Of a stretch of DNA of 64,000 nucleotides, positions 1 through 64,000 are shown one piece after another. The notes under the pieces are model-generated. The model ran no database searches, was not told the origin of the DNA, and saw only the letters and a program-made list of their open reading frames with translations. Location of the stretch: positions 39,187,276-39,251,275 of the forward strand of contig NC_091946.1 of the NCBI RefSeq assembly GCF_041260155.1, given 5' to 3'. The DNA comes from Ptychodera flava. Lineage: Eukaryota > Hemichordata > Enteropneusta > Ptychoderidae. Position numbers and translations under genes: made by a program. Every line of letters starts with the position of its first letter. Position 1 is the first letter of the stretch.

Positions 1-1675
1 CACCTTCAATCTGGGGTCGTTGAACTTTTCGAAAGACGCCGATTTTACCTTTCTTAGTGAGTTACAAATCGTGCAAGAAATCCTAGATGTGGTAAGTTTT
101 AACGTGAAGTTTTTGTCGATACAAACCACAGGCGACCCAAGTATTACTGAGTTTTTCACACTGTTTTCTCTATCATTTTCTCTTCTTTCTTCATGCTCTG
201 AATGATCGGAATAAATAAAATAAACGGTTTATATAACCTAACCTAACCTAACCTGTGACTCTTTATTTATTTTACACTCCATTACAAGGACGTATATCTC
301 TCATACACACATGCTGTAATTAATTAGTCAACACAACTAATTATGCTAATCCGTGGACTTATCAGGGATTTTACGGGTTGGTCAACATCGCGAAAGATAG
401 GAATGGTTACTAAAACTCCTTTTTCATTAACATCACTATCTTTCCGATGTTGACCAACCTCTGATAAGTTCACGGATTAGCATAATTAGTTGTGTTGACT
501 AATTAATTACAGCATGTGTGTATGAGAGATATACGTCCTTGTAATGGAGTGTAAAATAAATAAAGAGTCACAGGTTAGGTTAGGTTAGGTTAGGTTAGGT
601 TATATAAACCATTTATTTTATTTTTTTCCGATCATTCAGAGCATGAAGAAAGAAGAGAAAATGATAGAGAAAACAGTGTGAAAAACTAAGTAATACTTGG
701 GTCGCCTGTGTACAAACTTGACTGTGTGCCGAAAAACAGTCTGATTTGAATTTTCGTAATTTTCGGGCACTGGAATTTAATACGTGCAGCTAATGACAAT
801 GGTACTATGATAATGATACTGTGATAATGACAATGGTACTATGATAATGATAATATGATAATAGTAATGATACTGTGATAATGATACTGTGATAACGATA
901 ATGATACTGTGATAATGACAATGGTACTATGATAATGATACTGTGATAATGATAATGGTATTATGATAATGATAATGATAATATGATAATAGTAATGATA
1001 CTGTGATAATGGTACTATGGTAATGATACTGCGATAATGACAATGGTACTATGATAATGATACTGTGATAATGATAATGGTATACTATGATAATGATAAT
1101 GATAATATGATAATAGTAATGATACTGTGATAATGGTACTGTGATAATGATAATGATACTATACAAGTGAATCCTTCTGTCAAATTACTAGCTGTCATAA
1201 TTTCAAATGTCTTGAGATGAAAGAACGAATAAAAATGTGTGCCTTTTTCAAATACGAATTTTTTAGAGATGATTATCTGAAATAATTTGATAGGGAAGAC
1301 TAGTTCACCAATTGGATTTAGCTGCCGAAGTTCTTCGTGTGTAATATTTATGCATGATCTGAAGGGATGACTTGTGACACTTCTATAGGTTTTACCATTC
1401 TTTGCGCTCATCGAAAGTCACGTTGTCACACCAGTGTTTCCTGCGTAGAACAACAGTTTCGACGTAAATATCTTGCCATCAGAGAAAAAAACGTCTTGGT
1501 CGTGTGTGTTTTGCCTTAAGACACACGCATATCCATTGATTGCCAACCGCACGCATGTTCGTTTACATACATAGCGCACATACATACATACATACATACA
1601 TACATACATACATACATACATACATACATACCGCACATACCGCACATACATACATACTGAATACATACATACTAA

Positions 1676-1720
<45 letters not shown>

Positions 1721-4700
1721 TATATACATACATACATACATACATACATACATACATACATACATACATACATACAGACAGACAGACAGACAGACAGACA
1801 CACAGACACACAGACGTACATACTAAATACATAACTCAATATATACATCGTTATCGTCGAGCGCCCTTGTCCATACGGCGACCTATCAAGCTCATGATCA
1901 TTACTTCTAATGATTAGGCAAGACTGTCGTTTCCGCAGAAAATGCGATCATTTTAAACAAAAGCGACATTATCGAATCCCCTATTTACTCAGCGCACTCA
2001 ACCTTCAATGACCGATTTACGATATATAAGCGATAACGTGACTTGTATTTCCTGTTTTACGCATGCGTGAGTTGGAATCATTGTTATTTGCATATATATA
2101 TATATACAATAACAACATCAGGCGGTAATATGACCGCCATTTGCACGCCCTCGGGTGTTTTAAGTAAACTCGGGTTAAAATAACGGACCAGGGCTGCAAT
2201 ATCACGTACGGTCGATATATGAGGCATTTTTTAATGATTATTGCGTGTCACCATGTAGCTACGTACATTATTTTTGTTCTTTCTTTTCCGGTTCATGTTA
2301 CACTCACTATATGTGACCTGTAAATCAACTTGAATCTAAAACCTCGCGGAAGCTGTCATAATCGAAATTATCATAAAAAAGTCACGGACACTAATCATTT
2401 TAAGTTCGAACGTAGTGTATAATTTATTGTTCCCTCGATGGTCCATCGGCACAGCATTTGCGTCGAAGTCGCTCTCATAAAAATAGCTTTTTCCTGGTCG
2501 CGTTTCACAGACGTCGAAAACTGTAGACATTATCTGATGATTGTAGGCGTACATGGATAATGTTTCTGAAAGCACAAATAAGGACAACATCCATGAGTGA
2601 GACAAAACTTGCCCTTTGAGTGAAATACTTGCGCAAAACAAGATTAAACGGTCGTTAACATGAACGGTACTGTCACCTTTTCATGCAGTTCATTGGTAAT
2701 TTATTTCGAATTTATGAACAGATTGTGATATTAAGACGATGAGAAACTGCAGAATATCGTGGAAATACCTACAGCTACTCATTTCCCAGATAGAACTTTT
2801 CCGCCCTACTTGTTACCTTTCCGTAAAATTCCAACGAAACAGAAACGAGTTTGGACATTCCACCAAACTTGGGTCAATATCATTCATTGTATTTCACCAA
2901 ATTGGAATCTTGCAGACCATTGATTCTATGTTCAATAATAACTGCGTTTCGAACAGGCGTAAGGGAAAATAATGTTTCTGTAAACAAGCCCTCGGGGAAT
3001 AGGGCAGGTTAGTCGGGAACTTTTTAATTTTCTACTTTTATTTCAATGTGATCCTATAATACATGTAAGAGAAATTTTTCCACAAAACCATGCGTGTTTT
3101 TCGAAAATGCCAAAAAGTGTAAAGTTGGAAGGGTTTTAAATAGAGTAGCTCAGGTTACCGGAAGCACAAATATGTTGTTTCCTTGACCTCACCTTGATCC
3201 CATATTTTTTAAGTTCTGACTTTTCCATCGCAAGACCAAAATGAGTGAATGTCTCATTATAGGATTCCAAGATGCACAGAATATTGCAGCTACTAGACCG
3301 TAGATCCCATTCCCAGGGTCAATTCTCTTTTTACAGAAGTTTTTCACCTCACCATGCATAATCGGCCATTTGACTGTGTAACAGAAACCATTCCTTATAC
3401 TGTTTATAATGTTAACGCAAGGTAACAACTATGTCAGCAAGGAACAATTGCTAGCGTTGATAATGACATCCTGTGTGACCCCGTCTCATATACCACATTT
3501 TCACGATGTGCAATTAAAACGATATCCGGGCTATTTCTCACGTATTTCCCCCTTCCCTTGATATAGATATCCGAAAATAAGCACCTGACACAAGATGGCG
3601 TTCCTGACATTTTCACGTTCTCGTTTGGAGGAATGAACCATCTCATACGTACCTACGGCAGTAAGTCCAGCCAGGTCCGAGATGGTATTGACGTACTGTC
3701 GAGTTTCCTAAACAGGGTAAGAAGAACTCGACAAAATCAAAATGGCAAATTTAGTCACAAGTTTTTAGAGCTATCATCCACTGCTTTACATAGGAAGCTC
3801 GGAAAGATACTTTCCAAATTGTTCATTAGATATCCTTGAATAAGGATATGTACGTTGATATGATGAATTTGTTCACTTCAAAATTCCACTTATACTTGCA
3901 TACATTATTCTACCTAAATTAAGGTTGATTACAATGACAACACAATAATTTCAAAAGGAATATAAACCGTTTTCATAATGGAGATGTTAATAAGAGGTTT
4001 GATGTCACATTCTGTAAGGATTAGATCCAGATCTGCTCCGTTTTCTTTTTTCAAAAGGTCATGGCAAGATGACCTTTAGCTGAAATGTCACCAAGACTCA
4101 CTTGATGTTTTGTCTGTTCGGAAAAGATATGATACCAGTAAAAGTAAACTCTTTGATGAACGAATAACCTTCACGCCGATGAAATCTCTTTAAAAAAAAT
4201 ACTGATTTCTTCTCATGTTGAATTTACACCAAGATTTCTGTCATGGAAGATAAAACATTGAAACGAATGCATTTTAAATAAAATACTTGTTGTAACATCG
4301 AATCTAAACGAAAATTTATCTCGTTTGGTGAAATTAGACACCCTGCTCTTAAAATAGCTTGTACAAATTCTGTCGTCAGCCTAATTTCTGCCAACCTTAT
4401 CTTGGTTTCAGTTGATGACGACCCTGAAAGCATTGTACGGTGACGACATTGTGGCCGAAGTGGCAACTTTGACCCCTAATGACCCTATACTGGTGAGACA
4501 ACGCAGGCAGAGCGAACATGGAGACACGCGCACGCATGAATTTGAGGTAAGTGTCTGTGAGAGCGAAAACACAGCGTTGGTACTGTAGATTTTGCTGGTT
4601 TTCAAGGATGAAGAAGGTATTCCACTGTATCCCCAAGGATTGGTTAACATCTAAAATGCAAATTATGAATTGAAATACATACTTGTTTTAGCTACTTTGA

Positions 4701-5963
4701 ATCACATTTATTTTTATTAGATATGCCGACACAAAGTGTTGCATCGAATTAATAATTAGTTAAAATTACGAAGAGACACCGGTCTCAGTGTCTCCTATCT
4801 ACGTTGATTCAACTCAAAGAGTCGGTAGATGGCTAGACCATGCAATATCATGAGAACGCAATCTCCGTCTGAACATTCCTGGTGAATGTAAATTAAATTA
4901 GTAAAGTTAACAAATAAAGATCTGCAAACCTACAGTATTGAAAAGTCATCCCATCAAGGCATTCCAAATTTATGAGAACTTGTCTGACAAATGTCATTGA
5001 GAACTTGCATTACAAAACAAAGAGTGGTTAACACACAGAACAGACAAAGACATATGATTTGGCGGTCCTCAACTTAGATATAAACAAATATCTAGGTAGC
5101 CATGGCATAGTATCAATATGAAGAGACAAAAGCGTTTTTCCAAATAACTGAACGTTAATGTGCATCTTTGATATTCTTTGAATTGGTCATTTTTGTACGT
5201 CCCAGTGTGACAATCACAGTCTTTTACTGTCGTATGCAGATAAGAATGAACAGCGAATTTGATCTAAATGTTGCCACACTTGTGTGATTGGTTTGTAAAG
5301 TTGTTCCAAAACTTGCCTCAGAAGTTGCACTGACTTGTTGTAACTGCGGTGAAAATCAAAGAGCTTTTATGGACCCATAATAAACACATAGGAGTAAGGA
5401 ATAGAATATTCATCATTAGTCTTAATTTAAGAAAAACGTGATTGGAACTAATTTGGGAGAATTGAATATTCATATTTTTCAAATTTCTCAAAAGTGTTAT
5501 GTGCCGTATAGCTGAATTTTGCAATATTACAAATTACTCATAAGAACAAGTGCTTAATGTAAAAAGAGAAGCAGATAAGCTTATATTTGCAGATTAAATC
5601 GACATTACTTCACCATTCAATTATCCCAAATTAGTTCCAATCGTGTTGAAACTATAATTTGTGTAGATTGCCATAATTTACCCTCAAACCATTACACATC
5701 TTCTTCAATTACTCAAACACACCTTCCTGAAAACTAAATTTAAATTTTCTCCGCTATTGCAGAGTTCTGCAGATGTTGATCCCTCTGATTTCAACGTGGC
5801 CAAATCTACATCAGAAGACTTTCCATCACTTTTCCACATTGTTCTCTGGATTTCTGTGTTCTGGATTCTGACCATTTTTGTGATTTGTTTTCTGATGTGG
5901 TACATGGATCCTGGTGATACCATCATCTACAGAATGACAAGTCAGAGAATCAAGACAGAATAA
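1..5963 (+). CDS. ATP6AP2: ATP6AP2 (prorenin receptor), last four exons; 5' part lies before the window
   Basis: The product is a single-pass membrane protein that serves as a V-ATPase assembly factor and, in vertebrates, as the (pro)renin receptor. I joined exons 1-91 (partial), 3567-3716, 4412-4546 and 5763-5963. All introns are phase 0 with GT/AG ends, and the frame stays open to TAA at 5961. By eye the peptide follows the human C-terminal half: FLSELQIVQEIL (human FLSELQVLHDIS), SENKHL, LIRTYG, LYGDDIVAEVATL (human LYGGNAVVELVTV), then a transmembrane helix and MDPGDTIIYRMTSQRIKTE, almost identical to the human tail. RQRR in the third exon is a furin-type site at the place where human has RKTR. 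The first intron carries a foldback MITE (127-710) and microsatellites. An AATAAA overlaps the stop (5959-5964); a later poly(A) signal is likely. Confidence 0.93.
127..710. mobile_element. Foldback MITE, copy 1, with 7-bp target-site duplication
   Basis: Ends are CACAGGCGACCCAA and TTGGGTCGCCTGTG. The perfect 7-bp direct repeat TACAAAC flanks it (120-126 and 711-717). Almost the whole element is an inverted repeat: each arm holds the same sequence from the end through a CCTAA/TTAGG run to an AATTAATTAG stretch, with a short unpaired centre near 400. There is no coding capacity. It sits in the ATP6AP2 intron, 35 bp past the 5' splice site. A second copy lies at 48100-48650. A 7-bp duplication does not fit hAT (8), Mutator (9) or Tc1/mariner (TA), so the superfamily is left open. 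Confidence 0.9.
238..256. repeat. CCTAA pentanucleotide run in the MITE left arm
   Basis: Four CCTAA-type units here mirror five TTAGG units at about 573-600 in the right arm. The second MITE copy has only about two. It is a length-variable microsatellite inside the element. It resembles the arthropod-type TTAGG telomere repeat but lies deep inside a transposon, so it is not evidence of a telomere. Confidence 0.75.
796..1165. repeat. GATAATG-type minisatellite in ATP6AP2 intron
   Basis: Irregular tandem array built from GATAATGATACT, GATAATGACAATGGTACT and GATAATAGTAATG blocks, over about 370 bp. Reading frames across it on the minus strand are low-complexity and non-coding. Confidence 0.9.
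1576..1832. repeat. Compound microsatellite (CATA)n, (CA)n, (CAGA)n
   Basis: Tetranucleotide CATA runs are interrupted by ACCGCA blocks, then a CA run at about 1685-1717, more CATA, and a CAGA run at about 1776-1815. It is open on both strands only because of its simple composition. Confidence 0.95.
5434..5646. mobile_element. Small TIR element, copy A (about 215 bp)
   Basis: The left end has CGTGATTGGAACTAATTTGGG. The right end has its inverse, CCCAAATTAGTTCCAATCG. A diverged copy lies at 60924-61145 with the same order of internal sequence (AATATTACAAATTA, TTTGCTGATTAAATC). No coding capacity. It lies in the last ATP6AP2 intron, about 115 bp before the final acceptor. Confidence 0.7.
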
Positions 5964-8900
5964 AGCCAGAGGTGCCAGTATACTGTCTGTGAGGGCGTGC
6001 TCTTTGTGATGGTGTCTGTCAGGATGAAAATTCGCCTGTAGGGTTGTGGGATAGTTTTGTCAATGAAGTGCTTCTAAAATTCTTATATCCATGTTTCTAA
6101 TGTTCTGATCAAATAAGGTCGATACTGAAACGTGAAGAAAATGGCAGTTGTTATATTCCTGACTTTTTGCTCCCACAACATTAAAAGTAATTCCAGTGAA
6201 ACCATTCCTCCACACATTTAAGTCAAACATTTAGTTTCGTCTGTCCGATAGAATGTGCCATGATGTGAACGTGAAACGTATTTGTCATGACATTATTTTA
6301 TATTTTGATAAGCTGCATATTTTGACATAGCTGAGCATCTATTTGCAGAGAATTATTTCTTAATTGAAGTTGTATAAGTTAGAGGTCCACGATACCTTTT
6401 GCTCAGCAAAGCCTCTGAAATGTCGAAATATTTACAATGACATCGGAAAGAGAGCTATAATTCCGATGCAGTAATTAATGTTTGTATATATTCAGAATCT
6501 GATCATTGTTTTGAAAAGAAAATCATACTTTGTCTGAACAACTGTGAGACTGACTTCATTCTTATTTCTTGTTAGAATTTTCATCTTTAAAATCAGTTAC
6601 CATGGCGATAGACATGTTGCCATGGTACTACTTTCTGAGCTTTCTCTGCAATGAGACCATAAACTTTCGGTGAACTTAACCCAGAGTCTAGAATACGGGG
6701 TTTACCCAACAACAAGGACATGACCGGTTCTGGTATCTTGGTCACGTGCCAATCCTACCTATTGACTCCCACGCTCCGTTGCCCTAGCCTTCTAGTTACG
6801 TGATCAATGTTTTGTAAAAATGTAAGTTATTCTTCAACTGAAAAATGTTTTTAAAAAGGACCAATGACATAATTTGGATGTAGCTTTGTAATATACAGTA
6901 ATAGACAATATTGAAATTTGATGTCATCACATACTGTCAGTGTACAATACTTATAATGCTTATTGAGTCGCGATGACTCTTTGTGTTCATGTGAAACGAC
7001 GCATAGACGCGAGCAATCAACCAATGGGGTGGGGGATGGCCCTCCATGCTTTATTGATGGCTTCTTATTTTTACATTAGAGGATGATTTTGTTAATGCTA
7101 CAAAAGAGAGTAATATTAATTTATCGAGCGAGATTCCAAAAATAGTAATACTTGCTTGTAGAGATAGAAATTTTGTGGAGAATAGTAAAAATGGAATTTA
7201 GATAAATGTACTAGGTCGCCTTCTCCTATATCTGTTTGAGTTTGATGTTCATGGTGAGATGGTCTAAATATAACGCACTGTAAATGTCATTTGTCGATAA
7301 TAACTCTGACCAAACAGTGATGAGATAATGAGGTAAAGCGTTTAAAAAAGCGTACCATAAAACTTTCAAGAAGATAGTAAATTGTCCTCACTGTCTATGA
7401 TTTTTTGTGAGGTCACCTATGCAAACTATGAAATGTTGGGGTTTTTGTAGAAATGTAGATAATAATTCTGTTGAATGTTAATGTCAAAGATTTGAATATT
7501 TCTGTATTCTGGTATGTCCCGATAAGTTCGTGGTGAAATAAAGCGTGAACCGAAGCAGTTCAACAAGAAAACGCCCTCACTGTGTGACCCGTCATTTTTT
7601 TCTAAGAGTGGGTTGAAATGAAACACTGAGTATTACTTAGCCAAATAAGACGGCTTTGCCGGAGACGGTAGAGTGTACGTATTTAGAGCAGTGTGTGTGG
7701 TTGATTATCGAAGTGCAAAATTGCAACTGAATAACTGGATGATCTCTACAGCTTGATCCGAATCACTGATACACTGATAAGAAAGTTGAAAATTTTCTAT
7801 ATTTTCTGTTTCCCGCGTCCAACTTTTGTGCTTCCTGCGTCAACGTTTCGGTAACAAATGCCAAACATTTTGGTCTCGCAAATTTTGTGTTCTCAACTTA
7901 CACGTTCGGTAGAGGCTGTAGTCATCCCGCAACGTTGGCAAATCCACTTCCATTATTCGCCCTGTGGAATTACCAATCCTAACCGCAGAGTTAGTATTAA
8001 CATTCAATACTGAAATACTAATACACAAAATTTTCATCGAAGAGCTTTTCTGATGACACTTTCATTAACAGTTGTTGCTGTTCTTGAAATTCACTTGACC
8101 ATTGAGTGCACTGTTTGTTTTATGTTCGTATCTTCTAATCGTAGTCACTACATCTTGATCACTGTCGAACTCCAACTAATTGACGATTGAGGGCGTGATT
8201 GGTGCAGCGAAACACATAACGATCATTCACGCCAATATGAAAAGTTGTACATCAACTTATCCTGGTAACTAAATTTATTTTACGTAAATTGATGAATCTA
8301 TGAACTGAGCTTTCCATCGCTGTGGTCATTGCTTATCGTGACACTTCGGACCATTTATATTAAATCCAAATTTCAAAATATTCACAATCTAAGTCGTAGT
8401 AGCTGTACATGTCTCTTAAGAATTCAAAAAGTTAACTGCTCGAGGGACTTCGTTACGATCAAATAAACGATTCCGCAGGCGAAACCCATCTTCGACTGAA
8501 ACAGCTTCACGACAATTTTACAAGAATTTCAGATCTATCAGTTTTTCATGAAACTTGAGTGTCATTATTTTGTTTGAAAGAGAATTGCTGCGAATAGCAA
8601 AGTGTGTTTTCTGTATTCACTGTAAAATGAAAGACATTCTTATTCTCAGATTCGTCTGTTCACGAATAAATTTCACTATGACATATTTTCCTTTAATCAT
8701 TATACCCTGATGCTTAGCCTGTCTTTCCTATTCAAGATAAATTAACACAACTGATTAAATGTTCATATTAAAACCAAATCTGGAAACGGAACGATTTAAA
8801 TAAGACAAGTTTTATGACTGTCATTGAAGTGCATTCTATGGGGGAAAATAATTGTTTTCTATTTACGAAAAACTAAGACGGTGAAAGTTTTTTACACCAA

Positions 8901-11900
8901 GAGCTTTAAAATGAGCACCAACAAGTGGTAGGTATGAAAAGGATGGGAGAAGTTTGAGAGTCCGAATATCTGTCCCCGAGGCGCGTTCTACCTTAATAGT
9001 TCTCGAAAGACATAAAGCTAAAGAGTTGACAAGTAATTGATATACATAACCTCACCAAGCTAATTGATGTAAACGCAACGAACAAGCTCGAAAGCCCAGA
9101 TCACAACAGATAGTATGGCAAATCACGGAGGCGTATTAAATCAGCAGCAATATCTACAGGTTCTGGATCTTTTCCTCGGTATTAAATGTGATGTCTTATT
9201 TGCCGTAGCCTGAAGAATCAAAGTAAAACACTAACCAATTTCCTCCTTTTTGTCAGATATCGCCCTCTATGGTGCATGCTGTATAGTTGATTACATAGCT
9301 CAATCAATAAGACATTTTCTTTTACGCCCAGGTAACAGCTGAAAGTATGGCTCTGGCCAACTCAAATCATTCACATACCAGTGTAGTTCATACATTGTCA
9401 TCTCAACAGATAATTTGATGACGGAAGTGCGAACATGTCAGTGTCAATGCATCGGCAATTATGCGAAGTGATGTGCATCTAATATGTTCATAGTATATTT
9501 TTTATAATATTTTTGGTATGTATCATTATTCTTGGTGTTTATGTACTTATTATAATTTAGATCTTGTATGAACAGAAAGAATTTGATTGCGATGTAGAAG
9601 TTTAGAATATATGTCTTTCAGTTTCCTATTATTTTACTATTTCAGACAAATTTTCCAAATGCTTATAAGAACAAAAAAACGACAAAAGACTCAATGGCAA
9701 TAGTGGCACTCCATATTGCACTGAAGATTTCGCACCCCTTGAGGATGTCACCGCCGACAGAGAGGGGAAAGGCGGCACTTAGTCCATAGAGTCAATTCAA
9801 ATCTCAAGGTCAAAGCCTGGTAGCCCGGTACGAGTCTGTCAAGACGCACCTGGGATAAATGTTTTTCATACCCCCTTTGTGTTAAAATGACGATGTGAAC
9901 AGCTTAACTCTGTGTTCAGTTTTTTAAGTTATACCGACAATGATAAAAACACTGAAAAGCCGAAAGAATTGTGTCTCGGATATGTAAGTTTTGTCTACAC
10001 ATTGATGATAGCTGGAAAGACAGAACGCAGAACGTCTAGACAATGTTCGTGACTATTATATTATGCAGAATTAGAAAGTCTTGGTCTTACCTTTATTGTG
10101 CAGCGCTACAGAGGTCATTCACTTTAACATTAACTTTGTTATTATTATGTAATATGTCAAAAGATTGTACACTTGTTACCTTTCGCCCACTTTCGTCATT
10201 ATTGACCATATACTTATATTATTTTGTCTTGTGACCAATAAGTCAAGAATTCATCAAGAAAAACTTAAATGATAATGATATTGACGTAGCAGTGTGACAG
10301 GGTCTGATTACGCATGATATTCACATGTACAATAGATGATATGATGAGTTTACATCTCGATAGTGTATGCAAATAGCCACTTACATAAGAGGCAGTTTGA
10401 CGAAGAAGGAAAAACACCTGGCAGTATGTAGCATCCATGTATAGAAATAAACAGTGTTATCTTGGAAGACATGAAGCCAATGCTGTGTCTGTACGACCTC
10501 GATCTCGCTGGCTATTCCCTGATGAGAGACGGTAAACTGCAATACAACATCACTAAAGTTGAACATTTGCATAAATTTGCATACGGAAAATTAGGCATAA
10601 ATTAGCCAGGACCTTCACACACAGAACACTTTAAGTGACCTTACCCACAATTATCCATGATCTGTACACACGGAGACCACTCATTGAACTGAAGCAAATT
10701 TTCTTCTGTACACAGAACAGCTCGGTCCATATTTCAAATTTCTGACAGCATTTTTTTATTATCATAATTCTCTTGTTCCCCACTTTGAATAATGAGAAGA
10801 TCAACCCCTTTTCCACGGAGGTGGTAGCAATTTTGTAATTTTGTCAACAGATACTTGTGACATCAATACACAATATTTTCAAGAAAACAAAGGTAATAAC
10901 TTGCATCTGTGTCAAGAAAAAGAAAGGGTATTGATTTTTTCGGATGTTCATGACAAAGGAAATCCACATGTTTAACAGGTGGTATGATGAGACCATCTCA
11001 GTTGCTGATAACTTTACCTTAAAAAGTGTACAATATTCGGCACCTACAAACATCGCCTTCATATTCAATTTACTCTTGAATTTTAAACATAATTAATAAT
11101 TTTTGGGCATATTTTTAACAATTAATCTTGAAATTAAATTCTAAGTTTCAAATTGTTCGGAAATTGGTAAAACTGAATTAACCTTTTGCAAACAATGCAT
11201 GAGTGCACAAATCAAGGGGAATCATGGGTAACCTATGTGCTGCACTCTTTACAACTAAACAATTTACACTTTGAATAGAGACCTTGTTTCACAGTAGACG
11301 CTGCGTACTCACACTGAACGATGAGCAACTAGCTAGCTAGTCGGATGAGACCAGGATTTTTTCATACGATCGAAAGTGTACTCTCTTTAGAGTAAGGTCT
11401 TTTCTGTAAACTGAATGTATACTCAATTAGAACTATTTCAGCACGTTCTTCACCAAGTGTGCATCACACTAACTAGCATCGTTTATTTAAAGAGTTTGTT
11501 ATTATTTCAAAGACGTACTTCGATTATTCCCCTTGGTGTGAACAGCTTTAAAGCTAAATTACGTTTCCAAATTATAGCGACGGCGCCTGGTGTAAGAGGT
11601 TGTAGTTACGTCATCAGAGTCGAATATTCCCGATCGTATCCAATAATAGTTCTTTTAACTGTTCCATGATGCATTGCGCGCTAGGGTATACAAGGCGTAC
11701 ATTACTCATAGAACTTTTAGCTGTAGGGTATACGCAAGGTGTGTTACTCATAGAACACTATATATGACAGGGTACACCCTGACTTACATTTTTATCGCCA
11801 ATAGATACAGAAGACACGTGGCAATTTGTGGCATTGAACATTTGTGTCAATCTTGTATAACAATCCGTTGTACAACACAAAATCAGTATGTTTTTGTTGT

Positions 11901-12750
11901 TTTGAGTGTGTATGCAGTGTTTCATCCAGCCACAACAATGCATTGTGGGATAACCGGGAAAAGGTCTATTATCGGCATATAATTTTCAAATTCATCGATG
12001 CACGCGGTTATAAAAGAGGATAATAATATCTATTGATCTCATGTCAAATCACTCTCCCTAAGCAGAACTTCACACAAATTGCTGAATTGGAAAGATAGAG
12101 GTGCGTTGGCGTTTTAAGGTAGATACCGCTTCAAAGATATCCTTCAACAATTCTTCCTCTTGATGTTAGCGTTTTCTCTTGAAGCCATGATTATACACAC
12201 ACCGTGTGCCTCAACGACAGCAATGACCCAGAAGAGACACTGCATGACATGATAGATCGTATGTTGCGTTGAGGCTCATGTAGACAAGCGACTCAAAATA
12301 TCTCCACGTGTATTTTTGTATGTGCCTATTTTCAGAGTCTTTATAAACAGTAATTGCGTGCATTGTGTGCGCAAACTACTGCAATTAATGAAAGAACTTC
12401 GACGTCCTAAAATATTCAAATAAAACTTATGGAGGTTATTCACACAGACAACGGTAATTACAGAAGTTTCAGCGTTAAATAATTATGACAAATTTTAATC
12501 GTATTAATATTTTACTGTAGAGTGACGATTCGACGTTCAACAGAGAGCAGTTATTGCCACACTGTTCGATATCAGTCTGGAATTGCATAAATATAAATTA
12601 ATCAGTCAGAGAACCAGCAAATCAATCAATCAGTCAATTAACCAACAATCCGATCAATCGATCGGTCAATCAAACAGTTTAGCCGAAACGACGCCTCAAG
12701 TCTTGTCACGTAAGCCTTTTTGTGTTCTCTTGGTCCTTAATGCCTCATAT

Positions 12751-12791
<41 letters not shown>

Positions 12792-13234
12792 GTGATAGAT
12801 AGAGTGATTAATTGATTGACTGATCGATCGATCGGTACGTCGATAGATGCATAGATACATGGATAGGGAAGAGGTGTAGGCCCATGTAGGCCCTATTATG
12901 CGAGTAAAAATATTTCAGTCGTAACTCGACAACACTCTAGATTAATGCACAGTGATATATTGCCATATATTATTATGTGTTTGAAAGCATTACATGTAAT
13001 GAAAGTACTAGTCCTCAAACTTTATACGGACAGCAGGACATGCAGCGAGGCTAACGTGCAACGATGCAAGGCTAATCACAACCGTGCCAACGATGATGGC
13101 GCTGTGCACTCATCGCTGACGTGAGCGGGTACGCGTACGTCAGCAATCAGCTGCCGTGTGCAGACTTCGTCTGCAGTCTGTGCCAACACACAACATGATC
13201 AGCGATAAGGTCGCTATATTGTATCACGTGGTTT
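5964..13234. other. Gene-free stretch after ATP6AP2
   Basis: I see no exon here that I can defend on either strand. The first several hundred bases are presumably ATP6AP2 3' UTR. The rest is unique AT-rich sequence. Short open frames (for example around 10043, 11415 and 11674) lack family resemblance. A segment at 10436-10560 is open in more than one frame between splice-like signals, but it matches nothing I know. Confidence 0.5.
12752..12808. repeat. (GATA)n microsatellite
   Basis: About ten GATA units followed by GAGTGATA variants. Just upstream (12595-12680) is an imperfect AATCAATC/GATCAATC tract. Confidence 0.9.
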
Positions 13235-13235
13235 G

Positions 13236-13245
13236 GGGAAAACCC
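13236..13245 (+). promoter_or_regulatory. Dorsal/Rel-type kappaB motif in the putative promoter of the HEPN-dsRBD gene
   Basis: GGGAAAACCC fits GGGWWWWCCM exactly. It lies about 80 bp before a strong splice donor (AAAAG|GTAAGC, 13328) that probably ends the 5' UTR exon. A single motif match of this length occurs by chance fairly often, so function is inferred from position and from the immune-like architecture of the gene. Confidence 0.35.
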
Positions 13246-13259
13246 TGACACACAACCTC

Positions 13260-13327
13260 CAGTCTGACATTTCGACTCAGTTACAGCATTTGCCCCTTCA
13301 GTTCTTGTTCGTGTTTCACCAGAAAAG
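13260..13327 (+). other. Probable 5' UTR exon of the HEPN-dsRBD gene
   Basis: A strong donor (AAAAG then GTAAGCGG at 13328) is followed 690 bp later by a clean acceptor (TTTATCAAAAG, ending at 14016), which opens the exon containing the start codon. The start coordinate is a guess because the transcription start cannot be read directly. Other upstream exons are possible. Confidence 0.4.
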
Positions 13328-14038
13328 GTAAGCGGACATCTTTATTCCGATCGTTCCACGCAGGCAGCGACAGATTCATGTGACCAAAGCCAATCAGGGT
13401 AAAGCCTACAGGGGTCTACGCTATGCCTGGTTTGACATTTATTGTCGTCTGTGTTCACCGAGTTTCTGTTATTTCTTGTTCTTTGGTTGTATCATCGACT
13501 GGAAAGAGCCGGGGTTAAACATCGCTAGAATTTATCTCTGTTTCGATTTGATTTGAATAATATGATCGAATCCAAATACTAAAATGATATATCCATTGTC
13601 TATTCATATTTCACATCTTTAAGACACCAACTTCTGGTAAATTGTGTGTATTTTGCCTATAGGTCGAAGTTCAACTGCAATGGGATTCTCCCGAGTTATT
13701 TGTCGTCTTGTTCACATACTCCGCTGTCTAAATAATTGGCGGCCCACTGATCACAATTATCCAGGAAAAGATCAGCTTTGTACAGTATTTATGAAATATG
13801 AGGATTAATAAGAAAATCAGATTTGTATATCGTAACAACAGCGTTAATTACATGATTAGATGATATGTCATGTCCTGTAGCGGAAGTGCAACCTTTGTGC
13901 TGATATGGGACGCCGGACGGCAGAACTGTCACGATAGAGGTATAATTGTTATTGTATAAAATGGTAATTTTAATTACTATTTAATTGTTAATCTTTCATT
14001 ATTATTTTATCAAAAGGAGAGCTAAGAATCGAGTCACT

Positions 14039-17000
14039 ATGAAGACATGGCAAGAAAGAATGAACAAAGAGGAGTACAAAAACTGGCTGAAAGTAAGTCA
14101 AGCATTGCTGTTATTGTGTCAAGGCGTTGAAAAATTGACTACAGAGGTCGTTGACAAGTTCCATGGAGAACTCGTCAAGCAATGCGCCAGTGGTAGCCAG
14201 TCTATATGTACTGATGTATCATGCAAGAAGTCTAAACAAAATCAACGGCCATCCTGCGGTTTTTGCAAAAAGTTTGAACGGGAAATCGTTGCTGAACACA
14301 AGAACAAAGGCAGTATACACTGGAATAATTTTGACTGGAAGAAGTGGCCAGTAGTGGCCTGGGAAGTTGCGAAGGTCTACATGCCTGGAGGTCAGAAAGC
14401 GGCTGTTTGTACAGCGTCTGAGACGGACTCATCTGCATTGCTAAATTTGATGTCAAATTGTAAGAAGTTTCACAGTCATATTGATAAGAATAAACCAGGA
14501 AAGGTATGTAAGCACATTAAGCATCCTAAAACAAACTTTTGGTCAAGTACATATCAGTCTGTATAAGATAGCAATGTGCAAGAAATTTTATGGTCAGTTA
14601 CATCTCAGGATGTCAATATTATTTAAATTTCACCACCATGGTTGTCCCAAATCCATTGTTTTCTATGGTAAAGTTGGACCTGTATACAGGGAACTGGGGG
14701 TGAAAGGGTTAAATTTTCAATCACAATGAAGCCATTTTGAAAAGCAGTGTTTTTCTGATAGAACTGCCATTGCACATTCTGAAATTTTTAATTTTTTCTT
14801 TTATTTTCAATCATTTAAGTTACATGGTTTAGTTCACTAGGTTGTTTCACTATTTCATTTCAATGTCAGGGAGTGCATCATTAGGTCATTTCAGTTTCAT
14901 TTCAATGTCAGTGTCTCATTAGGTTGTTCATTGTTTCATTGAAGGTTATTGTATCATGAGGTTGTTTCACTGTTTCATTTCAATGTCAGTGTGTCAGTAG
15001 GTATTTTGTCGCGTCTTATTTCAGAGTTATTTATCATTCACTGAGACCTTTATTGAAATCCAGATTCCTCAAGGGATGAGATCTCAATAAAGGAATACAT
15101 TACATTGCGTGTCATTGCATTGCATTGTGTTACTTTATGTTACATTACGTTACATTATATTACCTCTATCCCTCTAGAGGGGCTGTGACATTACATTGCA
15201 TTACATTACATTACATTGCATTGCATTGCATTACATTAAATTACATTACATTATATTACCTCTATCCCTCTAGAGGGGCTGTGACATGGCATTGCATTAT
15301 ATTGCATTGCATTACATTACCTTACATTATGTTATATTACAATACATTACATTACATCACATCACATTAAATATCATTACATTGCATTATACTACATTAC
15401 ATGATAAGTAATCGCTTTGTATTCAATGTACCATAGACCGTCAGAGTGACTGGTCAGAGGTTCAACGCAATTGAAAAATATTGTCTGTTTGTTTTAGGTT
15501 GTACAGTTGAAAGATATCTGTTTGTTTCAGGTTATACAGTTGAACGATAATATCTGTGTTTTTAAGTTATACAGTTGAAAGATATCATCTGTAAGTTTTA
15601 GGCAATACAGTTGAAAGCTATCATCGTTTTGTTTTAGGTTATACAAGTGAGAAACAAGACAATGCACTCAGCTCAGATGGAATTTACAAATCATGAAATG
15701 AAAGATCACATTAAAGTCATACTTGACCTTGTACATGAACTCAAGAACCGACCTGAAGCTAAGCAAGCTGCCAAGACAATATCTAAGGTAAAATGACAAC
15801 TATGCAGTGTTGATCTCAATCTTTTTGAGGCATTGTATATTTTGTAGATCATCCACTTTTTCTAAGCAGGAGGAGAGGTGACTAATATCAAGGGTAACAA
15901 TGTCTTAAGATTAATCCACTACTATTTTACTGCAGTCGGAGGAGGAATATGATTTTAATTTTTCACTACCAGTAATACTTTACGTATAGAGAACACAGAA
16001 TAGTATAGTATAAAAAAAGACTGTTATCATAACTTCAGCCTGTACATTTTCTGTTAAATGCAAAGTCAAACATTGGAAAAGCAACTTCACATCAACTTAA
16101 TATGGTAAAAGCTTTATCATATCGATTTTCAAATTGGGTCTTCCAGTATTCTATGATTTAATATTGAGAGACATTAGACTTTTGAGGGACATCAGTGTTT
16201 TGAGGGACATGAGATTTTTCAGGGACATCAAAGTTTTGAGGGACATCAGAGCCTTTAGCGACTTCTGAGTTTTGACGTACATCAACAGTTTGAGGGACAG
16301 AGCTTGTAGGGACATCAGAGTTCTGAGGGACATCAAACCTTTTAGGGACATTAGTGTTTGAGGGACATCAGAGGTTTGAGGAACATCAGAGTGAATTGAG
16401 GTTCATATCTCTGAAATGAATATCAGTTCCTGCAACCAGAATTTCTTGACTGCTTTAAACTTGTAGTTCTAGAAAATTTGAGAAATAAAATCATCAGTGA
16501 TTCATTACCACAGGAAATGAGATTGCTTTTCACATCTCCCAAGGCAGAGTCAATGTACCAGACAAGTCAAGAAATTCTGGCTCTGCAGTCATTATAAACA
16601 CAAATTTCACAAAGAGATTTGAATACCAATGTAACATGCTACCATCATAGCTAGAAATTTTGCTGCAAGTCAATTTGAATTTTTCACGTCATGCTTGCTA
16701 ACAATTCGTGCTGTCAAATTTTTGATTGGTGTCTTCATTCATAGCTTAGAGATGGAAGCTTTGTCATCACACAAGAAGTGGAAAATGAAATCTTGAAAGA
16801 CAGATTTGAAGAGTTTGAACGACGTCTAGGGGTACTTGAAGAGAAATTATCATCAGAGGTCAGTTTTAGGAAATTGTAACTATTTTACATGTCTTGTAAA
16901 TAGTTACTGTTTTACATGTGTCCTTACACGTGTTTTCACTTTAGCTTACTTGTAATTAAACTAATCAGAAAATAATTAAATTAAACTGAGTTTGAAGTCT

Positions 17001-20000
17001 CTATTTGCTTCGTATGTTTTGCACTGTTATCTAAAATTGGAATATGAACCATAATGGACCCAGCCCAGTATTAAGTAATTCATTGTCATGTCTTCTTCAT
17101 TTCTAAATGTGTAACTGTATTCAGGAAAAGACTGCATTCTGGATTGTTGTAAGCCTGTATCAGGGATAGTTTTGGCTTTATACCAAGTAGAACCTGATAA
17201 ACAAAGGCACTTTTTGATAACTTACCAATCATCTCAGGTTTCAAAACTGATTTGATATTAATTTTTTATTACTGACTGTTATAGTTTCCTTCAATAACAA
17301 AAAACAGTACATGTTTCCAGTCAGTACAAATTTATGACTCAGATTTTTATCAAAAAGTTGTTTATCTTCGGCTTGAATGCACTTTTTACTCACTTGAATC
17401 ATGTAGTCTTGTGAAAAATATTTCACAATAATAGCGGTATTCATTTATTATTTTGAATTTGTAAACACAACATAAACAAGGCAAGGGCAAGTCTAAGTAA
17501 ACACTGATGTAATTCAAGAACAGACTGTTTTCAAATTTTTGATTAATCTCAAAAAGATTTTTAACTTTAGAAGATAACTTTTAGCAGATTGAAAGGAATT
17601 TTAAAAATGCCCAAACAAGAGGATATGGACTTTTCTAACAAGACATTGATTGTTTCTTAGTGATATCATTCAATTGATTGCCTGCCCTCAGTGGATAATT
17701 GCCCTTGCATTGAGAGTTATCTACTACTAACAACATAACAGTATTAGGAGCTGCTGACAACATTTTAATTTAAAGAGAAAGTATCGAGAAAAAGTAAATT
17801 TTGATAAAAGGTTCACGTATATAGAGTGCTTTAATAAGATCTTAAACCTGTTGATACAATTTACCAAGTATGTACCTCATCATGAACAGACTCCTATCTG
17901 TTTCTCGCTGTTATCTTCACGATACTTTGTCTTTACCAGTAACATTGAAAAGGGCAAGTAACAACATTGAAAAGGGCAAGTAACAACATTGATGAGGGCA
18001 AGTAACAACATTGATCAGGGCAAGTAACAATTAATTGATCAGGGCGAGTAACATTGCGTAAAAATAACTTAGATCTTCACAATTATGATGCAAGATACAT
18101 TTAGTTAAAGACTGGCCTTTGTCATTGCCGAGATGGAACTACATTTTTGAACTTCAGAAATGAGTGACAAATGGTCTTCTTTTTTCACATTTCAGATGCA
18201 AGAAGCCATTGAGAAGTTTCAGAATTTCATCAATGGAAACTCTGATTTGAAAGAAATATTTGGGACTGATTTGAGTTCACTTGAGAATAGGGTGAAAGAT
18301 CTGGAACACACAGTGCAAAACCTAGATGAAAGACTTTCAAAAGTAGAGAAAGGTATGTCATTTAAAGGTTATAGGTTGAGACGTTAAAGGTTTCACAATG
18401 GTTAAATTATACACAGGATGAAAAGTTTAAGTTGTGGATATAGATTAGGTAGATCGCTATTCATTGCACTGTATTCAATGTCTAAAGAAAATCTAAATGT
18501 TACAAAAAGGTAGGTACAACAAAAAAATGTTTCTCTCAAGTTTACAATGACCAAAACAATTTAAAACTCAAAATTTGCATTTGATGTAAATGTTCTACTG
18601 TTATAAAGTCATACTCATTAGCAAACTTCATTTTATCACCAGAAGAAGACTTGTTGATTTGCACCTGTGTGGCTGTACAATACCTCTCCAACACTAAGAC
18701 ATACACACAGACACCTCCCAACACTCAGACATATATACAGACACCTCCCAACACACAGACACCTCCCAACACTCAGACATATATACAGACACCTCCCAAC
18801 ACACAGACACCTCCCAACACTCAGACACACAGACACCTCCCAACACTCAGACACACAGACACCTCCCAACACTCAGACATATATACAGACACCTCCCAAC
18901 ACACAGACACCTCCCAACACTCAGACACACAGACACCTCCCAACACTCAGACACACAGACACCTCCCAACACTCAGATACACAGACACCTCCCAACACTC
19001 AGACATATATACAGACACCTCCCAACACTTAGACATACATACAGACACCTCCCAACACTCAGACACACATAGACACCTCCCAACACTCAGACGCACAGAC
19101 ACCTCCCAACACTCAGACATATATACAGACACCTCCCAACACTCAGACATATATACAGACACCTCCCAACACTCAGACACACACAGACACCTCCCAACAC
19201 TCAGACACACACACACAGACACCTCCCAACACTCAGACACACAGACACACAGACACCTCCCAACACTCAGACATACATACAACACCTCCCAACACTCAGA
19301 CACATATACAGACACCTCCCAACACTCAGACATATACACAGACACCTCCCAACACTCAGACATATATACAGACACCTCCCAACACTTAGACATACATACA
19401 GACACCTCCCAACACACAAACACACAGACACCTGCCAACACTCAGACGCACAGACACCTCCCAACACTCAGACATATATACAGACACCTCCCAACACTCA
19501 GACATATACAGACACCTCCCAACACTCAGACACACACAGACACCTCCCAACACTCAGACACACACACACAGACACCTCCCAACACTCAGACACACACACA
19601 CACAGACACCTCCCAACACTCAGAGATACATAAACACCTCCCAACACTCAGACACATATACAGACACCTCCCAACACTGAATATGTGCACTTCACAACTT
19701 TATTTTTCCTTGCACATTGATTGACTCAATTGTTTGTATTTTTTCCTAATATTATAATTATTATGTTTTCATGATAGGTGGCAAAAGAGCAGCGCCGTTG
19801 CCATCAATGTTCAAGAATCATCTACAGCAGTATTGCCAGGAGAATAAAATAAACCTACCTGAGTATGAATCAATACCAGCTGAAAATGGTAAGACATTTG
19901 ATCATGTTCCGATCTCACAAAGGTCATAAAGTCTCTGCATAAAGCATGTACATATGAGTAAATGTGAATTCACATGCGGTAATATTCCAAGAAAGAACTC

Positions 20001-23000
20001 AACAGTACATCATTTAAATTCTCTTGAAAACCATAAAATACTATCCTGAATTTCACATACTTTGATTTAAACAAACTGAAAAATATCCACACGTCATTCC
20101 ATTGTTGAAATAGAGTCTTTGAAGTAATTCGAGGGTCATTTCAGTCTTGTAACTGCTATTGTGACTACTATTTTGTCTGTTTTCCATGAAAATAGTTTCA
20201 TATCAAGTTTATTCCTGAAAGTAAAAGAATATAAATGGAGAAATATATGAATGTATTGCATAACTTTACCACAACTTTACAACTTTAGTGGTATTGATAA
20301 ATTAATGTATACATCCTTGAAGGCCATACATATGATGAAAAACAGGAATTATGTAGATGAACAAAAGCACATGAAAGGGAAATTACAAGCACAATGATTA
20401 TTGTATCATTTTAAAGTTCTTCTCAGTAGTTTAGATTTCAAAGAAAGCAATACATAAAGTAGCAATGAAGATGCTGTGTTGTATCAGTTTAGGTACGGTC
20501 ACCACACTGTCTCAGTAATGTGACAGTACAGGGCTGCTATTATCTGGTGAGGTCATTCCAGGTCACACCCACTTCCATTTGCAGTGCACTGTGTTAGAAA
20601 TGTGGCAGTTTATTTTTGAAATGCGACATGAAGTTGGAAAGAAAGATCAGTTTGTTCATGAACTTTTCTTTTAATGTTTGCATTTTTGAAGCTGATTGAG
20701 TGGCACAGATTGGTGTGGGTGTATAAATTGTAGATACAGTACAGGAGTTGTTGTACAGGTACTGGAGCCAAGCCTAGCTGACCTTTGATTGACCTTGTCT
20801 CAAACAGTAGCCTATTACCATAATGCTGCTAATTCATGGCTGTATTCAATTCAGACACAAATGTAAATATAAAGCAGTTTCAACTTTTGGAAACTAATGT
20901 ATGCTCTTAACCCTTTGCACCCTGACCCCCTGGTACTCTATGACGTCATCGGACATTTCTGTCCGAGCCGGGTTCAAAGGGTTAAATCATCCACAAAAGA
21001 ATGAAGTTAAACTTTGATCCTTCAAAACTGAATCCTTTTACCATTATGATGTGACTGAGACACCACAGTGTTATCATTGGTTAGTGTGGTCATATTTACA
21101 GAACATAACAGATAAACAGGTCAAACAATATCAAGCCTCCATAACTGTACCTTGTTACAATTCACACTTTATGATGTTGTCATACCAACATACATGTCTG
21201 AATGTTATTGTGTGTCTGTTGGTGCCATACATCAGCATTAGGTTCATCAGATTGGAAGCAAATCTGGGACATTGATTCTGAATGGTATATGGCATCAAGT
21301 GATCAGAATCGTGATTTGGCTTGAATGATAAATGCTACTTGATAATATTCAAGAACTCGGGTATTGTCAGAATTACTGACCACATGTAACAAATCTTGCT
21401 ACAGATATCAGTCATACAAATATTTGTCAGTTTTCAAGGTCATTCAGCAGTTTCATGTTAATTATTCATTTTTATGTCCAACGAACTTATGTGAAATGTA
21501 TCATTTTAAAATATTGACACTGGAATTTGATGAAACTTGTTATATATATTGATGATACAAAGATGTGACAAATTTGACTAAACTCTGTACAGGTCTCTGA
21601 TGTGTCTGCATTATAATAGTAACTGTGCAACTCATCAAAATACAGACACATCACTTTAATACAATGCAATGTTGACCAAACTTAGTGTAATAAAGTTTGT
21701 ATCATACATGCATACTTTGGTGATGACTGTTTTCCGAGGGACATTCAAAAATTAGAGGCAACATGGATACAACCTTACTTACTCGACCTTACTTGCTCCT
21801 CACTGTAATCAGGGAAAGTTGGTTGCTAAGGAGTGATGACAACCGTATCACTTGTTGATATCATTCTTAAGTGTTGTAAAATTCAGATAGAGACATGAAT
21901 TCAGCTGTCAACAATTCTTTAAGGTGTAGTTTGAATCCAGACCAATAAACTGTAGTTGATTGCAAGATACTGAGAAAAATATCCGGTATCTCATCCCCTT
22001 GAACATTTCTCTTAGATTGCCATCTTACTTCAAGAAACATAGTTACGTAGTCTAATAATTTTGCTAAACTAAATGCAGGGTCTGGTAATATCATAGAACA
22101 AAAAAGCGTTAATGATAAAGGTCAACCAAAATCTGGCCAAGTTCAATAAATTTTTCAGTTCTGTAATTTGAACATTCTGTAACAGGTTTCTACAGCAAGG
22201 TCACTGTTGATGGGAAAACTTACAAGAGTAAAGAATTACGAACAACCAAAGTGGACTCTGAACAGGATGCAGCAAGGGAGGCACTCAGATCTCTGGGCAG
22301 GTTAGACCAGGAAGAGGGCGCTACATCTGATGGAAATGCTAAGCTGCCTTTTGACGGTAAGAACTTTTCAATAGCCTCTGATGTATTCTTATTTACAACA
22401 GATTCATCTGATGTGCACCATACAGGTTAATAATCTTTTATCTATACTCTACCAAGATGATATTGTCCACACAGCATTTGCCCTGACCATTAAATGCTGG
22501 AGATTGAGGGCACAAGATTACCTTTTACCCTTTGAACTTGAACTAAAAATGTTTTCCAGGGGTATGTAGCCATGTTCCGAACCATAACCCAGACATTTAA
22601 CGTTTCCAGTCACTGATGTGAAATGCTGTCTGTATGCTGAGTTTAAACTGACCAATTAGTGTACACATAGATAGCTGTGCTGTCAGTGACACAGAGCTCA
22701 TCAGATATTTTCTCCAAATCATGTGGTCTGAAAACATTTAGTCATTTGGGATGATCTGTCTTTGAGTAGATCAAAGCATGTTGAAATTTGTCATGCCTAT
22801 GCCAATTCTGGGGGCAATTTTCACATGTTTGGTAAAAATATCTTCTCTGATTCTGCTAAGCTGATAGCTTATAAATTTAATAACAAGAGGTTGATCTTGT
22901 TCAGATATGCAAAGATTTGCATAAATTTGCACGTGGACACTGTAAAAGTGAATCAATTATAGTGTGTCACCACCTGGTGAAATAATGGATGAGAAATCTG

Positions 23001-26000
23001 AACTACATGTATGATGATTGAGTACAGTACAGGTATATCAACCACTGGGTAGCTAGTTTAATTTTACCTCAAGTAAACATGCAGTTTTTACTACATAATT
23101 AAGGCAATATGCTTGTATGTGAGGGAATCAAAATTTGTTCATAGTGGCTCAAAACCTTTCTTGTACTCATAAATGTAATATTTGAGTCGCAACGTTTCAA
23201 TTGCTGTGCCCTCAGGGACCATTAATTCAACTGAAGTTTATTTCTATCACACAGAAGATACCAACTACATAGGAATTCTACAGGAACACTTTCAGAAGAT
23301 TGGACTTTCAGTGCCTGACTATGAGTCTAACAAATGCAGTGATAATCCCGCCAAATTTACTGCATGGGTTGACGTCTCACAAAAAGATTCAAATACAAAA
23401 AAGCGTTATCAGAGTGAAGACATGCACAGTAATGCTAAGCGTGCTAAGCATGCTGCTGCTAAAACAGCTCTGGAAGCATTGAATATTCCACTGATCAAAA
23501 ATACGAAGTCTGGCGATGAAAGTCCAAAGTGTCAACAAATCTCATCACCAAACAAGGAGAAGACTGCTACAGCAGTGACACTTCCTGATAAAACATCAAC
23601 AATTTCACCAATAAGTAAGGACATTTCTCTATTAGGGAATAGAAGGTTTAGGGCAAAATCAAAGGGGATATGCAAATATACAGTGATATGAATGAAGATT
23701 GCCATTGTCGGTTTATCTTTTACATGAACACTACAATAAATATGCACCAGGTAAACATTTTGATTATCGTGTACAACTCCAAGCAGTCTTAAAATGGATG
23801 TGAGGTGAAACTTAAGGTAAAGGGCGACGAATTCGGACGCGCACACGCTTTAGAACATTTCTGCGCAGATTTAACTCCAGCCTGCCGCAAATGGGTTATT
23901 GTGTAGCGCATGTATTTAACATCACCTGTCATTGTTGAAATTGCGCTTTTACCTAATTTTTTGACCCAGTCTCTTAGAAATACATGTGACCTTTAACCTT
24001 GTCATATTTTGACCCCCTAGGAAGCTGGTTTTTATTCAATATGAGTGCAAAATTAACATTTCTCTCCCATTTACATGGCGCATATTACCCATTCACCTGG
24101 AGATATTGTAAAAAGTAGCGTGGTGACACCCTTTGATTAAAAGTGTAAACTAAATGGTATTATGTCTTGGAGTTATCCTGGATTCTGGTCTTACGATGTA
24201 CCCTCATGTCAACAATATCTGCCGCTTAGCTATTTTTCACTTACGACGCATTGCAAATATTCGCAAATATCTCTCTAGATCAGACACGGAACAGTTGATT
24301 CATGCTTTTGTGACATCACGCATTGATTCATGTAATTCGCTTCTTTATGGTCTTCCGAAATATTCAATTGATCGCCTTCAACGTATCCAGAATGTAGCTG
24401 CCAGAATTGTAACTCGCTCAAGAGTCACTGAGCATATCACCCCGATTTTGTTTCAGTTGCATTGGCTGCCTGTGTCTCAACGTATTGTTTTTAAGATTCT
24501 TATCTTCACCTATAAATGTATCCATTCACTCGGTCCAACTTATCTATCTAGCATGGTTAATTTGTACGTACCAACCCGTAATCTAAGGTCCGCTGACCAA
24601 TTTAAACTGTGTCAAAGCAGGTCGCGCACAAAGAAATATGGGGACCGTGCGTTCAGTATTGCCGCCCCCTTTTTATGGAACAATCTTCCAATTGAGGTTC
24701 GTCGCTCCCCAAGCCTGACAAGTTTTAAATCAAGTCTTAAAACATTTCTTTTTAATTCTGCTTTTAACTGATCTCATTCATTGTATTTTTTTGTTTTTGT
24801 TTTGTTTTTAATTCTTGTAACCTTTTTAAAATTGATTGTATTTTACCCAGCGTCTCTGATCACACTATTTGTGTGGATTTAGTCGCTTTATAAATGAATA
24901 AATTATTGTACTTGGGCCTCAGCCCAAGTACATTTGTTTTCATTCCGTGGGTTATTATGTCAGGATTTTATTCGCCAAGTTTGGTCAAAATGACACCATT
25001 CAAAGCGACAGGAAGAAAGTTCGAAAATTATGTAGTGATATAATCGATACTTATGTTAAAATTTCTTTACAAACATCATGAAAACTATACATTCGATAGA
25101 TATGGATCGTAATTCTTGGTATTTATTAAAATTAACTCATTTGCTAAGCGTTTTATACTTGCTTTCTTTAGTTTAAGTGAATTATATCACTTTTATTTAT
25201 TTCTAACGACTCCATTTTAACGTCTGTTTCCATGGAAACGAGTGTGGTGACCCCCATTTTTTATTTCATTTTTGCACTTGCACAACATCCAAGAATATTT
25301 GTGCAAATTTTCAAGAAAATGACACCACAACGTAATTTTGACGTAATTCGTAGTACTTCACCTTAATTGCAAGACAACGATTGTTTTGTTTAATTGTAAT
25401 CTATTGCAATACAGTTTGCTTAAATTCAAAGAAGTTGGCTTGCTTGCTGTGGCCTGATCAACACTACAGAAAATGTACTATAAGTCTTTGTCACTGCTTC
25501 AGAATTGGAATTTCATATTTTTGATAATTATCGTACTACTACAAATACCAAAAATATATCTGTGAGATCCTGTTTATAGATACATTGAACAAAATACACA
25601 TATTACTGTTTTCATGACATACAGAATTTTTCCTTGAATTCTCAGAATGTCATCCTCCAGCAGATGGTGTTAATTTCAAGGGAGCACTTCAGGAATTCAT
25701 CAAAAAGCAAGGAATCACGGATGAACCAGTCTATGAAGATATATTAATAAAGGAACAGACCTACACAGCCAATGTCAAGTTTAAGACAAAGTTTGCCATC
25801 CAAAGTGACAGATGTTCTAAGAGTAAGAAAGAATCTGAGAGTCTATTGGCTCAGAGAATCTTGACAGAATTGAAGAAGCCACCATCTGAGAGTGCCAAGG
25901 CTAAACTCAATGAATTGGGTTCACCCAATCCAGTCTATGAAACCTATGAGGTTGACTGTCAGGCAAAAGTCAAAGAATTTATGAGCATTATGCTCTATGC

Positions 26001-26124
26001 AAAGATTACAAGCATAAATGAGATTACAATCAAGGGGAAGGAACAGTTTACAAAAAAGAAAGAAGCCCAACAAAATGCTGCCAAAAATGCCGTCACGTTG
26101 CTCCGAAAACTTCATTTTGAATAG
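14039..26124 (+). CDS. HEPN (CXorf38/DZIP3-type) + coiled coil + four dsRBDs, 681 aa, eight coding exons
   Basis: Predicted cytosolic dsRNA-binding HEPN protein. Coding exons: 14039-14503, 15638-15787, 16745-16858, 18196-18352, 19778-19888, 22186-22356, 23216-23614, 25646-26124. All junctions are GT/AG and the frame is continuous; intron phases run 0,0,0,1,1,1,1. Residues 1-205 resemble human CXorf38 (DUF4559): WPVVAWEVAKVYMP against human WPVDAWEVAKAFMP, a C57-x4-C62-x10-C73-x2-C76 putative zinc knuckle, and R160-N-K-T-M-H165, the R-x4-H HEPN signature. Residues 206-295 form a charged heptad-like coiled coil. dsRBD1 is about 305-370 (split by an intron), dsRBD2 408-480, dsRBD3 531-595, dsRBD4 605-680. 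dsRBD2 and dsRBD4 keep the basic helix-2 motif (NAKRAKHAAAKTAL; KKKEAQQNAAKNAV); dsRBD1 and dsRBD3 have degenerate ones. The start ATG has A at -3 and begins at the conserved N-terminus. No RING or ATPase is present. Whether it cleaves RNA is not shown by sequence. Confidence 0.85.
14830..15010. repeat. Degenerate tandem repeat, about 40 bp unit, intron 1 of the coding region
   Basis: Imperfect units built from GGTTGTTTCACTGTTTCATTTCAATGTCAGTGTGTCATTA recur about four times. Confidence 0.6.
15095..15395. repeat. (CATTA)n-type array with an embedded duplicated block
   Basis: CATTA/CATTG pentanucleotides fill about 300 bp. A block reading CCTCTATCCCTCTAGAGG plus GGCTGTGACAT occurs twice (about 15165 and 15260), so a larger unit of about 95 bp was also duplicated. 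Confidence 0.85.
15486..15650 (+). repeat. Tandem array of acceptor-like units leading into the second coding exon
   Basis: Units of 33-36 bp carry TTTTAG (or TTTCAG/TTTTAAG) followed by GTTATACAGTTGAAAG-like sequence, with exon-like starts at 15498, 15531, 15567 and 15602. The true exon start at 15638 is the fifth copy (GTTTTAG|GTTATACAA). All four upstream copies run into in-frame stops if used as exon starts. It appears that the splice acceptor itself was tandemly amplified. Confidence 0.7.
16155..16400. repeat. Minisatellite, about 18-21 bp unit (GAGGGACATCAGAGTTTT)
   Basis: About twelve degenerate units lie in the intron between coding exons 2 and 3. The minus-strand open frame (MSLKTLMSL repeats) is a by-product of a unit length near a multiple of three. 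Confidence 0.85.
17940..18055. repeat. Minisatellite, about 20 bp unit (GGGCAAGTAACAACATTGA)
   Basis: Five or six units with AAAAGGGCAAG or ATCAGGGCAAG variants, in the intron before the coiled-coil exon. Confidence 0.85.
18685..19680. repeat. 1-kb minisatellite filling most of intron 4 of the HEPN-dsRBD gene
   Basis: The core ACACCTCCCAACACTCAGAC recurs about forty times, separated by variable CA and TATATA spacers, so units vary from about 20 to 32 bp. It takes up about 1.0 kb of the 1,425-bp intron. A 357-codon frame on the plus strand and long frames on the minus strand cross it; both are pure repeat and non-coding. Confidence 0.95.
20907..20985. mobile_element. piggyBac-like MITE, short copy, TTAA flanks
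   Basis: It begins TTAACCCTTTGCACCC and ends GGGTTCAAAGGGTTAA, that is, a TTAA duplication next to inverted CCCTTTG ends, the hallmark of piggyBac-type MITEs. A longer relative lies at 54744-54965. It is in an intron of the HEPN-dsRBD gene. Confidence 0.75.
23812..25366. mobile_element. TTAA-flanked DNA-transposon remnant in intron 7, holding a nested LINE
   Basis: The left end TTAAGGTAAAG and right end CTTCACCTTAA are imperfect inverted repeats at TTAA sites. Inner flanks share GTGTGGTGAC-like blocks on both sides of the LINE. No transposase frame is visible. The boundaries are less certain than for the other elements because the terminal similarity is short. Confidence 0.4.
24140..24912 (+). 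mobile_element. 3' end of a CR1/L2-type LINE (reverse transcriptase C-terminus)
   Basis: The open frame 24154-24771 encodes the C-terminal part of a non-LTR ORF2: LGVILDSGLTM, SRIDSCNSLLYGLP, RIQNVAARIVTR, LHWLPVSQRI, YGDRAFSIAAPFLWNNLP. These are standard landmarks of CR1/L2/Rex-like elements. It is 5'-truncated, as is usual for LINEs, and ends in a TTTATAAATGAATAAATTATTG tail. The open frame of this fragment is uninterrupted, so the insertion is fairly young. It lies in intron 7 of the HEPN-dsRBD gene in the same orientation. Confidence 0.9.
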
Positions 26125-27479
26125 TGCAGCAGGTGTGATTAACTCAATTGTCCTTTAGTCCATGTACAAGATCAATTGTTGATTACCTTAATCTTTATCT
26201 AGTGCATGTACATGATCCACTGTCTGTCTGCCTAAAGATATGTATGGCATTTTCTGAAAATATAATTGAGGCAAATGGTCTGAATGTGTTGTCTATTTAC
26301 AAAAAAGTATACTTAATTATATTTAAAAGAAGTGGATATCGTATTTGGACATAGAAATACTGAATCGGAAACTTTCAATATGCAGAGCAGAAAAAGAAAC
26401 TATTGTTTCCAGTGTTGCAACAACGCTAAGATGATGAAGAAATGTTTACATAACTACAGTAGACCTGTAAGTTGTCTCTCATATGTAACTACAGTAGACT
26501 TGTAATCTGTTTCTCACATGTACATAGATGAATAGATAGTTGGTGAGTACTTCCACAGAGAGAAGTTTCTGTCCTTGACATTGTAACTGTCATGTAATAA
26601 CACCAACTGGGACTAGCTTCTAATAGTGGCATGAAATTTATGTGACACTTCCTTCCTGCAAGTCAATTTGCTTGTAAAACAGAAAAAACTTACATATCTT
26701 CTCACATGAAATGAGTTTTATTAAAAATGTCTATAAGTCCTATATTAATGTACCAGTGACCTCTGACCTCCATGTTGACTGTCTTTGTTTACAAAAGTTC
26801 TCAAAATGTCCCTGTGAGTTACCAACAATGATGTAATCCTCTAGATTTAACCAGTGGAAACTTTGTAGTAATTCCTTACCTCAGACTTTTCAAATATGTA
26901 CATTGGTAATGTGATTTGATGTCTCTAAACTAATATTCTGACTTATAGGTCATGGTTATGAGTCATAACAATGTATTTGTAACTCACCTAAAAATCTTTC
27001 AAAGATATTTTCATTTTAATAATTTAGGACAATTGAATATTTCCAATGTCTTAAGTGATTTATAACAAGCATGTCTAAATTATTTGCATAGTAACTCAAT
27101 CAGATTAAATGTAACATAAATCCATTTGAAATTCTATCCATTACATTGTCCTGCAATATGTGCTAAGTAATATATTTCCAATGAGAAGTGATGTTTGCAA
27201 GTTGTACTTAATGTGTGCTTTTAATATAGATTTGAAGTAAGTTACTGTGAACAAGGAGATAGAATTTGATATATTACATGGGTGATGCAATACATTGATG
27301 CGTATAGATAGTTGATGAACTTGTTACCTGCTTTTGCTAAGTAATAAAACCGAGATGTTCTGCTCAAGAGAAATTTCTTCTCCCTTCTTTTTAGCTTCAC
27401 TGTCAGTGATGCGAAGCTTATCTAATAGGTGGATGTGTGATGGCGTCCAGCGTCTGTTGTTTGGCGTCTGTCAAATTAT

Positions 27480-27945
27480 TACATTCCAGTCTTCTTCTTC
27501 AAAACAGCCAGTCTGATTCCTTTAATATTGTTAGTACAGGTCTCTAGGGGTGACTTTAATCAGATTAATCAATTGAATAAATTGTGATGAAATATGCAAA
27601 TTTTTTAAAGGCAAGTTTTGTCATTTTTGGTCAAAAATTCTTTAAAAATCTTCTTCAAAACTGCCTATCAGAGAACTTTAATATTTTGGACATATGTTCC
27701 TAGGGATGAGTTTTTTTCAGATTTGTTCACATTGTGCAGACATATGCAAATTTGTGTTTTTAAGGCATTTTTGTCATTTTTGGTCAACAATTTTTTCACC
27801 AAAATACAACTTTAATATGTAGTACACAGGTTCATAGGGATCATCTACATGTGATATATTGAAATTATGATGAAATCTGCAATTTTTTATTTTTAGGGCA
27901 ATTTTAGCCATTATTGGTCAAAAAATTTGTTTCTCCAACACTGTT
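27480..27945. repeat. Three diverged tandem units of about 150 bp
   Basis: Each unit carries, in order, a TTTAATAT...GG(T)TC-TAGGG block, ATGCAAATTTTT and TTTTTGGTCAAAAATT. The sequence just before it (27392-27470, TTCACTGTCAGTGATGCGAAGC) looks like the head of a dispersed repeat family. Confidence 0.6.
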
Positions 27946-30720
27946 CACAAAGTACAAACTTCTATGGATAGAAAGCAAACCATTTCCAATTACCTATCCT
28001 ATTTTCACTTAGTTTGGTTTTAGGATAATACGTGCTGCTGAACAAAAAGGAACAATGTTTTCTTCATTAATTACTTTCTGCCCCAAAATAAACCAGGAAC
28101 TGATGTAAGTGAGTATAATACATTAAACTCTGAGCTACTCATGTGGCTTGGTGACTTGGTGACTGGGAGTCTGTCTCTGTCCAGATTACAAAAATGAACC
28201 AAAGATAGGATTTGAAAAAACATTAACAAAAGCCCTGGCTGTCAACACTCCAGACTCTCAGGCACTGAGAATTTAGGGATTTGACAAATTTGAACTTTGA
28301 CAATAGAAATGTGTTAAGATATATCTCTGTACTAACATAAAGCCTAGCGAAAAACTCACAAAAATGTCTTGGTACAAAGCTGTAAATGGAGGCATGTATT
28401 TACTTTGTTTACCTGTCTGACATTTACTTTGTTTACCTGTCTAACAATGGCCTTGAAAAGCCACTGATATAGTTTTACATACAATGTTAGGATAACTCCC
28501 ATTGGCCCCTGTACACAATATGTCCATTTCAGCAATCATTTTGTCCATTCACCATTACTCTACCCAACCATGGTGTGTTGGCAGATAATAGGCGGGTAAA
28601 AGTGTGATATTTGCATTTCCTTAAAGTTTCACCAGTCAACTTTCCTTTCCAGATGATTGTCTGATCTTTATGTACGTATATAAATGAAGTCTATTTTTAT
28701 TTATATAATAATCAGGAGTTAATAGACAATTCAAAGTATTTTAATCTGTTCAAAAGATCAAAGTTGTCACAAATGATAACATCGAACGCCATTTTGCAAA
28801 TGGAGAAGTGACATCACAGTGATCTTGTTTACATTTTGTTTCCTTTAAAATCATAATTTTTGGAAAGGAAAACAGTGTGTGCAAAGTACGCCATTGAACT
28901 GTGAAAATATCTCTTCAAAGTGTCATTGTGTAATTAATGCGATGTGTCAAGATCTTGATGAAATTTATGGCCATCAAGCAGACATGCTGAGGTTCAATGT
29001 CAATGTGGAATGTTCAAGAAGAAATTAAGACCAAGCAGTTGTAACTATCAATGTTTTCTATGTGTAATCCATCCTTTTCTATTGTCCATGCGTAGATATA
29101 ACGCTAACATTCAAGAAGTGATATCGCCACAAATTGATGATGATATACTTGTCATAGACAAAAGCACAGTAGCCCAACAATGGAAAGTAGCCAGTAGAAA
29201 CGCAAACTCCATGTGGACATTGCAGTGACATGTTGGAGGGTGTTAGACAGGCCAGAGGAACAGTAACAGCACAGGGACACGTTATCTTCAGAGTCGTGCC
29301 ATGCGCACATTGCAACTTCTGACATATTTGGATACTATGAATAGTTGTACACACACTCTCACTCATAAGACAGCGGCAATACACTTAATCTTGAAAATAC
29401 TATTTTTACCATCAGATGGAAATACATTTATTAACATGGGGCCCGAGGGGCACCGACGTCCTTTGTGCCTCCTTACTGTTTATTATTTGCCATAAATGTG
29501 AAATCTGGCAAAAAGTCAAATTGTTTGGACATAAATGAAAGTTAATGTGAAAGTGAATCAAGAATAAGAGATGGAACTCAATAGGATCAACAATATCTAA
29601 AACAGGAAACGGTGAACTTATATGATACAGAAGGGGAGAAAATTTAGCCACAAACTATTGTAATATAATGGACAATGGCTAATCTAAACCAAATTACTTA
29701 AACTGGATTGTTGGCATTGATTACACATGTATTTATTGTCCATCAAATAGAAAATAAATTTGGGCCATTGACTAAAAAACATTTGCTTGTTACACTCACC
29801 ACACTTGTACTTAGTATTTGGAGTGTACACCTATCTACAATACAATGATAAAAAGTTTTGACTCTGAAGGTCAACAGTGCATCTTTAATGTATGAGACTA
29901 AATAAGCTTACCCCTCAAGTATGTATAGGCCAAAACAATATTTAATTTTGAATTATGTAGTGCAGGGAAGGACATAGAATATGGTGAAAAGCAAACTAAA
30001 TATAAAAACTGAATATACAATTATATGGAAATGTTGTTTTACAGTCATGAGTATCTAGTGTGTGCCGAGAGACATATTAAAATTGGATAGTATCATCCTG
30101 ACCAGAGTTTGTCTGAGTGGTTGTTCCTTCTGATTTTCTGACACGGTGATAGGTACAAAATATTATGTTATTCACCATAGTTAAGCAACATAGCTTGCAT
30201 TTTGTTCACAGTAGAACGAGTTTTACATGTAAGATAACTTTCTCATAAACTGTAAATTCTGGCTTGTGGCAGCTCAAACGTCGCAATACTACATTTTTTG
30301 ATATGATATGGAGTGACTTGCACACATATGCAATATGCAGTGACAGTCGATATATTCATAGTAAGAGTCTACTACATTCAAGCATAGTGATGTTGACAAC
30401 TACATGCATGCCAGTGCACGATTTCAAAGTAGCCAGGAGGAAATTCTAATAGTCTTTTAGTGGAAATAGGCCCTATAGGTATTAAACCACAGTGAAACAA
30501 ACAACATTAGTTATCGTGACCTTGCTAAAGTGCAATCTCGGATCATGTATGATCTGATGATCATGCCAAATTACCATGTCGGATTATGCCGTGATTCTGA
30601 AGTGCGCGTAAATCGGTCAACATAAGCACACATAGACTCTCGCCAGTCGCTTGTACTGCTTGGTCTCGCGTAGCTTTCGGTATTTATACAAGCTCGTGCC
30701 TTCGGCACTCGACCTTGCGC

Positions 30721-30950
30721 CTTCGGCGCTCGATCGCCTACGTTGGATTACTACCGCAAGTGACTCCGGATCCGGTCAAAAGAAGGCACGAGGACTGTCG
30801 ACAGTCTAAAGCACACACTGTCTTCAACAATGATGCTTCGGCGCTCGATCGCCTACGTTGGATTACTACCGCAAGTGACTCCGGATCCGGTCAAAAGAAG
30901 GCACGAGGACTGTCGACAGTCTAAAGCACACACTGTCTTCAACAATGATG
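30721..30950. repeat. 115-bp perfect-looking tandem duplication
   Basis: The block starting CTTCGGCGCTCGATCGCC recurs 115 bp later (30721 and 30836) with no difference that I can see through TTCAACAATGATG. It is GC-rich compared with its surroundings and contains CCGGATCCGG. The near-identity implies a recent duplication. Open frames across it are unsupported. Confidence 0.9.
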
Positions 30951-31129
30951 TCAAAATCAATGCACAACTGTCGAAATTACCCAAAATAAGCAACAGAAAA
31001 CTTAAGGTTATCGCTGTGTCGAAAGGACAGTACATCAACATAAAACGACGCTAGTTTGTTATGACATGGAGGTAGAAGGACAGAGCGAATTCTCTCGCTC
31101 TCACCTCCATGCTCTCACCCAGCTATACT

Positions 31130-31385
31130 AACGGGCCGCCGGTGGGATTGCCTCGCTAAAGCAATGGATTCGCCGGTAACGAAGGAGCGTTTCGTGCCAA
31201 AAAAATACATGACAGCAACAAAAATACAATCACCGTGAACTTCATATTTAAAAAATATCATCAAATAAATGCTAAAAGCTTCAAAACGTCAAAATTCGCA
31301 CAAGACCGAGAAACAAGACAGCGTCGGTTTGATTTTTCAACCTTGCAATACAACGCTACCTTGTTATATGCGCATGCGCATATTA
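31130..31385. repeat. Dispersed repeat, copy 1 (direct pair with 32340-32615)
   Basis: Shared landmarks in the same order as the second copy are GTACC/GTGCCAAAAAAATACA, CGAGAAACAAGA, and GCGCATGCGCA near the end. The two copies are clearly diverged and carry no open frame. Confidence 0.65.
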
Positions 31386-32332
31386 AGGAGAGACCCATTT
31401 GATTTCGGGGGGGGGGGTATGCAGGAAGTGGGTATGGGAACTTTTTTTGTCAGAGAGACAGCATTTTTTAATTTCAACTGTCACACCTGCATCAATTTTT
31501 TTATCAAATGGAGTAGCAGTGCAATTTTTCAAATTTAAGCCAGTGTTTCACATATCACAGGATGGTTTTATATATTCATTTTACATTCCAACGAATGAAA
31601 ACAAAATGGAAAGTCTAGTATATATACAACTTTAAATTATAGAACACTTTTTTGGCAAATCAACAGTGATCAGTACTATACCTGCTTTTCTTATAACAGT
31701 CAATTCCTTTTAAGTTCTCAGGGGAGATGTTATCTTTTGTGGTCAGAGAAACATGGCTCACACATTGTATTTCATTATATTTGTTGTTCCTCAATTTTTC
31801 TTTGACAACTTGTAATCTTTCTAACATATTTATGTTGAGAGAATAATATATTGGTTTTTACACTAGTTTATTGACTCCTGTCTTGTGTTTCAATTTTCAC
31901 AATGTACAGAAGTCAAATAGTCCCATCTAGATATTGCCTGTACCATTGAGATATTGCAACAGAAATCCAGAAATATGATTTCTTGGGTCAGAAAAGGGAA
32001 GGAAAAATCGAGTGCACTGAGGTGTAAAGTAGTGAATGCTTATATCATAAGTGCTGGGGAAAAAAAACACATGAGAATTGCTTGTGGTAAAAACATTTGC
32101 GCTGCCTATGGCAGCATGCTAGCAAAGAACACATGAGAATGAATTTCCAAAATTTTGCTCATTTCAACTGCATTATGACAATTCCATTTTTATTTATTTC
32201 TGTCTGTTATGAGAATTTTTTTTTCTCAAGCCATTACAGGCTTATTTTTTTCTTTTATTTCACCTGGTGACAATTTTTTTTCTCAAAATCCTCCATACCC
32301 CCCCCACAAATCAAGTGGTTCTCCCCTAAGTG
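31386..32332. mobile_element. TIR element of about 950 bp with G-run ends, between the two direct repeats
   Basis: The left end AGGAGAGACCCATTTGATTT is followed by an 11-G run and TATGCAGGA. The inverse occurs at the right end: TCCTCCATA, a C-run, then ACAAATCAAGTGGTTCTCCCC. The interior is AT-rich without coding capacity. Confidence 0.6.
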
Positions 32333-32339
32333 AGTCCCT

Positions 32340-32615
32340 GACCTATGCGGGCCAGTGGATTACTTCCTCAGTAGAACTGATATGCCTGCCGGTACCATCA
32401 TTCTTCAGTCGATCAAAGGCGCCTTTCGTACCAAAAAATACACGACAGCCGCAAAAGTGCATCACTGTCAACGTCATAACTATAGAATACATTGAAATGC
32501 ACAGTGAAACGTTCACAAAGTAAAAAATGTGCCCACATCGAGAAACAAGATGGCGTCCGATTCGATTCTCAACTCAGATTTTGTCCTAGAGTTGTGCGCA
32601 TGCGCAGACGGTAGC
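32340..32615. repeat. Dispersed repeat, copy 2
   Basis: Same landmarks as 31130-31385: TTTCGTACCAAAAAATACA, CGAGAAACAAGATGGCGTCC, GTGCGCATGCGCAGACGG. Confidence 0.65.
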
Positions 32616-33423
32616 TTTAACGAAAGCGAGTCAAAATCAAGTAAATATAAAATAAAAATGGATAAAAATATTGTTTAAAAATTATACAAGGCATGTATCA
32701 CCAAATTTTGAACATTTCTGACGGCATTTCAACTATACGAACACCCATGCCAAATATCACAATAATCAAATCAGTGGTTTTGAGGAAAAATTGAAAATAG
32801 TGGTTTTCACAAAAAAGCTAAAAAAGTGACTTTAAAATGATTCAATCAAAAAAAGAAAAAAGACCGTTTGAGATACATGCCAAAATGACCACCAGACCAA
32901 ATTTCAGAAAAAGTTACTGAAGCGTTTCCGAGATACCTGCGTCCACAGCATACGGCCCACTGTATGCAACAACAGAGGCCGCGTCATCACATTAGTACTT
33001 TGGGCCAAAGGCCCAAAGGACTAATAATTAATATGCTATTATGAACTAGCAAACATTGAAAACAACCGTTGTACAAGATTGAGTCCTAGAGTTCGAAAGT
33101 GAGTGCTCATATTTATGCAACCAACAGTCGTCATTATTTATGTAGCACATCATGTCATATGTTTGGAAAGATTATTAGCCCCTATGGCTTACAGGTCATA
33201 AAGATTTAGACTACCAAGCTTGGTTGTCTGTTGTCTTGGTGTCATCATAGCACTGGTTTTGTAAAGATCTCTTTGTTTTTTCCTTTACCAAGTCATGTAT
33301 TGTCCTTTGTTAACTGTAAGTAAAGTTTCATCACTATACTGCTTCTATATTCTGATGCGTTTGATTGCCTACTGCCACAGCAAGCAAGGGTAAGTCAGCT
33401 TTGGACTCTCACATGTATCACAA

Positions 33424-33515
33424 ACACATGAAACAAGGTCTGGTTGTATGCATTATCACATGCATTATTACTTGCACATGAAACAAGGTCTGGTTGTATG
33501 CATTATCACATGCCT
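33424..33515. repeat. Short tandem duplication, about 50 bp unit
   Basis: CACATGAAACAAGGTCTGG continuing through TTGTATGCATTATCACATGC occurs twice back to back. Confidence 0.9.
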
Positions 33516-34489
33516 GTGAAGCAAAACCTCCTCTTCTCCATCCTTAACACTACAATTCAAATTATCTCTGAATGTGATAAAATGGTTGACCATTTGATAT
33601 CAATGATCAAAAAAATAAGAACAAAGATGAGATTATGATAGAAAAATCTTTTATTCATAGATATTTCTGAATTTCCTGAAAAGAAACGGACATCCTGTGA
33701 GTGCCAGCGTTGAGGGTAGATCTAAAGAAGACACAGACGCATCAATCCTCAAGAGCAGAAATTATTGCTTGTCTAAGGGTGCCTTTTAAGGAGGAACAAA
33801 TACAAACATACCCCCTAAGAGATTGTTGAAATGTACAAGTTTTGTGTTTGCCCAGTACTCTTTTGTCTTGCCACACAGGCCCTAGAGATCAACTTCTCAA
33901 AGTCTCAAGATATAATTTGTGAAAGTTGAAAGACACTATGTAAAAACTCTAAGGTCAGCCCTAAAATATTAATTTGGTTTTCATTCAAATGCTGGAGACT
34001 GCATTTTATATACTTTAGTATTTTGTTTTTATATGTTTACTGTTCACAGACTGTGGCTCGCTATCACAAGCAAGGATCTTGCATGAATAGGTGGTCGATT
34101 TCTTTTATGCTACATTGCACATTGCTTGACTTGACTTCCCTAGAAAGCTAAGCAGAGTCTCGATTTGCTACATGCAAAGTAACCATCATGGTGAAATAAA
34201 TATAAAAGGATGCAAAAACTGGCTTGCACACCAACTCGTGTCATCAGAATGGCCAATAGAGTTGTTCTTAATTTTAGAACATGCATTGTTTTCTTTGGTT
34301 AGAATGGACTTACACAGAAGCAACAGGTGAAATATTTGATGAGTCAGTCAAATCTCTTGCACAGATTAACATTGGAAGGTGATGAAACACTCTCTCTACA
34401 AAAATGATGAAAAACGATCAAAGAAAATTTAAATCTCTATTGAAATGTTTTGATGTGATTGGGTGATATAATGATAGGCAGAGACTAAT

Positions 34490-34637
34490 AGAATCTCACA
34501 CCCCCAAGGACCTGGGATCAGATTTCTCACACGAGTTGGGGATATTTTGTCTCACACGAGCCGCAGGCGAGTGTGAGACAAAATATCCCCAACGAATGTG
34601 AGAAATCTGATCCCAGGTCCTTGGTGTGTGAGATTCT
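34490..34637. mobile_element. 148-bp near-perfect palindrome (foldback MITE)
   Basis: Two arms of about 70 bp, starting AGAATCTCACAC and ending GTGTGTGAGATTCT, pair with only a few mismatches around a CCGCAGG loop. Similar GTGTGGGA/TGTGAGAATAG pieces at 34855-34950 suggest related debris next to it. Confidence 0.85.
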
Positions 34638-35567
34638 TTTCCTCACATGACCACAAAATGCGTTAAATTCACATTGGACATGTACAACATTATCCAAAAT
34701 CGTGACAAGTCTGTCGTCTGCCACTGTACTTTGACCTGCTTACTTTGTAGTTCTGTCTGTGTGTTACTCGTCGTGCCATTTTGCACGTGGAACAAAACAG
34801 ACTGTTTATCATCCAATCAGAGCTCGTGTAATATTTACTGCAGAGTGTGGGACGGTTTCTGAGAGTGTGGGATCGATTTTTCCCCACACTGTCGATTCCG
34901 CACTCCCAGCGGCCAGGAATGTGAGAATAGAAGCATCATTGTAAAGAGCTGTTCAATAAAGGATCATAATCATCATAGCACATTACATCATCATTCATTG
35001 GTAACTGAGGAAACACGGCATCTTTTAAGAAAGAAAGTGAATTTTTGAAAGAAACTTTATTACAATTTTGCAGTACTGATAATTTATTGAATATCTATAA
35101 TTAAGATGTCAGCATGAAAACTATCGGTATTGCCAAATAAAAAATTACAAGTAATGGCAATGGTTCATTTCCAAAATGCACTTAACGCCTTTATCCTGAT
35201 ATTCTTGTAAAAAAAGTTCCAGAGTACCATTAAATATAACAGGGCTCTATCAAGCTTTGCTGGTGATCAACTACAAATAAGCTGAACTTGACAGTGATCA
35301 CATATCAATAAGTTGAACTTGACAGTGATCAGCTACCTATAGGCTGGACTTCACTGTGACCAGCCACCAAAAGACTGAACTCAACAGCTGGATATCTTCA
35401 ACACTTCACGGAATTTTATCCACAGTTTCTAATATTTCACGCTGCAGTGATAGAGTTCACTGTCACAACTTTTTAAATTCTTTGTACCTCACACATCAAA
35501 TCTTGTAAGGTCCCTATAATTCATATGAGTCTAAAACTGACGGTTTCACAAACACCCTGCAATGTAT

Positions 35568-35822
35568 TGATATTACACTGTTTAGTGGTATAATATCTGG
35601 ATATTACACTGGTGGTACAATATCTGGATATTACACTGGTGGTATAATATCTGGATATTACACTGGTGGTATAATATCTGGATATTACACTGTTTGGTGG
35701 TACAATATCTGGATATTACACTGGTGGTACAATATCTAGATATTACAATGTTTGGTGGTACAATATCTGGATATTACACTGTGTGGTGGTAAAATATCTG
35801 GATATTACTCTGTTTGGTGGTT
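35568..35822. repeat. 27-bp minisatellite in the MMGT1/EMC5 3' UTR
   Basis: The unit GGTGGTATAATATCTGGATA plus TTACACT occurs about nine times, with occasional GTTT insertions. Each unit contains the palindrome ATATCNGGATAT. On the minus (gene) strand it begins 22 bases after the EMC5 stop codon. Confidence 0.95.
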
Positions 35823-35844
35823 GATCTTCTTGATGATGTGAAAG

Positions 35845-38800
35845 TTATAACGTTGCACTCAAAACTCTTCCCCTGTGCATAAACATATGATATGATGGAC
35901 GATTGCTCACTGTCTCAAAAGATCTGCATGGAAAGAAGAAAACAGTGTTGTTACTGGAAATAACAGTTTCTAGGATAGTGGGTCAATGTTTATGTTGAAC
36001 CCAGTTGTATAGAAAAACTGTAACAGCTAGCTTACGGTAGAGACACCCAGCTAATTTTATTGGTGTCTGGTCTATGCATGACTAAATCATTACATATTCA
36101 AAGGTGTTCATTAAGACAGCCTGGTTGACATTCACTGTGACCTCCTACATATTTTTCTACAACGGTGAAACTGAACACATGGATTTTCTGTTATCGAATC
36201 ATAAAACAGTTTGAAGACCTAACAGAGAATGAATATGTATTTTATAACATGTATATACATTTCTGAAATTAACAGCTTTTCATGCTTTTGAAAGATGTGA
36301 AATTCTTCTGCTAAATATTTGAAAAGTGAGATCTTCATATTTGCATTGTGGATACAAACCTGTTGTCCAAATCTGCTGAAGCTTTTATTTCCCTGAAATT
36401 GCCAGCAACATTGACCACACCGTATGTCGTGAGGAGAAGACTGACTAGGCACTGTAGGAATATCTGTAAAATAGATCCAAAAACACTGACTGCATTGTAT
36501 ATTGAAAGAAAACTGACTAGGCACTGTAGTGATTTATAAACTCACAATTAAGCTTTGAAGACTATATTTTTTTTATCAATAATCATGAAGTATTTCAGGT
36601 GAAAGACATGGCCTTTTGTGCAGTCAATTCCAACCTGTCAACTACAAAACTTTGGACAAATTATCTTTGGTTTTTTTGTTTCCTTGTGCTTATTGTAACT
36701 GCTCCTTTTTGCTATGTTATGTTTTCTGGTTGTCATGATTACGATGGTGGTAGCAAAATCCCACTTTCAATATTTTTACACTGACAATTTCTGAAAGTAA
36801 ACAAAAAGTTTTTGACATATATATTTTTGCACAATCTATTACTACCAGAATTCGATATTGAGCTTTTACAGGATGAAGTATTACCATTGAATGCCAAGAA
36901 GCTAGGAAATGCTGTGATTTGCTTTAAAGGGGAAATTTACCCAGCCTTTCTTAGTTAATCAGGTCGTTATTTAGTGAAAAATAAACAAAATAGCGTTGCT
37001 TTCATTCACTTTCACTTGCGCGTATTAGCGCAGTGGCCACAAGCTGAACGCACAGAAACCGGAAGTGACGTATCAAACTTGCTAGTCACAGCGGGTTCAA
37101 AGCGAGGTCACTTACAGCCAAGCTCTTCTACGCAAAGTAAAGGATGCGTACGCGATACGCAAACCTCAGCGCTCGACTGAAAATCACGATGGCGAAATTA
37201 ATCGGCAATAACTTCAAACCTGAACGAGCAATCGATGATCCAAGACTGACATCGTCAGAAAGTTACAGCGACTCTAGTTCGGAAATAGACTATTCTAGCT
37301 CCGATGACGAAGTTCAAATTCCTCTCGGCGATCAATCATGCCTGTCGTTGTCAACCTATGGGATGCATGTGTTGCGTCTGCAATCGCTGTGAAATCATGC
37401 CGACACCGAAGTAATGCCAATGCTCTAAAGAGATCAATATTAATTCTAAAAGTGCAAGCATTTTTGATGTGTTACAGAACACCCTGATGTAGCCATGATT
37501 AGTCTAGAACCAGCGGTCCTGTCTACAGCATTCCGTTTCTAGTGCCTGAGCGTACGCACAGACCACAGGCGTGATGTTTTCTGGGTAGTTTCTATAAGCG
37601 TAGTTTATTCTACGTTTCGACGTTCTCTTCCGTAGCCTAATCACCAAGGTAAGAAATAGAATTATCAGGCCTGCCCAGAAAACTTCACGTTCTAGTCGAA
37701 AAATAAACACAAATCCTACAGTCAGTTACCTCGTTCGACGCGGAAGGCTCTCTACTGTCCAAAAAACACTCTCATGTCACGATTAAATGACAACTTTAGG
37801 AGAAATCTGCCGCGTTTTGACAAACTAGGCATTTCTGGCGTCCACCGTTGTAATAACGCAACTCATTATCATAATTGTACGCCGTCTGTATCGCTGATTG
37901 GTCCGTGAGCAACGCCATCAACGGCATCAGATTGAGATTCACCACTTTCTATGTGCAGACACCGTTCATTATGATAATGAGTTGCGTTATTACAACGGTA
38001 GCCATCAGATACAACGATGTTGTCAAAACGCGGAAGATTTCTTCGAAAGTTTTCATTTTATCGTGACATGAGTGTGTTTTTTGGACAGCCGAGATCCTTC
38101 CGCATCTAACTAGGTAACTCAATGAAGGATTTGTGTTTATTTTTCGACTAGAACGTGCAGTTTTCTTGGCAGGCCAGATAATTCTGTTTCTTACCTTGGT
38201 GATTAGGCTACGGAAGAGAACGCGAAACGTAGAATAAACTACGCTTATAGAAACTACCCAGAAAACATCACGCCTGTGGCACAGACCCATACGTACAAGC
38301 AAAGCACTTGGGGCTGGATAGGCCCCGGACTGTTTTCTTTTAGGCTTTTAGTTCAGTAGTTGGACTTGCAACTTGCGCTAGAAAGCAGCCCTTCTCAAAG
38401 TGGTATTCGCAGAAAACTTTATTTCTGCTCAACTTAAACATCAACACCGAGTGCTTGGCCCCTATATTCTGTAGCCATTCTATACACTGTAAGTGGAAAC
38501 CCTTACAGTTGCACACGTCGACTGCTTCAATGACCAAGTTTACGACGTCACTTCCGGATTAGTACACCGCTGTTTGTTAGGTAGTGAGGGAAATGGAATA
38601 AAATTGACTCGAAAGCCTTTCAATGATCATATCAATTTAATATTCCAAAATTAATTTTCAAGGTAAATTTCCCCTTTAGAGTAAATGCCAAGCAGCTAGT
38701 AAATGCTATTTGCTGTCTGAATGTCTCTTCATTGTCTCTGCAGCTGCACAGTACAATAAATTACCCACAATTCTCTATGATTTGTATCCTTGAAGGTTAC

Positions 38801-40549
38801 TTTTCTAAAAACTTTTTCATTTCTGCATGTAAGCACTAATGTGCAGCATCAGAATAAGTTTTAAATAATATCTAGTAAAAGTACGTTTAGATATATCAGT
38901 GAAAGTTTCAAAATAACCGTTAAACAACCAGAAAAGTCACATTCTTTAGGTACTACAAATGCCATGCTTTTTGGGCAGCAAGTTATGACGAACTGAAGGG
39001 GTCATTCTCTGAGAAAACTTAGAATGCAAATTTTTTTATGTCACTTCCTTTGCAAAAACTCAATATCCTTTTGTTTCATAAAACAGGTGCAACTAGTCTC
39101 CCTACTTTCCGTCACATTATTCTGTATGGCTGAGGACACAATCTGTGGCAAATTTCACAAAAATGCTATCTCCTCTCTCAATTATGCATAATTTTCCAAA
39201 TTATTTAAATTGCGAATTTAGAAGAATGGTGTGCACAAAAGTACGTTTTCAAAATTTTGATAAATAGTCTGTGAATTTGTCTACACATGGGAGATATGGT
39301 AGACTTCACTCAGGTATGTTCGAGGATACAAAGCATAATGAATTCTGGGAAATCTACAGTACTGTGAGCTGGCTGACTCAGATACAAGCATAATGGTGTG
39401 AGAGTTACGATTGTACCTTGAAATCTACAACACAAGAAAAATTTACATTATATTTCCATAAACTTAAAAGTAAAATATTTAATAAATCTACTATGTATGC
39501 TTACATCTGCTGGTAAACTTGTGAACTCTTGCTCCGTTAGTCTCAGATAGGTTCTGTCTGTTAAAAATAAAACAGTAAAATCAATATGTGATGTAAAAGT
39601 CATATCTTGCAAATGGCCGGCAACTGGACCCTTGACCGTGAATCGCTGGTAAACTAACGGGTTTCACGAGAGCAATTTTTTGCAGTCTGTGAGCGATTGA
39701 GTTATTCGGATAGGCATAGAGAGGAATCGTGTTGATTTCAGCCGAAAATAGTTAGAAAAGGTAGTTTTTCGTGCGAGGTCCGAATCGAGACCGCGTCCGC
39801 CGGATTTTCCTATGAGAGTCAAAAGGGCTGTGTTGGGCGGCCGAATAACGCCAGGAACACAGCACGGTACACAAGGCTATAGGGATGGTGCTCATGACCG
39901 GAATATTGATGATGCCCTCGCCGAATAGTACTTAACTACAGCTGTAGCCCTGCGTACAGGTCTGTGTGTTCCCGGCATTATACGGCCTCCACCACAGGCC
40001 GTATAACGCCGGGAACTACGGGCTACTACTACTGCTGCATGACAACGTAGAACTACTATACTTGCTACTTCTAGAAGTTCTCGCATCTACCTCCATGCTT
40101 ACATGTAATGCCGACATGATATGTACAATGTCTAAACATTTCAAATATTACATGTGCAAACTTGGTATAAATGATAGACAAAAGATATTCCGAACACTCG
40201 CGACATAAACACGAGCCTCTCAAGCCCATTGCTGCGAATCCGTAGCCTCTGCCACTCGGGTAGCTTGGTCATTGGAGTGGTAGCAGAACACGTCAAGGAG
40301 TGGCAGGGCTCGTTTTCGCAGCAATCAAGCCCATAGATCATAGACTGTACTACTAGTACTACTAGTACTAGCGGGGACTCTCCACCGTCCAATGTGGTAT
40401 GCGTAGAAAATACGTTACTGGATACTGAACTTTCCAGGCACCTAGGGCCAATGTCTTGGTGTGTTTTACTTACGTTGTGTCGCTGAATATGCGGCATGTG
40501 CAAGAAGAAGGAGTCCAATGACCACGAGCGCATGGTAAAGGTTGGCCAT
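35845..40549 (-). CDS. MMGT1: MMGT1/EMC5, complete, 103 aa, four exons
   Basis: EMC5 is a two-helix membrane subunit of the ER membrane protein complex, which inserts tail-anchored and multipass proteins; it was also described as a Mg2+ transporter. Exons on the minus strand: 40549-40474, 39557-39505, 36463-36360, 35923-35845. Phases are consistent and the coding length is 312 nt including the stop. The peptide parallels human MMGT1 throughout: LLLLAHAAYSATQHRTYLRL (human [20 protein letters not shown]), SLPADIFLQCLVSLLLTTYG, VAGNFREI, and MHRGRVL at the end. It stops about 27 residues before the human C-terminus, losing a tail that is poorly conserved. Intron 2 contains a 1.75-kb transposon. 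The individual exons are too short to stand out as open frames. Confidence 0.94.
36927..38676. mobile_element. TIR DNA transposon (1.75 kb, TA duplication) in MMGT1 intron 2
   Basis: The ends are inverted AAGGGGAAATTTACC, flanked by TA on both sides. Subterminal CCGGAAGTGACGT blocks are also inverted (37058 and 38545), so both ends carry the same promoter-like sequence. Inside are two coding-like pieces facing each other: 37189-37392 (+), an acidic serine-rich 67-residue frame, and about 38340-38537 (-), a Cys/His-containing frame. An overlapping frame near 37361-37440 reads MCCVCNRCEIMPTPK before a stop, resembling the Cys-rich motif of P2X7-tail-like domains found in many invertebrate proteins. 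No intact transposase is visible. TA alone does not fix the superfamily. Confidence 0.75.
37550..38290. repeat. Large inverted repeat (about 310-bp arms) inside the transposon
   Basis: The left arm (about 37550-37878) and right arm (about 37967-38290) are roughly 80% complementary. Paired landmarks include TTCTATAAGCGTAGTTTATTC with GAATAAACTACGCTTATAGAA and GTTGTAATAACGCAACTCAT with its inverse. The spacer is about 88 bp. Confidence 0.85.
39958..40330. repeat. Local inverted repeats upstream of MMGT1 exon 2
   Basis: GGCGTTATACGGCC-type inverted blocks surround 39975-40012. A second imperfect inverted pair, GAGCCTCTC...TTGCTGCGAATCC with AGGGCTCGTTTTCGCAGCAA, spans 40210-40325. These look like old MITE pieces. 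Confidence 0.45.
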
Positions 40550-42408
40550 TTTTGAAACAAGAATTAAGTTAGCATACGGTGCAGATGCTATTTTCAGATT
40601 CGCTACCTAACAGGTAAAAATAAAAAAAATTCTGGTCACTCTTTGTTTTTATACAGTATAACTGACACATCACTGGGAATTTACATGCTTACATGCTCGT
40701 GTGTCGCATAGGCAACACTAAGGCGATAGGCGATCATTATTATTATCAATCACGATAATGTGAGTACGAATCTGAATTTAGAATACGGAAACGTACGGAA
40801 GATAGATTCGGTTTCAAATTAGGTTTCGGATTTGATCTCGTTTGCAGAGCCAAGTCGGAAGTATTCTTGACCGCGGACATCCGGGAACTTGCGGATTTTT
40901 ACGTCATTTTTGCGTCACACTGCCGTGAGAACAAATATTGAAGTGTGGATTTTTCAACATTTACAACAGTATTCAAAGTTTCAACATTATGTCAATGATA
41001 AACACTAAGTTCTGTACTTTGTCACATAATTTCTGCATTGTTCACTGTCCTGTACAGTCAAATCCCATTTCACCTCACTCGCGTGCGTGAGGTGAAAGTG
41101 ACGTCACTCCGCGGTCAAGAATATGCATGGTAGCTCCTGGAACGGGTGGACCATTTGATAACCTTGGGGTCGGGGGGGGGGGGGGCATCGTAAAAAATTT
41201 CGGGGGGAAAGATTCGACCCAAGGAAGGCAGAAAAAAATAAGAAAGATTGCCAGCAGGCATGTAGTGAAAATAATACATCCAGATAGTCTGTTTTTGCCT
41301 TTTCCTTCTTTTGTAAGTAACATTTTTAATTTTAAGCGTGCCTTCGGGGCACACCATTTTTATAATATCATTCAATGTCGGCGTGCCCTATGGGCGCCTT
41401 ATTTTCATTTAAAATATCTTTCATATTTTGGCATACCTTCTGGTCACGACATTTTCATAGTTGAATTCGTAACATTTCATTTCATTGATGCACTGATTTG
41501 ATTAAAATTTTATTTTAACTCACACTTTTCAGTGCTGAAGTGTTACATACCCAGTATTGTAATTTGAAACAAGTAGCATTATTTATTTTTTGAGCTTCAG
41601 GTTGTCCATTTCACCGGGATATACTGTGTCCACTGCTGTACCAGGCTTACAGTATCATGACTTTTCAACAAAATTATTTGTTCTTAATTAAGTATCATTT
41701 CCATAATTAATAATTTAATAAAACTTACAATAACTTCAAAATCAGTGATCTGAGTGAAGCGAAATTGTTTAGGCACCCAACAGTGCAATGGCAATAACTG
41801 TTTAATCAATGTACGCAATTGATACATGATTGCTTAATTGGAATAACTGAAATTAATTTGATGTGGGCTTTTGTTGTCAGTAAATAAAATGTCATTACTA
41901 CATCTGCTGTTGAGGGCGCTCTACCAAAGCAACTCAGGCTGTACAATGAGCTCATGGCGACTGGGACCAGTCATATTAGTTTTGCGTCGATCCGCCACCC
42001 TATAGTTGTCCTTTCCAAGTCATCTATCATGAATATGTCCATGATGTTGATTATTACATCTACAAAAAGCCCGGGACAAAAAGTTACAAACAAATATCAG
42101 AAGTTTAAATTAACACACATATGCAATGTATATGAACACACGTGAGCATTTACAGTTCATATCTGGTGTTAGACAAGGTACAACAAGTATACTGTCAACT
42201 CTTCTTTGCTGAATTCCACATGGATTGATTCATTGCTGGAAAAAACTTACAAAGTTGTGTATCTAAAAGTATGTTCAGCTTAGCTTACTTTTCAGAATTT
42301 ATGAAACCATACAGCAGTTTTCTACAGATCATAGATATGCCAGACATTATCTCTAATGGTTATACGAAGGTCTCTCCTCGGCTTTATATGCCTGTAGCGT
42401 TTTCATGA
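40550..42408. other. Intergenic stretch between MMGT1 and the KCTD gene
   Basis: The first few hundred bases hold the MMGT1 promoter. A 14-G run lies at about 41170, inside a block (ACCATTTGATAACCTTGGGG) resembling the end of the G-run TIR element at 31386. Tandem GCGTGCCTTCGGGGCAC-like units lie at 41335-41450. No exon is seen. Confidence 0.5.
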
Positions 42409-43146
42409 TCATCTTGGTACCTTGCTGAACGTCCATCGATCTCGGTTTGCGAATCGGAGTACATTTGAATTACCTGTGTAAAATGTTCCTGACGCGGTAC
42501 TGATGAGTTCAAATCCAAGCCTTTTGATGTCATTTAGTATTGGCAACACACCAATGTCACTGATCGGGTCTCTGTGTTGAGGATTGGGAATTATTTGTTG
42601 GAACTGCACGCCATAAATTGCGCAATACTTCTCCCATTCCGGTGTATTTATCGGTGAATCTTTGGCAAGGCGGAGATGAGACATTAGCGTTGGCATAGCT
42701 TTTATCACGTCTGCATGTGCGTATATCATAAAATCCCAATCGTGGCAGTACTCATCACGTTGATTGTGAACAAGTTCTACGAACTGTGCACCGTCTGGCT
42801 GAATTTCAGCTTCCCTTCTTCTGTGTTCCTTTTTCACCGCTTGTTTTAAGTCGTCAAGCTGATAGAAGTCCGCTTCTCTGATCAGCAGCTTATAATCTTT
42901 GAAATCGTCAGGCAGACAGAGCTCTGACAGTCTGAGAAAATTGAGAATGTGGCGGAAAATTTCCCCGTCTCTGTCGATCAAGTAGGTTCCCCTGTCGTCA
43001 GTCTGGACCGGTACGCGCCCACTGAACATAGCTCCCAGCATGGAGTCTGGGTAGCGTGTTAACGTCGTCAGAGAGGTTGTGTAGAGCTTGCCTCCAACGT
43101 CAAGTCTTATCATACGGCCAACTGTAGTTTTCAACTTGTGTTCCAT
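42409..43146 (-). CDS. KCTD6/KCTD21-like BTB protein, 245 aa, single coding exon
   Basis: KCTD proteins are BTB/T1-domain adaptors. KCTD6, KCTD11 and KCTD21 recruit Cullin-3 to substrates such as HDAC1 in Hedgehog control. The N-terminal BTB domain (about residues 12-110) is nearly superimposable on human KCTD6: LYTTSLTTLTRYPDSMLGAM, IDRDGEIFRHILNFLR (human IDRDGPLFRYVLNFLR), and LREADFYQ-type sequence. The C-terminal half is more divergent but ends in the expected DRWTFSK block (human HNWTFCR). Length matches the family (237-260 aa). The gene is intronless in its coding part, like human KCTD6/21. It cannot be assigned to one paralogue. Confidence 0.93.
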   Translation of the reverse strand: MEHKLKTTVGRMIRLDVGGKLYTTSLTTLTRYPDSMLGAMFSGRVPVQTDDRGTYLIDRDGEIFRHILNFLRLSELCLPDDFKDYKLLIREADFYQLDDLKQAVKKEHRRREAEIQPDGAQFVELVHNQRDEYCHDWDFMIYAHADVIKAMPTLMSHLRLAKDSPINTPEWEKYCAIYGVQFQQIIPNPQHRDPISDIGVLPILNDIKRLGFELISTASGTFYTGNSNVLRFANRDRWTFSKVPR

Positions 43147-43769
43147 TGTAAGTACTTCCGCGTCATATGCTTGGAAAAATATATGATCACAACCCTAGCG
43201 TTCTGCTGTAGAACACGCATATGTTAATAGAAAAACGATTGCATTGTGGGATAGCAATTTGGCATTAATTTATTGTAGATGAGAGGAAAGCAAATATGAC
43301 GTTTTGCTTGTATGAAAAGACTGTTTAAGATTTACATGTCAAAGGTTTTACGACTGACTCTTACGAATCAAAATGGCGGACAGTATAAAACGCACAATAA
43401 GTGTATTATGTGTGCGTGTGTGTGTGTATAATTTTATGTGTTTTTAAGATCTGTAGGAAACATTGTGTTGTAAAAGCTATTTTACCAGATTTTCAACGAC
43501 TCTCTGCTGACTTCCGCCTGACAAATTTTAGCTAGCTTTCGTTAAACCGCAATTTAAACTTATTATTTTGTATATCACGAGTCTAACAACTTTAAATTTC
43601 CGTCCGGCTTAAATTTTGTCATTGTTATCGATTTTAGAATGTATTGCTGCTGATAGACTACTACCTATACTGTAAATCATTCATTAGATGAAACAGTGCA
43701 AAAGACAGAACTGAAACCGCTCTTTAAATATATTTGCAGATACTATTTTACTTGCTTTAGATCAAAAGT
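43147..43769. other. Upstream region of the KCTD gene
   Basis: This should contain the promoter for the minus-strand KCTD gene, but I see no clear TATA box or 5' exon boundary. A short TG run lies at 43408-43430. Confidence 0.4.
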
Positions 43770-44590
43770 ATAATGTCTTCTGGTTTTTACTTAATCTTAT
43801 GCAGGTTTGACACTGTCAACTATACAATATTCTACTCGTCGATCGTTGAATATCGTTGGTCTTTCTGGTTGTGCACTCAAGTCAAGTCAGATCTTTCAAC
43901 TCAAAGTCAGCGTGTTCGTATAAATTCTCTTGAATCGTCTTTTTGTCCACTTGATACTGGGGTACCTCAGAGATCGGTGTTAGGTCCCGTTCTTTTAAGT
44001 TATATTCTGTTCCGTAGGGAAAGCTTGCTAATAATGGATGTCTTCATAGTTTTTATGATGATTCTACAATTTATGTCTTTCACCAGGAAAACACCACTAG
44101 AATGATTTCAAATATTGGAAATTGCATTTCTGATGTCAGATTTGAGATTTCTGCTAACCTCCTTGAGATTTAAAAAGAAGATAAAACTGACTCTGTAATT
44201 TTGTTCCTTCGGGCCACCCGTCAGACAGAATCGTTACAGGAATCTGAGTTTGCGATCGATAGTAAGGTTCCCGTTCGCTATCGAGATCTGACACAAGATC
44301 TGACACAGAATGAATGGTTCATGCTTTTATTACATCTTGTATCGATAATTGTAACTTTCTGTTGTACCGGAGAATCAAAATATTTAATGTATTCAGAACA
44401 TAGCTGCAAGAATTGTAACTCGTTCACAAATCACTCTCCATATCACTCCTGTTCTGTACCTGTTGCATTGGTTACCAGTGACACAGTGAATAGTGGTTAA
44501 AATTTTAGTCCCCATCTTTCAGTGCATGCATGGGCTTGTTGCATGTTATCTTTCAAATGTAAATCGCTTTATATTCCAAGTCAAAATATA
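43770..44590 (+). mobile_element. Decayed CR1/L2-type LINE fragment
   Basis: Split frames carry reverse-transcriptase landmarks in order: RFDTVNYTI, GVPQRSVLGPVLLSYI (GVPQGSVLGP motif), then IAARIVTRS and LLHWLPVT with CMHGLVACYLSNV. The last part parallels the younger LINE at 24140. Several frame breaks and internal losses show that it is old. It runs into the microsatellite at 44641. Confidence 0.85.
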
Positions 44591-44640
44591 TGTATGTGTG
44601 TGCGCGCGTGTGTGTATTACTATTAATTCCAGTCGTAACT

Positions 44641-44655
44641 TTATATATATGTATG

Positions 44656-44717
<62 letters not shown>

Positions 44718-44907
44718 CATGCATACATGCATGCATGCATGCATGCATGCATACATACATACATACATACATACATACATACATACATACATACATACAT
44801 ACATACATACATACATACATACATACATACATACATACATACATACATACATACATACATACATACATACATACATACATACATACATACATACATACAT
44901 ACATACA
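44641..44907. repeat. Compound microsatellite (TA)n, (CATG)n, (CATA)n
   Basis: A TA run at about 44660-44713, CATG units at about 44716-44750, then about 38 CATA units. Open in most frames on both strands and not coding. Confidence 0.97.
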
Positions 44908-44929
44908 AGTTACGGTAAACTCTGAGCAT

Positions 44930-47900
44930 CTGGGGAACACTTTTTCTAGGGTTTGTGTTAAATTTTAAAAATACTATTACTTGAAAACTGAATTAAACGA
45001 TAATAAGGAAAACCGAAACTAACTTCGTAAATCACCATTGCAGCAAAATTACTTCGAAAATCACTGAAGCAATTTTTGGAACACATAGGAAAAGAATTGT
45101 CTCTTGTAGCGTGTCAGTAGCCGCAGCAACAAAATATTTACACATCTCGTTTCTGTACACACCGACTCAATCTAAGTGTTCGAATACAATCCTATATGTC
45201 CAATGTAATGCATACTATGTTCTGATCGGGGTCGCCGAACCACCACTTGCCTCGTTTTCATCTCACAGTCCTAGCATATTTAAGGTGAACCCGCGTGACC
45301 CGACATATAAGTTACCGCCTCCCACGTCTTTGCAATAGTTTAAAAACGTATAACGAGTTGTCAAGCTTAAAATCTTATGATTTAATATTAGATAATATAA
45401 TATTGGAGTAATCCCGATTTTGCCATAATTGGTATATGTTGTCGAACTACAGGCACCCTGACTAGTGAAGTATGGAAGGATACCTTTGTTCCATGTTGTC
45501 GAGCTTCTTCATGTTACGTTTTACAAAGGTAAAACTGAATTCTGTTCGTTACACCTGAGGGGTCCTGAATATGATTTGCATATATATACCTGCAGCACAC
45601 GATCGTTAAAATATCGTCAACGTTTCCCCCAGCCTGTTTTGCATTCCACGGTCTAAAAGATATGCAAGGCCTTTGCATTGGTACATACGCTACTGCCCTC
45701 TATATATAGTTAGACGAACGCGACCTCGTTCGACGAACATACGACGCTCTATTAGGTCGACAACTGTCAGAGATCTGCTGTCGATTTTGCGGCCGACAAA
45801 TCAGGTGAGTTCTTTCGAAGTCTAGTGGGAGTGCAGGAGCCGCTTTGCGAACATTTATATGTCAGCAGTGGCCCGGCTATCTTTCGTGTTATAATAGTGA
45901 CGGTGGGTGACGCCTTGATCGAATCAACGTAGCCGAATAGGTTGTGCAGTAAACAATCTTTATACTGTGTTTGGTGGACGTTTGAGTCGGTTCGTCGTGA
46001 GTTCTTCAACACATTAACAGCATCTGTTGGTGATTTACTGTTCAAAAAACCTTGAATTGCATAGGCTGATTTGACAGGAGAGGTGCTCGAAATATCTTGC
46101 GGCTGTAGGTGGCGTCGCTGCACGCTCGAGTAGCACGCCCAAATGAGCAATAACGAACGATATGTGAATGTACACGGAGATGATTATGCCAATGACCCTC
46201 CCATTCAATGAATTCCAGTGAACAATAATTACGATTTGACTAGTGCTCAAATGCACGACATGACCTCGGCCTAACAAAAGGGACACTTTACGATCGGTGC
46301 CCTCCCCTTCCCCCACTAGTTTTAATCATTGAGCACGCGTTACGGTAGGTGGAGTGACTGTGGTTTCAAAAACATCCCCATATATGTACGTACCCAATCA
46401 TTAATCATTTCGGTACTATGTGAGCTCCCTCCATAATTGAATCGCAGCCGCTGTTCTAGATATGGTTACATAATTTACTGCATGTTTCATATGGATATCT
46501 ACATTGCTGTTTCCATTATACAGCATTGGAATGATGGCACTAAGCATAAAAGGACATCACTGTTGTCTCTTGGTGCGTGATTTATCATTGCATTCTGTCG
46601 ACCAACACGTGCCTAACATATTAATACTGTGATGTGTGTTGAGATACATCTACAAACACCCTACGATTTTGAAGTTTTACAACACAACGCATGCGCATTG
46701 AGTTAAGAATATTTATATATTAAAAATCTACCAGTGAAAAGTCAGCATAATAATAAATGAACTGCTCAGTATAATAGCTGGTGTTCGCCTAAAGGTATTA
46801 ATTTTACGAAGCAAGCATTTCTTCCAGACCAGGCATTAATATGAATGGTCCCTCCATCGGCGGGACGTATATATGCAGTCAGTGTGTTTGCAGTCAGTGC
46901 GTACATGGAGGTAAGCTTATAGACGGATATTATACCTCCATGTTATGTGGTAACACAGCACAACGGTTATAGAATTTCTCAGTGTGGCGCGACCAGAAAT
47001 GTCATTTGTGTATGCACTGTCCCACCGTAAACTGCGTGATGATGAACACTGCAGGTTTGTGTGTATTTTGCAAGGTATAGGAGCCGAACGTGGCTATGGG
47101 CATGGCTTAGAATTGTTTATTTAGACAAAAAGACAGTTAAGGTATGCCATACCTTTCTGGATGTTATGTAACCTACTTACAAAAGCTCTTTGAAATACTT
47201 TGAAACAAGGGAAGCGTTCATGAATAGAGTTAGCCTATTAGGGGTCAACTCCACAACTTGTCAAATTTTCACAAGGGTCGAGCACAATATGACCCCTTTA
47301 ATTAGGACCTGACCCATCCTTTTAACTTCCCAAGGATTTTTCATTTATCGATGTGCATATTACAAGGTTGTGGTAAAAATATCTGGCCATATCGTACGAC
47401 TACTAAATGTTGTGCGTGCAACAGGTGGTCAATGACCACGCCGCATGTGGCTCTATGCATATCAAATCTATCATTACCGTGGTCAACTACGTGACCTTCA
47501 GGAGAGGGTGGCATTTTGTCCTTTCTAATGACTTTTTAACTTGTAATCTAATATACATACGTAGAATATCTACACAAATATACAAAAATACTATACATAT
47601 TATCAGATTACAACAGAGTCTTATTCAAGAAATGTCAAGCACAAAGTTGTGGTGTGAGATATAAAATCAGGTGTCATTCAACCCTGAAAGGGTTCATTTC
47701 TTTCTGGAGACAATAACCATGCAGGAATAATGTCAATAAGACTATAGACCTACTACCTCGTTGATATGACCTATAGGTCTTCTAAGTAGGCAATATTTTC
47801 CTGAGTGTTAAACCTTCCAATGGCAACATTATAAAACAGGAGCCGAGGTTCATTTTCACTTCATTCATATTTCCATGAGCACTATAAATTGAGAAAACCC

Positions 47901-47933
47901 GAAATTTTAATATTTTAGGAGCCAAAACAAAGT
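44930..47933. other. Gene-free stretch with a candidate 5' exon for the downstream sulfotransferase gene
   Basis: No coding exon is supported. Two promoter-like spots on the plus strand precede strong donors: TATATATAG at 45701 with CAG|GTGAGT at 45805, and GTATATATGC at 46867 with GGAG|GTAAGC at 46911. Either could be the non-coding first exon of the sulfotransferase-like gene, whose acceptor is at 49850. Confidence 0.4.
45701..45709 (+). promoter_or_regulatory. Candidate TATA box
   Basis: TATATATAG lies about 95 bp before a strong splice donor (TCAG|GTGAGT, exon end 45804). Spacing fits a transcription start near 45732 and a short non-coding exon. No coding sequence confirms it. Confidence 0.3.
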
Positions 47934-48099
47934 ATGAACAGGGAACATTTGGGAACCCAATCCAAGTATGGGCATTGGGAACCCAACCCAGAGTATGGGC
48001 ATTGGGAACCCGATACAAAGTATGGGTATTGGGAACCCGATACAATATGGGCATTGGGAACCCAACCCAAAGTATGGGCATTTGGAACCCAACCCAGAG
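47934..48099. repeat. 27-bp minisatellite, left part
   Basis: The unit TATGGGCATTGGGAACCCAA plus CCCAAAG occurs about six times here. It is the same array as 48651-49560, separated from it by the MITE insertion. Confidence 0.95.
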
Positions 48100-48650
48100 C
48101 ACAGGCGACCCAATAGGTTCTGAGTTTTTCACACTGTTTTCTCTATCATTTTCTCTTCTTTCTTCATGCTCTGAATGATCGGAATAAATAAAATAAATGG
48201 TTTATATAACCTAACCTAGCCTCTGTGACTCTTTATTTATTTTACACTCCATTACAAGGACGTATATCTCTCATACACACATGCTGTAATTAATTAGTCA
48301 ACACAACTAATTATGCTAATCCGTGGACTTATCAGAGGTTGGTCAATATCGGAAAGATAGTGATGTTATGTAACCATTCCTATCTTTCGCGATGTTGACC
48401 AACCCGTAAAATCCCTGATAAGTCCACGGATTAGCATAATTAGTTGTGTTGACTAATTAATTACAGCATGTGTGTATGAGAGATATACATCCTTGTAATG
48501 GAGTGTAAAATAAATAAAGAGTCACAGAGGCTAGGTTAGGTTATATAAACCATTTATTTTATTTATTCCGATCATTCAGAGCATGAAGAAAGAAGAGAAA
48601 ATGATAGAGAAAACAGTGTGAAAAAGTCAGAACCTATTGGGTCGCCTGTG
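48100..48650. mobile_element. Foldback MITE, copy 2, inserted into the minisatellite
   Basis: Ends are CACAGGCGACCCAATAGG and CCTATTGGGTCGCCTGTG, flanked by the 7-bp repeat CCCAGAG (48093-48099 and 48651-48657). The arms match copy 1 (127-710), including the telomere-like TTAGG piece, which is shorter here. The interior is a near-complete hairpin and non-coding. Confidence 0.92.
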
Positions 48651-49560
48651 CCCAGAGTATGGGCATTTGGAACCCAACCCAAAGTATGGGTATTGGGAAC
48701 CCGACACAAAGTATGGGCATTCGGAACACAACCCAAAGTATGGGTATTGGGAACCAGACACAAAGTATGGGCATTTGGAACCCAACCCAAAGTATGGGTA
48801 TCGGGAACCCGACACAAAGTATGGGCATTGGGAACCCAACCCAAAGTATGGGTATTGGGAACCAGACACAAAGTATGGGCATTTGGAACCCAACCCAAAG
48901 CATGGGTATTGGGAACCCGATACAAGTATGGGCATTGGGAACCCAATCCAAAGTATGGGCATTGGGAACCCAACCCAGAGTATGGGCATTTGGAACCCAA
49001 CCCAAAGTATGGGTATTGGGAACCAGACACAAAGTATGGGCATTTGGAACACAACCCAAAGTATGGGTATTGGGAACCAGACACAAAGTATGGGCATTTG
49101 GAACCCAACCCAAAGTATGGGTATCGGGAACCCGACACAAAGTGTGGGCATTGGGAACCCAACCCAGAGTATGGGCATTGGGAACCCGATACAAGTATGG
49201 GCATTGGGAACCCAACCCAAAGTAGGGGTATTGGGAACCCAACCAAGAGTTTCGGCATTGGGAACCCAACGCAAAGTAGGGCATTGGGAACCCAACACAA
49301 AGTATAGGCATCGGCAGCCCGACACAAAGTATGGGCATTGAGAGCCCGACACAAAGTATGGGCTTTGGGAAACCGACACAAAGTATGGGCATTGGGAACC
49401 CGACACAAAGTACGGGCATTGGGAACCCGATACAAAGTATGGGCATCGGGAACCCGACACAAAGTATTGGCTTTGGGAACCCAAACAAAGTATGGGCATT
49501 GGGAACCCAACACAAAGTATAGACATTGGGAACCCGACACAAAGTGTGGACTTTGGGAAC
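48651..49560. repeat. 27-bp minisatellite, right part, with 54-bp higher-order structure
   Basis: About 34 units of 27 bp. Up to about 49160, two unit types tend to alternate (TATGGGCATTTGGAACCCAA... and TATGGGTATTGGGAACCCGA...), giving a 54-bp dimer. Later units are more uniform. Because 27 is divisible by three, frames of 190-350 codons stay open on both strands; none is a gene. Confidence 0.96.
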
Positions 49561-49850
49561 CAAAGACGCCCAAGAAACAAGGAAAGGAGACGAAAGAGAG
49601 AAAACAACGCACAAAAACGTTGAAAAACAAGGTGACGAGAAACCCTTGCTCCTTCAGTTACGGTTTGGTCGGCCTCTTAAACCCTAAATTAAAGTTTGAC
49701 CCCATTATGTCAATTTTGTGCTTACCAGACTGTGGGTGATCTATGCTTTGAATGGATACTCATTTCGGTGTGACGTCATCGTTGTGTTGGCTCCCTACAT
49801 TAGTACTTACTTTCACATTGATTGTATTTCCTCCATTTTTACTGTCTAGG

Positions 49851-50688
49851 CAAGTGCAGCTAAGACAAAAAGAAGATGGCAAGCGTTAATGACATCGATG
49901 AGAGACCAACCCGTGTGGCACTTTGGACATACCCACGTACACGTTCTTTGACCATGGAGTTTGCCATGGCAACGCAGAAGGATACCGCTGTCTATCACGA
50001 AAACTTCTACGCTGCGTATCTTTTCGGAGATGACGATGGCGACGAGGAGGAAGGGCTGCCTGAATTCGGTTACAACGAAGTCCAGTCAAACTTTGAGAGA
50101 TGTGACCCGGATAAATCAGTTGTGTTTGCCAAAGAGATGGCATTCACGCTGCAAGGCAATTATAATCTATTACCCAATGGTTTTGTCCATACTTTCTTGA
50201 TTAGAAACCCGGAAAAATCCATCGCATCTCTGTATAAAGTTTTCAGCGGTACCGAATCACGCCGACCAGACGAGAGAACGGTGCAAATGTCTGGAGTAGA
50301 CGAACTTTATGAACTCTACAAGCATGTGGAGAAAGTAAGCGGAAAGCAACCAATTATAATTGACTCCGACGACCTCGTTCGGTTTCCGAGTCAGATTCTA
50401 CGGAAATACTGCTACGCAGTGGGCATTAAATACTCAGAGAGCATGATGACGTGGAACAGTGGCGCCGAAAAAGTGGAGTCTTGGCCAGAACCGCTGCAAG
50501 ACGCAACGTTTATGTACGAAGACGCCTTGAAGAGCACCTGCTTTGACTTTAACCTGTCGTCTGTTGGCGTAGTCAATCAAGTCAAGTTGCCACCTATTGT
50601 CAAAACGAGCATTGAGTCTTGTAGACCGCTTTATAGAGAAATGTGGGAGAGAAGAATTAGGCCTGACACCAAGGAAACTGAGATTTAA
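49851..50688 (+). CDS. Sulfotransferase-fold protein, 270 aa, coding in one exon (49876-50688)
   Basis: Member of the P-loop sulfotransferase-like family (Sulfotransfer_5 type), which would transfer sulfate from PAPS to an unknown acceptor. Residues 14-28 (VALWTYPRTRSLTME) occupy the place of the 5'-phosphosulfate loop. FLIRNPEKSIASLYK (107-121) matches the 3'-phosphate-binding RNP...S motif. IIIDSDDLVRFP and the following LRKYCYAVGI match the usual conserved C-terminal region. An acceptor (CTGTCTAG) ends at 49850 and the ATG follows 25 bases later, so an upstream non-coding exon exists. An acidic insert (GDDDGDEEEG, 51-60) is unusual. AATAAA at 50757 is a likely poly(A) signal. Substrate unknown. 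Confidence 0.85.
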
Positions 50689-50756
50689 GAAAAAGTTTAA
50701 TTCTGAAAAGATACAAGTAGGTTTTGGTTGACGACCTTTGCATAACAATACATATA

Positions 50757-50762
50757 AATAAA
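50757..50762 (+). terminator. Poly(A) signal of the sulfotransferase-like gene
   Basis: AATAAA lies 69 bases after the stop codon. Confidence 0.6.
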
Positions 50763-52737
50763 CACAGCATTCGTTCTATGAAACTGTATTATCAGAGCTT
50801 TTAAAAGCATTAATTTCGATCCGCGCAGTAGCGTGAACATTTTCAAACTTGTAAATTAATGTTTATTCATGTTGCACATTTTTTATTGTGGCTCCTGGAC
50901 ATTTGGTCTCTATTTGAAACTTTGTAAAAATTTTAGATAGGCCTATAGTAATTATTTCAGCGACATTTTGGCGCAAAAATTTATCTCTTTCAAAGAAAAT
51001 AACTTTTTATTTTTTATACAAACGTCATATGGGAACAGTTTTGTGATCAAAGCAGCGCCATCTTGCGCCAGATAGTAGCGAGTAAAATAGTTTGGTAGGA
51101 ATTCAATGATAGCTTTTTGGTTCAACATCGACTTTGCAAACTTCAGAATCGATCGTAGTTGTGTGTTTTATTCAGAATAAAATATGCAACTCACGACTCA
51201 CGATTTGTTGAAACATTTTCACATTTGAACAGGTCAAGTGAAAGAAATATCGTGGTCACTTTTCAGCATGTTGTACATTTTTAAAAACATTTATAACGAA
51301 AATGGGTTTCTATGTTTTTTTTTCTAATTTATATCGTCATAAAACTTTGAAAACTAATAAATACTACTTTTTCCGTAGCGATGCAAAGTGAGTACAGCTA
51401 TAGATTCAAATCACTTTGACTCAAATGATTGTAGCACCTCTGCTCATGAAAGCCGTAAATTAAATATCATAGAAACATTAAGGAACAATGTATTCATAAA
51501 CCCGCGGTTGAAGTTTTTATCAAGACATTTTGAGTGGCCATTCGAATATAATTTCTAAGTTTAACATATCTGTACGGCGAATTGAAGTGATAAAATTGAA
51601 TTTTATTTGGATCTTGTGGTACTTCCATGTTTGGACGTAGAATAGCTGGCCCTGCTTGGATCTGCTTAGAATTTTCACAATCAGAAGAAGTATACTATAA
51701 ATTTTGTATTTTTGTTGGTATTTATTCATTAATGGAGAATTCGAGCTTCTTCAAATGACCTTTAAATTCCGTGTTAAGTGTTCTAATAGGGAGATATTGG
51801 TGGTCTCGATGGTTATGTTCATTCTTAAGGTTCATTTCTGTCGGTACGGTAGTAAATGTGCCAAATTTTTTCTTCAAACCAAACCTTTTCGTCTCAACCA
51901 GTTTTCATGCCAGAAATATCGAAAGAACTTAGAAAAATTACGGTAACTATTCCACTTCCTCCTCAAGCTTGATATCATTTTACTTTACATTATGCGCCTG
52001 TCTGCGAAAAAATATTCAATGTATAATTATAAGTACTGACATAGTTTTGGATGGTCGCATTTAGGGAGTATGAAATTACGCCCCCTACGACAGAGGTGAG
52101 GAGTGTCACACATGTGCTACAATGCAACCCATTCCTGTCATATCTTTCCCACCAAACGTAATGAAGGTTTTTTCTGTCTTGATTAAATGTAAACAGATAA
52201 GACTTATTTGAATTTTACTGTTGTATTTTTTACGTTTCAAAATTTGAGAGAGTTACCGCTTTGACCTTCTGGCACGTCTGCCATCAAGTCAGAATGATTC
52301 CTAAATGTTGTTATTATTAATGTTTCACTACAAAGTCCATGGAAAATAACAAAATACATAACGTCTAATTATAAAATTTAAAAAATGAAGGCATGACTAT
52401 TGTATTATCTTCAATCATCATCATAACGACGATGTCGTCTATCAGAGTCTGCTCTGCCCTAAACTTACACTTTACGATTAATAGTAGACGTACATCTTGC
52501 TTGTTAGAAAAACACGTCAATTTGCATCAAAGGTTGACTCCGCCTTTCCTTTCTTTTGTTATTTATATACACATCAATCAATTTGAATTGTAATGCATGT
52601 GTGTACAGGGTTCAAGACATTGCATACCTGGCAGTGCCACGCTAGGGTTTGAACAAATCACAGCCACCAATAGGCTTCAAATTAGCCTGAGAATATCTAT
52701 TCATGAATATTCCAAAATATGAACCATTACTCTCAAT
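50763..52737. other. Gene-free AT-rich stretch
   Basis: No exon, repeat array or recognisable element is seen on either strand. Short open frames at 51520-51946 and 52393-52593 lack codon or family support. Confidence 0.5.
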
Positions 52738-53470
52738 TAAACTTTTGATTTCAACAAACTACTTTTTGTCACTGAAATTATTGGTTGCATTAATTTTACA
52801 CTATGGCATTCATCAGCAGGATAACCCGAAACACTATGACATTCACCAGCAGGATAACCTGAAACACTTAGACATTCATCAGCAGGATAACCTGAAACAC
52901 CATGACATTCATCAGCAGGATAACCCGAAACACTATGACATTCATCAGCAGGATAACCCGAAACACTATGACATTCATCAGCAGGATAACCTGAAACACC
53001 ACGCACCAACAGGATAACCTGAAACACTATGACATTCATCAGCAGGATAACCCGAAACACTATGACATTCATCAGCAGGATAACCCGAAACACTATGACA
53101 TTCACCAGCAGGATAACCTGAAACACTATGACATTCATCAGCAGGATAACCCGAAACACTATGACATTCATCAGCAGGATAACCCGAAACACTATGACAT
53201 TCATCAGCAGGATAACCTGAAACACCATGACATTCATCAGCAGGATAACCTGAAACACTATGGCATTCATCAGCAGGATAACCCGAAACACTATGACATT
53301 CATCAGCAGGATAACCCGAAACACTATGACATTCATCAGCAGGATAACCTGAAACACTATGGCATTCATCTGCAGGATTACCCGAAACACTGTGACATTC
53401 ATCAGCAGGATAACCCGAAACCAAAATTTCAGTGACAAAAGACTAGTGTGTTGAGATCAAAAGTTTTAAT
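52738..53470. mobile_element. 33-bp minisatellite framed by inverted repeats
   Basis: The array 52800-53428 consists of about 19 copies of CATCAGCAGGATAACCCGAA plus ACACTATGACATT. It is bounded by inverted flanks of about 50 bp: AAACTTTTGATTTCAACAAA...TTTTTGTCACTGAAATTATT (left) and the inverse at 53408-53465 (right), about 85% matched. A tandem core inside terminal inverted repeats is the layout of pearl/HINE-like non-autonomous elements described in marine invertebrates. The long frames (233 and 148 codons, minus strand) follow from the 33-bp unit. Confidence 0.75.
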
Positions 53471-55845
53471 CAAGTCAATAATGAGCTTCCGACACAGATA
53501 AACTTCCATGCAAAAATATGAACTATTGTTTAGGGTTTCTTGACAAATTAAGGGAATTTTAACCATTACTCTACGGCATGTGAACATTTTCCTATTGAGA
53601 CATTGCCTTTGTAACTGACCCACTTCTAGGGTTTTTGAATGAAAGTCAATTTAGGGATTGTTTTCGTGAAAGGGTTGCCGATTCAGGCGCTATATACCCG
53701 GCCATATTTCTATGGGAGTACCACCAGGGGTGGTGCCCGATGTTTCGTGCAACTGAATGCGGGACAAACATGGTGAGGGTGTGTGTAGGTTCACGTTGAA
53801 AGAGTGTCTTAAAGAATTCACAAGCATATACTTTTCTGGCCCCGCCTACCTTTGAAAGGCCTTAAAAACCTTTCTTGGTCAGATTTCAAAGTTGACAGAC
53901 GTCTGCTACGAGAAGACCTCTTTGTTAACGTTTATCTACTAAAACGTCGAAAGCTATGAAACGAAGGGTCGAAGCTATACTGTTACATGGTTTGAAGAAT
54001 TTCGCTCTCAAATCAACCATACAGAACTTCGAGAATCCATTAGTTGAGTAAGTTCTGTTTTCCATGGATACCAGAAACTAATTTGTGGATTTGCTGTGTT
54101 AGTAAGGGGTGTCCATTGCCAAGTTTTGTCGACTACTCTTTGAGCATATTTCAAGATGGCGACAAATACAACTTACCAAGTGATACAAAACTGAGAAAGT
54201 ACCGACTGTGTCCCTGAAGTCGAACAAATAATTATGTCGATCTTAAATCGTAGACTGTAATTGCCATGACAAGAGTCTGTCGTTTCCTAGGTAATAGATC
54301 CTAACCATTATATCGAAAGATTTCCAAGACAGAGACACTGATTGGTCCCAGGTTACCAGTGGTTTTATTCGACAAAAGTGAACAAGAGACTTATATCGTG
54401 TAAACAATATCTTACGAGTTTTTGAATAAGACAGGTCATAGGTCTACGGTGTGTTCTACACTGCTCAAGATACTCTGTACTGGTGACGCCCGTAACAAAA
54501 TGTTCCCACTCTCTTCTTTAATAACTCGTGTGGCTGCTTTTGTCTGGAGACCTAATTTATGGATTGGAAATTGCATCTTGGGAAGAGGTAGTTGGAATAA
54601 AATATATAAATTTTTGCTTTTCGAAATTTGCTGTGTATTTTGAATGGGTTGAAAGAATTGTACTGCTTTTTTGCACTTTTCAGTCTCGTTCAGTCTCGTC
54701 ATAAATGTTAGTCTCGTCATAAATGTTAGTCTCGTCATAAATGTTAACCCTTTGAGCGCCAAAGTAAACTTTTCTTGCCTTTATGACATGTGCCCTAGTC
54801 AATTCTTTTCAGATTTTTGCCAAAATTTTGATGAAAACTTGTACCTAATGAAATGTGATGTCCGTTTGGTCCAAAATAATCAAAAAATTACAAAAAAATT
54901 CATAAAAATTGTAAAATGTTGCACTAAAATTTTGGTGGGAAAAAATACAGCACTCAAAGGGTTAAGTCTCGTCATAAATGCAAAAAACAATCACAATAGA
55001 GACAGCAGGTAGGAATGTTAGTTCCTCTTGTCTCTTGTCTCAGCTAAGCTCTACGCTAAGATTTGCTATGACACGTATTGACCCCATGACTATATGATGT
55101 TAGATTCTACATTTAATTCTGGACTTGGATCCATTGCCAATAATAGCAATGTACATTTTACATAATACAAGGGATATGTCGACAACTGAACCCGAGCCTG
55201 AATATGGGACCTTACAGTAAAGCAAGCAAGCCTACAACTGACGTCCATACACGGAACTGACAACTAAAAACATATTATGGAACTAAACTGTCCTTAATGC
55301 AGTAAATCTTTCAAAACAGTTCCGCTTTTCAAGGATGTAAATTTGTTCTGAAAAGAAAAAATAACAAAAACTGTTTTCGTTTGTCTTGAGTAGCGTTACA
55401 GACGTACAAACTGTATTTATGAGATAAACTGTGAATTATCCAAAGAATAAACTGTAAAGGATGAACTGTGAATTATTCAAAGCAAATGTAAATGTGTCCG
55501 AATAACATGAAGTAATACATTTTATCGTTTTCAAGTTTTTTATCAAGCTCCCTTCAACTCCATAACAAATGTTTAATTTAATGTTTAATATTTTAATCGT
55601 TTTTTTCTTTCCTGAACTTTGCCCTTAATGTAATACATACAAATGCTAAAGACGCATCGTATTTAGCCATCTGAAGGTAATTTTGTGTTTTGAACCCAAA
55701 CAGCCCACATTGCGGATTGTCAGTGTTTTGTTTTCATCTCTTATCTCTCTCATCTTACATCTCAGCTATTCGCGTTTACGTCACATGTAAATAATCTAGT
55801 CTTTCGTACACATATAATTCTAATGTCATGGCAACGCGCGGCAGG
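53471..55845. other. Mostly gene-free stretch with one exon-like segment
   Basis: On the plus strand, 53956-54045 is a possible first coding exon (31 residues starting MKRRVEAILLHGLKNF, ending at GA|GTAAGT). No following exon was found, so it is not called as a gene. A GTCTCGTCATAAAT triplet repeat (54695-54742) hosts a MITE. Confidence 0.4.
54744..54965. mobile_element. piggyBac-like MITE, 222 bp, TTAA flanks
   Basis: It begins TTAACCCTTTGAGCGC and ends CACTCAAAGGGTTAA. It is inserted in a GTCTCGTCATAAATG tandem repeat, units of which continue on both sides, so the target can be reconstructed. No coding capacity. Confidence 0.85.
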
Positions 55846-56867
55846 TTATTTTTTTGGTAGTTTTGGCGGCACTTTGGGGCTTGCCTTCCAACGCTCATGC
55901 CCTGCGTTCGCATAGCTGTGTCCAATCATAGGATTTTTCAAAATAACGTCGACATGTGAAACTTGTTCATCATCTAAAACAACCGATTCGTACTGCAGTG
56001 TCGGTACTTCCATATTCTTTGTGGCTTTGTTACGTTTATTGGGAGGTAAGAGAGCTTTGCGTCCTTGCTGATGGCGATTGTCGCCCTCACATTCGTTGAC
56101 AGTAGTCTCTGGCTTTTTAGTATGTTTAGCGACCGAAATGTACTTGTGATTATAACGGTTAAGTTCTACAGGTTCATACGATGTAGCGACTGTATGTTCT
56201 TTGTCAAGCTCATGATTAGTAATTTCACAATTCAAGTTTACGTACGACTTGCCATCTTCAAGTTCATTTCCAAGGCTACCGTTCTCTTTCTTTTGATCAA
56301 AATTTTCGTAAGTCATACCAGCTCTGTCTTCGCTTTCAATCTCGTTGTCCTGATTGTTGGGGTCAACATTTTCGTAAGACGCATCACTGTCTGACTCAGC
56401 GTCCCCCTTTTCGTCTTTCCATGAATCCCCGTCGCCCTGTTCCTCAACATTCCCGTCTTTGGAAACATTTTTGTAGTATCCCTCTTGAAAACCCGTTTCA
56501 CCGACAGCAGGCTCCGTTTCCGTTTCGGCTGTCGTCATCGACGATTTTCGACGGCGAAATATGCAGATCAAAATAATGGCGACGACAACAATCACAATGA
56601 CTGTGGTTGCCACACAACCAACAATTATAAACGTAGTTATATCATCACCATCATCATCCCCAAAGTCTGTTGTTGTGCCGAGTGATGATGTCAGCACTGA
56701 TGACGTTACTCTATCTTGTGACGTAACAACAATCATCGTCGACGGTTCGGTCAGATTTGAGGCAGATCTGTCACCAACAGTTGTTGAGGACAGACCCACC
56801 ATGTCCGTTACTTCTGACTGTTTCCACTCTGTTACTGACCTAGTGTATATGGGATAACAGTTGATTC
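55846..56867 (-). CDS. Last exon of a single-pass membrane protein with a phosphotyrosine-motif tail (family unknown)
   Basis: The acceptor is at 56868 and the frame is open for 339 residues to the stop at 55846. Numbered from the internal Met at 56802, residues 1-54 are a Ser/Thr-rich stalk, 55-82 are a strong transmembrane helix, followed by RRRK and a long acidic cytoplasmic tail. The tail carries Y110-KNV, Y143-ENV, Y165-ENF and Y187-VNL (four Grb2-type YxN sites), T-S-Y209-E-P-V (ITSM-like), L-Q-Y271-E-S-V (ITIM-like), plus Y221 and Y297, and ends in PKVPPKLPKK, a class-type SH3 ligand. Such tails are typical of immune receptors and adaptors. The extracellular exons were not found upstream in this window; the first residues (NCYPIY) may close a disulphide domain. 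Identity is not recognised. Confidence 0.75.
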
Positions 56868-57357
56868 CTACAGATACAAATTAAGGAGAAAGAGGATCAT
56901 AAAACTGAAATTGAACCTGGTAGTTACCTTATTTTAAGCTTGAATTTTAACAAGAAGGATTTGATGTCACACATTTTCTATGACGATAATGTTGACCATT
57001 ATAGCTAGAGACAACATACCTCGTGACGCCATGTTTAAAAATCTAAAATAAAAAAATGGCAGACTTTACTGGGAGGAGGAGTTTAATATATCTAATATTC
57101 TTCTCCCGCTTTTGCTGCCCTTAAAAATATGGTCTGACAACACAGGAAGTAATGGTTCAATAAACATGCATAACGGTTTCAGTTACTACGAAAGGGATTG
57201 CAAACTCGTTTTGCTAAATCCATTGATACAGTAATTGTAGAACGACACGGCGTGACAGAAATACAGTGAAACGAGATAAGGTCACTTCTACCCGGCGTTG
57301 GCAAAGAAAAATCTTGGCTGGGCAATTTAGAAATGACACTAGAAAGAGATTATCCTG

Positions 57358-57419
<62 letters not shown>

Positions 57420-60337
57420 AGTGCGGCAGTGAATTCGCTGAATGAACTAGTGTCAGTTCATCTCAATGATCGACAATCAATCACTCGGAGAACATGAAGA
57501 TGCATATGAAGCGTACAAACCATGCCTTTGGCACTATTTCTGTCTGCAATCTGTGCGATATATCAGTTATTGGATTGACACCGTACCTTATCTTACTCAA
57601 CTGTGCTCTTTTCTCGCTTTCCTCTTGTCAAGTTGGCCCTATGAAGTCTTGAAAATCTACTATCGTACGATTCTTGCCTGTGATTGTTAAACTGGACACG
57701 AGGAGTTCACACTTAAAATAAACAAAGCGATAAAAATAGAAAAGTTTCAGTACCAACAACTTCCCTATAACAGTTCCATATCGCGGGTTTCGGGGTGCCC
57801 TATGAATGCTACGAGTATCAGAGGAAACACGGTACAAAGCGTTGCCAGCAAACTGCACAAACTGCGTACATAGATAAGACTTCTCAGATTTATGTTTTTG
57901 ATAATATTGATTCGTCCATCACTCACACACGATGATATTCTAACACATTTTTGTCTTCGATATGGACATAAATAATTGAGCAACTTCGTACAATTACTTT
58001 ACTCGGCATTACTTCCCTACTTCTCACAAAAAAGAACATATCTAGTTTTGTAACGGTACGGATTCTATATTTATTCTTTCCAGGTGAATGTGACGTTAAC
58101 CGAAACACAACAGGCCACGTGACCATTTTGAAAGGTGTCAGAATAAATTTGAGGACAAGCCTTGGATATTATTTTATCAGTGAAAACTTTGACAGATGCT
58201 AAAAAGAGCCAATGACAAAATGTCATTAAATTACGTTTAAAATGATAGATATCGAGAACGTTGACATAATTCCTGTAGTAGAAAGTAATGTATATTAATG
58301 ATCTAACCCACTACTATTCGGTCAGAATAAATGTTACAGGATATATACCTCTGATTCTACGACCTTTGTACGCTGACATCGCGTATCACACCCACGCCTA
58401 AATGATCGACTCCGAGAAAAGACACACAATTTTTATCGCACAAAATTATCAAACAGAATTGCCAAAATGTAGGGTAAACTGGCGATAGAATAAGGAAGTC
58501 AGTGATATTTTTAATCACACCAGTTGTGATTTGCCGAGATTTTTTACGTAATTTGCCGAGATTTGACGCATTTGCCGAAATATTTTGTTCAGTTTACATG
58601 AGGTCTTCGCAAACGTAGGCGGAAGTTCATGAAAGCATTTCATCCAAATACAAATATGAAAACATTGGCTGATGAAGTCTTCGACTTAGGTGGAACCTAA
58701 CGACGAAAAATGTGTTTCTGATACTGAGTGAGAAATAAACTTCTAATAAACGTTCGACCTACCTCTGTGAATATGGCAGAGATTACAAACAGCATAAAGC
58801 AGACCATTCCACGCCGCCACCAGTTCGATAACGTCAGACAAGAAATGTCACTATACGGAAGTTCAGACGAACACGTTGTTGAACGATGGATTTATTTGTT
58901 TGTATGTAAAGTGCCATAAATTATCATTATAAAAGCACAATGATAAAGCCTCGTACACGTTGGCAAACAGCCTCATCTTGGCTCCGCCCTCGCACGGCTG
59001 ATTATAATACTAAATAGTTTCAAGGAGTCGTCACCATGGTATGCAGGCTGTTTTATCAAAGTTCGATAAAACCAAAAATTCTTGATATTAACATTGTAAG
59101 TCGATGTCATAAAAGTTGAAGTAAAATAAGAGCGTGTCTTCTGGTGAATTCAAAGTAAAAATAAAATTTGTGTACGTATTTGAATCGTTACACGCTTACG
59201 TGAAGCAATGACGTTGAATGAGACACTCCCTTTTCATGATACGATTGACCTGTGGTCAGCGATGACTTGAAAGTACGTAGGAAGACGGAACAAAAATAAA
59301 ACAATATATTGACTTATTGCATTGTATTTAACAGACCAATTTTGCTATCAATACAGTAAATTTATTCAGTCGATAACGATTTCAATGGAGAAGAGAAGAA
59401 TGACAAAGCGTTAAAGGCCCATGAGCTGCAACTCTGCGAAATTTGTCAAACCTCGAAGTACCTCCAATGTCCTCAGATATTCATTGCAATCTTCAAATTG
59501 AACATATAGTCATTAACTATGCCTCAACACTATTTGCCTGAAGAATAAGCAAGAAATTGAAAAAAAAATTGTTCATTTTAAATTTCCCACCACTTTCAAA
59601 ATCTTGCCATATTAGGAGAAAGACGGAGATTTTTTTGTCAAAATGGAGAGAATCCCTTTCCCGTCCTTCCAGTCGGTTGAACCATGTCGTATTTGTAAAT
59701 ATTCAAAGGTGTACGTGCGCCATTTACGCTGTTTATCATGTAGTTGCATGGAGGCGGCCATATTTGGGTGCGGCACTCGTTTGTTATTTGTTTAACTGAA
59801 AACTCCCCCATGCAGTCCTACAAAGTAGAGAATTATACTTTAGTAAACATCTCTGAGTAAAAATATTTCTATGAACAAATTTTAATTTAAATATTAAATC
59901 ATGAAAATAATATCAAAGTTGCACCTCATGTGCCTGTAACGGAACGAACACACAAATCCACTAATGCGAGAACCAGGGATTAATGAGGGCGTCTTTCAAT
60001 AATCTTTTTAAAAATCGCCGTAATTTGTATTTTACGTTGACGTGGTTGATCTTGTTCAACGGACAATACTTTGGCCAAAGACTGCTAAAATTGAACAGTT
60101 CTTATAAATTTACAGGTTAAGAGTTCCAATTATATGATTTTTGGTGACCTGATTAGAAGAAAGTTTCGGCGATGAATTACCACACTGTAAAGAATTATCA
60201 TTATCTTTCTCTATATTAACTATTACTTTAAAATTGCATATTCTATGCAAAAAAAAACTTTAGTAATTTAAGATATTTCGGCTACAAGTCTAATGAGTTC
60301 GCAAAATTGATTAAACTAAAGACAGCCAGAGTGTACA

Positions 60338-60339
<2 letters not shown>
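56868..60339. other. Gene-free stretch; should contain upstream exons or promoter of the membrane-protein gene
   Basis: No extracellular-domain exon could be recognised on the minus strand. Contains the (CT)28 microsatellite and otherwise unique AT-rich sequence. Small open frames at 57466, 58728 and 59557 are not supported. Confidence 0.45.
57361..57416. repeat. (CT)28 microsatellite
   Basis: Uninterrupted CT dinucleotide run. Confidence 0.99.
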
Positions 60340-60368
<29 letters not shown>

Positions 60369-60506
60369 TGTATGTATGTATGTATGTATGTATGTATGTA
60401 TGTATGTATGTATGTATGTATGTATGTATGTATGTATGTATGTATGTATGTATGTATGTATGTATGTATGTATGTATGTATGTATGTATGTATGTATGTA
60501 TGTATG

Positions 60507-60538
<32 letters not shown>

Positions 60539-60716
60539 CGCGTGCATGCATGCATGCATGTATGTATGTATGTATGTATGTATGTATGTATGTATGTATG
60601 TATGTATGTATGTATGTATGTATGTATGTATGTACGTACGTACGTACGTATGTATGTATGTGTATGTGTGCGTGTATGTGTAGGTAGGTAGGTAGGTAGG
60701 CATATAGGTAGGTAGG
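60340..60716. repeat. Compound microsatellite (TATG)n, (TG)n, (CATG)n, (TACG)n, (TAGG)n
   Basis: About 42 TATG units, then a TG run (60507-60540), CATG units, more TATG, a TACG patch and TAGG units. Open on both strands, non-coding. Confidence 0.97.
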
Positions 60717-60738
60717 AACACCTGAGCAATGCTATACA

Positions 60739-60882
60739 TAGCTGTGGAAACGCAGCTATCTGTTGGCGGGGTTGCGTGCGTCTTCATGTGGGTCAAAGGT
60801 CAACCCCGCGTGGCGGGGTTGACCTTTGACCCACATAAAGACGCACGCAACCCCGCCAACAGATAGCTGCGTTTCCACAGCT
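60739..60882. repeat. 144-bp near-perfect palindrome
   Basis: Arms of about 70 bp (AGCTGTGGAAACGCAGCTAT ... CCCCGC) surround a 3-base centre (GTG) and differ by one base that I can see. Each arm contains GGGTCAAAGGTCA. It begins shortly after the compound microsatellite. Confidence 0.95.
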
Positions 60883-60923
60883 ATGCTATACACTACTATT
60901 AAACTCTCAGATTTAACAACAAT

Positions 60924-61145
60924 AAACACGATTGGAATCAATTTGAGAGAATTGGTTCTTAAAATAGTTTAAAGTTATCAAAATTGATAGGTACCTTGTA
61001 GTTTAAAGTTGAAATATTACAAATTAGCCATGAAAACATGTGCATTGCAAAAAAAAAAGAAAGAAAAATAGATGAACTTGCATTTGCTGATTAAATCAAC
61101 GTTAATACGATATCCAATTATCCTAACTTAGTTCCAATGGTGTTA
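60924..61145. mobile_element. Small TIR element, copy B
   Basis: Diverged copy of 5434-5646, with CACGATTGGAATCAATTTGAG at the left and CTTAGTTCCAATGGTG at the right. TTAACAACA occurs just outside both ends (60913 and about 61142), which may be the target duplication. Confidence 0.7.
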
Positions 61146-61457
61146 ACAACAGACAGAGCAAAAACACACCGGCTATGCTCTATTTTGTAAAGTTCCTCAA
61201 AGCTGTCAATTTCTCTATCTGTTCACCAAAGTCTTCTGTACGTCTTCGTGTTCAACCCAGTCTACGTGCATCTTCGTGCGTCTTCCTCTCTTTGTAACTA
61301 CAAATATAACAATTTAGAGTTTTGGCAAGACTGAAGGAGGATAGGTCCTTGATAAGCTGCAGTATAATTTACCAATTTACTATATACGGAGGGTTATTTA
61401 TTCATGACGACATGCAATCTTCAACAAGCCCTGATTAAAACAATTAAAAGGATGGCT
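61146..61457. other. 3' flank of the acyltransferase gene
   Basis: Nothing recognisable; probably 3' UTR and flank. A short repeated motif (TCTTCGTG, GTCTTCGTGTTC) lies at 61240-61290. Confidence 0.45.
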
Positions 61458-63354
61458 TTAGTGTTCTTCTTCAGATGTGTCTACTTGTTCGGTGACATGG
61501 TCTTGTCTTCTGCAGGACTGTCTAGCTCGTCGTTTGTACAACTCTCCTTCGATGAGTACCCAAATACCAAGAATAGGAGCTTCCACGCACAAATTGAAGA
61601 CTAAACTGACACCAGATATGAACACATACATTGCCAGAAATAGGTAGATCTGGGGAAAAAGAAGAAAAATATTCTATCGATGTGCGTTGAGTTATGTGAG
61701 GCTTAAAAATCAGTTGACTGATATATTGGCGCCTTTCGCTGAGCACCCATGAATTGCACTTGCACCCGTTTACGGCTTGCCAATACATATTGGGCACGCT
61801 GTAACGGCTGTGTCAAGTGTCATGGATGGGATTTCAGTGTTCTTTATAAGTAATGCAGATCAGAAAGGAAACTTGAACACTGATGCAATACTTGCTTCGA
61901 TTTAGAGAATATGTGCAAGTGAGAGGTGACTTTTGATAAACTTACAAAGGAGAATGTCGTGTAGAAAAATAGCTTATTCAACGAATACATGAATACTGCC
62001 ATCAACGGTTTATGCCAAAGGTAAGATGTGAAAGCTGACCGTCCAAGAGGAATCCAAAGCTTGGCCATCAAATACGTCTTGACGGGTCCTATCAGTATAT
62101 TAAATAAATATCATGAACATGGTCATTGTAAATGCTGCCATGGAAAAATGTCAGTGAATAACCATCCCGGGGTTCAAATTTTCTATGTTCATGCTTTTGT
62201 TTTGTCAAATTGAGTGTTTTCAGAATTCATTGGTGTTTGCTTTATTTCTTTTAAGGAGAGAGCATTTCACATACGACATTCTGCCACAATTCTTCATTTA
62301 ACCCTTTTAAAGCATAGACACTGAACAGACTGAGTAAAAGTTAATGTATGACAAAGGAAAGTATTTGTGTTTAGGGTGGGGTTAGTTCTGTTTCAATATC
62401 GTGACAAATTCCTACTCTATACGTGCTAAGGTCACGCTATTGAAAACGTATATATGCATGACACATCACTCTTCTTGTTGGGCGGGAGTGGGGGGTTTAA
62501 ATCATAATTTCATCGTCGGATATATATGTCATAGAGGTAGAACGGTGTTTCATACAAAAGATTTGGGAAGATCACACAAATTTTGCCTTGCAATAATCAG
62601 AACTCTTGCCAACGCTAAAGCTCTGTACAAGCATACCTCCGTTGCCAGTCACACAAGCGAATATTATCCAACATATAGCTGAACAGAATGCAGTGTGATA
62701 ATACGTCAAGTATAGAACAGACTCCCATTGTGGCATTGGTGTTCCTCTATACGTGGGCCAGATGCCGTATATGATACTGACAGCAGCCAACGTTGAAAAC
62801 GTCCAGCCAATGACGTTGTAGTACTGCAAAAATTAAGTTTTGGAAATCAAGATTGGGATAATGATCTCATTAGGTTTGCTAGTCAGTCAGGTTGCCTATT
62901 TCAACCTGAGCCTATTTCTGTTGATGCGGTTTGAAATGGTCATGGTTGGTGCAGAAATAGGCATGGACCACAAAATGAATAGTAGATTCTGGAAATGCGA
63001 TAGTTTGCAGAATAACATTGATAGAAATCTTTGAAGACATGGATGTTTACAAAAACATATTGGATCGTCAGCAGGGTACAGTTTTTATTGAAAATATAGA
63101 ACAATGCAAACGCCAGGGTTCAAATAACGACTTGAGAAAGGTCACCAAGTGTTAAAATTCAAATTTCAAAACGAGATTTCGAAGACATGATAGCACTTAC
63201 CCATCGTAATTTAAATTTCCTTTCTTCATTGACAAATACTAAGTATCCAACAAAATGAGAAACCAAGAAACTTGGCCACCAGTTCCAAAATTTATCAATC
63301 AATATATCGTGGTACATCGATCCAAAATGTTTCATATAATTATCATTGTATGGC
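61458..63354 (-). CDS. Nose-resistant-to-fluoxetine-type acyltransferase (AT3 family), last four exons; 5' part beyond the window
   Basis: Multipass membrane acyltransferase of the nrf-6 / Acyl_transf_3 group. In C. elegans these act in lipid or drug transport; the substrate here is unknown. Minus-strand exons: 63354-63201, 62823-62637, 62088-61946, 61649-61458. GT/AG junctions keep one open frame (225 codons). Family landmarks in order: FWNWWPSFLVSHFVGYLV, YYNVIGWTFSTLAAVSIIYG, YHTAFCSAICWIIFACVTGN, MAKLWIPLGRSAFTSYLWH, then the final helix MYVFISGVSLVFNLCVEAPI. These give at least five membrane spans. The C-terminus is a charged cytosolic tail (about 30 residues). The N-terminal NRF domain and catalytic His region are not in the window. 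No upstream exon was found between 63355 and 64000. Confidence 0.9.
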
Positions 63355-64000
63355 CTGAAATACGAGAGAAATCTTTACTAAAGCATTAAATTGGCAGACG
63401 GTGAAAAGTTGACCGAAGATGTCTTCATTTCAGACAACGTTTTGTTGATGTGTTGTTATCACTGTGAAAAGTTAAACAGGGTCCTCGGACTCTGAAAGAT
63501 ATCAATCTCGGTCACTTGAAAAAAGGACCGTTATTCAAACAAGAGACATTTTTGAATTTATTAAAAACATAATAGATACTGTCATCACCATAGCAACCAT
63601 CACTATTAAGAAGTATTTCAGCTGCTAGCATATTTCACTAATTTAGATAAAACAAGATAATTAGATATAGTGACAAAATATATTTTCAAGTAGTTGTGTC
63701 AAAACGAGCAGCAAATAGAAGCCGGGAATGCATTGGTCGTTTCAATTCTTTGAATCGCAGTCACATTTATCAACTTAAGACAGTCCGTTTATTAAAGATT
63801 CCTGTGTTTCCAACGATCTCGTTTTAAGAGCCGAACTACGATGTAAAATGCCACTTGTGAAGATTTGACAAAACAAAACGTCATGTTTATTGCACTTCTC
63901 AACTGATTTATTCGACACTTTTTGGGCAGACAACTTCAGGAAATGTCAGTTCTGTAGTGGTTGCTACTATTGCAATTGTTGTCGGTATAGTCTGTGGGGA
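63355..64000. other. Presumed intron of the acyltransferase gene
   Basis: No further acyltransferase exon is visible. A minus-strand stretch 63991-63908 looks like a terminal exon (CCCACAG acceptor, 27 open codons, stop, TTTATT at 63886 as an inverted AATAAA), but its place upstream of an unfinished gene on the same strand makes this doubtful. Confidence 0.4.

Follow-up and report, generated by a model that had tools for sequence, protein, structure and literature searches.

The CXorf38 family of HEPN proteins was covered in a 2013 survey (Anantharaman et al., PMC3710099), whose sections on the family list it in vertebrates, Saccoglossus, Branchiostoma, Ciona, and Nematostella, describe a zinc ribbon within its HEPN domain, and mark it Active. 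The same sections report the fusion of HEPN to dsRBDs, hemichordates included, predict an RNase activity on dsRNA for the family, and propose a function in defence against RNA viruses. Our literature search found no RNase assay of any CXorf38 protein. Other proteins with several dsRBDs, such as PKR, TRBP, and HYL1, are not known to contain a HEPN domain. RNase L, whose RNase domain is of the KEN type, is activated by pairing.

We analyzed a stretch of 64,000 nucleotides (the window) from the hemichordate Ptychodera flava, in which the original prediction had placed a HEPN domain, a coiled coil, and four dsRBDs on one chain and had regarded this order as undescribed. The claim of novelty was wrong for the HEPN-dsRBD fusion, which has been in print since 2013 (PMC3710099). 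Compared with the CXorf38-family proteins as presented in the family sections of that survey, the P. flava protein has the same R-x4-H motif, zinc-ribbon insert, dsRBDs, and proposed action on dsRNA, and we found no difference in kind; those sections mention neither a number of dsRBDs nor a coiled coil or synteny. The HEPN-dsRBD architecture is not new, and the locus is a hemichordate member of the CXorf38 (DUF4559) family.

The coding region extends over positions 14039..26124 of the forward strand, which carries all the features given below. As anticipated, eight exons join there in frame, and all seven introns are GT-AG. Use of the acceptor at 25646 for exon 8 yields a product of 668 aa that is identical, letter for letter, to an NCBI P. 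flava protein (P0001) annotated as "uncharacterized" and nothing more; the acceptor at 25625 is also possible and yields 675 aa. The length of 681 aa given earlier was not reproduced and probably reflects a different exon edge. Exon 1 (14039..14503) encodes residues 1-155, with the first part of the HEPN domain and the zinc-ribbon insert, and exon 2 (15638..15787) encodes the HEPN end (residues 156-205). The next two exons encode a helical segment in the coiled-coil region (exon 3, 16745..16858, residues 206-243) and the coiled coil proper (exon 4, 18196..18352, residues 244-295), for which the best register places hydrophobic residues at 8/8 a/d positions in 28-residue windows starting at 263-269. 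Three exons of phase 1-1 follow: exon 5 (19778..19888) starts dsRBD1, exon 6 (22186..22356) encodes its remainder (residues 307-369 over exons 5 and 6), and exon 7 (23255..23614) encodes dsRBD2 (residues 394-465) and a linker. Exon 8 (25646..26124 with the NCBI acceptor, 25625 being the possible alternative start) encodes dsRBD3 (residues 520-585) and a partial dsRBD4 (residues 599-662) and ends with the stop codon TAG. Among 1596 open frames of at least 25 aa in the window, we found no paralogue besides the eight exons.

That a single predicted protein joins a HEPN domain to a coiled coil and dsRBDs was borne out, as the same domain order recurs in four other proteins, from Saccoglossus, Amphiura, a catfish, and a further contig. 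An accident of the gene model, with two genes fused by annotation error, is therefore unlikely. One of the four is a single frame of 1043 aa on a contig of 3960 bases, which would fit a transcript. Counting that of P. flava, at least five proteins combine DUF4559 with dsRBDs; this number is a lower bound, from protein searches in which 7999 and 7995 candidates were scored in the first two and 2 were found among 199 in the third. The second and third searches added no further family members. Close prokaryotic or viral relatives were sought and none was confirmed (23 pattern stretches in genome contigs, 111 in viral contigs), and exon 1, as expected, had no match in plasmids. The Saccoglossus kowalevskii protein LOC100377645 (P0002) matches DUF4559 (E value of 4.2e-59) and dsrm (4 stretches) like its P. 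flava counterpart, to which it is 39% identical over 83% of the query (44% in the multi-protein alignment). It is longer, at 838 aa, and has five dsRBD-like stretches versus four in P. flava; its residues ∼300-355 look like a retained intron.

The CXorf38-like character noted from the letters alone was confirmed by the PF15112 (DUF4559) profile, which matched residues 7-291 of the 675-aa protein, coiled coil included, with an E value of 4.4e-54 and a score of 184.5 bits versus a Pfam cut-off of 27. Identification of the HEPN domain itself came from profile comparison: hhalign aligned the family profile with 57 bacterial Swt1-like HEPN sequences, R-N-x3-H on R-N-x3-H, with a probability of 83.9 and a score of 36.7, which decreased to 24.5 when the motif was masked; the highest score among 200 column permutations was 19.8. 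At the level of sequence profiles, the detectable HEPN relative of the P. flava protein is thus Swt1-like. The Pfam HEPN family PF18731 matched residues 1-205 weakly and under its cut-off (E value of 0.0066), in a list where the unrelated Cobalamin_bind reached 0.0049; it matched 2/5 family members, with a best E value of 0.0016, under the Pfam cut-off where shown. HEPN_DZIP3 was absent among the Pfam matches listed (E values up to 10, with filters that remove most matches above ∼0.1; 25 of 87 families in the family-wide comparison). Solved HEPN structures did not appear among the best 50 of 321 Foldseek matches or the best 50 VIA-align matches, both of which were dominated by dsRBDs.

The predicted RNase motif R160-N-K-T-M-H165 lies where it had been placed, at codons 15650..15667. 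It fits the pattern by which HEPN motifs are recognized, an R-x4-6-H in which a polar residue follows R. Taken alone, R-x4-6-H is expected by chance, since it occurred in 1582/2000 shuffles of P0001, and the protein itself contains four such patterns. However, R160/H165 is the sole one kept in 5/5 aligned fused proteins, in which R160, N161, M164, and H165 are invariant; this conservation rules out a chance R-x4-H. The fuller form RN-x3-H is rare, with 19/2000 shuffles of residues 1-205. In the predicted single-chain model, residues 152-164 form a helix and H165 is the first residue of the loop (block pLDDT of 92 and 80), and HEPN motifs are described at the helix end and the start of the next loop in the 2013 survey sections (PMC3710099). 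An intact HEPN motif is supported by its conservation, by the profile alignment, and by where it lies relative to the predicted helix. A putative zinc ribbon, C57-x4-C62-x10-C73-x2-C76 (residues 57-76, 14207..14266), agrees with the zinc ribbon reported in the CXorf38 HEPN domain (PMC3710099), and its four cysteines are invariant in 5/5 aligned proteins.

Four dsRBDs had been read from the sequence, and the PF00035 (dsrm) profile recovered four stretches at a lax limit in the 675-aa protein (E value of 7.1e-24) and three in P0001 at a limit of 0.01. These matches and that to DUF4559, like the recurrence of the domain order, far exceed chance expectation. The alpha-beta-beta-beta-alpha folds of dsRBD1 and dsRBD2 are firm, as both matched solved dsRBDs in structure comparison, and in the predicted model the fold of dsRBD3 is fair to weak and that of dsRBD4 partial; model confidence is low for dsRBD3-4 and the coiled coil (pLDDT of 50-68). 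Canonical dsRBDs contact RNA through a helix-1 E, GPxH, and KKxAK (PMC11309768). Neither GPxH nor a full KKxAK was present in any of the five fused proteins. The statement that two dsRBDs have the canonical basic helix-2 motif thus held only in part: partial motifs occupy the KKxAK position in dsRBD2 (AKRAK), dsRBD3 (KKESE), and dsRBD4 (KKEAQ). The helix-1 E is limited to dsRBD2 and dsRBD3, and the charge of the dsRBDs is near neutral. The P. flava protein shares the dsRBD fold with PKR, TRBP, HYL1, and other multi-dsRBD proteins but lacks the full forms of GPxH and KKxAK.

Upstream of the locus, the forward strand carries an open frame with the exon for the N-terminal domain of ATP6AP2, the renin receptor (3567..3839; PF25294, E value of 3.2e-11), and the last ATP6AP2 exon (5763..5963, start approximate; PF07850, 1.9e-20; PDB renin receptor, 9.6e-13). 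Human CXorf38 also lies near ATP6AP2, with MPC1L between them if the listing order is taken as map order (table in PMC4227166). The proximity of ATP6AP2 to a DUF4559 locus in both genomes supports orthology and does not bear on the family definition. Like the P. flava protein, human CXorf38 has DUF4559 and belongs to the HEPN family; it presumably has no dsRBD. Given the shared neighbour, it is probably the same locus without the dsRBDs.

The layout, in which a Swt1-like HEPN domain carrying a zinc-ribbon insert precedes a coiled coil and an array of dsRBD folds, suggests how the protein may work. In the likeliest mechanism, two HEPN domains would pair, assisted by the coiled coil, and R160 and H165 of both chains would form a metal-independent endoribonuclease site, by analogy with the HEPN superfamily. 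The dsRBD array would keep the dimer on structured or double-stranded RNA through many weak contacts and not one strong contact, and cutting would be predicted on or near the bound RNA. The likeliest biological setting may be defence against RNA viruses, as proposed in 2013. We give an approximately even chance to this reading of the protein as a CXorf38-family HEPN RNase dimer tethered by its dsRBDs to structured RNA or dsRNA. Triggering of HEPN cleavage by dsRNA through dimerisation is plausible, and is weakened because canonical RNA-contact residues are missing. The lack of GPxH and full KKxAK in the five fused proteins, together with the poorly modelled dsRBDs 3-4, argues against a simple dsRNA sensor.

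A different role for the array is possible though unlikely, in which the dsRBD folds would act mainly in protein-protein contacts and assemble RNA-silencing or immune complexes, the HEPN RNase cutting other RNA. The third dsRBD of TRBP and Loquacious and the fifth of Staufen act in this way, and two of the best fold matches of dsRBD2 are protein-interaction dsRBDs. We consider it quite improbable that the HEPN domain is noncatalytic, serving RNA binding or dimerisation in an RNA-binding regulator devoid of RNase activity. Our failure to find an activity assay of any family member in the literature would fit such a regulator, and HEPN domains without the motif are thought to be noncatalytic (PMC3710099). 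However, all five aligned proteins, whose sources are hemichordates, an echinoderm, a fish, and one further contig, keep R, N, and H unchanged, and the survey sections mark the family as Active.

The comparison with RNase L concerns the proposal that this single protein replaces the OAS/2-5A/RNase L relay. HEPN-type R-x4-6-H chemistry is expected in both proteins, but the P. flava protein has no 2-5A step, and no ankyrin, kinase, or KEN domain was among the 22 Pfam families listed for it (E values up to 10). A stand-in function in animals without RNase L is possible, since Table 1 of PMC6307210 reports OAS in Saccoglossus, which has the same fusion, and gives RNase L, interferon, receptor, and STAT1/2 as absent there, and sensor-type and effector-type domains do share one chain. 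Yet the canonical dsRNA-contact residues are missing, and "replacement" has the order wrong: according to the same study RNase L is the later of the two, so no relay would have been replaced. We judge a stand-in role very improbable. Our literature search found no paper joining RNase L, oligoadenylate synthetase, and hemichordates.

A doubtful but conceivable reading is that a one-chain, dsRNA-gated HEPN RNase was ancestral in deuterostomes and kept beside ATP6AP2 as a dsRNA-to-RNase switch predating RNase L; human CXorf38 would then be the effector half, having lost its built-in sensor and receiving its signal from another protein. By position and sequence, the locus links the poorly understood human CXorf38 to a relative that bears dsRBDs. 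R160, H165, and a single domain array provide handles on the question of a dsRNA-directed HEPN RNase in animals, which, if true, would stand apart from RNase L and might predate it.

The locus at 14039-26124 (+) resolved into an eight-exon gene, as originally predicted, with GT-AG borders at all seven introns. With acceptor 25646 for exon 8, the product was identical to the NCBI protein P0001 (668 aa, "uncharacterized protein [Ptychodera flava]"), which assigns the window to this hemichordate or to a source that cannot be told from it at this gene. Acceptor 25625 gave 675 aa; neither product had the originally predicted length of 681 aa. Upstream of the start ATG, the reading frame has a stop at 13982 and no second ATG in between. 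Introns 1 to 3 are in phase 0 and introns 4 to 7 in phase 1. Exons 5, 6, and 7 are symmetric 1-1, consistent with the dsRBD exons having been added through exon shuffling at a single border. In intron 1, a 36-base tandem array (15471-15645, ∼5 copies) extends into the exon-2 splice acceptor and thus places acceptor-like copies ahead of the genuine site, which may give rise to alternative splicing. Intron 4 carries a ∼1-kb minisatellite (18682-19678, unit near 30 bases) between the coiled-coil and dsRBD exons, with long spurious open frames inside it. A 205-aa open frame in intron 7 (24154-24771, +) resembled by eye the final portion of a reverse transcriptase from a LINE and had no Pfam match at 0.001.

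The predicted domain content was borne out by a Pfam profile search of the product, which matched DUF4559 (PF15112, 305 profile positions; E value of 4.4e-54, residues 7-291) and dsrm (PF00035; 7.1e-24, four stretches). The DUF4559 match extends through the coiled coil, so HEPN and coiled coil form one known family unit, to which the dsRBDs are the sole addition. The AlphaFold2 model, built from 5 sequences (mean pLDDT of 67.1, pTM of 0.40), predicted helices after the HEPN domain at 194-208, 215-238, 243-257, and 259-294, at low confidence (pLDDT of 50 to 68); in the best register, 28-residue windows starting at 263-269 had hydrophobic residues at 8/8 a/d positions.

Seven proteins were found at E values up to 0.001 among the matches listed. 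Five combined DUF4559 and dsrm: those of P. flava, Saccoglossus kowalevskii, Amphiura filiformis, and the catfish Hemibagrus wyckioides (si:ch211-91p5.3), and a 1043-aa protein from a contig of 3960 bases, whose single coding frame points to a transcript. The other two were plant dsRBD proteins. Additional protein searches listed no further member with both domains, giving a total of at least five.

On its own, the R-x4-6-H pattern says little: it appeared in 1582 of 2000 shuffled versions of P0001. When residues 1-205 were shuffled, RN-x3-H occurred in 19 of 2000 sequences. Among the four R-x4-6-H patterns in P0001, R160/H165 alone is kept in all five aligned proteins, as are N161, M164, and cysteines C57, C62, C73, and C76. 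The Swt1-like HEPN family PF18731 matched residues 1-205 at 0.0066 and two of the five members (best, 0.0016); this match alone is weak, because it falls below Pfam's cut-off and the unrelated Cobalamin_bind stands ahead of it in the same list, at 0.0049. As a more stringent test, we compared the HEPN profile of the five members with an alignment of 57 bacterial Swt1-like HEPN sequences from three genome scans (matches in 2/10, 31/296, and 27/296 genomes), of which 41 contain RN-x3-H and 56 R-x4-H. The profiles aligned over residues 124-187 (probability of 83.9, score of 36.7), with RNKTMH placed on RN-x3-H. Scores did not exceed 19.8 in 200 column permutations and reached 11.8 with the reversed profile; with the six motif columns masked, the same stretch still scored 24.5. 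The HEPN part of the model was good (pLDDT blocks of 74 to 94, falling to 55 to 64 at the extreme N terminus and over the zinc ribbon). It placed R160 close to where helix 152-164 ends and H165 as the first loop residue, in agreement with the helix-end/loop-start location stated for the HEPN motif in PMC3710099. Among the matches listed in structure searches with the model, dsRBDs dominated and none was a solved HEPN fold. These data show that the P. flava protein is a member of the HEPN/CXorf38 family and carries the R160/H165 motif.

The original observation was confirmed, and its interpretation was supported in part. The claim that no described protein has this domain order fails, because Anantharaman et al. 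had already published the HEPN-dsRBD fusion in the CXorf38 family in 2013 (PMC3710099, as excerpted). Human CXorf38 is handled as uncharacterized or as a tumor suppressor in excerpts of PMC12196990 and PMC9623088, and the words HEPN and RNase are absent from the PMC9623088 text. No activity test appeared among the papers listed for CXorf38 or DUF4559, for the zebrafish clone, or for HEPN together with dsRBD or dsRNA. The P. flava gene adds a new and well-placed member to a described family, and among these listed papers we found no activity test for that family.

The best-supported reading is that the HEPN domains would pair as an RNase dimer, which the dsRBD array would hold on structured RNA; the dimer may then cut this RNA, putatively in defense. 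Alternatively, the dsRBD folds could serve mainly in protein-protein contacts, as a scaffold. This second explanation gains from the RNA-contact residues missing from the dsRBDs (GPxH and a full KKxAK, absent in the five members) and from the fold matches of dsRBD2.

ATP6AP2 is the nearest upstream coding gene recognized, the 8 kb between having been covered by reading the sequence. Its exons encode RENR_N (3567-3839, +; Pfam, 3.2e-11) and Renin_r (in 5667-5963, +; Pfam, 1.9e-20; PDB renin receptor, 9.6e-13). For human Xp11.4, the excerpted table of PMC4227166, whose sequence we take as map order, gives BCOR, ATP6AP2, BC010395, MPC1L, and CXorf38, with MED14 four names on. ATP6AP2 is thus a neighbor common to the P. 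flava gene and human CXorf38. Gene orientation in P. flava presumably differs from that of the human locus. Because of the shared neighborhood and the sequence, human CXorf38 and the P. flava gene are probably orthologs. Loss of the dsRBDs from the human form is accordingly more likely than their never having been present, although other lineages could have gained dsRBDs independently. In the available portions of literature naming both genes, we found no discussion of their synteny, nor did we find mention of an ATP6AP2 neighborhood for a hemichordate CXorf38 relative. Elsewhere in the window lie a KCTD-like 261-aa open frame (42409-43194, -; BTB_2, 1.8e-19), a repeat array (48549-49657) in which each strand carries long open frames, a 274-aa open frame (49864-50688, +; Sulfotransfer_5, 1.5e-14), and a 344-aa open frame (55846-56880, -) that is rich in tyrosine, includes a transmembrane-like stretch, and had no Pfam match at 0.001.

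According to excerpts of PMC6307210, Saccoglossus has OAS and lacks RNase L, IFN, IFN receptor, and STAT1/2, and the OAS/RNase L pathway is concluded to be absent from lower Metazoa. On this account, no such relay is known from this acorn worm. Going by this literature, which concerns Saccoglossus and not P. flava, a path that leads from dsRNA to RNase within a single protein is a vacant place in an acorn worm, which the CXorf38-family protein could possibly fill.
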